Below are positions 1 to 64,000 of a stretch of 64,000 nt of DNA, piece by piece (the first letter of the stretch is position 1; each line of letters opens with the position of its first letter). The DNA is taken from the NCBI GenBank assembly GCA_947359465.1, contig CANAIC010000151.1, positions 1 to 64,000 of the forward strand, written 5' to 3'. Both the position numbers and the translations under genes were made by a program. Under the pieces are notes generated by a model that did no database searches, was not told where the DNA came from, and saw only the letters and a list, made by a program, of their open reading frames with translations. This DNA comes from Metellina segmentata. Its lineage: Eukaryota > Arthropoda > Arachnida > Araneae > Tetragnathidae.

Positions 1-2153
1 AGTAGGACTTTTGAAAAATTGAATGTTGTTTGTCTGAAGTGACAGGTCGGTTGCATACTTTACAAGTTTTAAGCTATTAGCTACCTCTGAAACATTAATT
101 TAAAACTTTTTTTCTTTTTTAAAGTTGCCATCAAATGAACATTCTTGAGAATCTGTTCAATCACGTTGCTTTGTCTGTAATAAGAATTTTGAAACAAGCT
201 CCTTTTTTCACATGCCTCTGAATGGAATTTCTGAGAGAAAAATGTATTTGCTTCAAAAGTAATTAGTCATGAATATCATAAATTTAATTTCTCATCCTCA
301 TAATGATAGTAAAACTCAGAAATATCGCATCCCTTCTTCAAGAATACCATGTCAAAAAGTATTGATAATAAAACAGTGCACACAATACTGAGTCTTTAAG
401 TTCGTGCATTTACAAGAAAGGATCTAAAGGTGCATTTATAATCACTCCAAAACTCAAAATCAACCTCTATAGTTTTGTTTTACAACAGGAGTGTGGACAG
501 GAGTTTACAACAGTGGTGTGATCTGGGTGGTATTGTTGGGAGAGGGTGTTGAGGGACAACAGACCGCTATTTTACAATGTTTTATGTATTTCTTGTAAAA
601 CAATATGTGCCAGAGAACGGTGTTCCAGTTCCACTAAGCACTCTTGAGTGTGATGTATGTAAAATGGATCATGGATTGATATAACATGCACGTATCTTGT
701 TACTAAAATTAAATTGTAGAAACAGTAAAAATGTCAAAACACTGTTTAAAAAATTATTTTCTATACACTTAAATGGTTTTCTTAACGAGTTCTAAAATGA
801 GTTAAGTCTCTTCACAAGAGATTAGATTTAGAGTACATTACAAAGACTAGTTTTGGAATGTGTTACCAAGGGAATAACTTAAGAGTATGTTCCGTGGTAA
901 TTTCTTTTACAGTATGTGACCTAAATGTTTTAAAGTGACAACTTGAAGACGAGTAGAAGATTTATTTAGAATAGAAAAGGTGGCAGCATTCTATTGCAAA
1001 ATGTTAAAGTTTTCAATTGTTTTATTCAATCTCAGTAAATTAGAAAAAGAACACTTTTGTTAGTGTCTCTTTTAAAAGCAATGAATACATATTAGTTGAG
1101 TGTGAGGAGAAAATATCCGAACACCTCTGAACACGATTTTTAAAGAAGCAATCAATGAATTAAATAAGGATATTTTTTGCTTTTTAATCAGTCTGGAAGG
1201 GCTTAAGCTCCCATAATCCACTCCACAGATGCGCCGCTGTAGTCAATGGATGTTAAAAATTTAATTTGATATTTTTGGAAATATTTTTACTAAACTTGTT
1301 TAGAGTAGTTGCATATGTTACTCTTGAACCTCAAATACAAAATTTTAGGGGAAAAAAATATGAAGTAATTTTCAGATAGTAATTTTTATTTTTTACCGTC
1401 ATGTTATTTGAAATTTTTAAAGTGTGCTATGTGAAATACATTTCAAATAAAAAATTCATATTCTTGACTACAATCCATATTTTCTTATTTATTATATATT
1501 TTTATCTATAATGAATATTAATATAATATTCATTATATTAATATTTATAATAATAATTAATAATTATTTTTGTTAGAATTATTTATTTCATATTTTTAAA
1601 TATTTTAATACATAAATATATGTTGTTTTAAAAATGCATGCAATTTCTCTTTGTATCATCATGAGTGGAAGTCTTGATAATCCATGAAAAAATAGACTTC
1701 AAGAAAAGTGGAGAAAATATTTTATTTAAGAAAAACAGGTTCAAGAGTTCAGTTTTGACTGGCATTGTTCTTGTTTCACATAGATTCTGATATCGTAACT
1801 AATAATTATCAGAATCTCAAAAACTTTTATTTCTCAGATTGTTTTATCCAAGAATTTATTTCTGTAAAAATTGAATAAAAAGTCTTATTTGAAGTTTTAC
1901 AACATTAAATATCAACTCTGCTTAAAATCAGAACACATACATAGATTCAATTTTTAGTCGTCAATATTTTCATCAGAGTTTATGTATGTCATATTTGGTT
2001 TTGATGAGGTAGATAAAAAGGTATCTTATACTGAGAAATAATTTCATTGTTTAAAAATATTTTTATAGAAACTGCAGAATTGTTTCCTTTTCTTTAATTT
2101 TCTCAACATAGCATGCCTTTTTCACTTCAAAACTGTTTTTATATTATTTGTTC
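1..2153. other. AT-rich non-coding DNA, no gene seen
   Basis: No open frame with recognisable protein similarity and no clear transposon end is visible. A very AT-rich stretch lies at about 1490-1630. If the kinase gene ends near 3440 on the minus strand, part of this may be its 3' flank. Confidence 0.5.
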
Positions 2154-2159
2154 CATATA

Positions 2160-2765
2160 CAGGGCTGTCACAAGTGACTAAAAAGCAACTTTTGCTACTA
2201 TTTTTCAACTTTTACGACTAGGGGTATAAGTTTAAGCAAAATCGTCTCAAAGTTTCGCTTTTCAAAATTTTGGCGACTCTTTTGGAAAAGTCACTAAAGG
2301 GCATTAAAGTTGTGTCCCTTTCTTAAAATAAAAGCGAATAGAAAAAAATATGTTCAGGATTTTTCTTTGGGTGAAAATTTTCAAATTGACGCCAATTTTG
2401 AAGTTTTGATGCACAGTTATGGCAATCACACCAAAAAAAACCATCAAAATCTGGAGTGACTAGATTGCTATGACAACCTTATTCTTAACCTTAACCGTAA
2501 CCTTATAACCTTAAACTCTATTAAAAAAATATTTAGTTTTTAAACATTTTAATTTTGTGATTAGATCTTCAGTGTTTTTTTTTTTTTTTTTTTTTTTTTT
2601 ATCTCAATGAATACATTTTGTGTTTTTTGAGCCCATTTTATATCTGAGCAACAAAAATTGCTATTAAAATAGGGTTAAAGTAAAGACTTGAATTTGCTGC
2701 TGTTCTTAAAAATTTTTGTGATTAATGCAACTGCATTGTTATTAGTTCTAGATGTGGCAGCACTG
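2160..2765. mobile_element. MITE copy 1 (ends CARGGCTGYCACA, 6-bp target duplication)
   Basis: The element starts CAGGGCTGTCACA and ends TGTGGCAGCACTG, which are near-perfect 13-bp terminal inverted repeats. It is flanked on both sides by CATATA (2154-2159 and 2766-2771), a perfect 6-bp target duplication. It has no coding capacity. A poly(T) run lies at about 2575-2600. A second diverged copy sits at 15172-15860 with the same end design. The superfamily is uncertain: the CAGGG start suggests hAT-like, but a 6-bp duplication is atypical for hAT. Confidence 0.7.
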
Positions 2766-2771
2766 CATATA

Positions 2772-3439
2772 TTACCAACTCCTATCGAATCGATTAAATT
2801 GTATTGTTATTTTTAAGTCTCATAAGTTTTTAATACCTATTCTGTTAAATACTGTTTAGTTGAATCGTACAAATGCATTAACCATATAGACTTGGCGTTT
2901 TGTTTTTTTAAAAACCTGATTTTTAGAAATACTTTGCATTATTATTTTCACTTATTTGCAAACCGAAAATTGCATTATTAATAGCTTCTTACTTCACAAA
3001 GTATAGATACCACAAATATCTTTGCAAAACTGCATGCAATAAAGTAATAAATACAATGAACTGAGTGAATAAAATTACAAGATTAACTTCACATAGCTGA
3101 GAGAATGTAGAACATACACGATTAAAAAAAAAAAAAACCGATTGAATTTTTTTTTTTTACATACCAATTTGTATTTTAGCACCAAACTTTTGAAGTAATA
3201 AATCACAATTTAAAGCATGTGATAAAATTTGTTCGTTTATAACACTGAACTGTATCAAATTGTTCAAATGACAAAGATTTGCTCGATTGATATATCCTTG
3301 AATAGTTCTTCCATGCATCACATTTGTGAGTTTGTTTGGTTAATTCATCACATTTTTTTGGTTAAACAAAATCCCAATTATTGTGATAGGACCAGAAGCA
3401 AAAGAATGTAATTTCAGTCATAATCCGTTAATTGCATGT
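2772..3439 (-). other. Possible 3' UTR and flank of the kinase gene
   Basis: AT-rich DNA with short A and T runs and no supported reading frame. It lies directly downstream of the candidate terminal exon on the minus strand, so part may be 3' untranslated sequence. I could not choose a polyadenylation site with confidence. Confidence 0.3.
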
Positions 3440-3499
3440 TTAGATGGAGTTTTCTGCAGATTGTAAGCACATTTTGCTGTAGTTGGTGCTGGATTGTTT
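3440..3499 (-). CDS. Candidate terminal exon of the MAK/ICK-like kinase gene
   Basis: On the minus strand a good acceptor (TTTCATTCACAG) is followed by 19 open codons and a TAA stop. The peptide starts KQSSTNYSKMCLQ. The exon opens in phase 0, which matches the phase-0 end of the candidate exon at 3614-3670. No domain is recognised; C-terminal tails of RCK kinases are poorly conserved. Assignment to the kinase gene rests on strand, splice sites and phase, not on similarity. A transcript read could confirm or remove it. Confidence 0.45.
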   Translation of the reverse strand, partial: KQSSTNYSKMCLQSAENSI

Positions 3500-3613
3500 C
3501 TGTGAATGAAACAAGGAAATAAATTTATATATATAGTGGGAACATATTTGACAGAATAGATGCACTTTATTTGTTATTTCTAGTTTGGCAAAAAATTTTC
3601 AATGTCTACTTAC

Positions 3614-3670
3614 TTTTTCATATTTAATCTGATTGCTTACTGGATTCACCATAGACTTCTCTTTTACTTT
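3614..3670 (-). CDS. Candidate penultimate exon of the MAK/ICK-like kinase gene
   Basis: A 57-nt minus-strand block is flanked by a strong acceptor (TTGTTCTTCAG) and a consensus donor (GTAAGTAGAC). It encodes 19 open codons beginning KVKEKSMVNPVSNQ, with phase 0 at both ends, and joins in frame to the stop-containing exon at 3440-3499. No domain is recognised. The preceding candidate exon (8181-8316) ends in phase 1, so if both are real at least one exon between them has not been found. Confidence 0.45.
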
Positions 3671-3907
3671 CTGAAGAACAATACAAAAATATCAAAATCA
3701 ATATATGAAACTAATTAATAGAGATGCAACTCTTAATATGTGGTTCTTGTTTGCACTGTTTCAATTTTTTAGTTCACACAAATAAAATATGAAAATTGAT
3801 AAATGTAACATTCATTAAAAACAATTTTTTACTCTAGTATATTGGCAACTTAGATCACCAACTCAAAAACAGACATTTTTTTTTTTTTTTGCTATACACT
3901 TGTTTAA

Positions 3908-4062
3908 AGATTATTAGTTTCTTGGTCAAAAAGTATGAATTATAAGCATTTTTATTCTTTCTTTTTAACAGATTACAATATTTTTTATTAGTTTTTCGGT
4001 CAAAAAAGTATGAATCATAAGCATTTTGATTGTGTCCATCTCTTCAACAGATTACCATAATT
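3908..4062. repeat. Two-copy direct tandem duplication, about 75 bp
   Basis: Two adjacent copies share a core reading TTGGTCAAAAAGTATGAATT with few changes, each followed by an AACAGATTAC motif. It lies in intronic or flanking DNA. No function is apparent. Confidence 0.6.
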
Positions 4063-5035
4063 TTATTATGAAAATACACATTTAGTGTTAAAAAAAATGT
4101 CTGATAATGTGTTTCTGTTCAAAGCCGTCAATATGTTAAACATGCATTAAAAAACTGTTTTTAACTATGCTTTTATTTTCCAATTTTTTCTGCAGATTTT
4201 TATGCACTTATTCATTTTTGAAAATCACTTTCTTCCCGAGACTGAATTCTACATGGGCCCACTCTTGTGACAACACTAATAAATAACCTGTATTTATTGT
4301 AAACCCTGACACCTCTTGGACCAGATGTTGACTGAATGGTTAAATGTATATATTTGTTTCTTGTTAATTTATTGTATATTGTATATTAACTTAGAGTATA
4401 ATAAACCTGATTAAAAGTTCATTGCTAACTTTTTTTCACATTTAAACCAGGACATATTACATATTTTAAGCATGTCAAATTGTAATTTGTTATGCTTAAT
4501 TGTATGTCAATTTGTAATTTGTACATATTTTAAGATTGGAATATGTTTCCTAACATCAAACTTAATCAACAGTAGTACCAAAATGGCGGAAATGTAATTG
4601 ACTGACACAAATTTCAATTTCCTAGAACATCTTGCTTGTCTGTCTTGCGTTTGGTGCAGCGTGGCCAAATATGGCCCTTGCACTACAAAAAACCCAATCA
4701 ACATCTTGTGTTGCATCTGTCTATGACCAAATTCAGTAATAATTTTAAGAACAAAATTATAATACTTAATCTGATTTATTTATGGAAAATATGACATTGA
4801 TTTCAGATAAGGAAAAAAATTAAGAAATACTTAAAAAGTCACTAATTTCATTTGGGTGCAGTTTGTGATTTTAGTGCCATTTTGAATTATGGTCTCTGTT
4901 GAAGTAAAACGCAGTTCCTCAACAGGTTTTGTGCTAACATTTTTATATACTTTTGCCAGTACTTCCTATTTATTGGTTTTTAAATAATTTCATGTTCACA
5001 TGGGATTAAAGCAATTAATTATTCCCTCAAGAACA
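4063..5035. other. Intron-like AT-rich DNA, nothing supported
   Basis: No recognisable gene or transposon was found. A possible minus-strand acceptor near 4680 precedes an open stretch, but the matching donor is poor, so I do not call an exon. Confidence 0.4.
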
Positions 5036-5365
5036 CGTCGACCAAACGGTGTAGTCGTTAAGGTGTTAGCCTCTAGATAGGAAGGTTCCTGGTTCGAATC
5101 CGGGTCCGGGAATGGATGTTTGTAAGAGTATGGTATAGAGGCGGCTGGTGCACCTTAAATCTGCCGTGGCCGAAAGTCCTCACGTTGGGTTGGGGTGGAA
5201 GTTTGGAGAGTGGGGTGCCAGCTCAGGTGTTGCTTCGTCATCTGACCGTGGTTCAAAATTACGAGGTGTCCTCGGATCTTTCCCTTGAGGGTTTGATCCC
5301 GGGCCGTCGTCAATAGCCCGTTGTATTGCTCTAGTACGACGTTAATTACAAATTACCAACTACCC
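5036..5365 (+). mobile_element. tRNA-derived SINE, copy 1
   Basis: A polymerase III type-2 promoter is readable: an A-box-like block (GGTGTAGTCGTTAAGG) and a B box (GGTTCGAATCC at 5091-5101). The family body follows (GGCTGGTGCACCTTAAATCT, then the GCCAGCTCAGGTGTTGCTTC and TCTGACCGTGGTTCAAAATT blocks), ending in the GTACGACGTTAATTA tail. The 66-codon open frame inside it is not a gene. Confidence 0.85.
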
Positions 5366-5461
5366 GAATCGTCGCCAATAGCCCGTTATGCAGCTCTTGT
5401 GTGTCTCTCTCCTCTTCCTCTTCGGTAATAGGTTGATATAGACGAAACACTTCCTCACCTG

Positions 5462-5798
5462 GCGTGCCGACCAACCGGTATAGTGGTTAAGGTGTTAGCC
5501 TCTCCATCGGAAGGTTCCTGGTTCGAATCCGGCCCGGGCATGGATGTTTGTAAGCGTATGGTGTAGAGGCGGCTGGTGCATCTTAAATCTGTCGTGGCCG
5601 AAAGTCCTCACGTTCGGTTGGCGTGGAAGTTTGAAGAGTGGGGTGCCAGCTCAGGTGTTGCTTCGTCATCTGACCGTGGTTCAAAATTACGCGGTGTTGT
5701 CCTCGAATCTTTCCCTTAAGGGACTGATCCCAGACCGACGTCAATAGCCCGTTGTGTTGCTCTTGTACGACGCTAACTAAAAAATTACCAATTACCTC
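5462..5798 (+). mobile_element. tRNA-derived SINE, copy 2
   Basis: Same family as 5036-5365, with the best preserved head: A box in GGTATAGTGGTTAAGG, B box GGTTCGAATCC, then the family body and a GTACGACGCTAACTA tail. It is head-to-tail with copy 1, about 100 bp downstream. Confidence 0.88.
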
Positions 5799-6159
5799 AA
5801 CTGGCGTCCTTAGCGGAAATTCTGGGTTGACATGTATCGCTCGGTTCTGACAGCGATTGCGATACTAACAGGTTAGCGGGGGAACATCATCCACGGCAAT
5901 CGCCATTTATGCTTTTGCTTTTAGCAGCCTTCTAACAGTTTTTAAAAAATCGATCGACCCACTCGAGATCGACTGCCTTTTCGTCTACACAATATCCGGC
6001 CACACAATATCCGACGTTTAGCTAGAAAAATAAATTACTTAGGTATATTTAGTTCAAAACCAATCCCCTCCAAATCACATTTTGGCTGATGAAGACCCTG
6101 TTGTTTTCTTCTGAGATGTGGTTCGTGCTGTTGTTTTTGGAGACCCTAAATCCGTAGGA

Positions 6160-6292
6160 CCAATAGGGACCTCCGTAGCTCACTGGGTTAGCCCACTGCA
6201 CTAGCAACCTTGCGAGTCGGAATGTCCTATTAATGTAACTCACCGTCTCTTATGGTCAGTTGAACTTTCCTTGTGTGTATATCCATTCCTAG
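6160..6292 (+). mobile_element. Fragment of a second tRNA-like SINE family
   Basis: A tRNA-like head (CTCCGTAGCTCACTGGGTTA) is followed by a segment containing TTCCTTGTGTGTATATCC. A similar head and ATTCCTTGCGTCC segment occur at 7925-8110. This is a weak assignment based on the A-box-like block and the shared downstream motif. Confidence 0.4.
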
Positions 6293-6610
6293 ACGTTGTC
6301 TAGTGTTTGACCCTGGAAGGTTCCCGGTGTCTGATTCCGTGTCAGTGCATGAATATTTGTAAGCGTATGGTGTAGAGGCGGCTGGTGCACCTTAAATTTA
6401 AATCTGTCGTGGCCGAAAGTCCTCGCTTTGGGTTGGTGTGGAAGTTTGAAGAGTTGGGTGCCAGCTCAGGTGCGTTGCCTCGTCATCTGACCGTGGTTGA
6501 AAATTACGTGTTGTCATCGGATCTTTTATTTGCTGGATTGATCCCGAAACGTCGTCAATAGACCGTTGTGTTGCTCCAGTGCGACGTTTTTTAAAGAACC
6601 TACCTACCCA
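6293..6610 (+). mobile_element. tRNA-derived SINE, copy 3 (decayed head)
   Basis: The family body is intact from GTAAGCGTATGGTGTAGAGG onward, with an 8-bp internal duplication in the TTAAATCTG motif (TTAAATTTAAATCTG). The tRNA head is eroded. The tail runs GCGACGTTTTTTAAAGAACC into the neighbouring composite repeat. Confidence 0.75.
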
Positions 6611-7300
6611 GATTGGTCAAATATGTCCCCTGTGACATAAACCCCAACCTAAACGAATCTCGGATGATGATGTTTTCGTGAAATCATGATCACATTGGCG
6701 CATTCCAGCGTGTCTTCTGCATTGATCAATTTGGCTGGAAAATGCGACGAACTCTGAATAAATTAGAGTCACGGTAGCCAGGGCCCGATTTAGAAAATTT
6801 GGTATACTAGGCACAACACGCAGGAAGGCCCCCCCCCCATGTTATCCGTTCATCACAAAAACTAATTTTAAAACAATAATTGGTACTTACGTATTTGACT
6901 GTTGACCGTTTCAAAAATTGTTGAAAAAACATTCCAGAAAATATGAAAAGTTATTTTTAAAATTTTTAGATACTTTTGAAACTTTGGGGCCCTAGGCCCG
7001 TGCCTCATGGGCCTAATGGTAAATCAGGGCCTGACGGTTGCCCGGTTGGAAGAGGTGGATTAGCAATCGAAGGGTTGCGAGTTCGGAACTCGATACTACA
7101 AAGCACCGTCGTGTACGTACAAGCTGGTGTATGTTAAATCTGTCATGCTTGAACTATCCTCACTTCGTTATCCAGTTCAAAATTACGAGTTGTCCTCAGA
7201 TTTTTCTCTGCGGGAGAGATCTCGGATTGTCGCCAATAGTCCGTTGCGTTGTTCCAGTGCGACAGGAATTCAACTACCTATCAAACCGCATAATAAATGT
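6600..7300. repeat. Composite dispersed repeat, paralogous to 27315-27600
   Basis: The blocks ACCCAGATTGGTCAAATATG, GGATGATGATGTTTTCGTGA and GCGACGAACTCTGAATAAAT, plus the downstream tRNA-like block around GAGTTCGGAACTCGATACTA, reappear in reverse complement at 27315-27600. Here the repeat is split by a hAT-type MITE (6779-7033); at 27.4 kb the same position is uninterrupted. Short open frames inside it are not genes. Confidence 0.75.
6779..7033. mobile_element. hAT-type MITE with 8-bp target duplication
   Basis: It starts CAGGGCCCGATTTA and ends TAAATCAGGGCCTG, which are inverted repeats. Flanks are ACGGTAGC (6771-6778) and ACGGTTGC (7034-7041), an 8-bp target duplication with one mismatch. 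The paralogous site at about 27405 carries the single ACGGTAGC (as its reverse complement) with no insert, so both ends and the target are confirmed from within this window. It has no coding capacity. Confidence 0.88.
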
Positions 7301-7924
7301 GCAATTTCGATGACTTCCTCTTAGCGCCTGAAGTTTTTTTATTGCACCATCTATCTAATCACAAGTGCTACATGGCTTTTTGTATTACATATCCCTGTAT
7401 CTAGAGTGCCTATACCTGTATCCAGTCTTGAGGCAAGTTTTACTCTCCGTATTATCTGTGGTTATTCCCTGGTATTACAGAAATGATAAAATATAAGATC
7501 TTAACATTTCTGAGAAGTCAAGCAATTCTTCAGTAAACTCTCTACTGAATCCTACGCCAATCTTGACTTTATACAATAGATAGTCCCGCAATCCATCAAA
7601 TCCTCAGATACGACCCTCTTCAACCCCTTTTTCAGTAAGCCTAGGGCCATTCTTAGTATTTAAATTAATTTTGGTTTTTCATCCTTTCTTTTTGTTTTCT
7701 TTCCTTTAAATCTTGTCACTTTAGCAACAGCTGTTTAGCTTAAATTCGACTCAGTCTGCGACTCTTACTACCTGAACCCACTGCTCCTCACCAAACTTTT
7801 TAAACTTTTGTGAACTCATTTTTCGCTTATTTTAGCTACGTTCCTGAAGGTTGTAGAAGGCCTACGGCCTAGGACCTCCGGCCCACCCATTATTCCAATA
7901 TTCGTGAGGCAAAAACGCGGTTGT
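7301..7924. other. Non-coding, nothing supported
   Basis: No coding or transposon signature was recognised. A small palindromic GC-rich spot (GGCCTACGGCCTAGG) lies near 7860. Confidence 0.35.
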
Positions 7925-8110
7925 TCAGTGGATTTGTCCTCAGTGCTAGGCTAGCAACCTTCGAGTTGTATGTGTCACAGATTCGGATCCAGAAACGCAC
8001 ACTGATTTATTTTCTGTGTCAATGAAACATTCCTTGCGTCCATTTACTACTTGGGTCTTTCGTATCTTCGTTTGGTCAACCACGGTCCTCGAGTCATACT
8101 TGGGGCTGTA
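7925..8110 (+). mobile_element. Second tRNA-like SINE family, fragment
   Basis: A head reading GTCCTCAGTGCTAGGCTAGC is followed by a B-box-like GATTCGGATCC and ATTCCTTGCGTCC. It resembles the 6160-6292 fragment. The minus-strand open frame across it is a shadow. Confidence 0.35.
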
Positions 8111-8180
8111 ATCACTTAACGCGAGAGAAAATAAGGTTGGATACTCTTTGAGCACATACCTCGTATATTGATTAACTCAC

Positions 8181-8316
8181 CTTTCTCCTGAATTTTGAAG
8201 CTAGCCTCTAGATCGCGGAAATCGATTTGGCTGTGGGACAAATCAAATCCTTGTAGCGCTGGCCAGGATCTGCTTAGGCGAGTATCTCTGTTTTGAGAAA
8301 TTACATCTTTAATTTT
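8181..8316 (-). CDS. Candidate exon of the MAK/ICK-like kinase gene tail
   Basis: A minus-strand block has an acceptor (CGCATGTCAG) and a strong donor (G followed by GTGAGTTAAT). It encodes 45 codons plus one base in a single open frame, starting KIKDVISQNRDTRLSRSWP and rich in charged and polar residues. Only phase 0 is open. No domain is recognised. It lies on the kinase strand, beyond the catalytic domain, consistent with the divergent C-terminal tail. Its start phase does not match the phase-2 end of candidate exon 11625-11725, so an exon is missing or one of the two is false. Confidence 0.5.
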
Positions 8317-8459
8317 CTGACATGCGAATCGATTCACATTCAATGCAAATAATATTCTTTTTCACATCTACATAAACTTTTTAATCAAACCTATTGGGTC
8401 AGTATGTTTGCGCGCCTCAATTTATATTTTCTCTTCATAAAACAAGTAGTTGGAGTTAC

Positions 8460-9660
8460 GTCTCACTGAAGAAACACTACGGGCTATTGGCGACGGTACG
8501 GGAGCTTTTCCCGAAGGGTAAAGTAAGGTAATTTTGAACCATGGTCAGATAACGAGAACAACACCTCAGCTGGCACCCCACTCTCCAAACTTCCACACAA
8601 CGTCAACGTGAGGATATTTGAGGCCACGACATATTTAACGTGTACAAGTACCGCATACACTACGGTCTGGTTGGACCAATCACTTTGTTGAGAGAACTAA
8701 GAACGTAATAACAAATGCTTTTATTGTTTTATGGGACAGTGGTAGACCGGTTGGAGATAAGATAAAGTAATTTTAATTAACGTCGTACTAGAGCAACACA
8801 ACGGGCTATTGACGAATGTCCGGGATCAAACCATTAAGGGAAAGATCCGAGGACAAACCGCGTTATTTTGAGCCACGGTCAGATGACGAGGCAACACCTG
8901 AGCTGGCACCCCACTCAATCCCGAAGGGAAAGAGCCGAGGATAACATCTCGTTATTTTGAACCACGGTCAAATGACCAGAACACCTGAGCTGGCACCCCA
9001 CTCTTCAAACTAACCCACGACTCCAACGCGAGGACATTTGAACCACGATAGATTTAACGTGTACCAGCCCCCCCCCCCACACACACATACACGACGGTTT
9101 TGTGTCGATGGAGTTTCGAAAACGAAACCCTCCGGTTGCTATTCCGCTGCTCTTCCAACCGGTCTAATGGGGAAGTTTGGAGAGTGGGGTGCAGGCTCAG
9201 GTTTTACCTCGTCATCTGACCGTGTTTCAAAATTAAGATACGTTATCCTCGGATCTTTCCCTCAGGGATTAATCTCGGACCGTCGTCAATAACCCGTTGT
9301 ATTGCTGTAGTACGACGTTAGTTAAAATTACCTTAAGTTACCTCCAACCGGTCTACCACTGTCCCATAAAACAATAAAAAGTATTTGTTATTACGTTTTT
9401 AGATCTAACAAAGTGCTCGGTCCAGCCAGACAGTAATGTATACCGGGCTGGTACACGTTAAATCTGTCGTGGCATCAAATGTCCTCACGCTGACGTTGTG
9501 AGGAAGTTTGGAGAGCGGGGTGTCAGCTCAGGTGTTGTACTCGTCATCTGACCGTGGTTCAAACTTACGTCTTGAGATCTTTCCGAACGGGGCTGATTCC
9601 GGACCGACGCCAATTGCCCCTTATGATGCTCCAGTGGGACGTAAATTAACCCCTTTGGTT
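8460..9660. repeat. Cluster of SINE copies arranged as an imperfect inverted repeat
   Basis: Minus-oriented SINE bodies lie at about 8460-8650 and 8760-9075, and plus-oriented ones at about 9120-9345 and 9440-9650. Beyond the SINE bodies, a unique-looking segment matches in opposite orientation: GGGACAGTGGTAGACCGGTT near 8735 and its complement near 9350, each next to CAAAGTG and GTAATAAC motifs. This suggests an inverted duplication of a whole insertion, not only two independent SINE insertions. The short open frames here are repeat-derived. Confidence 0.65.
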
Positions 9661-9966
9661 CATTTGACGACTGAGAATCGTCATACACATGTTATGTCTA
9701 AGTTACGGATGACTAGTCTAATTAGTCATTCAAACTAGACTAGGACAAAATTAAACATATACATTCTTGTCCATGGCAAGAGTGATTGGTGTTACGAGAC
9801 TCTCCTTGACTCAAATTATTCAATCGTTCTCTACAAAAATACACTTTTTTTAATCTGACTCCATGCATAGAAATATTTACACGGCTGCTGTATCAGACAT
9901 TCTTTTTTGGAATGAATGCGGAGATCAGAAGCCGTGCGATTTGTCTCATACTGTTGCCATTCTTAT

Positions 9967-10085
9967 CAAACGAAAATATAACAGTAACTAGTGTGCAAAC
10001 GAACTCGAAAATGTTACTGTAGTTAGTGTACAGACGATAATACGAAAATATAACAGTGTCTTATATGCAAACGATAATCCGAACT
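9967..10085. repeat. Short degenerate tandem repeat
   Basis: Three imperfect units of about 45 bp share CGAAAATATAACAGT and GTGTRCAAACGA motifs. Confidence 0.5.
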
Positions 10086-10124
10086 ACTTTTTTTCACATA
10101 AATCTATACCCAATGGGTTACAAA

Positions 10125-11455
10125 TAAATCTGCATCAATCTGTATCCTGCATGAGAAACTGCAGATGAAAAAGCTTGCGTTGTGGGTATCGGGATTGTTG
10201 ACTGTCGACCAAAAATGAACGTGAAAAGATATTTAAACTCGGAGTTAGGCGATATTTAACCTGAATCCGCAAGACATTTTGCGTCGATTCGTAACCATGG
10301 ATGAAACATGGGCCCACCACAACACACAGTGTAAACAGAAATTAAAGCAGTGGACAACATTGATGAAAGAACGAAGAAGATCATTTAGGCTCGGTGCACT
10401 CATCCGATTTTTCAACGTGCGGCGCCGCTACTGCACCTAAGCTCAACTATGCACACATGACCGTGAAATGACGCACGAACTCATTTCGCGCCATTTGCGA
10501 TAAATATTCTATCGAAGAAAATGTATTTATTTCGCTTACTTGATGTAACAAAAGTATATTTTGAAACAAAATAGACGTTACTGGATACATTCATTTATTA
10601 ATTATTATTTATATTCCATTTGTTTATGAAAACAAGCTATTTGAGACTGGAGAAGCGTGTACGACGAGTTGCAGCGCCGTGGGAAACTGCGGTACAAATT
10701 GCACGCAGGATGAACATGCGGCGCCGCAGCGGCGCCGGAGGCATGTGTGTCCTACTCCATTGGATCTAATGTATCTCAGAGCGCACTTGCGTTGCAGCAG
10801 CGGCGCTGCACGTTGAAAAACCGGATGTGGGCACCTTAATCGGCTGGGAAGATGATGGCCATTATTTTTTGGGATACCCAAGGAATCATCCTAATCGTAA
10901 GACAGAAAACTTCTGCATCATGATAAATTTTCTGTCGAACTCATTGCGGTTCTGTTACTACCTAAACTTCTGAAGGAGATAGAATGCCTTTGACCTCGGT
11001 TCTCCGGTCCACAGATTCTCATCAATCGACTACTTAGACAGTAAGAAACAGCCTATTATGAACCAAACTATAGAGAAAACTAATATATAACAGTCTATAA
11101 TGCAAATATATTGAACCTTTAGAAATAACTAAAACAAAACCGTACAATATTGGCTCTCAAAATGTGCTCTTTCGTCAAGACAATGTACCGTTCCGCAAAT
11201 CGACCTTTGCAACGGAAAAATTACTTACGCTTCAAATTATTTCATCGTGAGCCCTATTCTCCTGACTCGATCCTGTGTAACTCTTGTTCCCTAACTTAAA
11301 AATTTGGTTTTGTGGTAAGAAATTCTAGTCCAATAACGATCATAGAGGTCGTCAATGCATACTTACAGCCTTTGATAAAAGCTACTTTTATGAGCAGATG
11401 AAAACATTGCAAAGTCGCTGGACTAAGCGGGTAGCTCTCAAGGCTGTTGAGAAAT
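10125..11455 (+). pseudogene. Mariner-family transposase pseudogene, interrupted by a MITE
   Basis: Mariner-type blocks are readable in order across several frames: ILRRFVTMDETWAHHNT, then GKMMAIIFWDTQGII, then LFRQDNVPFRKS, then FHREPYSPDS, then a C-terminal stretch around RWTKRVALKAVEK. These match the usual DD34D mariner layout with its WVPHEL-like and HDNAxxH regions decayed. Frameshifts and stops make it non-functional. A Harbinger-like MITE (10388-10835) splits the transposase before GKMMAIIFW, and about 250 bp of unrelated DNA separates that block from the QDN block. Confidence 0.8.
10388..10835. mobile_element. PIF/Harbinger-like MITE, copy 1, TTA target duplication
   Basis: The left end GGTGCACTCATCCGATTTTT, followed by CAACGTGCGGCGCCGC, is matched in reverse complement by the right end (CGGCGCTGCACGTTGAAAAA then CCGGATGTGGGCACC). 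TTA flanks both sides (10385-10387 and 10836-10838), a three-base duplication typical of PIF/Harbinger. It interrupts the mariner pseudogene. The minus-strand 85-codon frame inside it is not a gene. Copy 2 is at 26209-26724. Confidence 0.8.
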
Positions 11456-11624
11456 AAAATTAATTTTTCCAAAAATCGGTGTTTAACTTTCTTCTTTTCC
11501 CAGAGTTGGCAAACGTTTTTCGTACATGAAATTGGAATAGTGAATTTTAAAATGAATCAGCTCTATCTAAAAATAAATGTTTCATCAATCTCTACCTCAA
11601 CTTAATTAGAACTGAGATACTCAC

Positions 11625-11725
11625 TTGAATGAATTATTAAAATGTCTTGGTTTTTGAGAATAGCCATCTGCATTTTCATCGTTTAAATACAGTTTGGACA
11701 TTTGCTCCGCTGGTATCGGTTTCTT
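11625..11725 (-). CDS. Candidate exon of the MAK/ICK-like kinase gene tail
   Basis: A minus-strand block has a strong polypyrimidine acceptor (TTTTTTCTGTTTAG) and a consensus donor (GTGAGTATC). It carries one open frame of 33 codons plus two bases, starting KKPIPAEQMSKLYLNDEN. It opens in phase 0, matching the phase-0 end of the secure exon at 16146-16286. The other two frames contain stops. No domain is recognised. Confidence 0.5.
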
Positions 11726-12193
11726 CTAAACAGAAAAAATTGAATTGTTAACTCCTGAATTAATTTAACTGTGGAATTTCGTCAAGGGTAAATTCAAAGT
11801 TTTGCAACCATAATATTACAATTAATTCGAATGATGAATCAAGCATTTTAAGAAATTTAAGTCATAACGAAAAATTATTTTCATTATTGCTTTTGTCGTA
11901 TGAGCACAATGCAAGTTTCAATACGGTTGTACAGGACAACACGGTAAAAAAAGTAGCATTTAATTATTTTTTTCTTAGTGTAAGAACATTTTCTTCTCTT
12001 TATACTTGTTTGAGTCTGTGAATTTACTTTCATTTGCATAAATACTTAAATTAAAATTTCTTTTTTATCTCTACTATTATAAAAGGATATTTTTATGTTT
12101 ATTCAATTGTTAACACGAACAGGTAACTGTTTTATAGAATGAGTGAGAGTGTTCAGTAAATGAAAACCATCCTGGAAACTATATATATATATA
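11726..12193. other. Intron-like AT-rich DNA ending in a short (TA)n tract
   Basis: No gene was seen. The (AT)n stretch at 12180-12193 is the insertion site of the Tc1-like element that follows. Confidence 0.4.
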
Positions 12194-13405
12194 CACAGTC
12201 CAGTAACATTAATGTGACATCCACCTACTTTCGACGTCAACGAGAAATAACCAATCACAAAAGGCAGGTGGCAGCACATTGCAGTGGAGTGTATATAAAG
12301 GATGTCCTAGGGCATCGGAAAGCATTTCAATCGATGTAATGCAGAAACAGCGATTTATCCGACGTCCAAAAGGGCATGATTATTGGCTTTCGGGCCAAGG
12401 GTGGAAGCATTTCTAAAACGGCTAATTTTCTGAACTGTTCGCGTGCCGCAGTGGTAAAAGTATACCGTGCATGGCAAAATGGCACTATCCAAAATCAGCG
12501 GCGTGGCACATGTGGTGCACCACGGGCTATAGATGACAGATGCGAACAAAAGCTACGGAGATGCGTTCGCGCGAATAGACGTGCAACTGTTGAGCAACTG
12601 ACCGCCCAGATGAACCAAGGGGCTACCAAGAGTGTATCCTCAACAACGGTTCAGCAAACGTTGCTGCGCATGGGCCTCCGCAGCAGACGCCTGGTTAATG
12701 CACCTATGCTGACTGCTGTTCATCGGCAACGAAGGCTGGAATTTGCACGCCAGTAACGCAACTGGACGTCCACAGAGTGGCGACAGGTGGCTTTTTCCGA
12801 TGAATCACGTTTTATGCTCCATCGGACAGATGGACGTTGGCGTATCGGCATGAAACGTCTGAAAGCAAACACCCTGCAACAATTGCCGGAAGGATCCAGG
12901 CAGGAGGAGGGAGCATTATGGTTTGGGGAATGTTTTCCTGGCATTCACTGGGTGCACTCATCATTGTGGAAGGCACGATGGATCAGCACAAGTACGCATC
13001 TGTCCTTGCGGACCATGTCCACCCCTACATGCGAATTATTTTTCCTCAGAATGATGGCATCTACCAGCAAGACATTGCGAGGTGTCATACAGCTCGCAGT
13101 GTATGTGCGTGGTTCCAAGAGCACCAGGATGAGTTTACCGTACTCCCCTGGAAGGCAAACTCACAGGATTTAAACCCAATTGAGAATCTGTGGGACCACC
13201 TCGATCGGGTTGTCCGCCATGGATCCTCAACCGCGTAATCTAGCGCAGCTGGCCACGGCACTGGAGTCGGCATGGCTCAACATCCCAGTGAACACCTTCA
13301 GAAACCTAATTGACTCTCTTCCTGCACGTCTCGCAGCGGTCCGCTCTGTCAAAGGTGGTTATTCTGGCTTTTGACAGGTGGTCCCATTAATGTGACTGGA
13401 CTGTG
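12194..13405 (+). mobile_element. Tc1/mariner element, DD36E (Incomer-like) type, TA-flanked
   Basis: The left end CACAGTCCAGTAACATTAAT is matched at the right end by ATTAATGTGACTGGACTGTG reversed, giving roughly 25-30 bp of terminal inverted repeat. TA lies immediately outside each end (12192-12193 and 13406-13407). Length 1212 bp is normal for the superfamily. It sits inside a TA microsatellite. The inactive transposase is listed separately. Confidence 0.9.
12355..13374 (+). pseudogene. Tc1/mariner DD36E transposase, broken
   Basis: The coding region can be followed from LSDVQKGMIIGFRAKGGSIS (helix-turn-helix) through QVAFSDESRF (first Asp), GGGSIMVWGMFSW, QQDIARCH (second Asp) and LNPIENLWD (Glu) to a C-terminal KGGYSGF. 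There are 36 residues between the second Asp and the Glu, the spacing described for the Incomer DD36E family. Lesions: a stop right after the likely start (12334), a TAA near 12754, a frameshift near 12840 and another near 13190. All catalytic residues are still present across the frames, so decay is moderate. Confidence 0.88.
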
Positions 13406-13433
13406 TATATATATAGTTTACAGGATGTTTTTA

Positions 13434-13434
<1 letters not shown>

Positions 13435-13470
<36 letters not shown>
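13435..13470. repeat. (TA)n microsatellite between two Tc1-like elements
   Basis: About 17 TA dinucleotides separate the end of the DD36E element from the next Tc1-like element. Confidence 0.95.
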
Positions 13471-13472
<2 letters not shown>

Positions 13473-13473
<1 letters not shown>

Positions 13474-14876
13474 TGCTGTTTGTAAAAAATGCAACAACAT
13501 GAAGGAATCATCCGAATGAAATGAAATTTGCAGCAAATGTCAATTATAGGATGTTATGCAAAGTAGTAAAGTTTCAGAGACACCACGCATGCGTAGTGTG
13601 AGCAGCGCCCTCTGAACTAATGCTAAAAGCGTATAAATAGAGGGCTGTAGCGGGACGTTGAAAATAGTGCATGGTTGTTTTTTAGTGGCGAACGTTTAGT
13701 GAGACCTAAGTATGCCTCCACGACGAAATAGGGTGAAATTTCAACAACTTACGGGTTTTGAACGGGGGAGAATAATCAGTCTTCGTGAAGGAGGATTTTC
13801 CTATCGCACAATAGCAGCTCGTGTGCAGCGGAACAGTTCCACAGTGATGCGAGTTTGGAAGCAGTGGACCGACGAGCACCGGACAACTCGAAAAACTGGG
13901 AGTGGACGACGGAAGATCACGTCAGAGTGCGATGATAGACACCTGGTCCACATGGCGGTGAATGACCGCACAGCTTCCTCCAGGAAGTTGGCAGCACTTT
14001 GGTCCACTGCTACATGTGTACTAATGTCGGCTTCGTCAATTCGCCGACGTCTGCTGCACCGTGGACTGCGTGCAAGGATTCCTTTATACAGGATACCCCT
14101 CACGCTAAACCATCGACGGCTACGTCTGCAATGGGCTCATGAGCACAAAGCCTGGGCGGGCTGATTTTCAACAAGTTGTCTTTACTGAGGAATCCCGCTT
14201 TAATTTGTGGAACCATGATGGCCGCATTCGTGTTAGACGCTATGCCGGTGAACGCTGCCTTCCAGAGTGCGTTAACGTACGTCATAGTGGCCGAACACCC
14301 GGAATTATGGTCTGGGGTGCGATTTCGTATCAAGGACGATCTCAGCTACTACGAATTGAGGGCAATCTGAATAGCAACAGGTACGTGAAGTGCTAGAGCC
14401 CGAAGTCGTTCCCTTCCTTCAAGGCATCCCTGGAGCTATCTTTCAACAGGATAATGCACACCCACGTGTTGCAAGGAATGTTTGAGACTTCTTTTCAGTC
14501 CAACAACTTCTTCCTTGGCCTGCTTATTCGCCGGATATGTCGCCTATTGAGCAAGTGTGGGATTTGGTTGGTCGGCGTCTCACTCGTAATCTTCGTCCTA
14601 TAGCTTCAAAAGACGAACTTTGGGTGAGCATACAAACAACATGAAATTTTCTTCCACGAGCAGACATTCAACATCTGTTTCACTGCATGTCACGTCGTCT
14701 AGCAGTACTTATTGCAGCGCGTGGTGGCTACACCAAATACTGATTTCGGGCACTTAATATTGTTTTTTTCTTTGAAAATTTATTCATTTATTTGTGCTAA
14801 TACAAACCGTTTGTGTATTACATTTAATTTAATTCTGATGACTCCTTCATGGTGTTGCATTTTTTACAAACAGCAG
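13473..14876 (+). mobile_element. Second Tc1/mariner element
   Basis: The left end CTGCTGTTTGTAAAAAATGC and right end GCATTTTTTACAAACAGCAG are perfect complements, and the inverted repeats extend inward about 40 bp (AACAACATGAAGGAATCATC against GATGACTCCTTCATGGTGTT). TA follows the right end; the left flank is CA, probably a mutated TA at the edge of the microsatellite. Length is 1404 bp. Confidence 0.9.
13712..14742 (+). pseudogene. Tc1-like transposase, broken
   Basis: The first segment starts MPPRRNRVKFQQLTGFERGR and includes helix-turn-helix and SSIRRRLLHRGL regions, ending at a frameshift near 14155. The next frame gives VVFTEESRFNLW, where Glu replaces the usual Asp of the first catalytic position, then GIMVWGAISYQGR. 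A stop falls near 14393; after it come FQQDNAHP (second Asp) and SPDMSPIEQVWD (Glu), with a TGA between them near 14486. Spacing between the last two acidic residues is 32, two short of the common 34, suggesting a small deletion. Non-functional. Confidence 0.85.
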
Positions 14877-14879
14877 TAT

Positions 14880-15165
14880 ATTTTCAAAAACTTTGCCGAC
14901 TTTTTTTAAGACCAAGGGTCAGCAAAACTTGATACTCTTAATACTCTTCTCGTCGCATTTCCGCAATGGTCCTGTCTAATTAGATCTAACATAGCGAAAC
15001 TGACCGCAGAGCAACAAACCAAACCCTAAATGGATGAAAACCCTTTATTTATAAACTTGTATTTTTAACTAACTTACATACCCTATGAATACGATGCATA
15101 TATTTAGTATTTGAAATTTTTTTTTGAGAATTCCAGTTTTTTACTTTTTTATACGCTTTGATTTG
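14880..15165. other. Intron-like DNA, nothing supported
   Basis: No recognisable feature. Confidence 0.3.
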
Positions 15166-15171
15166 TATGTG

Positions 15172-15860
15172 CAAGGCTGGCACAGTTGACTATAATAAGA
15201 GGTTTTGCTGCTATTTTCCAACCTTGACGAATAGGGGTAGCTTTTATTTAAAGCAAAATTGTCTAAAAATATTTTCAAAACTTTACTAACTTTTTTAATT
15301 TACCAAAAGATTAACAAAAATTTAATCCTTTCTCCAAACTACGAGTAGTTGTGTTTCTCTAGTACGACGTTAATTAAAATTACCTTACCTTAGCATACTA
15401 TGAGCAATAGCGAATGGCAAAAATATTTTCGGATTTTTCTTTATGGCGAAAAGTTTTCAAAAGACGTCAATTTCAAAATTTTGGCGCCAGGTCGTGTGGA
15501 AAGTATGAAAAAAAACCATCGTAATCTGTGATTCCCAGACTGTCATGGGATACTTTACTTGAATTAACGTCGCACTGGAGCAACAATACGGGCTATTGGC
15601 GACGATGCAGAATCAATTCCGAATGGAAAAATTCGGTCCAGATAGTCATAAAACACTTGAAATTTGTTTTGGCTTTTTAATTTTAAAACTTAACTTTCTG
15701 TGGTCTTCAACTTCAGCTTCACTCTCAAATTTATTTTAACCGATTTATTTTGCATCTGAGCTACAAAAAGTGATAGTAAAAATGTTTGCGATACTTTTTG
15801 CTACTATACATTTTTAGTTTATGCTACTATTTTAAAAGTGTTTTGGATGTGGCAGCCGTG
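15172..15860. mobile_element. MITE copy 2 (same family as 2160-2765) with SINE debris inside
   Basis: Ends CAAGGCTGGCACA and TGTGGCAGCCGTG match the copy at 2160-2765. Flanks are TATGTG and CATGTG, a 6-bp duplication with one mismatch. SINE tail fragments interrupt it at about 15350-15390 (GTACGACGTTAATTAAAATT) and 15550-15630 (minus orientation). Confidence 0.65.
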
Positions 15861-16145
15861 CATGTGTTGAGTATGTACAAAAAATAATTCGAGAATACCT
15901 CCTCTCCTCCATAAAACTACATTTTTTACCCTGCATTTCAGTCACTGCCTCCAAAGAGCTCTCTGCGCTTACTCATTTTTTTTAGTTGTTTCAAGTCCGT
16001 TTTTAAAATTAACTCAAGCTTTTCCAGGCAGTTTTATTGAAACTTTCTTTTACCCATAAGTTTATTTATCTATCCTCACTCTGAATTCCATTCGCATTTG
16101 AAAATTTTTTGAATGAAAATGGTTCAATTCACTCTTAGTACCTAC

Positions 16146-16286
16146 TTTGAAAGAAGCTTCGGCATTTTCTGCCCAAAGATCTTCGTACCACATATCGTTC
16201 CGGTACGCAGATGACACGCTGATGTTCTTTGTCTTCCTCCTGGAAACCACATTCGCAACATCTGAAAAGTAAGGGTACCGAACAGC
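16146..16286 (-). CDS. MAK/ICK: MAK/ICK kinase, exon after the catalytic core (end of subdomain XI)
   Basis: A minus-strand exon of 141 nt (47 codons, phase 0 at both ends) has acceptor TTTTCCAG and donor GTAGGTACT. It opens AVRYPYFSDV, the position of the ALKHPYF-type end of the CMGC kinase fold, and continues into the variable tail (SRRKTKNISVSSAYRNDMWY). It follows the 17161-17328 exon, which ends RPTAFL, so the junction reads RPTAFL-AVRYPYF, as in MAK and ICK. Family members act on ciliary and flagellar transport and length control; that role is inferred from the family. Confidence is high because phase and similarity agree. Confidence 0.85.
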
Positions 16287-17160
16287 CTGGAAAATTCAGC
16301 AGAAAATTGAATATTAGTAATGCGATGAACATTATATGATATTACATGCTACATATATTCTCTACTCAGGTAAAAACAAAGAAACTCTTCCTATAATTAC
16401 TAAGCTATTGGAACTGCAATATCGTTTATTATTTGTACAATAGATCGCAAAAAGTGGAACAGAAAGAAACTTCTGTGGAGTTGGCACTGTCTTTTAATAA
16501 ATTCTGTCCAGTCATGTAATTTTAAGGTATGTTCCTTGAAGTTTCTTTATTTATAAGGAAATTAATTGTTTTTGTTTATTTTAGTTCGCAAAGTATTTTT
16601 TATGAAATATTATCATTTTATTTTAATCGTTTGCAAATGTTCCAATTGTTGTTGCCCTGTTGCAGCTTTTTGTGTCTAATACAGCGTTAAATTTTGTTAT
16701 TGAGGAGACTATTTTGGCTACTATTTATCACATATGAGGCAACTAAAGCGACTGTTTTCAAAGGTAAGAACCACTGGGAGGCCTGTTAAAGCGATTATGT
16801 AAATAGTGTGTATATTCTTGTTCTTGGAATAATAAGAACATAATTATCTTAGCTGTTGGTTGTCTTCTCCTTGTGTACGATTCGTAATACTTTCATGCTA
16901 CCGTTTAGGGGCGACGATACCACAATCCCATATAGAGAATGGAATAAGGTCCATTTCTACGACAACAGGCACAGACTTCGTGGTGAGAACAGTTCTCGTG
17001 GTAGACAGAGAGTACAGATTAGCACGGTTTTTAGAGACTCCCTTCCATAACAAGATTTCCTTTCCTGCAATGATTTGATCTCCCCGTGGCGCCGTATGTT
17101 ATACATAAGACATATATCAAATTTCTGATCACGGAATATGATTAGTCTAAAATCCATTAC

Positions 17161-17328
17161 CAAGAAAGCCGTGGGTCGCAAACTCGGATTCCATTTCAGC
17201 ATGTCGGTTAGGAGAGTCAGGCCTTCTATGCTGATGCCCGGTACGATGTCCGCCAAAGAAATCTGAGAAAACTTTGGGAAGTGGAAATTCATCTGAGACG
17301 CTAATCTGTAGCCTTCCGCCCATTCCGC
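17161..17328 (-). CDS. MAK/ICK: MAK/ICK kinase, exon encoding C-lobe subdomains X-XI
   Basis: A minus-strand exon of 168 nt (56 codons, phase 0 at both ends) has acceptor AATTTTTCAG and donor GTAATGG. It encodes AEWAEGYRLASQMNFHFP, then the LLTDMLKWNPSLRPTA block holding the invariant Arg of subdomain XI. The WxEGYxLAS and MNFxFP signatures point to the MAK/ICK/MOK (RCK) branch rather than to cyclin-dependent kinases or MAP kinases. It joins in frame to the exon at 22000-22171, which ends LGTPDK. Confidence 0.92.
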
Positions 17329-17567
17329 CTGAAAAATTAAGATACTACATAAGCTACATATTCCACAAACATGATGTTCCGAAACTTAAAACAGAAACTT
17401 CTAAAGGGATACAAATCAATGGGCATGTATGTCCGAAATTTAAATGAACTGCCTACCTATTTTAATTCAATTAACCGGTAGTTCATTAACGTTACACTTT
17501 AATGGTAGGAAATGGACACAAGATTATATCGAACTCAATGGGCATGTGTGTCCGATATTTAAATACT

Positions 17568-17915
17568 AGCCCGTTGTGTTGCTCGCTCGCAGCGTGACAT
17601 TAATGAACTACCTATCTATTGAAATTTAATTAACAGGTAGTTAATTAACGTTGCATTGGAGCAACACAATGGTATATTGGTGACAGTCCGGGATCAACCC
17701 CGAAGGGATAGATCAGAGGACACCTCGTTATTTTGAACCACGGTTAGATGACGAGGTCGACACCTGAGATGGTGCTGAACTCTCCAAACTTCCACATCAC
17801 GCCAACGCATGGAAATTTGGGGGGCACGGCAGATTTAATGTGTACTAGCCCCCACGAATATGACGGTCTTTGTTGGATCGAGTTTTAAACTCGCAATCAT
17901 CCTATACTAAGAGTA
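17568..17915 (-). mobile_element. tRNA-derived SINE copy in the kinase intron
   Basis: Family body in reverse: GTTGCATTGGAGCAACACAA, GGATCAACCCCGAAGGGATA, TTGAACCACGGTTAGATGAC and GGCAGATTTAATGTGTACTA are readable. A short plus-oriented tail fragment (17568-17612) abuts it. Confidence 0.75.
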
Positions 17916-19829
17916 CCCGATCGGCGTTGCCCGTGACAATCTTCTTGTCCATGTCATTGCTGATACTGAAAACATTAAAAAGAAAAAACGATAATTTTAA
18001 GAATGAGTTCTACCTCTACCCGACATGAGACGGGTATATCGCCTCATTCCTTGCACCTCACTCATTCACAAAAATGCAGAAATAATACAAATTCAAATGT
18101 AAGTTATGCTTTTAAAAAGTGTTCACGCTTAACCATACTGATTCTGACAAACAACGTAAATGAATGACAATGTCAGCAAAATCAAATTAAAGATTAATAA
18201 AGGAAATTGCATAAATGATAAAAATTCAAAAGTTTGATTAATTCTTTGCTATATTTTTAAGAAAATCTTTAAGGTAAACCTCAATGATTCCGACAAAGTA
18301 AATGAATGACAATGTCAGCGAAATCAAAACCAAATGTAAAGGTTTAACGGAAAGTAATTAGTTTTAACGGAATGGGTTGAGCGTGGAACCACTACACAGA
18401 AGATCATAGGTTCATTCACTTTTCGCACAGTAATTTCGATTTAAGAAAACCTGATTCCTTTAGGAAATCCAACAGAAGTTGTTTATCCAGACATAAATGA
18501 ACACAAAATAGATGATTTGGTGCTCCCTCACTTCCAAAAGTTTACCTATCAGCAGAAAAACGAAGCTGCGAATAACTACGAGTAATTAAGAACACCCTGA
18601 AACATATCGACAACACTAAAGACAGAAGGCATGTTGAAATAGAGAAAGGAAAAAGCAAGAAACAATATTGAACCAGTGACGTCAATGAACAACCATCATG
18701 CACCGCGGCAGAGAGTGGTGCTGGGAAAAGAAGAACCACGCGGGGGAAAAAGAAGAACCAATGGGAGAAAAAGCTAATTACTTAATTTTAAAATGTTCTG
18801 AATTAAAATTTAATATTCGGGCTTCGAGGTGCATTCAGTCATCTTTAGGACTACCCGTGAGCCTAATTTCATGGCTGTAAGTGCTATAGATTCGTCTGGA
18901 CACCTCTCTCACACACTTTCTTTCATAATAGTGATGATGTAACGGGGAGCAACCTACACTCCTCCCATTCTTGCACCACCTGCTCATTCTAATAAAATGC
19001 ACTAATTTTTACTAACCAGATATCTCGTTTAAACCACTTGTAAGGTTAAACATATACGCGGGAATTTAAACGCTAGTTTGATTAACTCTATAATGTTTGA
19101 TTAAACTCGTATCTATGTAAGATATATGTAACAATAATAAGGTTTGATTAGCCTCGTAAATACTAAGATGGCTGCAACAATAATTTACGCTTAAACGTTT
19201 ACGGGAATTGTTTTATGTATTCTGTGACGAATAAGTATGGTTTAAAAATTTTCTGTTTCTATATCGACAGTTTGTTTGTTGAATGTTTCAAAATTTCTTC
19301 GGAAACTTTATTTCTTCTAGAGAAATGAAACTATTGACAGTAGTTAAACGTTACCGTATAAAAGTTTAAAAGATCTTAAAGAGCCTAACCGTTAATAATT
19401 ACCATTTTACTAATTAATGCTTTGATTAGTATCATTTTTGCTTTTTATTTTTATTATAATGTTCTTATTTCTATACACACATGTCCGTCAAAAATATTTT
19501 TTTGGTAGCTTGAGATTATTATGAGAATTTTCAGTTGAGGTATTCAAAATTAATTGTGCTAATATTTTAACATTCGGTGGATTCAAAAGAAACAAACTCA
19601 TATTTAATCGCACCTGCGTACGAAAATTGCAAATTTATAACTGTCGAAGTACCAAAGTTTAATTGTTTGGTTAGCGCCAAAATTTTTGCAAATATATATA
19701 ACGAGAGAGTTTTTCACAAATTAATCCTTCATTAATAATTACTCAAACTATTCATTAACTTCATTTTAATTAATGTTTTACTTGTGTAATAAATAAATAC
19801 AAGCACTGAAACAATGGTACATTAGTTCA
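17916..19829. other. Kinase intron, no feature recognised
   Basis: AT-rich DNA. A short diverged direct repeat sharing GTAAATGAATGACAATGTCAGC (two parts, near 18158 and 18297) is the only local structure I see. The open frames at 18542-18880 have no support. Confidence 0.4.
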
Positions 19830-19830
19830 C

Positions 19831-21498
19831 AGGCGTAACCAGGGGTAGTTGGGGGTTCAACCCCCCATTCAGTTCGTCGAACAAGATAGTCAAATTTGTT
19901 AATGACGAGCAATCGGAGCTTTAAGCTTTACGACTACTTAAACAAGATTATACTAACTAAAAATTATTTTTACACTCATATTATAAATATTTGCACGGAA
20001 TATAAGTGAAATCTTTATTCACTTGATTTTTACGTTTAACTTAGAATTTTTTTTCTGAAGAACCAACTAGGAAAATGTTTGTGTCTTTACCGCAGCAAAA
20101 ACTGGTTAATTTTGTCCAAATGTAATAGTTCACGAAGAGTTCTAGTGACTATTTTTCTATTCTTTTTAATTTAATGATAATCTAAATACCTAATAGTATG
20201 TGCATTCTTACCAATGATGTTTTTTTTTAAACAGATGGTTCGGATTAACCAAAATTCTCGGATTAATGTGGGGTTTGAATTCAAGACTGTCCTTAAATAA
20301 TTTGTTGTTAAACCAAATTATGTGTTTCTCATGTATGATACAATAAAACAACAATGTTTAAAATGACTTTATTCAAAACGAAAGTGACTAACATTTGCTA
20401 GACGTAAAATATTTAATAATTTTATCAGTGTACTACGAAAAAGTTTATTAAAATATCATGTGATTTTTAACATAAAAATACAAAAATTTCGCTGAGAGGT
20501 CTCCAGATGCTTCACTATTTTATTGGTATACAGTCCATACTTCTCGTTACTGACCCCCTTACTCATCAACCCTATTCACGCCTATGTCTTTGTGTACTAC
20601 AAAGTTCCGCGCAAACGAATTCTCGATACTTACTCGTCAATGAATAGGGAGATCTTTGGTGGTTCATTTCTTTTTCGACCTACATTTATTTATTTCTCAT
20701 TACGTTCTACTAGTTCCACTTATAATCATGTTTTCTTAACTGCTTATATATTATTAGAAGTCTAAATTCCATAAGGGGATCTTTAAAGCGGCTAGATTGA
20801 TTACAGTGCAATCATTCAGCTTTATTAAACATGTTATAAAAGCAGCATGGTACTCCTTGGCTATTTCTTTCTTTGTGTCAACTCAAGAATTCTGGATTCA
20901 TTTTGTTACAAACAGGAGTCCTCAGCACATCTTCTGTACTTTTGCTTTAGCAAATATTTGAGTATTAAAAATAACATTCCTTAAAGCATTATTAATATTT
21001 TACAAAATAAATTCAATAGAAATGTTACTGTCAAAAGTATAAGTTATTTTTCTTGTTGGCATTACAACAATGATATCTCTATGTAAGTTTCTACCAACAC
21101 CTAATGAATGATTTCATGTCTTAATCTCATCATTAATACTATAGTTGCATGTAGTTGTTCACAAGTATATAGTTAATGCACTTTTTAAAAATAATGAGCA
21201 CTCATAGGCGGCAGAGTCAGAATCCAGAGAATTTTTACCGATGTACTTCAAGCAAATCAAATTTAAATCTAAAAAGTTCAGAAAAAATCGAAACGATTAC
21301 GAAAAAATCGACGTTTTAATTCCTAATTTAAATGTATTGTAAGCTTTAAAATTTACTATAAAGTTATCTGGTAAATATTGTATAAATAAAAAAAATTATA
21401 TGATTTTTTAAAATCAAGTGTTAATTACTGAATAGTTATTAATATATATGTATATATATATATATATATATTCTATTAATATAATTAATCATTAGTAC

Positions 21499-21534
<36 letters not shown>

Positions 21535-21640
21535 CTACATTAATATAGTTAATTTAATCTTCCCCTTTTTACTGGGGTACAGTCCACACTTTACGGGAAG
21601 ACCCCCCCCCATTCAACAATACTAGTTACGCCTATGGTTA
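19831..21640. mobile_element. Unclassified DNA element with inverted ends around GGCGTAAC
   Basis: The left end CACAGGCGTAACCAG and right end CTAGTTACGCCTATG are inverted repeats. The sub-terminal segments are also shared internally: GGGGTTCAACCCCCCATTCA at the left, and TACAGTCCACACTTTACGGG near 21580 resembling TACAGTCCATACTTCTCGTT near 20530, which is followed by its own ACGCCTATG. The locus may be two tandem or nested copies. No transposase is readable and no clean target duplication was found. Confidence 0.45.
21443..21532. repeat. (TA)n tracts
   Basis: Two TA-dinucleotide runs at 21443-21470 and 21503-21530. Confidence 0.9.
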
Positions 21641-21999
21641 GCGCAGCTGTTCAAATATGGCCTTTGTGCCAAAATTGTCTTTGTTCAGTAAAAAAAAAAA
21701 TTGAATTAATTTTCATATTGACATAAAATTTTTACAACCAATTTTAATAAGTAGTATAGTTTACCGTCTAGTTGAATGCGCAATCAAATTTGTAAGAGAC
21801 AAATTTGTTTTCCACATAAAAATTCTACAGCTTTTACGTTTATTTTGGCGCACTCGTCAAGCAGATGATTCGGAGTAAGATTTCTTTAGCTGAACTCAAC
21901 TTAACAAAAATTACATCCGAAACAGATTTCAGATGCAATAAATTTAAGGAATAAATCATTGTGATAGATTGCTCATTAAAAATGAACGCCACATGTTAC

Positions 22000-22171
22000 C
22001 TTATCAGGAGTTCCAAGAACAGAAGCTATACGAAAAATTTGGTCAATCTCGCTTCTGCCAGGAAACAGAGGCCTCAAGTTGTACAACTCTGCCATGATGC
22101 ATCCAAGTGCCCATAAATCAATTGGAGAACTGTAGTTCGTAGAACGTAGCAGTGTTTCGGGCGCTCGGTAC
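22000..22171 (-). CDS. MAK/ICK: MAK/ICK kinase, exon encoding APE to helix G
   Basis: A minus-strand exon of 172 nt (one base plus 57 codons) has acceptor GTTCTTTAG and donor GTAACATGT. Its first G completes the Trp codon begun in the exon at 25520-25732. It encodes [20 protein letters not shown], then [20 protein letters not shown], then [17 protein letters not shown]: the P+1 loop, APE motif, invariant subdomain IX Asp and the CMGC insert start. The YSSPID and LRPLFPG blocks are characteristic of MAK/ICK. Confidence 0.95.
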
Positions 22172-22293
22172 CTAAAGAACAAAACATAACGAATTGTTAC
22201 AGAAGTTGCATTCTACAGTGATAGGATCATAGATTTTGCGATAGATGAGTATCCCTTTTGTGTTTGACATCCATTTCTGGATGTGTATTTATA

Positions 22294-22313
22294 TATATAT
22301 AGAGAGAGAGAGA
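22294..22313. repeat. (AG)n microsatellite
   Basis: A short GA dinucleotide run next to a short TA run. Confidence 0.9.
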
Positions 22314-22779
22314 GAACTATTGGAAAACAAAACAATAAAGACATTTGCTAGGGAAAGAAATCAAGCAAATGCTCCAAGTGGATATGTTTATCAAACTGAT
22401 TATGTGAAAGCTAATCATTACCGTTAAATTACATCACCCCACCTTACCTCGCAACTAAACTGTTAACATTAAATTATTCCAAAATTTAAAGTCATAAATT
22501 ATTCCACAGTTCTAGCGCTTTTCCAACTTTCTTTCGGACCAGATTATCTGTACTTATTGTGATCTTTTGTGATGTGAATTGGACTCCTAATTGCATCAAT
22601 TACATTAAATTTTATTCTTTATCTAGTTACCTTCCTATTAATCAAGTGTCTCACACACGCACCACACTTTTTTATTTAATTTGTTTCTCATATAGAAAAG
22701 TTTAAGTAATTATAAAAAAAATTTCTTAATTATGATCTGGTGGTACGTTGATTTTCAAAACACCATAATTAATACTAGG

Positions 22780-23600
22780 GCTGTTGAATAAAGAATGATC
22801 ATAAATTAATAAAAATAATTGTCTGTACTAATCCTCCAAATTTTTATGGTCTTTCTCAAAATACTCCCCATTACATGCAATGCACTTATCCCACCTCTTT
22901 TCCAGTCTTCAAACACGTGCTGGAAGCCATTTTCTGACAAGTCTTTCAAAATCGCCTCGGCAACTTTTACCACTGCCTGTAATGATGTAAGCCGCTTTTT
23001 CCGGAGGTGTTTCTTCAAATCCGGGAAAGGAAAAAAAAATCGCATGGTGTACACCAGGACTATATGGATGGAGGATGGGGAACACACATGACATAATTTT
23101 TGAAAAATACTCAACAACAACATTGGCAGTATGCGGCCTTGCGTTATCATGGTGTAACATCCATCCTGTCCAAATGGGGTCCTTTGAGATGGATGGGCCT
23201 TGGAGGGTTTTCAGTACAGCTCTATAGTATTCTACAGTTACAGTTATATGTGGTGATCCAACATGCTGATACACCATTCCTCGAATATTGAAAAATGATA
23301 TTTAACTTTCCCAGCACAGCAGAAGCATCCACTCACATCTTCTGTCTTGGTGATGAAGGAGACTTCCAGTCGGTGCTCTGTTGCTTGGATAATCGATTGT
23401 TTCCCCTCTTTAACCATTTTAAACCATATTCTAGCTGTGTTATAGGGAAGGACACTCTCCCCTTAATCTTCCTGTAGCATCACATAGACTTCATCTGACG
23501 ATTTTTTTGGGCAAAAACAAAATTTCAATGTACCGTATTGCTTGTCGCGAGTCACATCCTTTTTTGTCATAGGCGAAAGTAAAACTAGGCATTCTTGGCC
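22780..23600 (-). pseudogene. Mariner-type transposase fragment
   Basis: Minus-strand frames give WMLHHDNARPHTANVVVEYF (the HDNARPH signature of mariner), preceded by VYQHVGSPHITVTVEYYRAV and followed by GFQHVFEDWKRG. Upstream remnants (DKKGCDSRQAIRYIE, RGETIDYPSNRAPTG) look like the N-terminal half with stops. GGCTGTTGAATAAAGAATGA at about 22781 may be one terminus; I see no matching opposite end. Several frameshifts make it inactive. Confidence 0.75.
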
Positions 23601-24045
23601 GGCTGCCAAGGTCTCAGGAATGACGTCATGACCGTGAAACGTGCGCTATCTATTCTCCACTTATCACACATTCAATATAAATTTTAATTTTCTTGATTTT
23701 TTTAGTTACCTTTTTAAAAAAAAATTGATATTTCTTTGTTGAACAGCGCTCGTACATTTTTTCCGTTTCGTAAGCTTCGAACACTTGATCCACCAGAAAT
23801 ATGAGTTAAAACTACTTATGTAAAGAGCAACTACTCGGGCATATTGTGTGTTAATTCTTTGGTTTAGTCACCGGGTATGGGCATGGACATGCGAGAAACT
23901 TAAGATTTATAATTTATGTGACGTGTATTTCGTTATTTCAACTTGATCCCCATTCCTCTTGACATATTAATAGTTACAGCTCAAGATACACTGCCTAAGA
24001 ATAATAGACCGGACAGCAAGATGCGATGGTATAAGAGAAAGAATA

Positions 24046-24500
24046 CGTGCTTTAATAGGGGGGTGGTCCCCCACGTACTGCAATTACACTAGTAACCCTT
24101 CTGGGCATACTTTCAGCAAGGTTTTGATACACAGATGGGTATTTGTGTCCATTCCTGCTGCAAGAATATCGCCAGCTCAGTAGGCGTCGGTGCTTAATTT
24201 CCCAGGAACAACATGCAAAGGTCCCAGGCCATAACACGAAAAACACCCCCAAACAAGTAGTCGGATTTTATGCAAATCCGCTGGCGTAAGCGTCTCTCTA
24301 ACTCGTCGCACAAATGTTCTGTGGGGTTGAGGTTGGGACTCTGAGCAGGCAAGGGAAGACGTTTTACATCCATATCTTGATACCACTGCTTGACAGAGGC
24401 TGCAACAGGGCATGGAACGTTGTCGTCCTGGAAGTAACATTCGTACATTTCATAAAATTGCCAGAGCGTAGGAAGAACCTGATGGTCCATAATGTTCATG
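24046..24500 (-). pseudogene. Tc1-like transposase C-terminal fragment, rearranged
   Basis: Minus-strand frames show YECYFQDDNVPCP (catalytic Asp region), PLPAQSPNLNPTEHLCDELE (NPxE region) and the C terminus YQNLAESMPRRVTSVIAVRG. About 90 bp (AGGAACAACATGCAAAGGTC to TTTTATGCAAATCCGCTGGC) are repeated at 24509-24600, so part of the element has been duplicated out of order. Not functional. Confidence 0.75.
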
Positions 24501-24619
24501 GTTCAATTGACCAGGAACAACATGCAAAGGTCCCAAGCCATACCACGGAAAAAATTCCCAGATTTTCCCGAGTCAGATTTTATGCAAATCCGCTGGCGTT
24601 TGGTCCATTACTATAGAGT

Positions 24620-25065
24620 AGTGTATTTATCATATATATTTCAATGTACTGTGGTCTAATTGTATGCAGTTTGTTATTTTTAGATAGAGTTATATTATTA
24701 GATAAAATAACCTTTTAAGTTAAAAATCTTTAAAAACGAGATTTTTAATTTTAGGTTAGATTTTTAATGCACAATTCTATCCCTACCCAACCCATTATAT
24801 CTAATCTCAGGCCTGAAAGTAATTGTAAATTATTCTTTTAATTGAATAATTAAAAAAGATGAATAAACACGAATGAAATTTAAAGGACATAAAAAGTATT
24901 CTGAATAAAGTTATGCAATATATTTCAGTTGTATACATTATGAATCTCATCAACTAAACGAATTTCAAAACACCACTCATTCAAAAAGATTAATGAAATT
25001 AAATCTATGCCCACACTTTCCCCGTTTTGAGGCATTTATCAACCACCTCACTTAAATAATGGGTA
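24620..25065. other. AT-rich intron DNA, nothing supported
   Basis: No gene or repeat end recognised. Confidence 0.35.
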
Positions 25066-25069
25066 GGAA

Positions 25070-25385
25070 GTGAAATCAACGTCGCACCGGAACAACACAC
25101 ATTGGTGCCAATCCGAGATCAATCCCGAAAGGAAAAATTCGAGAACACCTCATAATTTTGAATCGCGGTCAGATTACGGGGTTAACACCTGACCTGGTAC
25201 CCCTATCTCCAAACTTCCGCACCACGTCAACATGAGAAGATTTGAGGTCTCCATAGATTCAACGCGCACCAGCCCTCACGTACACGTCGGTCTTTGATTA
25301 GATCGAGTTTAGAACTCTCAACCCTCAAGTTGCTAAACGGCTATTCTTCCAACCGGGTTACCACGACCGCACTTAAATTTTTCAG
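25070..25385 (-). mobile_element. tRNA-derived SINE, diverged
   Basis: Reverse-orientation family body: AACGTCGCACCGGAACAACA, GATCAATCCCGAAAGG, TTTTGAATCGCGGTCAGATT and TAGATTCAACGCGCACCAGC. Confidence 0.75.
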
Positions 25386-25519
25386 TGCCATATTTTAAAA
25401 TTACGTTACCGCTCGGATGATAAATTTGAAAGTGCAACGCATTTGTTTTCCTTTTTTTGGTTACTGTCACGAAACGAACGAGCAGGCATGTTTTAGAAAA
25501 ATAAGTTGCAGGTTCTTAC

Positions 25520-25732
25520 CATCTTGTCGAGACGTAGTCTGTGTACGGGGGTCTCGATCTGATCTCACGAGCTAATCCGAAGTCAGCGATTTTGATCAGA
25601 TCTGATCCCATACATAATACGTTCTCAGGTTTGAGATCACGATGAAAGTAGCCATGCTTGTGCATGAACGACAGGCCTTGAAGAATCTGGTATAAGATGT
25701 TTTTGATTTCTGCTTCTTGAATCGGCCGGTCT
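25520..25732 (-). CDS. MAK/ICK: MAK/ICK kinase, exon with catalytic and activation loops
   Basis: A minus-strand exon of 213 nt has acceptor CCTAACAG and donor GTAAGAACC; one leading base and two trailing bases belong to split codons. It encodes [20 protein letters not shown], the catalytic loop [13 protein letters not shown], the magnesium-binding [10 protein letters not shown], and the activation segment [11 protein letters not shown] with the TDY dual-phosphorylation motif specific to RCK kinases. All catalytic residues are intact, so this is a functional-looking gene. The ATP-binding N lobe (about the first 110 residues) must be encoded upstream, at higher coordinates, and is not seen before the palindrome at 30708. 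Confidence 0.96.
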
Positions 25733-25974
25733 CTGTTAGGGAAAAAACAGTATAATTTAAATCTATATTTGGATAGTAAGTAATAAATCTATTTGGACAT
25801 ATTAAGATAATGTGACGATGTTAGGATGATAGTGCGACGTTCCATAAGGCAATTTATGAAGGACTATGGGTCCTTGTAGTTCTGAATTAGTTAATAACAC
25901 ATGTGTAGGAAGGCAGATGCTTTTACGTCACCCTGGAGCAACACAAAGGGCTATTGCACATATGAGGTCTGGCA

Positions 25975-27260
25975 GGAAAGTACTGAGACTGCTTACCTGG
26001 AAGCATATATTTACAATATTTCTACAATTCTACATTATCTCCTATATAGGTGCCTTCGGAAGCCGCATATCGATGGAGACATTGCTCCCACTCTTAAAAA
26101 CAATGCTGGAATTGTGGAATTCAATCGAAACCTTGTTTTTTTTTCATGCGTTACATCCTGTTGAATGGTTGCAATGTCTCAAAAGTGATGACCCTTGAGG
26201 TGAGTTTTAGACCAGGTGCACACATCCAATTTTTCAACGTGCGGCGCCGCTAAGGCACCGAAGCCCAACTATGCACACATAACCGTGAAATGATGCAAGT
26301 ACTAATTTCGTGCCATTTGCGTTTAATATTCTATCGAAGAAAACGTGTTTATTTCGCTTACTTGGTGTAAAAAAAAATACTCATTTCGCGCCATTTGCGA
26401 TAAATATTCTATCGCAGAAAACGTAATTATTTCGCTGACTTGGTGTACAAAAAAATTATTTTGAAACAAAATAGACGTTACTGCATACAACCATTTATTA
26501 ATTCTTATTTATATTCCATTTATTTATGAAAACAAGGTGCTTCAGGCAGGAGAAGCGTGTGCGGCGAACTGCGGTACAAATTGCACGCAAGTTGGACGTG
26601 CGTCGCCGCAACGGTGCCGGAGGTATGTGTGTACTACTCCATTGGATCTAATGTATCTCAGACCGCACTTGCGTTTCCACAGGGGCGCCGCACGTTGAAA
26701 AACCGGATGTGTGCACCGGGCCTTAATCCTTAGAAACAAGAAGTTACATGAACTCAAATCGGGGCTGCGGAAGGGCAAGGGACGGTGCGGAACCACTGCA
26801 ATGCTCGTCTTCGTTAGGTACTCGGTGACAGAGATTACCATGTGACAAGGGGTATTTGTCATGGTGAAGCTTCTAACTATCTGCAAATTCAGGATGCACA
26901 CAAACAACCCTTTTCCTTAGCATTTCAAGAACTTCTTTGTAAAAATGTTGATTGACTGTTTGTCCTCGTGGTACCAACTCTTTATGGACAGTGCCTCGGC
27001 GGTCGAAAAAGCAAATCAAAATCGATTTGATTTTGGACTTGCTCATCCTTGCTTTCTTGGGACGGGGAGACTGACTCCTGTGCCACTCTTGACATTGCCC
27101 TTCGTTTCGGGGTCGTACTTAACTTTTTAACTTTTCAAAGGTCTGAGTTGCACTTTCTTCAAGTTTTACACAAAATTTGAATGCATAACGCTGTTCGATG
27201 TTGCGCCGTTCCATTTTCGTGACGAGTCACCAATGACAGCATTTACGGAATGGGCTACTG
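25975..27260 (-). pseudogene. Mariner (mos1-like) transposase pseudogene split by a MITE
   Basis: On the minus strand, in order: a block resembling LICFFDRRGTVHKELVPRG across frames near 27000, a TVNQ-like segment, FPSPDLSSCNFLFLRI near 26760, then (beyond the MITE at 26209-26724) a C-terminal stretch including QHCFQEWEQCLHRY. Stops and frameshifts are frequent. The plus-strand 110-codon frame at 25866-26198 is a shadow. Confidence 0.65.
26209..26724. mobile_element. PIF/Harbinger-like MITE, copy 2
   Basis: Ends GGTGCACACATCCAATTTTT with CAACGTGCGGCGCCGC, and CGCCGCACGTTGAAAAACCG with GATGTGTGCACCGGGCC, match copy 1 at 10388-10835. TTA flanks the left (about 26206-26208) and the right end (about 26725). 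It contains an internal duplication of the CGCCATTTGCGWTTAATATT block. No transposase is encoded. Confidence 0.78.
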
Positions 27261-27314
27261 TACAGCACTTTATGATCACATCGATTTCAAACTTGCACTG
27301 AAGGTCAAATACAT

Positions 27315-27600
27315 ACACACGTCTCTACACCAGCTTGTACGTACACGGCGGTCCTTTGCAGGATCGAGTTCCGAACTCGCAACCCACCTCTTCCAACCGG
27401 GCTACCGTAACTCTAATTTATTCTGAGTTCGTCGCATTTTCCAGCCAAAATGATCAATGCACAAGACACGCTGGAATGCGCCAATGTGATCATGATGTCA
27501 CGAAAACATCATCATCCGAGATTCGTTTAGGTTGGGGTTTATATCGCAGGGGACATATTTGACCAATCTGGGTAGGTAGGTTCTTTACGTGTCGCACTGG
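27315..27600. repeat. Composite repeat, uninterrupted paralogue of 6600-7300
   Basis: Reverse complement of the 6.6-7.3 kb composite repeat but without the hAT MITE. It preserves the empty target site (GGGCTACCGTAACTCTAATT). It runs into a minus-oriented SINE body at about 27585. Confidence 0.8.
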
Positions 27601-27758
27601 AGTAACACAACGGGCTATTGACGACGATCCGGAATCAAGAAAAGATCCGAGGACAACACCACGTAATTTTCAACAACGGTCAGATGACGAGGCAACACGT
27701 GAGCTGACACCCCACTTTCCAGACCAATCTGAGTTAAACTCAAGGTAAGGTAAGGTAA
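27585..27758 (-). mobile_element. SINE fragment ending in a pentamer tail
   Basis: Family body in reverse (GAGTAACACAACGGGCTATT, then TCAGATGACGAGG), followed by GGTAAGGTAAGGTAA, the reverse of a TTACC-repeat tail. The Helitron at 27759-28406 is inserted next to this tail. Confidence 0.7.
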
Positions 27759-28406
27759 TCTATATATATAATTAATTCTCTTACGTGGCACGCAAAAAAG
27801 ACGTTATTTGTTATCGCGTTTTGGCAACATTGTACGATTGTTTGTTTACCACGAAGTCGCCTCAATTAAATTTATAGCGTATTAGAGGAAATTTTATTGA
27901 AAAAAAATTTTTTGTGTCGAGCTGTTGCAGTTTAAAATTACAAATCAGAGAAAGCGGAGGATCATTTCAGGGCCATTTAAAAAACGGTCCTTTTCAGGAC
28001 CAACAGTTATAGTTCAACAAGACGCTTGCACTATAACTTTCGACAACAAACTGAATGAAAAAGTGTGGGTGACTCAAGAGTGTGCCTTATGGAAATGTAC
28101 ACACAAACATGCTGGGTATTCCATTTCCAAAGCAGCGCTGACATTTCGACTCAAAATTTGCTCAAAGTTTTCATTTGAATTCTGATTCCAGGGTACTATA
28201 TATATTTTTTCTGTAATACAGCAAATTTAGATTTGAAAACTATTTTTTGGTACATCATATTTTGTAAATAATCCTTTCTTCTAGGACACATGTCTTCATT
28301 GATGCGAGCTTTAGCTAGCATAGGTTCGCGTAGCGAACCAATGAGGATTGCAAAGCAATCCTCCGTGGGTTGGCGAGCTTTAGCGAGCAGGGGGCGGGCC
28401 CCCAAG
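27759..28406 (+). mobile_element. Non-autonomous Helitron
   Basis: It begins TCTATATATATAATTAATTC directly after an A (5' TC rule) and ends in a GC-rich palindrome (GGGGGCGGGCCCCC) followed by CAAG and a T, close to the CTRR-T rule with one change. Two further hairpins precede the end: GGTTCGCGTAGCGAACC and GAGGATTGCAAAGCAATCCTC (given as arms GAGGATTGC and GCAATCCTC). No target duplication, as expected. It contains an 86-codon frame at 27925-28185; no Rep-helicase is present. Confidence 0.85.
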
Positions 28407-29075
28407 TTTTAATTAACGTCGTACCAGAGCAACACAAAGGACTATTGACGACCGTCCGGTATCAATCCCCTAAGGCAGGGGTTCCCAAAGTGTGTGCCGC
28501 GGCATCCTGGGGTGCCACATAGAGAGATTAGGGGTGCCGTGAAGTTTCCATGAAGCAGTTGCTGTTATAAGGAGCAAATATCGTTTGAAATTAATGTCTT
28601 AAAGAAATGCGAGTTGCTGTATCACTAGAATATCGCGAGTAGCTGCATCTTAATTCCACGATTCTAACAATTGTGCAGTGAGCAGCAGGCTAACCCGTCG
28701 CACTAAACACACTAATATATCTCCAAGAGAATGTTGAAGGTAATTTTATTTGTTTTATTTAAATTTTCACCTTTACCTATGTTGTCCTAATAAACACAGT
28801 TAAAGTATTTGTGTGAATTTTAAATACAAAAAGTTGTATTAATTATGTCTATGTTCTTTCCACTTACTTCTCTAATTTCTTCTTCAAAGTTGTACAAATA
28901 TGAAACATATATAATAATATACCACAGATAGATATTACATGACGAGGGTGCCGTGAGAAAATTATAATTATCTTAAGTGTGCCACAAATTTGGTAAGTTT
29001 GGGAACCCCTAATTGAGAGAACCGAGGACACACGTCTCAGGTAACAACTAAAAGTTGGCGATACAGTCGCCTACT
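28407..29075 (-). mobile_element. SINE fragment split by a hAT-type MITE
   Basis: Left part 28407-28475 (AATTAACGTCGTACCAGAGC, GACCGTCCGGTATCAATCCC) and right part from about 29011 (GAGAGAACCGAGGACACACG) are consecutive pieces of the SINE in reverse orientation. Confidence 0.65.
28476..29010. mobile_element. hAT-type MITE (ends CAGGGGTTCCCAAA)
   Basis: It starts CAGGGGTTCCCAAAGTGTG and ends AAGTTTGGGAACCCCT; the sub-terminal GTGCCGCGGCA and GGTGCCGTGA blocks recur. The end sequence is typical of hAT elements. The 8-bp target duplication cannot be fixed exactly (CCCTAAGG against CCTAATTG). No coding capacity. Confidence 0.75.
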
Positions 29076-30707
29076 GCTGATGTGTATTCGGCTAGTCTCA
29101 TTACTTTCCTGACAGACCTAGTATACGTGTTATCTTTAGGTTTAAGAAAGAAATTGTAATGTGTTTGGAAGCGTTTGTGCACCACCTGGGTTGACGACGA
29201 TGATCACTACTGGATGGCATAATCGAATGGAAAAAAAAGCTGAGAAGAAAACCTAGCGTTCGTACTTAGAGAGTCTACAAACGTTGTATGTCTAGGGAGG
29301 TTTCGGAGAGACCTGGTGAAAACAATATCTTGTAAATTAAAATTGAAAAACGTACTTTGGTAGTACGGAAACGTTTACGTCTGGAGACCTCACGTGAGAC
29401 TTGACGTTAGTGAACTGACGTAATTCTGCAAAAAATTTCATCCTGATACGTTTTCATTAAGTAATAATTTGTACCGTGTCTAAATAAAATGTGTTTTTTT
29501 TTCCTCAGTATTTATTCGATAACTGAAGATCCATACCACGGTCCAAGGTGCTCCAGTGGTCCAAAGTCGTTGAACAATTCAGTAGATTGTTCATGGTTTA
29601 AATTAGTTGGTTATTCGTATACAGTGGGCCAACAAAATAGAAACACACAGAAGCATTGATCCATTATCATGACGATTATTACTGATTAGGAACATAATAA
29701 CCTTTGGTTACCTGGAACTTGTTCCATTATTCCTTCTTTCAGCCGAAAATTCAAAACAAGATTATTTCCTTCCGGAAACCCACCCTTTTCTAAATTTTTA
29801 CAGATGAAATAAGTGTTTTCAGACCAACATCGTAATTGTCAGGCAAAAATTCATGATCCATTTACCTTGGCAGATGAATTTCATACCTACAATCTACATG
29901 AGCGCTTACAGTTCCTTCAAAATGTAACAACACAGTCTGCGTTGCTTCTAGATATTTCGTTGTTCCACTGGTTCACAAATCCCGATTACTTCTAAATTCC
30001 ATGATTTTGATTAGGAAGAATAATCGTTTAATAACATTGAAGTTATATTGTATCGTCAGCTTATAAGTGATGCACACTAAGTCAAAAAATAATTCCCAGA
30101 AAACTAAAGGGGGTTCTATTTCTTAAGCTTTGCTAGGATAGTTTGTTTTCAAGAAATCTGACCATCGTGCAAATAAAAAATTTCACTTTGGACTTCACCA
30201 GTCTACTACTGGTGAGGTCTGCAAAGGTGATTGCCACATTCTGATTATGAGAAGCTAAAAATATCAAATCTCGATTTCATGAATTTCACTCATTTGAAGA
30301 AATTTACTTTATTACTTTTGCAATGACACTTTTAAGAACCTTTCTTAATAATATACTGCCTATCCTATCTATCATAGAGTGACAAAATATGTTACCAAAA
30401 TATTGATAATCATTAATTTCAGAAAATTCTGTTGATAAAAGAAATTAGTTCCAAAAAGGGTAATTCAGTATAAATTTTATTTATGCCTAAACCAATTCAA
30501 AAATCAGTATGAAGATCTTAAAAACATTAATACGCTACTGCGCAAAAACATTTATTAAAAACAAGCGTCATTTTTTAAATCATACTTTATTCGGCGACTT
30601 GTTTTTCGAAACGTGGCTTATACATGTTTTTTTAATATTGCTTATAAAACACTGCACCAAAATAATCTAATCATCCCGAAGCCAGTTTATTCGTTCTGAA
30701 TATAACT
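29076..30707. other. Non-coding host DNA up to the palindrome edge
   Basis: No gene, MITE end or SINE body recognised. No kinase N-lobe exon is visible on either strand. Confidence 0.4.
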
Positions 30708-30784
30708 TACAGTCGGTCGAAAAAATAGATGAGCACCGTAACCCCATGAAAAAAATTTCCTAAATTGAAAACGACCCATTTTGA

Positions 30785-31140
30785 ATTAAACGTGCATTTT
30801 ATATTTTTTTTTATTTCCAAGATTGGGTTTGTAAATGAATTAAACGTGCCTTTTATATTTTTTTTTATTTTCAAGATTGGATTTGTAAATGAATTAAACG
30901 TGCCTTTTATATTTTTTATTTCCAAGATTGGATTTGAAAATGAATTAAACGTGCCTTTTATATTTTTTATTTCCAAGATTGGATTTGAAAATGAATTAAA
31001 CGTGCCTTTTATATTTTTCAAGATTGGGTTTGAACATTTATTGGCAAAAGCGATGTGATTGCGCGTGCCTTTTATTATTTTCCAAGATTGAGTATTTATC
31101 GGCAAAAGCGATGTGAATTACGACTGCCTTTTATTATTTT
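30785..31140. repeat. Tandem array, 49-58-bp units (left arm; mirror 56954-57309)
   Basis: At least five units share AATGAATTAAACGTGCCTTT and TTTCCAAGATTGG. The array happens to be open in one frame on each strand (97 and 132 codons) because the units lack stops. These are not believable genes. Confidence 0.85.
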
Positions 31141-32067
31141 TAATTTCCAAGATTGGGTTTGAACATTTATCAACAAGATGGCAACACCCGAGTGTTGTTT
31201 TTTTTTCTTCTCTCGCCAATCAATTGAACGTGCACCCCAATTGTTTTATTTACTCCCCCCCAAGTTTTTTTTAAAAGTGAGACCCATACCAGAAGATTTG
31301 CCTTCCACAAAATAAAATTATTTATACCGCATCATGCAAAGTCATCACATAAAAAAATATATATTTATACCGTGTACCTCTTCCAGGAGTCTCGCATCAT
31401 TCAACAAAAAACTTGTGTGCCTCGCTCAATAAACAATATGTGTATACATTAAAATGCTTAGTGTGTCAATCAGAAAAAAAAATTTCACCTGAAACTTTTT
31501 TTTTTAATAGGGTTTGAAATGAAACACATATCATAAATAAAAAATATATATTTATTCATTTTGAAAACATGTGAATATAAATACAATCTTCATCCCTGCC
31601 CATTCGATTAGCAATGAGATCTATTTGATACACATGTTAAATCTGTTGTGGATTTCATGTTTCCTGAAAAGGGCATAATTATTTGATACACATGTTAAAT
31701 CTGTTGTGGATTTCATGTTTCCCACCAATCCAGGTGTCCTGAAAAGGGTATAATTATTTGATACACACGTTATTGATACACACGTTAAAATAAAATAATC
31801 ATAAATAAAAAAAACATTTATTCATTTTGAAAACATGTGAATATAAATACAATCTTCATCCCAGTCCATTCAATTAGCAATGTGATCCATGATTTTGATT
31901 TCTGAGAGAACGTTGCATTCTTAATTTCTTTACACAAATGTTTTCAGTTTATGATTTTGATTTCTGAGAGAACGTTGCATTCTTAATTCTTTACACAACC
32001 TTATACCCCTTTTCTTAGAGGTATTTCGTAGAGTAATTTCAGAATTTCAACCTAAGGGGTCAAAGGT

Positions 32068-32100
<33 letters not shown>

Positions 32101-32113
32101 TACAGATATAGAT

Positions 32114-32206
32114 ATGTCTTTGAACCAGTATTACCATTTGATCCAAGACACTAAAACTGCAGTGTCATGCATTCATTGCAGTGAAGAGATTGTCCCGAAA
32201 TTAATG
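32114..32206 (+). pseudogene. Truncated 5' copy of the 548-codon gene (left arm, copy A)
   Basis: Encodes MSLNQYYHLIQDTKTAVSCI then HCSEEIVPKLM, closely matching the first 31 residues of the intact protein at 57554-59200, then similarity stops abruptly. The (TA)n stretch and AACCTTTGACC block upstream of the intact gene are also copied, so the duplicated unit is upstream region plus 31 codons. The mirror copy is at 55888-55980 (minus). Confidence 0.8.
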
Positions 32207-34185
32207 ACGGGCATAATTATTTGATACACACGTGTTAAAAAAAAACAGTCATGTTATTGTGTGAACGCATGAAAATATATCCACAACGTGTGAAAAGGAT
32301 TGTTTCACCGACAAAAAGAAAACACAATATAGCAGCAATTCAGACTACACATAAAAACAAAACAATTTCCAACTCATCCTGAAAGCACACTCGTACAAGA
32401 GGGGCCAGAGCACACTCTGATTCGAGTGACCATCAGGATTTTTTTTTAGAGGAAAATTACCCGAATGATACTACATGTTTTACAGTAGTCATGTCTCGCT
32501 AGATCAACAACAAAAAATTTCTTGAAATGTGTCAAGTGGGGAAAAAGATACAGTCGCTCGATAAACATTCCTTGAAATGTGTCAGTTGTTATTTTTTTCA
32601 AAAGCTGGTGGGAAAAGAATCTCTGTGTATTGTACTCTGGGATATGAATCAGGATGATTGTTGATGGAAATTAATTTTAACAAATACATATTACACCCAC
32701 ACACTTGACAGGTCAGGGTGGAATTTGTAAATTGACACACTCTCAGCAAATATGAATTATTGTTTACTTTGGCACATGAAATGAATTTTTTTACAAATAC
32801 TTGACAGGATACGAAATTTGTAACATTGACACATGAATCACTCTGAGCAAAATATGAATTCAATCCAACTTTGGCACACCATGTTCGTCTCACACACACA
32901 CACAAAATAATCCCACTGCAGAATTATTGTGACATGACACATTCTAATATACTCGGGGATATGAATCAGGAGATGATGTGGAAATGAATTTTTTTACAAA
33001 TACTTGACAGGATACGAAATTTGTAAAATTGACACATGAATCACTCTGAGCAAAATATGAATTCAATCCAACTTTGGCACATCTCCCAAAATAAAATAAT
33101 AATCAATTGAAATGAGTACAGTCGTGTTTGTTCATCTATCTCTCAAGAGTACACACACACACACACACAAACAATCCCACTGCAGAATTATTGTGGCATG
33201 ACACAGATCCTTATTCAAAACAAAACAATCTCACTGCAGAATTATTGTGGCAGATATTTTTTAATTTCCAAGATTGGGTTTGAACATTTATTGGCAAAAG
33301 CGATGTGAATTACGCATGCCTTTTATTATTTTTAATTTCCAAGATTGGGTTTGAACATTTATCGACAAGATGGCAACACCCGAGTGATGTTTTTTATTTC
33401 TCTCTCGCCAATCAATTGAAGGTGCACCCCTCCCAATTGTTTTATTTACTCCCCCCCTGGTTTTTTTTTAAGTGAGACCCATACCAGAAGATAAAATTTT
33501 TTATATCGTGTCATGCAAAGTCATCACATAAAAAAAAAATGTTTATACCATGTACCTCTTCCAGGAGTTTTGCATCATTCAACAAAAAACACGTCTCGCT
33601 CAATAAACAATATGAGTATACATTAAAATGCTTAGTGTGTCAATCAGAAAACAAAAGCTTCACCTGAAGCATATTTTTTTAATAGGGTTTGAAATGAAAC
33701 ACATATCATCAATAAAAAAAAACCTTTTATTCATTTTAAAAACATGTATGATACAGGTAATACAATCTTCATCCTTGCCCCCCATTCGATTAGCAATGAG
33801 ATCCATTTGATTCATGTGCACGTTCAATCTGTTGTGGATTTCATGTTTCCCACCAATCCTGCAAAACTAAAAGGGCATAATTATTTGATACACATGTTAA
33901 ATCTGTTGTGGATTTCATGTTTCCTGAAAAGGGCATAATTATTTGATACACATGTTAAATCTGTTGTGGATTTCATGTTTCCCACCAATCCAGGTGTCCT
34001 GAAAAGGGTATAAATATTTGATACACACGTTAAAATAAAATAATCATAAATAAAAAAAACATTTATTCATTTTGAAAACATGTGAATATAAATACAATCT
34101 TCATCCCAGTCCATTCAATTAGCAATGAGATCCATGATTTTGATTTCTGAGAGAACGTTGCATTCTTAATTTTCTTTACATAGAT

Positions 34186-34278
34186 ATGTCTTTGAACCAG
34201 TATTACCATTTGATTCAAGACACTAAAACTGCAGTGTCATGCATTCATTGCAGTGAAGAGATTGTCCCGAAATTAATG
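34186..34278 (+). pseudogene. Truncated 5' copy of the 548-codon gene (left arm, copy B)
   Basis: Same 31-codon start as copy A with the same break point, followed by a GGCATAATTATTTGATACAC block in both. Mirror copy at 53818-53910 (minus). Confidence 0.8.
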
Positions 34279-34499
34279 ATCCGGCATAATTATTTGATAC
34301 ACACGTTACTGTACCTGTGTAACAAAACAATGGTAATGATTTCCAACTCATCCTGAAAGCACACTCGTACAAGAAGGGCCAGAGCACACTCTGATTCGAG
34401 TGACCATCAGGATTTTTTGAGAGGAAAAAATCACTCAAATGATGTGAAAACATTTTACACTGAACATACCTGTAGATCAACACACGAAATTTTCATTTG

Positions 34500-34502
<3 letters not shown>

Positions 34503-34557
<55 letters not shown>
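34503..34557. repeat. (AT)n microsatellite (mirror 53540-53595)
   Basis: A pure AT dinucleotide run of about 55 bp, present in both arms. Confidence 0.95.
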
Positions 34558-34560
<3 letters not shown>

Positions 34561-35149
34561 GATACATTCGATTTATAAAATCAACCAGATATATTTTACA
34601 TTGAAATGCAACAATTGTATAAAATCAGTTGACAGTATTCATGTCTCGCTCAATAAACATTCCTTGAAATGTGTCGGTTGTTTTTGTTTTTTTCAAAAGC
34701 TGGAGGAAAAGAATCTTTGGGATATGAATCAGGATGATGGAAATGAATTTTAACAAAATACATATTACACACTTGACAGGTCAGGGGGGAATTTGTAAAT
34801 TGACACACTCTCAGCAAATATGAATTATTGTTTACACATGAAAAAAAACACACACCTCCCAAAAAAATAAAAATCAATTGAAATATAAAATGTCAGTAGT
34901 CATGTTTGTCTCTCACACACAATAACAATCCCACTGCAGAATTATTGTGACATGATCCTTATTCTAATATGATACGAATCAGGATGATTGTTAACGTGGA
35001 AATGAATTTTTTTACAAATACATATCACATACAGGTCAGGAGGATACGAAATTTGTAAAATTAACACACGAATCACTCTGAGCAAATATGAATTCAATCC
35101 AACTTTGGCATACCTCCTCCCCCCCCAAAAAAAATCATCAATTGAAATA

Positions 35150-36500
35150 TAAAATGAGTAATGTATGTTAAATGTTATGTAAGTGTATGTTAAATCTGGT
35201 AACAACAGATTTAACATACACCAGCCTATTGAAAATGGATTCATTTTTTTTTTTAAATTTTATCTTGTAGACAATTTATTGTTTTGAGTTTAAAATATTT
35301 ATTGTTGATAGAATTAATTTATTGCTAATTGTTTTGATTTATTTCTTGTTGATAGAATTAATTTAAAATGTTGTCCTCGCATCTACCCCCCTTTAGTCTG
35401 GTAACAACAGATTTAACATACACAAGCCTATTGAAAATGAATTCATTTTTTTTTTAAATTTTATCTTGTATAGACAATTTATTGATTTGAGTTTAAAATA
35501 TTTCTTGTTGATAGAATTAATTTATTGCTAATTGTTTTGATTTATTTCTTGTTGATAGAATTATTTTAAAATGTTGTCCTCGCATCTACCCCCCCTTTAG
35601 TCTGGTAACAACAGATTTAACATACACCAGCCTATTGAAAATGAATTCATTTTTTTTTTAAATTTTATCTTGTATAGACAATTTATTGATTTGAGTTTAA
35701 AATATTTATTGTTGATAGAATTAATTTAAAATATTTATTTCTTGTTGATATAATTATTTTGATTTAAAATATTTATTTCTTGTTGATAGAATTAATTTAA
35801 AATGTTGTCCTCGCATCTACCCCCCCTTTAGTCTGGTAACAACAGATTTAACATACACAAGCCTATTGAAAATGAATTCATTTTTTTTTTAAATTTTATC
35901 TTGTATAGACAATTTATTGATTTGAGTTTAAAATATTTCTTGTTGATAGAATTAATTTATTGTTGATAGAATTAATTTAAAATATTTATTTCTTGTTGAT
36001 AGAATTATTTTAAAATGTTGTCCTCGCATCTACCCCCCCTTTAGTCTGGTAACAACAGATTTAACATACACAAGCCTATTGAAAATGAATTCATTTTTTT
36101 TTAAATTTTATCTTGTATAGACAATTTATTGATTTGAGTTTAAAATATTTCTTGTTGATAGAATTAATTTATTGTTGATAGAATTAATTTAAAATATTTA
36201 TTTCTTGTTGATAGAATTATTTTAAAATGTTGTCCTCGCATCTACCCCCCCTTTAGTCTGGTAACAACAGATTTAACATACACAAGCCTATTGAAAATGA
36301 ATTCATTTTTTTTTTAAATTTTATCTTGTATAGACAATTTATTGATTTGAGTTTAAAATATTTATTGTTGATAGAATTAATTTAAAATATTTATTTCTTG
36401 TTGATATAATTATTTTAAAATGTTGTCCTCGCATCTACCCCCCTTTAGTCTGGTAACAACAGATTTAACATACACCAGCCTATAGAAAATGTGTTCATTT
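35150..36500. repeat. Tandem array of 190-235-bp units (left arm; mirror about 51597-52947)
   Basis: Six copies of TTTAGTCTGGTAACAACAGA begin at 35392, 35596, 35827, 36040, 36252 and 36443, each followed by TTTAACATACACMAGCC, a poly(T) block, and TTGTTGATAGAATTA repeats, ending in GTCCTCGCATCTACCCCCC. Length differences come from varying numbers of the GTTGATAGAATTAAT sub-repeat. At the array start the motif occurs as an inverted pair (35167-35225). Confidence 0.9.
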
Positions 36501-36837
36501 TGTAGTAAAGTTCAGGGATTATTATTATGCTTTTTTATTTTATTTCAGGCAATTTATTGATTTGAGTTTAAAATATTTATTGTTTTGATTTAATTCTGCG
36601 TTAATAATTATTTCTTGAATTAATTAAAATCACGATCACATAATTTAAATCAAATTAATGCATTTAAAATAAATGACAAACGTAGAAATTCACTAAAAAA
36701 ATCGAAAATTCACTAAAAAAAATCGAAAATTCACTAAAAAAAAATTGAAAATGAATGAAAAAAATACAGTGGATTTATTAAAATAATTGGGATTTTTTTA
36801 GTAAATTTGCAAGATTATTTAAAAAATTTCTTCAGCT

Positions 36838-36893
36838 GGATTCGATCTGACGCTGCCGCGAAAACGCACTACGCCAAAAGTGCCACGCCCCCT
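36838..36893 (-). repeat. tRNA-like promoter remnant (left arm; mirror about 51205-51260)
   Basis: Minus strand: an A-box-like TGGCGTAGTGC and a B-box-like AGATCGAATCC lie about 20 bases apart, preceded by GGGGGCGTGGCAC. The spacing is too short for a working tRNA. A related TGGCGTAG / GGATCGAACCC pair is at 60883-60950. Confidence 0.45.
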
Positions 36894-36923
36894 TCGAAAT
36901 CGCTAAAATCGCATGTTTTAGGA

Positions 36924-37258
36924 GTCATTTTTGATGAAATTAGACCTTTTAACCAGTCTAAAACTAAAAACTAACACTTGTAAACGATAGATGGACTTGA
37001 AATTGATCTGAAACAACACTTTTATAAGGGTTTTATGCTCTAATTTATGCATAAACAATCATTTTCGAAAAAATTTTCGGAAACCGATTCTGAAAATTTT
37101 TTCGAAACCGATTCTGAAAAATGTTTTAGAAATAATTCCTTATACATAAATTAGAGCATAAAAGTGTTGTGTCAGATCAATTTCAAGTCCATCTATCGTT
37201 TACAAGTGTTAGTTTTTAGTTTTAGAATGGTTAAAAGGTCTAATTTCATCAAAATGAC
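36924..37258. repeat. Inverted repeat with arms of about 130 bp (left arm; mirror about 50840-51174)
   Basis: GATGAAATTAGACCTTTTAA at the left is matched by TTAAAAGGTCTAATTTCATC at the right, and the match continues through AAACGATAGATGGACTTGAA. The centre holds direct repeats of AAACCGATTCTGAAAA. It may be a fold-back MITE; no target duplication was identified. Confidence 0.8.
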
Positions 37259-37320
37259 GCTCCGAAATGTGTCATTTTACACCATTTTACGCCAATTGCA
37301 ATAGTAGGGAACATACGCAT

Positions 37321-37412
37321 CGGATTTCACCGCAGCGAGAGTATTTCTAGCTTGCCGTGCATGGACGGTTATGCACGGCAAGCTAGAAATACTCTTGCTG
37401 CGGTGAAATCCG
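37321..37412. other. Long near-perfect hairpin, 42-bp stem and 8-nt loop (left arm)
   Basis: The stem runs from CGGATTTCACCGCAGCGAGA through GTATTTCTAGCTTGCCGTGC-AT, loop GGACGGTT, and returns with ATGCACGGCAAGCTAGAAAT and so on. One position differs (GCGAGAG against CTCTTGC) and would be a G-U wobble in one transcript. The mirror is 50686-50777. Possible roles are a cruciform, a replication or cleavage signal, or a small-RNA precursor; the sequence alone does not choose. Confidence 0.9.
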
Positions 37413-37559
37413 CATGCAAATGATGGATTGCATGCGGTTTTATCGAAAATGATGTTGGTCTTTAAATCCCGAACGTATTTTAATTATGTATTCAATATTT
37501 AAAACAAATTATACACAGTATACAAAACCTAGACACTGGAACTTATTTTGAGACGTCAA

Positions 37560-38760
37560 CAGATTTAACGTGCATGCAAAACCTAGACACTGGAAATTAT
37601 TTTTTGTTACAACAGATTTAACGTGCGCAAGATTTTTAAAAACGCAAAATCCTGACAGCATGCAATTTTTTTTTCGAAAGAAAGATCTGAGGAAGCAAAC
37701 AATGTCTGATTTGTTTTATATTCGATTGGGTGAGAATATCTTAAAAGGTTTTAATGAAATCGTCAACGTACACGCAATTTGAGAAACCTGTCCAGGCTAC
37801 AACAGATTTAACGTGCGCCCAATTTTTAGAAACACAAAATCCTGACAGGATTTGAAAGCTATGATATCCTCAATGGATTTAACGTGCTTCCTGTTTATTT
37901 AAATTCAAACGCTCTGTCTTTTTTTTTTTACAAGATTTGCTTTTACTAATTCTTTTTGTCTTGGTTTCGAACTTTATTTGCCACGAGCGTCCCTTTTTCG
38001 CATGGGCTGTCACATGAGTCTATAGTCCCTTGTGAGGGGCATGTGATAGTTTTCTTACTATCTCTCCTTAATGGTGAGAGCTAAAGGGGAATTAACTCTA
38101 CTATGACTATTTAAAGTTCGAGGAGCAGATCTATGTTGGTTCGAAACAAATACGTTTATTTGTTATTCTGGATTAAATACAATAAATATATACATTTTAG
38201 TAACAATGATGATAAAAGTAATAAACGATACCCATGGATGCATCCGTTACCTAAAGGAAATAATGGGAGAGAAGACGTTAGTAACTAGAGTTTAAATTGT
38301 TAATAAAATCAGGGCTCGATGCCATGGCGGCAAAATCGGGGCCCTGGAGAAACGCTAGCTTTCTCGAGAGAGAGAAAGCCTCGCAAAGACGTTCTTTAGA
38401 ATACAAGAATGCCCTTTTTTGGACTGGAGGTTATCCCCTCCCAAACAGGTTGCTATTCCGCGCACTTAGCGCCAAGCGCATTACCAGGGCAAGTATGTAT
38501 TGCCCTCTTTGGGATTGAGTCTTACAATATACATATGCCATTGATAAATATGGAGTAATTTTTTTTAATGTTTTGGAAGTATAGCTTTTGTTCATTTTTT
38601 GGTGAAAATAAGATAATGGACTTCAAAACACCATTTTGAGAATTCCAGTGCTTAATGTCAAGAAACATCAGTTTCCCCCAACCTGTGTACTCTTAAAGAG
38701 AGGGGTGAATGTTCAGCTATCAACAGGAGACGCTCGCTCTTATCTCACCCAGTTTCACAC
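37560..38760. other. Arm segment without recognised gene (mirror about 49339-50538)
   Basis: It contains three to four copies of CAACAGATTTAACGTGC (37566, 37613, 37801, 37871), then a lower-copy, more complex segment (about 37970-38520) with no recognised protein. Its TGTGACAGCCCATG edge (minus strand) faintly resembles an LTR start, but no primer-binding site, tract or second LTR was found. The 70-, 73- and 102-codon frames have no support. Confidence 0.35.
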
Positions 38761-39084
38761 AAAGACCCGTGACCACCCCTCTACTCGAACCCTGTGGTAA
38801 ATTTTCTTACCTCCCCCTAGAGGAACGCGCGTTCTGAAAGAGCCCACGAATGAAGTTGTTTTCAAAATACGAGCCCATGCGAAAAGGTTAAATGCTGCAC
38901 GTCCAAAAAATGCAACAAGATTGGCGTGAGAGAAGCACAACAATTCAATTAACCACAAACAGGTGAATACAAATATTTTTTTTTTACCCAATGTGTATTT
39001 AAAAAAAAAATAATAATAATTAGCATCCTGGTGTAGCTTTGGGATTCTGAGGGTCCGTTTCACAGCAACACTCGCGCGTTAAAT

Positions 39085-39410
39085 CTGTTGTTGTAGGGCA
39101 GGATGTCAAGTTTCCCAAATCTCTGGTGCACGTTCAATCTGTTGTAGGGTCATGTTTCTCAAATCTCTGGTGCACGTTCAATCTGTTGTAGGGTCATGTT
39201 TCTCAAATCTCTGGTGCACGTTCAATCTGTTGTAGGGTCATGTTTCTCAAATCTCTGGTGCACGTTCAATCTGTTGTAGGGTCATGTTTCTCAAATCTCT
39301 GGTCCATGTTCAATCTGTTGTAGGGTCATGTTTCTCAAATCTCTGGTCCATGTTCAATCTGTTGTAGGGTCATGTTTCTCAAATCTCTGGTCGGTGCGTC
39401 TTTCTCGACA
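39085..39410. repeat. Tandem array of seven 43-45-bp units (left arm; mirror about 48689-49014)
   Basis: The unit core is GTGCACGTTCAATCTGTTGT followed by AGGGTCATGTTTCTCAAATC. One variant copy is followed by four copies with GTGCACG and two with GTCCATG; the right arm has the same order. There are no spacers, so this is a simple tandem repeat. Confidence 0.92.
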
Positions 39411-39454
39411 GCTTTAGCGTGCACCATTGTTTTTTTCTACCCGTGAGAAAAAGT

Positions 39455-39515
39455 CCAACCATATGAAATGGCGTTGTATTGAAAACGGAACCCTAAAAAG
39501 TTTTTTTACCTAATC
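39455..39515 (-). promoter_or_regulatory. Diverged copy of the 59.8-kb promoter module (left arm; mirror 48583-48640)
   Basis: In the right arm CTGATTAGGTAAAA then CCGTTTTCAATACAACGCC aligns with CTGATTGGTTAAAA then CCGTTTTCAATACCACGCC at 59765-59822. The TATA box of the latter is replaced here, so this copy may be inactive. Confidence 0.45.
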
Positions 39516-39859
39516 AGAAACTAGGTCAAGTCAATATTTTTTTTTTTGCTAAAATCACATCTGCTATGGCAAAAGTTGTGAAAGAACAATTCGGAAATGA
39601 CTGGGTGAGAAACATTCAATAGTTTCCAAAATAATGTATTATTTCCTTTAATATAACAAGATTTTAATTTTCAAACCTATGTATTTCTTGAATTAAAATT
39701 TATCGATTTAAAATGTTGTTCTCCCATCTGCCCCTTTAGTCTGGTAGCAACAGATTTAACATACACTAGCCTATAGAAAATGGATTCATCTTGTAGTAAA
39801 ATTCAGGGATTATTATTATTTAAGGCAATTTATTGATTAAAATATTTATTGTTTCCCTC

Positions 39860-40085
39860 TGAATGCCAAACCGCCCGAGACGGCTTTACATCCAGACGAC
39901 CGCTGTCCGCCCGAACCGGCCTTAAACTAATCAGCGTATCTTCCCCTCTACCGGTGAGGAAAGGGTCTCGAAGATCGACCTGTCAGCTTAAGCGATCATC
40001 AGGTGTCAGGGGTCCTTTTCTAACTACACATAATAGCTTCTTCACTCTGTCTGCGGATCGGATAAACTTTTGTGAGATATTTTGC
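39860..40085 (+). other. Unusual GC-richer insert in the arm (mirror about 48014-48239)
   Basis: A stretch with clearly higher GC than its surroundings, open for 80 codons (MFPSECQTARDGFTSRRP...). I recognise no domain. One base differs between arms here (GTCAGCTT against GTCACCTT). It could be a piece of a host gene or of a non-LTR element. Confidence 0.35.
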
Positions 40086-40189
40086 TTTTAAAATGCCTGG
40101 GTAACGAAACACTCGGAAATACGAGGGTGAGTAAAAAATAGATTTTTTACGAATAAAGCACTATTTTCATATATCGGACAGGGAATCCG

Positions 40190-41250
40190 AACTTAAGAAG
40201 GAAAGTGAAAATTTCAATTTCTTACAAAAAGTAGAACCATTACAAACATATTTGCGCAAAAATTTTTCCGAGCATTTTAAGCCGTACGCTCAGTTATCAG
40301 TTGACGAAGCACTCGTTAAATTTAAAGGACGTTTGGGCATTATACAATATATGCCCTTAAAACCCGCCAAACGAGGCATCAAAATTTGGATGCTGTGTAC
40401 ACCTTACTTAGGATACACACTGAAATGTACTGTGGGAAAAAAGACAACACCCCGGGATCAACAAATTGATTGGGATATGATGTTATGATGCATCTAGTAA
40501 AAGACATAACCCATAAAAGCCACACAATATACTTTGATTGCTTTTTCAGTAGCGTCATACTGATGAAAGATCTGCTAAAAATAGGAATATATTCTTGTGG
40601 AACTGTGATGGAAAACCGAAAAATTTGCCCAAAGAATTTAAAGTTATAGGTTCCTCATGAAATCAAATGTTTTCAGTGCATAAACTCTCCGAGCATTCTA
40701 TGTACAACTTGAGTAGACAAAAAAACAGATACATCTTTTATCTACAAATGTTAAAAATGAGAGTTGTTTGGTTACCAGAAGGAAAGGATCAGAAAAAAAA
40801 TTTAGTGCAGTCCCCCGTAGCTTTCGCGGATTATAATAAACATATGTGAGGAGTTGATTTGACTGACCAACAAAGAAAATATTTTTCAGTAGTTAGGAAA
40901 TCATCTAAATGGTGGTGGTATGTGTTTTTTCCTTTCTACTTGACACTGCCATTAGCAATGCCTACATTTTGCACAAAACAACCAACTCTCCACCGATAAA
41001 AGCGATCATTTCAACTCTATGATTTCAAGTTAGAACCGATTGACGAGCTGGCAAAAGAAATATTTCAGAATTTTTCACTACTCCTATTCACGCTCACAAG
41101 AAAAGAAAAATCGATGGACGCAGAAGGACTTGAGTCCTTTGTCGTAAGCTTGGACTTAAAAACTATAAGCGGACGTTCCATTGAAAGCTCCTTTGAGTGT
41201 CATACTTGCAAAATGTGCTTGTGTCAGAATTGTTTTAAAGATGATTAGGG
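40190..41250 (+). pseudogene. piggyBac-like transposase pseudogene (left arm)
   Basis: Blocks readable in order: KNFSEHFKPYAQLSVDEALV, KFKGRLGIIQYMPLKPAKRG (first catalytic Asp region), YLGYTLKCTVGKK, then KMRVVWLPEGKD, ADYNKHM, GVDLTDQQRKYFSVVRKSSK, WWWYVFFPFYLTLPLA and a C-terminal Cys-rich ECHTCKMCLCQNCFKDD. These are the piggyBac/PGBD core and zinc-finger tail. Several frameshifts and stops separate them. The right arm copy has the same lesions. Confidence 0.88.
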
Positions 41251-41254
41251 TTTT

Positions 41255-43490
41255 AATGCTGACGAAATTGCTCTATTCAAGAATATTCCAGAATTTCAGT
41301 AACTTTATTTTTTAAATCTCTCTCTCGATACTGTTAACAGATATACTTCAAATTCATCATAAGTAAAAAAGTGTTTATTTAGAGAAAATTTTATGTTTGA
41401 TCTTGATTTGCTGTGAAAGAAATTTTCTACAAAAAAATTATCATTAGTACTGGAGAAATATATATTTATGGTAATTATTGTGAGAATATAATGCAAGTAT
41501 ATATTCTGTAAAAACCCGAACTAATCCAGATTTTAAAATATTTCTTAAGGAAAACAGAATATAAATTAATTAGCTACAATTTTGTATTTATTATTGACAA
41601 ACAAATCTATTCAATATTAAGGTGATAGAAATGTTTTTATTTGATACTTTTCTACTTCAACCTGTGAATGTATGTTATAATAGATTTTTAAATGAATAAT
41701 TTAATATTTTTGACACGTTCCCGGAACCTTAGCTTAAGAGTACCCATCTCCTAAATTAGGCTGAGTTCTCGATACGTGACAAACCTTTACTTCTTCTAAA
41801 CACACGGTGAGCATACAAATCTTAAATACATGGTTTTGCTATGAATCCCATTTTTGAAGGTTTTCGATTTTTGTGGATGCATAAGGGGACAATGCATCTT
41901 AGAAATGCTATTCATTTGGATAAATCATATAATAGTTTCATGTGTTATTTGCTACATTACATCATCAATGGATGAAAAAAACATGAGCTTTGCATATTTT
42001 CTGTTTGCACGATAAATGTTCTGGGGCAAAATGTCTAAAATATTTTTCTTTCTTCATGCTTATAAGGTTTATATTTTGTTTACATATTGTTTTTTTTTAT
42101 TTGGTCATGCATGCAGCTCATTCTGTTCGTAACCTCATGCCATAAAATCCAAATAACCAACTCTAGATTACAGTTAAAGACAAATTGAAAATGAAAACTT
42201 TTGATCGATCAGATGTATCAAAAATAATTCTATAATTCTTGCTCTAAAAGCAAATATACCCTTAAAAAGAATTCGATAATTCATGCTATAATTTTAATAA
42301 TTATTTCTTGAATTAATTTAAATCATGAGAGATTTGAGAAACCTCAACAGATTGAACGTGCACCAGAGATTTGAGAAACATGACATCCTCAACAGATTGA
42401 ACGTGTACCAGAGATTAAAACACGTTAGTCTAAATCGTATTCTTCAAATGGAATTAAACATTTTTTTTTGTTGAGACATTTGGGCAATATCACTTTCATC
42501 TTTTGCCTTAATCACTACATCTTTTTTCCATGATATTTTGTCGTTGTTTATCATCAGAGAGCCAGTCAAAATCATAAAATGGTTTGATGGAGGGTGAAGA
42601 TTTAGTGGAAGCTTATGGGCCCTCTATCTCCCGGTGCTAAGGAAAAAAAAAATAACGGTACACAGGATATTTTTATTAGCAGAAATAAAAAAAAAATATA
42701 TGGAATAAATCGGCTTGGAAACTGGAGTGTCAGAGAGAAACTGCAAGAGAAAACATGGACGCAATAACATTGCACCGAAGAGACATGGCAACAACCACCG
42801 GTATTATTTACCGCAAGCTTCTTTCACAATGAAAATCATCTTTCTCGAGAAATTAAAAAAAAAGTTATTGTAGTAAAATAAATTATCTCAACATGTTTAA
42901 AAAAGATTAAAAAGTTAAACTTTATCCAATGAAAAACAAGAATAAATTCATTTAAAATTGAAGAAAAGTACACCCATTTTTGTCTCAAAAAAAAATCTAA
43001 TTGTTGTTCTCAGATCAGCCCCTTTTTATTAACAACACATAACGCTTTGAACAATACTTTTTATTAAAAAAAAATTACTTTATGTTCTTGCATTTACCTT
43101 TAGAATTCAAATCGTTCAACGAATAAAATTTCTGGTGGACAAATATTGCCATGTTAATTTAAAAGCATATAATTTGATTATTACTTTCAAAGAACACTGG
43201 TTCTGTGTTCACAATGTGTAAGATATGTTCCAAATACTTTGATGAATTTATTGATTTGACACCCTAACACAATTAATAAACCGTACACTTTTATTTAATT
43301 TCATAAGCAGATGACTAAATGGTAATAGTCTGTTGGATTTAGTTTTTTTTATAATTTGAGTAACAATTCAACAAAACTATGATACCTTTAAGTCAATTGG
43401 TGTGGTAATCTTTGTCTTTTAAATTCTCAATGCATTCAGTGAATTTCAACCTGTATCCATTTGTTTGATTTTATCTTGTAGCAAATTCAG
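41255..43490. other. Inner arm, mostly featureless (mirror about 44609-46844)
   Basis: AT-rich DNA. The only repeated structure is a two-copy CAACAGATTGAACGTG unit at about 42345-42415, linking it to the 45-bp array. No gene is supported. Confidence 0.4.
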
Positions 43491-43674
43491 GGATTAGGGT
43501 CAGGTGGGGTAAAACAGTTATAAAAAGAGGTGCTTTTTCATTTATACCTAATTTGCAAAAAATATATATTGGTTATTTTTGCAAAAAAATTGTATCAAAT
43601 ATGCAACTTAATATTCTTCTCTGCATTTTAGAAACAATTTTAGCAAAAAATAATACAAATTAGTAATTATAATG

Positions 43675-44424
43675 GACCCCTTGGACCCATAATTGTATAT
43701 ACCTTGGTGTCACGTTGGACAGAAACTTAACTTGGAGTAAACATATATCCACCCTTAGAGCCAAGTTCCTTGCGGCAAGAAGTATTGTTTATCCCCTAAT
43801 TGCAAGGAACTCTGAATTGTCCATAAAAATAAGTTGCTCATATACACTTCCATGCTCAGATCAGTAATCAGTTATGCTTGTCAGGTCTGGGGATATGCTG
43901 CTAAATCCCATATGAGTAAATTAGAGGCTCTTCAAAATTCCACCCTGAGAATCATCACTAATAGCCCATGGTTCTACAGAAATGCCAAAATCCGAGAACT
44001 CGGAATTCTTGAACTTAAACAGTTCTTTGGCAAAATCAGTAAAAAATTCTACAAATCACTCATCCATATTGATAACCCAGCAATAGCGCAGATCCCCAGA
44101 TATGACCATCGTCAAATATCCAATTCTAAAAGACCACGATCAATTCTAAACTATATTTCATGTCTAACGGTAACCGTGCATGGTAACCAGTCCATTACGT
44201 AACCCAATGCCAAACACCCGCCGCCTTGAGGTAAAATTCTTTTTTTCCGCAAGAAACGTTTTGAAACAACATCTTATCTTTCCGAAAATATTGCATTCCT
44301 TCCACGAAAACCTGTTCCTTCCCCTCACACCCGCTAAATGTTCGATGCTCTTTTCGAAGAGGCCGGCTTATTTTCCCCCACGGTATGGGGTAAAACAGGT
44401 AATTGACAACATGTTTTAAAACAG
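43675..44424. other. Unique spacer at the centre of the palindrome
   Basis: 750 bp with no counterpart on the other side. It carries a 3' fragment of a non-LTR retrotransposon, then about 260 bp of unassigned DNA ending TATGGGGTAAAACAGG. A sequence GGGTCAGGTGGGGTAAAACA lies inside each arm about 165 bp from the spacer, so a related GGGGTAAAACAG block occurs three times around the centre. Confidence 0.85.
43687..44163 (+). pseudogene. Non-LTR reverse transcriptase, 3' fragment (Jockey-like)
   Basis: Encodes YLGVTLDRNLTWSKHISTLR, then after a frameshift near 43820 the YTSMLRSVISYACQVWGYAA block, then KLEALQNSTLRIITNSPWFY and RELGILELKQFFGKIS. These are the conserved C-terminal thumb and post-RT blocks of Jockey/BS-type LINE ORF2. 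The palm with its FADD motif is missing, as in a 5'-truncated copy. Confidence 0.85.
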
Positions 44425-46848
44425 CATTATAATTACTAATTTGTATTATTTTTTGCTAAAATTGTTTCTAAAATGCAGAGAAGAATATTAAGTTGCATAT
44501 TTGATACAATTTTTTTGCAAAAATAACCAATATATATTTTTTGCAAATTAGGTATAAATGAAAAAGCACCTCTTTTTATAACTGTTTTACCCCACCTGAC
44601 CCTAATCCCTGAATTTGCTACAAGATAAAATCAAACAAATGGATACAGGTTGAAATTCACTGAATGCATTGAGAATTTAAAAGACAAAGATTACCACACC
44701 AATTGACTTAAAGGTATCATAGTTTTGTTGAATTGTTACTCAAATTATAAAAAAAACTAAATCCAACAGACTATTACCATTTAGTCATCTGCTTATGAAA
44801 TTAAATAAAAGTGTACGGTTTATTAATTGTGTTAGGGTGTCAAATCAATAAATTCATCAAAGTATTTGGAACATATCTTACACATTGTGAACACAGAACC
44901 AGTGTTCTTTGAAAGTAATAATCAAATTATATGCTTTTAAATTAACATGGCAATATTTGTCCACCAGAAATTTTATTCGTTGAACGATTTGAATTCTAAA
45001 GGTAAATGCAAGAACATAAAGTAATTTTTTTTTAATAAAAAGTATTGTTCAAAGCGTTATGTGTTGTTAATAAAAAGGGGCTGATCTGAGAACAACAATT
45101 AGATTTTTTTTTGAGACAAAAATGGGTGTACTTTTCTTCAATTTTAAATGAATTTATTCTTGTTTTTCATTGGATAAAGTTTAACTTTTTAATCTTTTTT
45201 AAACATGTTGAGATAATTTATTTTACTACAATAACTTTTTTTTTAATTTCTCGAGAAAGATGATTTTCATTGTGAAAGAAGCTTGCGGTAAATAATACCG
45301 GTGGTTGTTGCCATGTCTCTTCGGTGCAATGTTATTGCGTCCATGTTTTCTCTTGCAGTTTCTCTCTGACACTCCAGTTTCCAAGCCGATTTATTCCATA
45401 TATTTTTTTTTTATTTCTGCTAATAAAAATATCCTGTGTACCGTTATTTTTTTTTTCCTTAGCACCGGGAGATAGAGGGCCCATAAGCTTCCACTAAATC
45501 TTCACCCTCCATCAAACCATTTTATGATTTTGACTGGCTCTCTGATGATAAACAACGACAAAATATCATGGAAAAAAGATGTAGTGATTAAGGCAAAAGA
45601 TGAAAGTGATATTGCCCAAATGTCTCAACAAAAAAAAATGTTTAATTCCATTTGAAGAATACGATTTAGACTAACGTGTTTTAATCTCTGGTACACGTTC
45701 AATCTGTTGAGGATGTCATGTTTCTCAAATCTCTGGTGCACGTTCAATCTGTTGAGGTTTCTCAAATCTCTCATGATTTAAATTAATTCAAGAAATAATT
45801 ATTAAAATTATAGCATGAATTATCGAATTCTTTTTAAGGGTATATTTGCTTTTAGAGCAAGAATTATAGAATTATTTTTGATACATCTGATCGATCAAAA
45901 GTTTTCATTTTCAATTTGTCTTTAACTGTAATCTAGAGTTGGTTATTTGGATTTTATGGCATGAGGTTACGAACAGAATGAGCTGCATGCATGACCAAAT
46001 AAAAAAAAACAATATGTAAACAAAATATAAACCTTATAAGCATGAAGAAAGAAAAATATTTTAGACATTTTGCCCCAGAACATTTATCGTGCAAACAGAA
46101 AATATGCAAAGCTCATGTTTTTTTCATCCATTGATGATGTAATGTAGCAAATAACACATGAAACTATTATATGATTTATCCAAATGAATAGCATTTCTAA
46201 GATGCATTGTCCCCTTATGCATCCACAAAAATCGAAAACCTTCAAAAATGGGATTCATAGCAAAACCATGTATTTAAGATTTGTATGCTCACCGTGTGTT
46301 TAGAAGAAGTAAAGGTTTGTCACGTATCGAGAACTCAGCCTAATTTAGGAGATGGGTACTCTTAAGCTAAGGTTCCGGGAACGTGTCAAAAATATTAAAT
46401 TATTCATTTAAAAATCTATTATAACATACATTCACAGGTTGAAGTAGAAAAGTATCAAATAAAAACATTTCTATCACCTTAATATTGAATAGATTTGTTT
46501 GTCAATAATAAATACAAAATTGTAGCTAATTAATTTATATTCTGTTTTCCTTAAGAAATATTTTAAAATCTGGATTAGTTCGGGTTTTTACAGAATATAT
46601 ACTTGCATTATATTCTCACAATAATTACCATAAATATATATTTCTCCAGTACTAATGATAATTTTTTTGTAGAAAATTTCTTTCACAGCAAATCAAGATC
46701 AAACATAAAATTTGCTCTAAATAAACACTTTTTTACTTATGATGAATTTGAAGTATATCTGTTAACAGTATCGAGAGAGAGATTTAAAAAATAAAGTTAC
46801 TGAAATTCTGGAATATTCTTGAATAGAGCAATTTCGTCAGCATTAAAA

Positions 46849-47909
46849 CCCTAATCATCTTTAAAACAATTCTGACACAAGCACATTTTGCAAGTATGAC
46901 ACTCAAAGGAGCTTTCAATGGAACGTCCGCTTATAGTTTTTAAGTCCAAGCTTACGACAAAGGACTCAAGTCCTTCTGCGTCCATCGATTTTTCTTTTCT
47001 TGTGAGCGTGAATAGGAGTAGTGAAAAATTCTGAAATATTTCTTTTGCCAGCTCGTCAATCGGTTCTAACTTGAAATCATAGAGTTGAAATGATCGCTTT
47101 TATCGGTGGAGAGTTGGTTGTTTTGTGCAAAATGTAGGCATTGCTAATGGCAGTGTCAAGTAGAAAGGAAAAAACACATACCACCACCATTTAGATGATT
47201 TCCTAACTACTGAAAAATATTTTCTTTGTTGGTCAGTCAAATCAACTCCTCACATATGTTTATTATAATCCGCGAAAGCTACGGGGGACTGCACTAAATT
47301 TTTTTTCTGATCCTTTCCTTCTGGTAACCAAACAACTCTCATTTTTAACATTTGTAGATAAAAGATGTATCTGTTTTTTTGTCTACTCAAGTTGTACATA
47401 GAATGCTCGGAGAGTTTATGCACTGAAAACATTTGATTTCATGAGGAACCTATAACTTTAAATTCTTTGGGCAAATTTTTCGGTTTTCCATCACAGTTCC
47501 ACAAGAATATATTCCTATTTTTAGCAGATCTTTCATCAGTATGACGCTACTGAAAAAGCAATCAAAGTATATTGTGTGGCTTTTATGGGTTATGTCTTTT
47601 ACTAGATGCATCATAACATCATATCCCAATCAATTTGTTGATCCCGGGGTGTTGTCTTTTTTCCCACAGTACATTTCAGTGTGTATCCTAAGTAAGGTGT
47701 ACACAGCATCCAAATTTTGATGCCTCGTTTGGCGGGTTTTAAGGGCATATATTGTATAATGCCCAAACGTCCTTTAAATTTAACGAGTGCTTCGTCAACT
47801 GATAACTGAGCGTACGGCTTAAAATGCTCGGAAAAATTTTTGCGCAAATATGTTTGTAATGGTTCTACTTTTTGTAAGAAATTGAAATTTTCACTTTCCT
47901 TCTTAAGTT
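46849..47909 (-). pseudogene. piggyBac-like transposase pseudogene (right arm)
   Basis: Mirror of 40190-41250, with the same frameshifts and stops. The decay therefore predates the inverted duplication, or the arms have been homogenised since. Confidence 0.88.
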
Positions 47910-50685
47910 CGGATTCCCTGTCCGATATATGAAAATAGTGCTTTATTCGTAAAAAATCTATTTTTTACTCACCCTCGTATTTCCGAGTGTTTCGTTACCC
48001 AGGCATTTTAAAAGCAAAATATCTCACAAAAGTTTATCCGATCCGCAGACAGAGTGAAGAAGCTATTATGTGTAGTTAGAAAAGGACCCCTGACACCTGA
48101 TGATCGCTTAAGGTGACAGGTCGATCTTCGAGACCCTTTCCTCACCGGTAGAGGGGAAGATACGCTGATTAGTTTAAGGCCGGTTCGGGCGGACAGCGGT
48201 CGTCTGGATGTAAAGCCGTCTCGGGCGGTTTGGCATTCAGAGGGAAACAATAAATATTTTAATCAATAAATTGCCTTAAATAATAATAATCCCTGAATTT
48301 TACTACAAGATGAATCCATTTTCTATAGGCTAGTGTATGTTAAATCTGTTGCTACCAGACTAAAGGGGCAGATGGGAGAACAACATTTTAAATCGATAAA
48401 TTTTAATTCAAGAAATACATAGGTTTGAAAATTAAAATCTTGTTATATTAAAGGAAATAATACATTATTTTGGAAACTATTGAATGTTTCTCACCCAGTC
48501 ATTTCCGAATTGTTCTTTCACAACTTTTGCCATAGCAGATGTGATTTTAGCAAAAAAAAAATATTGACTTGACCTAGTTTCTGATTAGGTAAAAAAACTT
48601 TTTAGGGTTCCGTTTTCAATACAACGCCATTTCATATGGTTGGACTTTTTCTCACGGGTAGAAAAAAACAATGGTGCACGCTAAAGCTGTCGAGAAAGAC
48701 GCACCGACCAGAGATTTGAGAAACATGACCCTACAACAGATTGAACATGGACCAGAGATTTGAGAAACATGACCCTACAACAGATTGAACATGGACCAGA
48801 GATTTGAGAAACATGACCCTACAACAGATTGAACGTGCACCAGAGATTTGAGAAACATGACCCTACAACAGATTGAACGTGCACCAGAGATTTGAGAAAC
48901 ATGACCCTACAACAGATTGAACGTGCACCAGAGATTTGAGAAACATGACCCTACAACAGATTGAACGTGCACCAGAGATTTGGGAAACTTGACATCCTGC
49001 CCTACAACAACAGATTTAACGCGCGAGTGTTGCTGTGAAACGGACCCTCAGAATCCCAAAGCTACACCAGGATGCTAATTATTATTATTTTTTTTTTAAA
49101 TACACATTGGGTAAAAAAAAAATATTTGTATTCACCTGTTTGTGGTTAATTGAATTGTTGTGCTTCTCTCACGCCAATCTTGTTGCATTTTTTGGACGTG
49201 CAGCATTTAACCTTTTCGCATGGGCTCGTATTTTGAAAACAACTTCATTCGTGGGCTCTTTCAGAACGCGCGTTCCTCTAGGGGGAGGTAAGAAAATTTA
49301 CCACAGGGTTCGAGTAGAGGGGTGGTCACGGGTCTTTGTGTGAAACTGGGTGAGATAAGAGCGAGCGTCTCCTGTTGATAGCTGAACATTCACCCCTCTC
49401 TTTAAGAGTACACAGGTTGGGGGAAACTGATGTTTCTTGACATTAAGCACTGGAATTCTCAAAATGGTGTTTTGAAGTCCATTATCTTATTTTCACCAAA
49501 AAATGAACAAAAGCTATACTTCCAAAACATTAAAAAAAATTACTCCATATTTATCAATGGCATATGTATATTGTAAGACTCAATCCCAAAGAGGGCAATA
49601 CATACTTGCCCTGGTAATGCGCTTGGCGCTAAGTGCGCGGAATAGCAACCTGTTTGGGAGGGGATAACCTCCAGTCCAAAAAAGGGCATTCTTGTATTCT
49701 AAAGAACGTCTTTGCGAGGCTTTCTCTCTCTCGAGAAAGCTAGCGTTTCTCCAGGGCCCCGATTTTGCCGCCATGGCATCGAGCCCTGATTTTATTAACA
49801 ATTTAAACTCTAGTTACTAACGTCTTCTCTCCCATTATTTCCTTTAGGTAACGGATGCATCCATGGGTATCGTTTATTACTTTTATCATCATTGTTACTA
49901 AAATGTATATATTTATTGTATTTAATCCAGAATAACAAATAAACGTATTTGTTTCGAACCAACATAGATCTGCTCCTCGAACTTTAAATAGTCATAGTAG
50001 AGTTAATTCCCCTTTAGCTCTCACCATTAAGGAGAGATAGTAAGAAAACTATCACATGCCCCTCACAAGGGACTATAGACTCATGTGACAGCCCATGCGA
50101 AAAAGGGACGCTCGTGGCAAATAAAGTTCGAAACCAAGACAAAAAGAATTAGTAAAAGCAAATCTTGTAAAAAAAAAAAGACAGAGCGTTTGAATTTAAA
50201 TAAACAGGAAGCACGTTAAATCCATTGAGGATATCATAGCTTTCAAATCCTGTCAGGATTTTGTGTTTCTAAAAATTGGGCGCACGTTAAATCTGTTGTA
50301 GCCTGGACAGGTTTCTCAAATTGCGTGTACGTTGACGATTTCATTAAAACCTTTTAAGATATTCTCACCCAATCGAATATAAAACAAATCAGACATTGTT
50401 TGCTTCCTCAGATCTTTCTTTCGAAAAAAAAATTGCATGCTGTCAGGATTTTGCGTTTTTAAAAATCTTGCGCACGTTAAATCTGTTGTAACAAAAAATA
50501 ATTTCCAGTGTCTAGGTTTTGCATGCACGTTAAATCTGTTGACGTCTCAAAATAAGTTCCAGTGTCTAGGTTTTGTATACTGTGTATAATTTGTTTTAAA
50601 TATTGAATACATAATTAAAATACGTTCGGGATTTAAAGACCAACATCATTTTCGATAAAACCGCATGCAATCCATCATTTGCATG

Positions 50686-50777
50686 CGGATTTCACCGCAG
50701 CAAGAGTATTTCTAGCTTGCCGTGCATAACCGTCCATGCACGGCAAGCTAGAAATACTCTCGCTGCGGTGAAATCCG
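50686..50777. other. Long near-perfect hairpin (right-arm copy)
   Basis: Mirror of 37321-37412 with the same stem, loop (AACCGTCC on this strand) and single wobble position. Confidence 0.9.
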
Positions 50778-53537
50778 ATGCGTATGTTCCCTACTATTGC
50801 AATTGGCGTAAAATGGTGTAAAATGACACATTTCGGAGCGTCATTTTGATGAAATTAGACCTTTTAACCATTCTAAAACTAAAAACTAACACTTGTAAAC
50901 GATAGATGGACTTGAAATTGATCTGACACAACACTTTTATGCTCTAATTTATGTATAAGGAATTATTTCTAAAACATTTTTCAGAATCGGTTTCGAAAAA
51001 ATTTTCAGAATCGGTTTCCGAAAATTTTTTCGAAAATGATTGTTTATGCATAAATTAGAGCATAAAACCCTTATAAAAGTGTTGTTTCAGATCAATTTCA
51101 AGTCCATCTATCGTTTACAAGTGTTAGTTTTTAGTTTTAGACTGGTTAAAAGGTCTAATTTCATCAAAAATGACTCCTAAAACATGCGATTTTAGCGATT
51201 TCGAAGGGGGCGTGGCACTTTTGGCGTAGTGCGTTTTCGCGGCAGCGTCAGATCGAATCCAGCTGAAGAAATTTTTTAAATAATCTTGCAAATTTACTAA
51301 AAAAATCCCAATTATTTTAATAAATCCACTGTATTTTTTTCATTCATTTTCAATTTTTTTTTAGTGAATTTTCGATTTTTTTTAGTGAATTTTCGATTTT
51401 TTTAGTGAATTTCTACGTTTGTCATTTATTTTAAATGCATTAATTTGATTTAAATTATGTGATCGTGATTTTAATTAATTCAAGAAATAATTATTAACGC
51501 AGAATTAAATCAAAACAATAAATATTTTAAACTCAAATCAATAAATTGCCTGAAATAAAATAAAAAAGCATAATAATAATCCCTGAACTTTACTACAAAA
51601 TGAACACATTTTCTATAGGCTGGTGTATGTTAAATCTGTTGTTACCAGACTAAAGGGGGGTAGATGCGAGGACAACATTTTAAAATAATTATATCAACAA
51701 GAAATAAATATTTTAAATTAATTCTATCAACAATAAATATTTTAAACTCAAATCAATAAATTGTCTATACAAGATAAAATTTAAAAAAAAAATGAATTCA
51801 TTTTCAATAGGCTTGTGTATGTTAAATCTGTTGTTACCAGACTAAAGGGGGGGTAGATGCGAGGACAACATTTTAAAATAATTCTATCAACAAGAAATAA
51901 ATATTTTAAATTAATTCTATCAACAATAAATTAATTCTATCAACAAGAAATATTTTAAACTCAAATCAATAAATTGTCTATACAAGATAAAATTTAAAAA
52001 AAAATGAATTCATTTTCAATAGGCTTGTGTATGTTAAATCTGTTGTTACCAGACTAAAGGGGGGGTAGATGCGAGGACAACATTTTAAAATAATTCTATC
52101 AACAAGAAATAAATATTTTAAATTAATTCTATCAACAATAAATTAATTCTATCAACAAGAAATATTTTAAACTCAAATCAATAAATTGTCTATACAAGAT
52201 AAAATTTAAAAAAAAAATGAATTCATTTTCAATAGGCTTGTGTATGTTAAATCTGTTGTTACCAGACTAAAGGGGGGGTAGATGCGAGGACAACATTTTA
52301 AATTAATTCTATCAACAAGAAATAAATATTTTAAATCAAAATAATTATATCAACAAGAAATAAATATTTTAAATTAATTCTATCAACAATAAATATTTTA
52401 AACTCAAATCAATAAATTGTCTATACAAGATAAAATTTAAAAAAAAAATGAATTCATTTTCAATAGGCTGGTGTATGTTAAATCTGTTGTTACCAGACTA
52501 AAGGGGGGGTAGATGCGAGGACAACATTTTAAAATAATTCTATCAACAAGAAATAAATCAAAACAATTAGCAATAAATTAATTCTATCAACAAGAAATAT
52601 TTTAAACTCAAATCAATAAATTGTCTATACAAGATAAAATTTAAAAAAAAAATGAATTCATTTTCAATAGGCTTGTGTATGTTAAATCTGTTGTTACCAG
52701 ACTAAAGGGGGGTAGATGCGAGGACAACATTTTAAATTAATTCTATCAACAAGAAATAAATCAAAACAATTAGCAATAAATTAATTCTATCAACAATAAA
52801 TATTTTAAACTCAAAACAATAAATTGTCTACAAGATAAAATTTAAAAAAAAAAATGAATCCATTTTCAATAGGCTGGTGTATGTTAAATCTGTTGTTACC
52901 AGATTTAACATACACTTACATAACATTTAACATACATTACTCATTTTATATTTCAATTGATGATTTTTTTTGGGGGGGGAGGAGGTATGCCAAAGTTGGA
53001 TTGAATTCATATTTGCTCAGAGTGATTCGTGTGTTAATTTTACAAATTTCGTATCCTCCTGACCTGTATGTGATATGTATTTGTAAAAAAATTCATTTCC
53101 ACGTTAACAATCATCCTGATTCGTATCATATTAGAATAAGGATCATGTCACAATAATTCTGCAGTGGGATTGTTATTGTGTGTGAGAGACAAACATGACT
53201 ACTGACATTTTATATTTCAATTGATTTTTATTTTTTTGGGAGGTGTGTGTTTTTTTTCATGTGTAAACAATAATTCATATTTGCTGAGAGTGTGTCAATT
53301 TACAAATTCCCCCCTGACCTGTCAAGTGTGTAATATGTATTTTGTTAAAATTCATTTCCATCATCCTGATTCATATCCCAAAGATTCTTTTCCTCCAGCT
53401 TTTGAAAAAAACAAAAACAACCGACACATTTCAAGGAATGTTTATTGAGCGAGACATGAATACTGTCAACTGATTTTATACAATTGTTGCATTTCAATGT
53501 AAAATATATCTGGTTGATTTTATAAATCGAATGTATC

Positions 53538-53598
<61 letters not shown>

Positions 53599-53817
53599 AA
53601 TGAAAATTTCGTGTGTTGATCTACAGGTATGTTCAGTGTAAAATGTTTTCACATCATTTGAGTGATTTTTTCCTCTCAAAAAATCCTGATGGTCACTCGA
53701 ATCAGAGTGTGCTCTGGCCCTTCTTGTACGAGTGTGCTTTCAGGATGAGTTGGAAATCATTACCATTGTTTTGTTACACAGGTACAGTAACGTGTGTATC
53801 AAATAATTATGCCGGAT

Positions 53818-53910
53818 CATTAATTTCGGGACAATCTCTTCACTGCAATGAATGCATGACACTGCAGTTTTAGTGTCTTGAATCAAATGGTAATACTGGT
53901 TCAAAGACAT
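53818..53910 (-). pseudogene. Truncated 5' copy of the 548-codon gene (right arm, copy B)
   Basis: Mirror of 34186-34278; start codon at 53908-53910 on the minus strand. Confidence 0.8.
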
Positions 53911-55887
53911 ATCTATGTAAAGAAAATTAAGAATGCAACGTTCTCTCAGAAATCAAAATCATGGATCTCATTGCTAATTGAATGGACTGGGATGAAGATT
54001 GTATTTATATTCACATGTTTTCAAAATGAATAAATGTTTTTTTTATTTATGATTATTTTATTTTAACGTGTGTATCAAATATTTATACCCTTTTCAGGAC
54101 ACCTGGATTGGTGGGAAACATGAAATCCACAACAGATTTAACATGTGTATCAAATAATTATGCCCTTTTCAGGAAACATGAAATCCACAACAGATTTAAC
54201 ATGTGTATCAAATAATTATGCCCTTTTAGTTTTGCAGGATTGGTGGGAAACATGAAATCCACAACAGATTGAACGTGCACATGAATCAAATGGATCTCAT
54301 TGCTAATCGAATGGGGGGCAAGGATGAAGATTGTATTACCTGTATCATACATGTTTTTAAAATGAATAAAAGGTTTTTTTTTATTGATGATATGTGTTTC
54401 ATTTCAAACCCTATTAAAAAAATATGCTTCAGGTGAAGCTTTTGTTTTCTGATTGACACACTAAGCATTTTAATGTATACTCATATTGTTTATTGAGCGA
54501 GACGTGTTTTTTGTTGAATGATGCAAAACTCCTGGAAGAGGTACATGGTATAAACATTTTTTTTTTATGTGATGACTTTGCATGACACGATATAAAAAAT
54601 TTTATCTTCTGGTATGGGTCTCACTTAAAAAAAAACCAGGGGGGGAGTAAATAAAACAATTGGGAGGGGTGCACCTTCAATTGATTGGCGAGAGAGAAAT
54701 AAAAAACATCACTCGGGTGTTGCCATCTTGTCGATAAATGTTCAAACCCAATCTTGGAAATTAAAAATAATAAAAGGCATGCGTAATTCACATCGCTTTT
54801 GCCAATAAATGTTCAAACCCAATCTTGGAAATTAAAAAATATCTGCCACAATAATTCTGCAGTGAGATTGTTTTGTTTTGAATAAGGATCTGTGTCATGC
54901 CACAATAATTCTGCAGTGGGATTGTTTGTGTGTGTGTGTGTGTACTCTTGAGAGATAGATGAACAAACACGACTGTACTCATTTCAATTGATTATTATTT
55001 TATTTTGGGAGATGTGCCAAAGTTGGATTGAATTCATATTTTGCTCAGAGTGATTCATGTGTCAATTTTACAAATTTCGTATCCTGTCAAGTATTTGTAA
55101 AAAAATTCATTTCCACATCATCTCCTGATTCATATCCCCGAGTATATTAGAATGTGTCATGTCACAATAATTCTGCAGTGGGATTATTTTGTGTGTGTGT
55201 GTGAGACGAACATGGTGTGCCAAAGTTGGATTGAATTCATATTTTGCTCAGAGTGATTCATGTGTCAATGTTACAAATTTCGTATCCTGTCAAGTATTTG
55301 TAAAAAAATTCATTTCATGTGCCAAAGTAAACAATAATTCATATTTGCTGAGAGTGTGTCAATTTACAAATTCCACCCTGACCTGTCAAGTGTGTGGGTG
55401 TAATATGTATTTGTTAAAATTAATTTCCATCAACAATCATCCTGATTCATATCCCAGAGTACAATACACAGAGATTCTTTTCCCACCAGCTTTTGAAAAA
55501 AATAACAACTGACACATTTCAAGGAATGTTTATCGAGCGACTGTATCTTTTTCCCCACTTGACACATTTCAAGAAATTTTTTGTTGTTGATCTAGCGAGA
55601 CATGACTACTGTAAAACATGTAGTATCATTCGGGTAATTTTCCTCTAAAAAAAAATCCTGATGGTCACTCGAATCAGAGTGTGCTCTGGCCCCTCTTGTA
55701 CGAGTGTGCTTTCAGGATGAGTTGGAAATTGTTTTGTTTTTATGTGTAGTCTGAATTGCTGCTATATTGTGTTTTCTTTTTGTCGGTGAAACAATCCTTT
55801 TCACACGTTGTGGATATATTTTCATGCGTTCACACAATAACATGACTGTTTTTTTTTAACACGTGTGTATCAAATAATTATGCCCGT

Positions 55888-55980
55888 CATTAATTTCGGG
55901 ACAATCTCTTCACTGCAATGAATGCATGACACTGCAGTTTTAGTGTCTTGGATCAAATGGTAATACTGGTTCAAAGACAT
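55888..55980 (-). pseudogene. Truncated 5' copy of the 548-codon gene (right arm, copy A)
   Basis: Mirror of 32114-32206; start codon at 55978-55980. Its upstream DNA (TA tract, AACCTTTGACC, AGGTTGTGTAAAGAATTAAG, GAATGCAACGTTCTCTCAGA) aligns with 59205-59380 upstream of the intact gene. Confidence 0.8.
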
Positions 55981-55993
55981 ATCTATATCTGTA

Positions 55994-56026
<33 letters not shown>

Positions 56027-57386
56027 ACCTTTGACCCCTTAGGTTGAAATTCTGAAATTACTCTACGAAATACCTCTAAGAAAAGGGGTATAAGGTTGTG
56101 TAAAGAATTAAGAATGCAACGTTCTCTCAGAAATCAAAATCATAAACTGAAAACATTTGTGTAAAGAAATTAAGAATGCAACGTTCTCTCAGAAATCAAA
56201 ATCATGGATCACATTGCTAATTGAATGGACTGGGATGAAGATTGTATTTATATTCACATGTTTTCAAAATGAATAAATGTTTTTTTTATTTATGATTATT
56301 TTATTTTAACGTGTGTATCAATAACGTGTGTATCAAATAATTATACCCTTTTCAGGACACCTGGATTGGTGGGAAACATGAAATCCACAACAGATTTAAC
56401 ATGTGTATCAAATAATTATGCCCTTTTCAGGAAACATGAAATCCACAACAGATTTAACATGTGTATCAAATAGATCTCATTGCTAATCGAATGGGCAGGG
56501 ATGAAGATTGTATTTATATTCACATGTTTTCAAAATGAATAAATATATATTTTTTATTTATGATATGTGTTTCATTTCAAACCCTATTAAAAAAAAAAGT
56601 TTCAGGTGAAATTTTTTTTTCTGATTGACACACTAAGCATTTTAATGTATACACATATTGTTTATTGAGCGAGGCACACAAGTTTTTTGTTGAATGATGC
56701 GAGACTCCTGGAAGAGGTACACGGTATAAATATATATTTTTTTATGTGATGACTTTGCATGATGCGGTATAAATAATTTTATTTTGTGGAAGGCAAATCT
56801 TCTGGTATGGGTCTCACTTTTAAAAAAAACTTGGGGGGGAGTAAATAAAACAATTGGGGTGCACGTTCAATTGATTGGCGAGAGAAGAAAAAAAAACAAC
56901 ACTCGGGTGTTGCCATCTTGTTGATAAATGTTCAAACCCAATCTTGGAAATTAAAAATAATAAAAGGCAGTCGTAATTCACATCGCTTTTGCCGATAAAT
57001 ACTCAATCTTGGAAAATAATAAAAGGCACGCGCAATCACATCGCTTTTGCCAATAAATGTTCAAACCCAATCTTGAAAAATATAAAAGGCACGTTTAATT
57101 CATTTTCAAATCCAATCTTGGAAATAAAAAATATAAAAGGCACGTTTAATTCATTTTCAAATCCAATCTTGGAAATAAAAAATATAAAAGGCACGTTTAA
57201 TTCATTTACAAATCCAATCTTGAAAATAAAAAAAAATATAAAAGGCACGTTTAATTCATTTACAAACCCAATCTTGGAAATAAAAAAAAATATAAAATGC
57301 ACGTTTAATTCAAAATGGGTCGTTTTCAATTTAGGAAATTTTTTTCATGGGGTTACGGTGCTCATCTATTTTTTCGACCGACTGTA

Positions 57387-57553
57387 CGCCACCTATGGCA
57401 TGGACTGTAAAACCATTGACTAGTGTCTGTTTGACAGTCGTCGTCATAGGGTACATGTCAAACGGGATTGGCACCGGGACAACCTCGAAAATAAAAATTT
57501 ATTTCATATGCCCTAGATTTACTGTCATGTTCTATTTAAAAAAACAACGTGTC
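57387..57553. other. Right flank of the palindrome, 3' of the 548-codon gene
   Basis: Unique sequence immediately outside the right arm and upstream in coordinates of the gene's stop codon. It has no counterpart on the left side of the palindrome. Confidence 0.5.
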
Positions 57554-59200
57554 TCAATCCAAATCAAATGGGATTAAACTTGACATTTGCAAAATGAGTT
57601 GATTGATCATTGCATCTTTTTCTATAATTATGGCATCTTTTTCCCTGATAGTGTGTCGCTCTTTTTCAATCATTGCATCTTTTTCTGTAATCACGGCAGT
57701 CAATTCCGTTCGAACACGATCAACGGCCGTCAAAATCTCCTGTTGTTTTTTACCAAATCTAAAGGGTTCTCGAAGCACCAGGTCCATCAATGCATTGCCC
57801 AAAGTTAATTGCCGGTGCGTCCAGTCGTGCATTGTCATATCCCATACAGACTCGGTGGGTGACAGTACAACAGGCACAATCCATTCATTCAAATAAATAT
57901 ATTCGTTGAATGGAATGATACTGTTGCTGCACGCATCGGATTGAAAACTGTTTTCCAAATCCAACTGCTTGTCGCGTTGAAGGGGAATCACATGTCTGCG
58001 CAGGGAATCGATATTCTCATAGGTGGTATACCATCCATCCCCACTTTTATTCTCCACCAGGATCTCATTCAAGGGGGCACTATTCTTGTGTCTAAAGTCC
58101 ATATATTCCTTTAAACCGTTTCGGTAAGTGAGGGATAACATGAGAGCTGAGTGCTGGGGCATGGTTCGATTCAAATAAAAGTGATGACTACCCCTTTTCT
58201 GGCGACCACTTTTAAATTTTTTCATGCCTAAATAATCATCCTCACGACCTTCCCGTTCCTCGTTTGCTTTTTGCAAAGCAATTTCAGTCCAGTTACATTG
58301 GGATCGAAAATCACTCACATAACACATGACATTGATCAAATGTTGAGTGGATTTAATATGTTTCATTAATTTACAGGGCGTATTTTTTTGTACGCGAATG
58401 CCCTCTGCCATTTTCACCTTGTACCAACAACTTTTAAATGCGTCCTTGTCCTCGAAACGCAGCACGCAAATCATATGTTTGTGGAGTTTATACATGGGAT
58501 CTGTATTGGGCAAACCATCGCACACGCACCAGTACGGGAGAAAGAATATTTTATCCTTTAGAGTCTCCATGCGCATCAAATTTTGCATAGCTCCCGCTCG
58601 CACCATCACGTGATACCACAATAGTTTCGTATGGGCTGCGTGGTGCAAAGCGACCCAGCGCCAATCCATATGCAAACTGGTACAAAATTCCAATGTATTG
58701 TTGTTGGTTTTGGACAGAAAGGGTACTTGGGACAAGACCGTGTCGAAACTGGATGCAATCGACTCGTCATACAATTCAGGAACTTCCTGGCAAGACAGTT
58801 TGGTATCGTTGAAATGCGGATGCTCGATCCAATGCGTACACTCTTCACAATTCCAATACTCAAACAGTTGTTGAGGCGGGTTGGTGAGTGCAGACCATTT
58901 CATTTTTTTGGTTTCATGTTCAGCCAAATACCGCTCTTTGCGTTTGCGATCGTCCAACGCACACTTTTCCGCATCTCGTTTGGCTTTCAAACAATCGTAC
59001 CGGTGTCGATGAGGATTCTGACCGTCACCACGTATCCAAGTAAAATCGAGGCACCAAGGACACTTGAAGTTATATTGGATACCGTGCACTTGCAATAAAT
59101 GCTGCATCATTGCTTTCGGGACAATCTTTTCACTGCAATGAATGCACGACACTGCAGTTTTAGTGTCTTGAATCAAATTGTAATACTTTTTCAAAGACAT
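57554..59200 (-). CDS. 548-aa zinc-finger-like protein of unknown family
   Basis: An intact, intronless 548-codon frame, by far the longest in the window. N terminus: CIHC...H(11)H-type finger (C19, C22, H34, H39), a second Cys/His cluster (C47, C50, H64, H66, C70) and a third (C118, C121, H127, H129, C137). The centre is rich in Trp, His and Cys; YKLHKHMICVL (H240, H242) followed about 50 residues later by INVMCYVSD (Y294) faintly resembles motifs II and III of HUH replication endonucleases, but the usual Lys after the Tyr is absent. The C-terminal third ends in a coiled coil with repeated ITEKDAMIEKE and IIIEKDAMI units. I do not recognise the family. The start is supported because four truncated duplicates begin at the same ATG. 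No splice sites are needed. Function unknown; nucleic-acid binding is inferred from the fingers. Confidence 0.8.
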   Translation of the reverse strand: MSLKKYYNLIQDTKTAVSCIHCSEKIVPKAMMQHLLQVHGIQYNFKCPWCLDFTWIRGDGQNPHRHRYDCLKAKRDAEKCALDDRKRKERYLAEHETKKMKWSALTNPPQQLFEYWNCEECTHWIEHPHFNDTKLSCQEVPELYDESIASSFDTVLSQVPFLSKTNNNTLEFCTSLHMDWRWVALHHAAHTKLLWYHVMVRAGAMQNLMRMETLKDKIFFLPYWCVCDGLPNTDPMYKLHKHMICVLRFEDKDAFKSCWYKVKMAEGIRVQKNTPCKLMKHIKSTQHLINVMCYVSDFRSQCNWTEIALQKANEEREGREDDYLGMKKFKSGRQKRGSHHFYLNRTMPQHSALMLSLTYRNGLKEYMDFRHKNSAPLNEILVENKSGDGWYTTYENIDSLRRHVIPLQRDKQLDLENSFQSDACSNSIIPFNEYIYLNEWIVPVVLSPTESVWDMTMHDWTHRQLTLGNALMDLVLREPFRFGKKQQEILTAVDRVRTELTAVITEKDAMIEKERHTIREKDAIIIEKDAMINQLILQMSSLIPFDLD

Positions 59201-59204
59201 ATCT

Positions 59205-59620
59205 ATATCTATATTATATCTATATCTATATTATATATATAATATAGATATATAACCTTTGACCTTTGACCTTTGAACTGACTGGAATGAACTGACTGGA
59301 ATGGGCTGTAAGGTTGTGTAAAGAATTAAGAATGCAACGTTCTCTCAGAAATCAAAATCATAAACTGAAAACATTTGTAACAAAACTTTTTTATACGATC
59401 AAATGTTTTCGATATCATCCAATCAAAAACGAATGCAACGTTTTCTCAGAAATCAACTGAAAACCTTTGTAACAAAATTTTTTATGCGATCCAATATATC
59501 GATATCATTAAGAATGCAACGTTCTCTCAAATCTAGTTTTATGCGAGAGAGAGAGAGAGAGAGACAGTCAAAAATCCTAAAGAATGCAAGGTTCTCTCAA
59601 ATCTAGTTTTATGCGAGAGA
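59205..59620 (-). promoter_or_regulatory. Upstream region of the 548-codon gene, repeat-rich
   Basis: Interrupted TA/TATC tracts (59205-59260), three TTTGACC units, two ACTGACTGGAATG units, and four copies of AAGAATGCAACGTTCTCTC (about 59325, 59430, 59510, 59580), some next to GAGAGAGA tracts. The same AATGCAACGTTCTCTCAGAA block precedes the truncated gene copies in both arms, so it travels with the gene's 5' end. I cannot point to a specific transcription start. Confidence 0.5.
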
Positions 59621-59678
59621 GAGACAGTCAAAAAACAAAAATGTTCTGGAGCAGCACCCCCTTTTATATCCCCGCAGG

Positions 59679-59735
<57 letters not shown>
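59679..59735. repeat. Poly(A) tract, 57 bp
   Basis: A pure A run followed by two AAATTTAGAAAAA units. It could mark a retro-inserted end, but no matching element body is recognised. Length may be affected by sequencing. Confidence 0.85.
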
Positions 59736-59738
<3 letters not shown>

Positions 59739-59764
59739 AGAAAAAAATTTAGAAAAAAATAATC

Positions 59765-59865
59765 ACCTGATTGGTTAAAACGGATGGGATATAAAAGGGT
59801 CACCGTTTTCAATACCACGCCATTTCTCTCACGATTGGAATGGTGCATGTTAAATCTGTCGTGGC
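59765..59865 (+). promoter_or_regulatory. Promoter-like module: inverted CCAAT, TATA box, conserved motif
   Basis: ATTGG (59770) is followed 16 bases later by TATAAAAGG (59790), then CCGTTTTCAATACCACGCC and GGTGCATGTTAAATCTGTCG. A TATA-less relative lies in each palindrome arm. No open frame of size follows on the plus strand before the tandem array. Confidence 0.5.
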
Positions 59866-60239
59866 AGCAACAACAAAAAAAAGTTTTCAGTCACCCAATT
59901 GAATTTAGATTTTTTAAGTATACATTCAAGTGAAGAAATGAATTTTTAAAGCAAAATCTATAAATGTCAGTTCAAAGTCGATGGATAGATGGCAGCACGA
60001 AATGGGTAGATTTTGGTCTACTTTTCCCAAGTCCCAACGATATTTTAAAAAATTCATATAAAATCAGGAAATGTGCACAAAAATATGAAATTAATTGCAG
60101 TAACAAGGCGTAATTGTAGTGTTCATTTTGGAGTGGTTTCGTATTTTTAAAACAATTTAAAATTTTTAAGATTTATCAGCTTTCACGTAGCACGATATTG
60201 CAAACAGAAATGTTAAAGTAGAAATGAACGAAGAAATGA
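59866..60239. other. Non-coding, nothing supported
   Basis: AT-rich DNA with no recognised gene or repeat boundary. Confidence 0.35.
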
Positions 60240-60825
60240 CGAAAAACGTTTATTTAAAACACAATCTATAAAATTTATTTTTTCAATTAACAAGAGCCTT
60301 TTTCATTGTTTTGCGTGTGGGCGTCGTTAAAAAGCAACACGCGAAAATCGTGGGATTAAACTCGAACCCCGAAATCCTGAAAACGTTTATTTAAATACAA
60401 AACAACATTACCAAACGTTTCGTTTTCAATTAATTTGAGTATATTTTCGCTAAACAAGGGCCAAATTAACTGTTTGCGCGTGGTTTTAAAGCGTATGTTT
60501 TCCTCAAGTGGAAATCAAGATTGGTGTTTTTTTTTTTGCAAACCATCATCCACACAATTTGAACATCAAAAAACATTACCAAACGTTTCATTTTCAATTA
60601 ATTTGAGTATATTTTAACGTTTGCGCGTGGTTTTAAAGCCCATTTCGTATGTTTTTCCGTAAGTGAACGCGCGAAATCAAGAATGGCGTTTTCCAATCAT
60701 CATCTTTTAAACAACACGATTCGTTCATTTCAACATCAAAAAACATTGTCAAACGTTACATTTCCAATCAATTAGAGTCTATTTTATCATTTGCGCGTAG
60801 TCTTGTAGCCTATTTCGGACGAAAA
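60240..60825. repeat. Degenerate tandem repeat, about three units of 170-190 bp
   Basis: Units share AACATCAAAAAACATTACCA, AACGTTTC, TTTTCAATTAATTTGAGTAT and TTTGCGCGTGGTTTTAAAGC. The later copies have diverged. No open frame is supported. Confidence 0.75.
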
Positions 60826-60882
60826 AAGTCATAGTTGTTAACTATATATACATTTCAAACGGCATTCATTACAACTGAACGG

Positions 60883-60960
60883 TGGCTCAATGGCGTAGGC
60901 ACCTGGTTTTTTTCGCCAACAGTGGAGCGGTAGATGGTAGGATCGAACCCGGCCAAGGGT
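60883..60960 (+). repeat. tRNA-like remnant
   Basis: TGGCTCAATGGCGTAGGCAC resembles an A box and GGATCGAACCC (60940-60950) a B box, about 50 bases apart. It shares TGGCGTAG with the remnant in the palindrome arms. I could not fold a complete cloverleaf by eye, so I call a remnant and not a tRNA gene. Confidence 0.4.
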
Positions 60961-61053
60961 GGATATTAAAAAATTGTTTTTAACAAAGTTAAAATGGCAG
61001 AATTAAAAAAATAACCTCTGAGGGTATTAAAATCTCAAGTATATATAATGAGG

Positions 61054-61104
<51 letters not shown>
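61054..61104. repeat. Poly(A) tract, 51 bp
   Basis: A pure A run directly upstream of the promoter-like region of the hairpin array. Confidence 0.85.
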
Positions 61105-61106
<2 letters not shown>

Positions 61107-61130
61107 TCCCCGCGTTCCAAAAACAACTTT

Positions 61131-61229
61131 TTGAAGGATATTGCCTTATATGGTCACAACGCTTCGACCGCGTGCTAAAAAATAACTTTTTTCAAGGATA
61201 TTGCCTTATATGGTCACAACGCTTCGACC
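61131..61229 (+). promoter_or_regulatory. Two 39-bp direct repeats, each with a perfect CArG box
   Basis: AAGGATATTGCCTTATATGG then TCACAACGCTTCGACC occurs twice with a 60-bp period. CCTTATATGG (61144-61153 and 61204-61213) matches CC(A/T)6GG, the serum response factor / MADS consensus. Binding is inference. Confidence 0.6.
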
Positions 61230-61244
61230 TGCTTTTTCCTGCGA

Positions 61245-61302
61245 TCCTATTGGCTCAAACTTTGCAGCGGTGGGTATAAGAAGCGATGCGATCCGCCATT
61301 CT
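61245..61302 (+). promoter_or_regulatory. Core promoter-like region before the hairpin array
   Basis: ATTGG (inverted CCAAT) near 61248, then TATAAG at about 61275, about 30 bases before the array starts at 61303. Only the first unit has this upstream context; later units are preceded by the end of the previous unit. Confidence 0.55.
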
Positions 61303-62426
61303 ATCGGACTCATTGGTAAGTAAACTCTTGTTGCTTTTGCTGCTTCTCGCTGCTTGTTGTCCTGTTCCTGCTCTCTTTTCCCCCGGTTCGGTGGAATTGG
61401 GGAAAAGAGCAGAAACAGTTGCTCTGTGTGTGTGTATGCTTTTTTTTTTGGCGCATGTGGTGTCATCCTGCACCTTCGCAATTCCAGTCAATTTCCCCGA
61501 AAAACATGTCCCTCCTGCAGGGCTAGTAAGGGAATCGTACTGGGTCTTTGTGGAGTGTGTGGGGATTTATGCAAAGGACTGAGCCGGCCAGACCTCTGCA
61601 TAAAGACACGCTTTTTATTTTTTTTTCGCTTTTGTTGTCATGTCCCTCCCCGAGTCCCGAAGCAAGAAGACGCAATCGATAACCCATGCTGTTTGACCCC
61701 GTGTATGGCTATACATGGATGCACAGCATGGGTTGAGGATCCTGTACCCCCTTTTTGGGGAGTATGGATGCCTGTTTCTTTATTGAAACAGATGCGCGTT
61801 TCGAGAATTTTTTTCTCGTTGCGCTTGCTCGTTTCGAAAAAAAACCTTGTGTTTTTTTTCGATTACGGATGCCTGATACGACGTATGTCGTTCAGATGCT
61901 CGTTCTTTTTATAAAGGACGGATGGATACCTTTGTACCCAAGACTTTGGTCCTGATGACGGATTTCTGTTTCTCGAGGGATCATGACATTGGAGGCCTGC
62001 ACGGTAAAACGTGGAGTTGCCTGTATCTGGGGAAGCCTCTTGGTGCACCCGGGAAGGATGCCTGTTTCTCCTGAAACGGATGCCCATCATCGAGAAAATA
62101 TCTCTCGTGTTGGATGCCTACAACCAGGCTTCAAAAACCTGGGGGTAGGTTTTTTTCCCCTACAGGTGGCGAGTGAATTGAATTTTTTTTGTTCATTCAC
62201 ACGGCTCGGTGGTGAAGTGAATTCTTTTTTTGTTCCTTCACACGGCCGCAAGAAGAAGAGGATGATCCAGTGGTGGTGAATTGAATTTTTTTGTTCATTC
62301 ACAAACCAGAGTGTGAATTGAATTTTTGTTCATTCACAAGCCGAACGAGGTAAGTATAATGTTTTTTTACAGGTTATCCTGGTGAATTGAATTATTGTTC
62401 ATTCACGAACAGATCCAGTGGTGGTG
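61303..62426 (+). repeat. Hairpin-chain tandem unit 1 (1124 bp)
   Basis: The unit begins ATCGGACTCATTGGTAAGTA and is repeated at a 1124-bp period. At least 15 separate stem-loops are readable: 61368-61412 (14-bp stem with a 2-nt bulge), 61566-61604 (11 of 12 paired), 61681-61734 (12 bp perfect), 61744-61764, 61772-61791 (7 bp), 61794-61824 (GCGC plus CGAGAA), 61834-61862 (12 bp, 5-nt loop), 61873-61895 (9 bp with a bulge), 62063-62076, 62090-62106, 62117-62149, and a five-member family at 62173-62200, 62212-62241, 62276-62302, 62313-62337 and 62382-62406. It also carries two strong splice-donor-like sites. The 186-codon frame at 61354-61914 has no recognised domain. Confidence 0.9.
62348..62373 (+). 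other. Mini-intron-like sequence inside each hairpin unit
   Basis: GAG followed by GTAAGTATAA, then TTTTTTTACAG and GTT: a consensus donor and acceptor only about 23 bases apart. Repeats at +1124. Metazoan introns this short are not known to splice, so the donor may instead pair with a distant acceptor, or the acceptor with the upstream GGTAAGTA at 61315. Confidence 0.35.
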
Positions 62427-63550
62427 ATCGGACTCATTGGTAAGTAAACTCTTGTTGCTTTTGCTGCTTCTCGCTGCTTGTTGTCCTGTTCCTGCTCTCT
62501 TTTCCCCCGGTTCGGTGGAATTGGGGAAAAGAGCAGAAACAGTTGCTCTGTGTGTGTGTATGCTTTTTTTTTTGGCGCATGTGGTGTCATCCTGCACCTT
62601 CGCAATTCCAGTCAATTTCCCCGAAAAACATGTCCCTCCTGCAGGGCTAGTAAGGGAATCGTACTGGGTCTTTGTGGAGTGTGTGGGGATTTATGCAAAG
62701 GACTGAGCCGGCCAGACCTCTGCATAAAGACACGCTTTTTATTTTTTTTTCGCTTTTGTTGTCATGTCCCTCCCCGAGTCCCGAAGCAAGAAGACGCAAT
62801 CGATAACCCATGCTGTTTGACCCCGTGTATGGCTATACATGGATGCACAGCATGGGTTGAGGATCCTGTACCCCCTTTTTGGGGAGTATGGATGCCTGTT
62901 TCTTTATTGAAACAGATGCGCGTTTCGAGAATTTTTTTCTCGTTGCGCTTGCTCGTTTCGAAAAAAAACCTTGTGTTTTTTTTCGATTACGGATGCCTGA
63001 TACGACGTATGTCGTTCAGATGCTCGTTCTTTTTATAAAGGACGGATGGATACCTTTGTACCCAAGACTTTGGTCCTGATGACGGATTTCTGTTTCTCGA
63101 GGGATCATGACATTGGAGGCCTGCACGGTAAAACGTGGAGTTGCCTGTATCTGGGGAAGCCTCTTGGTGCACCCGGGAAGGATGCCTGTTTCTCCTGAAA
63201 CGGATGCCCATCATCGAGAAAATATCTCTCGTGTTGGATGCCTACAACCAGGCTTCAAAAACCTGGGGGTAGGTTTTTTTCCCCTACAGGTGGCGAGTGA
63301 ATTGAATTTTTTTTGTTCATTCACACGGCTCGGTGGTGAAGTGAATTCTTTTTTTGTTCCTTCACACGGCCGCAAGAAGAAGAGGATGATCCAGTGGTGG
63401 TGAATTGAATTTTTTTGTTCATTCACAAACCAGAGTGTGAATTGAATTTTTGTTCATTCACAAGCCGAACGAGGTAAGTATAATGTTTTTTTACAGGTTA
63501 TCCTGGTGAATTGAATTATTGTTCATTCACGAACAGATCCAGTGGTGGTG
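62427..63550 (+). repeat. Hairpin-chain tandem unit 2 (1124 bp)
   Basis: As far as I compared them, identical to unit 1, including its predicted frames and all hairpins at +1124. Such uniformity implies recent expansion or ongoing homogenisation. Confidence 0.92.
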
Positions 63551-64000
63551 ATCGGACTCATTGGTAAGTAAACTCTTGTTGCTTTTGCTGCTTCTCGCTG
63601 CTTGTTGTCCTGTTCCTGCTCTCTTTTCCCCCGGTTCGGTGGAATTGGGGAAAAGAGCAGAAACAGTTGCTCTGTGTGTGTGTATGCTTTTTTTTTTGGC
63701 GCATGTGGTGTCATCCTGCACCTTCGCAATTCCAGTCAATTTCCCCGAAAAACATGTCCCTCCTGCAGGGCTAGTAAGGGAATCGTACTGGGTCTTTGTG
63801 GAGTGTGTGGGGATTTATGCAAAGGACTGAGCCGGCCAGACCTCTGCATAAAGACACGCTTTTTATTTTTTTTTCGCTTTTGTTGTCATGTCCCTCCCCG
63901 AGTCCCGAAGCAAGAAGACGCAATCGATAACCCATGCTGTTTGACCCCGTGTATGGCTATACATGGATGCACAGCATGGGTTGAGGATCCTGTACCCCCT
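63551..64000 (+). repeat. Hairpin-chain tandem unit 3, cut by the window end
   Basis: The first 450 bp of a third copy, at +2248 from unit 1. The array continues beyond the window, so its copy number is unknown. Confidence 0.9.

Follow-up and report, generated by a model that had tools for sequence, protein, structure and literature searches.

The window, i.e. the whole 64,000-nucleotide stretch of DNA from the spider Metellina segmentata that was analysed, ends in a tandem array whose 1124-bp unit reads as a chain of hairpins. The question that this locus raises is what such an array is, to which kind of genome it belongs, and whether its hairpins serve as RNA or as DNA. The preliminary description of the array had set it apart from ordinary satellites and had offered a structured RNA, cleavage or packaging signals, hairpin replication origins or a source of small RNAs as its possible functions.

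Structure and bounds of the tandem array

The 1124-bp period is exact from position 61303 to 64000 (lag-1124 identity at 1574 of 1574 positions), giving 2.4 copies inside the window (see Table 1). Beyond the window on the same contig, the array reaches five full units (C160:66924), followed by repeats of 177-180 bp. The assembly as a whole comprises 173 contigs totalling 1.665 Gb, and 266 matches to the unit occur in it; 16 array loci, the window's own among them, were fetched for comparison. All 16 have gene-like bounds: a fixed block, 2-5 full units (46 in all), a common tail and a common 3′ region. The number of full 177-180-bp sub-repeats per locus is 0-2, and a TTTAAGG-rich stretch lies 3′ of the array in each of the 16. 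An ordinary satellite, which would be an array without such bounds, is ruled out by this anatomy, and the preliminary description was right to separate the two.

Table 1. Coordinates of the array, its hairpins and the adjoining features (positions of the window).
Feature	Position	Strand	Remarks
Open frame, 558 codons	57554-59230	-	adjoins the array in the window
Promoter-like block, 198 bp	61105-61302	+	precedes the array
33-bp sequence, present twice	61137-61169, 61197-61229		spacing 60 bp; both copies contain a CC(A/T)6GG box
ATTGG	61249-61253		followed by GGTATAAG at 61273-61280
Unit 1	61303-62426	+	exact period; starts 28 nt past the first base of TATAA
Unit 2	62427-63550	+	identical to unit 1
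Unit 3	63551-64000	+	truncated by the window end
Possible intron	61316-62165	+	GTAAGT at 61316, TTTTTTTCCCCTACAG ending at 62165; sequence-only prediction
Longest single hairpin in the unit's first third	61362-61418	+	-27.6 kcal/mol
Hairpin with 12-bp and 8-bp stems	61681-61734	+	21 pairs, -27.3 kcal/mol
Chain core, five hairpins	61772-61921	+	linkers in order ATGC, TTGC, ATGC, ATGC
Hairpins of the core	61772-61791, 61796-61824, 61829-61868, 61873-61895, 61900-61921		
Two hairpins with ATGC linker	62062-62113	+	diverged duplicate of 61772-61824
Five related GTGAAT...ATTCAC hairpins	62173-62406	+	T-rich loops
Hairpins of the GTGAAT group	62173-62200, 62212-62241, 62276-62302, 62313-62337, 62382-62406		in the unit's last quarter
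Second donor-acceptor-like pair	62350-62372	+	23 nt apart

The minimum folding energy of the unit is -417.7 kcal/mol, compared to -332.0 kcal/mol (sd 9.2) for 60 dinucleotide shuffles (z -9.3), and its minus strand gives z -9.6 against the same number of shuffles. If pairs are restricted to at most 60 nt, the unit reaches -353.1 against -258.9 (sd 11.9), a value matched by none of 400 shuffles and by none of the 54 other tiles of the window; the number of domains of -5 kcal/mol or better is 24 against 19.5 (sd 1.7), which 3 of 400 shuffles reach. Among 120-nt windows, 49% of the 43 in the array have z < -2 vs. 8.5% of the 1022 elsewhere, and the window's other tandem arrays show little excess structure (z 0.6, -2.2 and -3.2). 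The folding energy, which the preliminary description had named as a check, thus lies far outside the shuffled range.

The hairpins themselves were counted in positions 61681-62426 (746 nt), a stretch that was picked after its fold had been seen. In its centroid structure, 17 hairpins reach -5 kcal/mol or better, whereas 300 shuffles give a mean of 10.0 (sd 1.9, maximum 15). Six junctions measure exactly 4 nt, with ATGC at four of them and TTGC and GTAT at one each; in 300 shuffles such junctions average 0.34, never exceed two and never carry the same linker twice. Perfect stems of at least 6 bp number 10 vs. 3.9 in shuffles (at most 9 among 100 shuffles), with no excess over the other tiles of the window (mean 7.3, maximum 13). 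The longest series of close domains with any linker is not exceptional either, being reached in 124 of 400 shuffles. What is in excess, then, is hairpin stability and the repeated linker, rather than the number of stems or their packing. The chain of hairpins that had been described goes beyond chance; its bead-like spacing proves more regular than was noted as regards the linker, but the close packing is common in shuffled sequence, and the abundance of perfect stems stands out from shuffles but not from the rest of the window.

In most hairpins of the chain the pairs number 7-16; about 19-21 are found only at 61362-61418 and 61681-61734. Resemblance among them is confined to the GTGAAT group of five and to a single block that is duplicated; imperfect palindromes are present in the repeat, as in the homologous regions (hr) of baculoviruses, while a single repeated palindrome core is absent. 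In the GTGAAT group all 45 of 45 cells pair. At one stem position four members have T-A and the fifth has G-C; a change on both sides with pairing kept is equalled by 92 of 500 column shuffles of these five short rows. The two-hairpin block is present twice in the unit, at 61766-61819 and 62056-62108 (76% alike). When the two copies are put in register by hand, the first hairpin of the block retains 7 of 7 pairs, with one T-A becoming T-G; in the second, both sides of two pairs have changed while the pairing is retained, two pairs are gained and two are lost.

Assignment to an endogenous large DNA virus

Beside the array, the 558-codon frame encodes a relative of a hypothetical protein from Microctonus hyperodae filamentous virus (41% identity over 96%). 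A second relative in the same database (40% over 83%) lies in the wasp's own records, and nothing was found for this protein in PHROGs, the Protein Data Bank or Pfam. The frame belongs to a gene family of ~550 aa: the member to the left of the array is full length in the window and in loci L014, L015 and L018, while the right-hand member is often broken and is found in 15 of the 16 loci L009-L024, the remaining locus ending too early. This is the one gene through which the link to filamentous viruses is drawn.

Further genes lie inward of the arrays. On the window's contig, 38 kb past the array (L027, C160:105000-110000), these are a 522-aa protein with viral-type domains of the largest RNA polymerase subunit (PF00623, E 9e-13), a gene for innexin, a gap-junction protein (L027:2641-3612, plus strand; PF00876, E 3e-25), and a 382-aa protein whose 12 relatives comprise five named ones, all from Trichonephila, and seven unnamed. 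Between the two arrays of a copy on contig C10 (L026), a protein with a domain of the second RNA polymerase subunit is encoded (PF00562, E 4e-17). The 522-aa protein gives 80 matches, 78 strong and two weak. The named strong ones are all from spiders, namely Oedothorax gibbosus, Trichonephila clavipes, T. clavata, Caerostris darwini, Araneus ventricosus and Argiope bruennichi, and two unnamed relatives carry PF05094, which we take to be the baculovirus LEF-9 family. Scans of IMG/VR gave no confirmed relative.

Arrays or blocks lie within contigs of more than 100 Mb (C3, C7, C8, C9, C10 and C12). On the strength of this placement, of the viral-type RNA polymerase genes and of the filamentous-virus-related gene, we assign the array to a multicopy endogenous large DNA virus in the spider genome; its assignment to spiders draws on the relatives of the inner genes. 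The preliminary description had missed this setting, i.e. that of a bounded, putatively promoter-led viral locus, with a common anatomy in 16 of 16 loci.

The copies are closely alike. The 46 units of the 16 loci reduce to 19 sequences, which differ at 8 substituted columns and by some indels, and with the best 40 candidates scored, unit positions 1-947 give at least 40 matches to the assembly at ≥99.5% identity along with 8 short sub-repeat matches. Four mirror-arranged pairs of loci (L010/L011, L012/L013, L014/L015 and L016/L017) have the same order of unit types. In L016, on contig C12, a 666-bp insertion with a terminal 14-bp direct repeat separates the block from the array and resembles a host mobile element. 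With respect to the window, substitutions amount to 29 of 46,178 sites in the units and 2 of 2,970 in the block, compared to 102 of 26,101 aligned sites in the upstream non-coding sequence and 54 of 24,001 downstream; these counts use the best matching piece per locus with diverged pieces excluded, and the 558-aa gene was dropped from the flank comparison since matches to its relative were mixed in. That block and units vary less may reflect constraint or homogenisation between copies, the copies not being independent. On these counts the proviral copies compared are recent, and older ones may exist beside them.

A 26-bp piece of the block gives 115 genome matches with at most 3 mismatches, vs. 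none for the reversed control. Among the matches listed it is exact in 100 of 100 places, paired 59-60 bp apart, from which we infer about 57 blocks in the assembly, the presence of an array having been checked for part of them. Distances between blocks were taken from the listed places on the 16 contigs with at least two blocks, leaving out ten contigs with one listed block and contig C153, whose places are incompletely listed. There are 17 convergent pairs, with distances of 119-132 kb in 15 of them and of 27 and 82 kb in the other two, along with a divergent pair at 43 kb (C36) and a same-strand pair at 13 kb (C47). The gaps of 43 and 127 kb on C36 would be consistent with a genome of ~170 kb, circular or joined head to tail, as judged from this one contig. 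Odd block distances on C3 (G000:C3:6251935-6278705, the 27-kb convergent pair) and C47 (G000:C47:47373-60485, the same-strand pair) suggest deleted or rearranged proviruses.

Several other features of the window were recorded. Positions 30708-43674 and 44425-57386 form a palindrome with 12.97-kb arms, 99.95% identical, around a spacer of ~750 bp, which may be real or an effect of the assembly. Each arm contains a 335-nt self-palindrome (36924-37258, mirrored at 50840-51174; fold z -31 with 40 shuffles). Of the 37 occurrences of TTAAATCTGT in the window, 33 are at 31.6-59.9 kb, in several tandem arrays with units of 44-212 bp that are possibly regulatory or origin repeats of the virus. Remnants of Tc1/mariner-type transposases at 12340-14164 are probably host sequence outside the provirus. 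Dispersed repeats of ~150-470 bp, ~71-91% alike and in both orientations, occupy 5039-9650 with relatives near 17.7 and 25.1 kb. Positions 60880-60965, ahead of an A-run and the promoter-like block, look tRNA-like by eye (with the B-box-like GGATCGAACCC), and the stretch adjoining the A-run is common to the fetched loci; ARAGORN reports no tRNA there or elsewhere in the window.

Candidate functions of the array

The longest open frame of the unit has 196 codons. It is the sole long frame, a T-run inside it varies in length between copies and shifts the frame, and no Pfam family is found in the unit; a protein-coding gene is rejected on these grounds. A described RNA such as a ribozyme, snoRNA or microRNA is rejected as well, since the Rfam scan of the window gave no match at the gathering threshold, microRNA families included, and the lax threshold added only rows at chance level (E 0.8-2).

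The array is preceded in all 16 fetched loci by the 198-bp block, which is 99.5-100% identical among them and whose boxes, named after consensus sequences, are presumably those of a promoter. Signals resembling splice sites lean to the plus strand: GTAAGT occurs twice on it in the unit and never on the minus strand (8 and 11 times in window positions 1-61000), and an acceptor pattern 7 times vs. once (196 and 142), although these donor and acceptor counts are small. The pair at 62350-62372 is too short for an ordinary animal intron. Similarly, GATGC occurs 8 times on the plus strand and not at all on the minus strand. The promoter-like block, the restriction of splice-like signals and GATGC largely to one strand, and the absence of a conserved frame all fit a structured non-coding RNA gene, the promoter-led locus of a recently multiplied endogenous virus; we regard this reading as the likeliest and give it an even chance. 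The structure excess and the lower substitution rates described above favour it too, and a nudivirus is reported to make a non-coding persistency transcript (PMC6292938).

In such a gene, RNA polymerase II would start near 61303 on the plus strand and read through the units into the common 3′ region, the segment corresponding to 61316-62165 possibly being spliced out of each unit. The RNA, or its excised part, would then fold into hairpins spaced by AUGC linkers. Its role would be that of a structured non-coding RNA of a persistent provirus, comparable in role to persistency-associated gene 1 (pag1) of Heliothis zea nudivirus 1, and it may act as a scaffold or decoy for RNA-binding proteins, with tandem units raising the dose of hairpins per transcript. 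That it represents a new kind of viral RNA gene, i.e. strings of hairpins whose stems may vary as long as the pairing and the AUGC linker are kept, with the information of a modular RNA held in spacing and shape, made by a virus that now resides in a spider genome in many copies, strikes us as rather unlikely.

Several observations weigh against an RNA gene. The 196-codon frame is reached by just 13 of 300 shuffles, and the low substitution rate may stem from homogenisation. With pairs of at most 60 nt and 300 shuffles, structure on the minus strand equals or exceeds that on the plus strand (z -10.2 vs. -8.1). Moreover, plus-strand G-U pairs number 43, fewer than the 60.7 in shuffles, and isolated mismatches in the otherwise nearly perfect Watson-Crick stems are A-C in 7 cases and G-T in 3, which lends no support to selection for a plus-strand RNA.

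This strand-neutral pairing with few G-U pairs fits at least as well a DNA-level element, that is, a viral replication origin or enhancer whose single-stranded or cruciform hairpins are recognised by their shape, and whose promoter would overlap the origin. We regard it as the main rival, possible if somewhat unlikely. With DNA parameters, positions 61681-62170 fold about as strongly (z -8.9) as with RNA parameters (z -8.5), and most proviral copies carry two mirror-arranged arrays. Palindrome-rich direct repeats are reported from related viruses, the ant labial gland disease viruses (PMC12548425), and in one baculovirus all origins found are said to share units of three predicted hairpins that have no sequence in common (PMC6669502). 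The one-sided features, namely the promoter-like block, GATGC and the donor and acceptor patterns, are at odds with such an element. So is the fact that most stems differ outside the five GTGAAT hairpins, whereas hr repeats a single palindrome core.

The chain could also be an unselected by-product, in which fold-back, strand-switching replication makes and perfects inverted repeats at all sizes and tandem duplication follows. Inverted repeats do occur here at several scales (the 12.97-kb palindrome, the mirrored pairs of arrays, alike in internal pattern, and the 335-nt self-palindrome), and the nearly perfect stems fit it as well. It leaves unexplained, however, the repeated ATGC linker, the constant block and array start and the lower variation than in the flanks, and the low structure of the window's other tandem arrays speaks against it; we consider it quite improbable. 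Very improbable is a cluster of precursors of small RNAs, i.e. of microRNA or siRNA hairpins: most hairpins have 7-16 pairs, which is short for Dicer, and no microRNA family reaches threshold. In its favour, two hairpins have about 19-21 pairs, and microRNAs are reported to arise from the persistency RNA of the nudivirus (PMC6292938). Of the functions first proposed, a structured RNA and hairpin origins hence still lead, and the small-RNA source has weakened.

If transcribed, the array would supply a structured RNA of unusual regularity, made by a virus resident in its host's genome, and a test case for viral silence or the handling of RNA sensors. If it acts as DNA, it would point to origins or enhancers in which shape, not sequence, is the defining feature. 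Either way, it marks very large, recent spider proviruses, the RNA polymerase gene of which has relatives in six named spider species.

Comparison with known systems

A search of the open-access literature, with subscription journals and preprints outside its scope, found no paper on such spider proviruses. The endogenous nimaviruses of crustaceans are likewise described as large DNA viruses that have inserted themselves into arthropod genomes much as selfish elements do (PMC10871703), but the sole shared gene found in the spider provirus points to filamentous viruses instead. That gene is the 558-aa one held in common with Microctonus hyperodae filamentous virus, which differs in having a wasp host; in the main text on that virus, 'hairpin' and 'palindrom' have no occurrence (PMC10403939).

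The likeness we propose to pag1 of Heliothis zea nudivirus 1, reported as a non-coding transcript of the silent state (PMC6292938), is that of a non-coding transcript from a related kind of virus, and no conserved protein-coding frame was found in the array. The spider locus differs in being a tandem hairpin chain with a hypothetical transcript, in which no microRNA family reaches threshold.

The repeats of baculoviruses (hr) and of the labial gland disease viruses, as reported, share with the array that they are tandem and palindrome-rich, belong to large DNA viruses and are dissimilar between viruses (PMC12548425, PMC6669502). The units of the array are likewise direct repeats in tandem, in a large DNA virus of an arthropod. 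It differs from both in its mostly differing stems, its repeated 4-nt linker, a promoter-like block of its own and its polarity.
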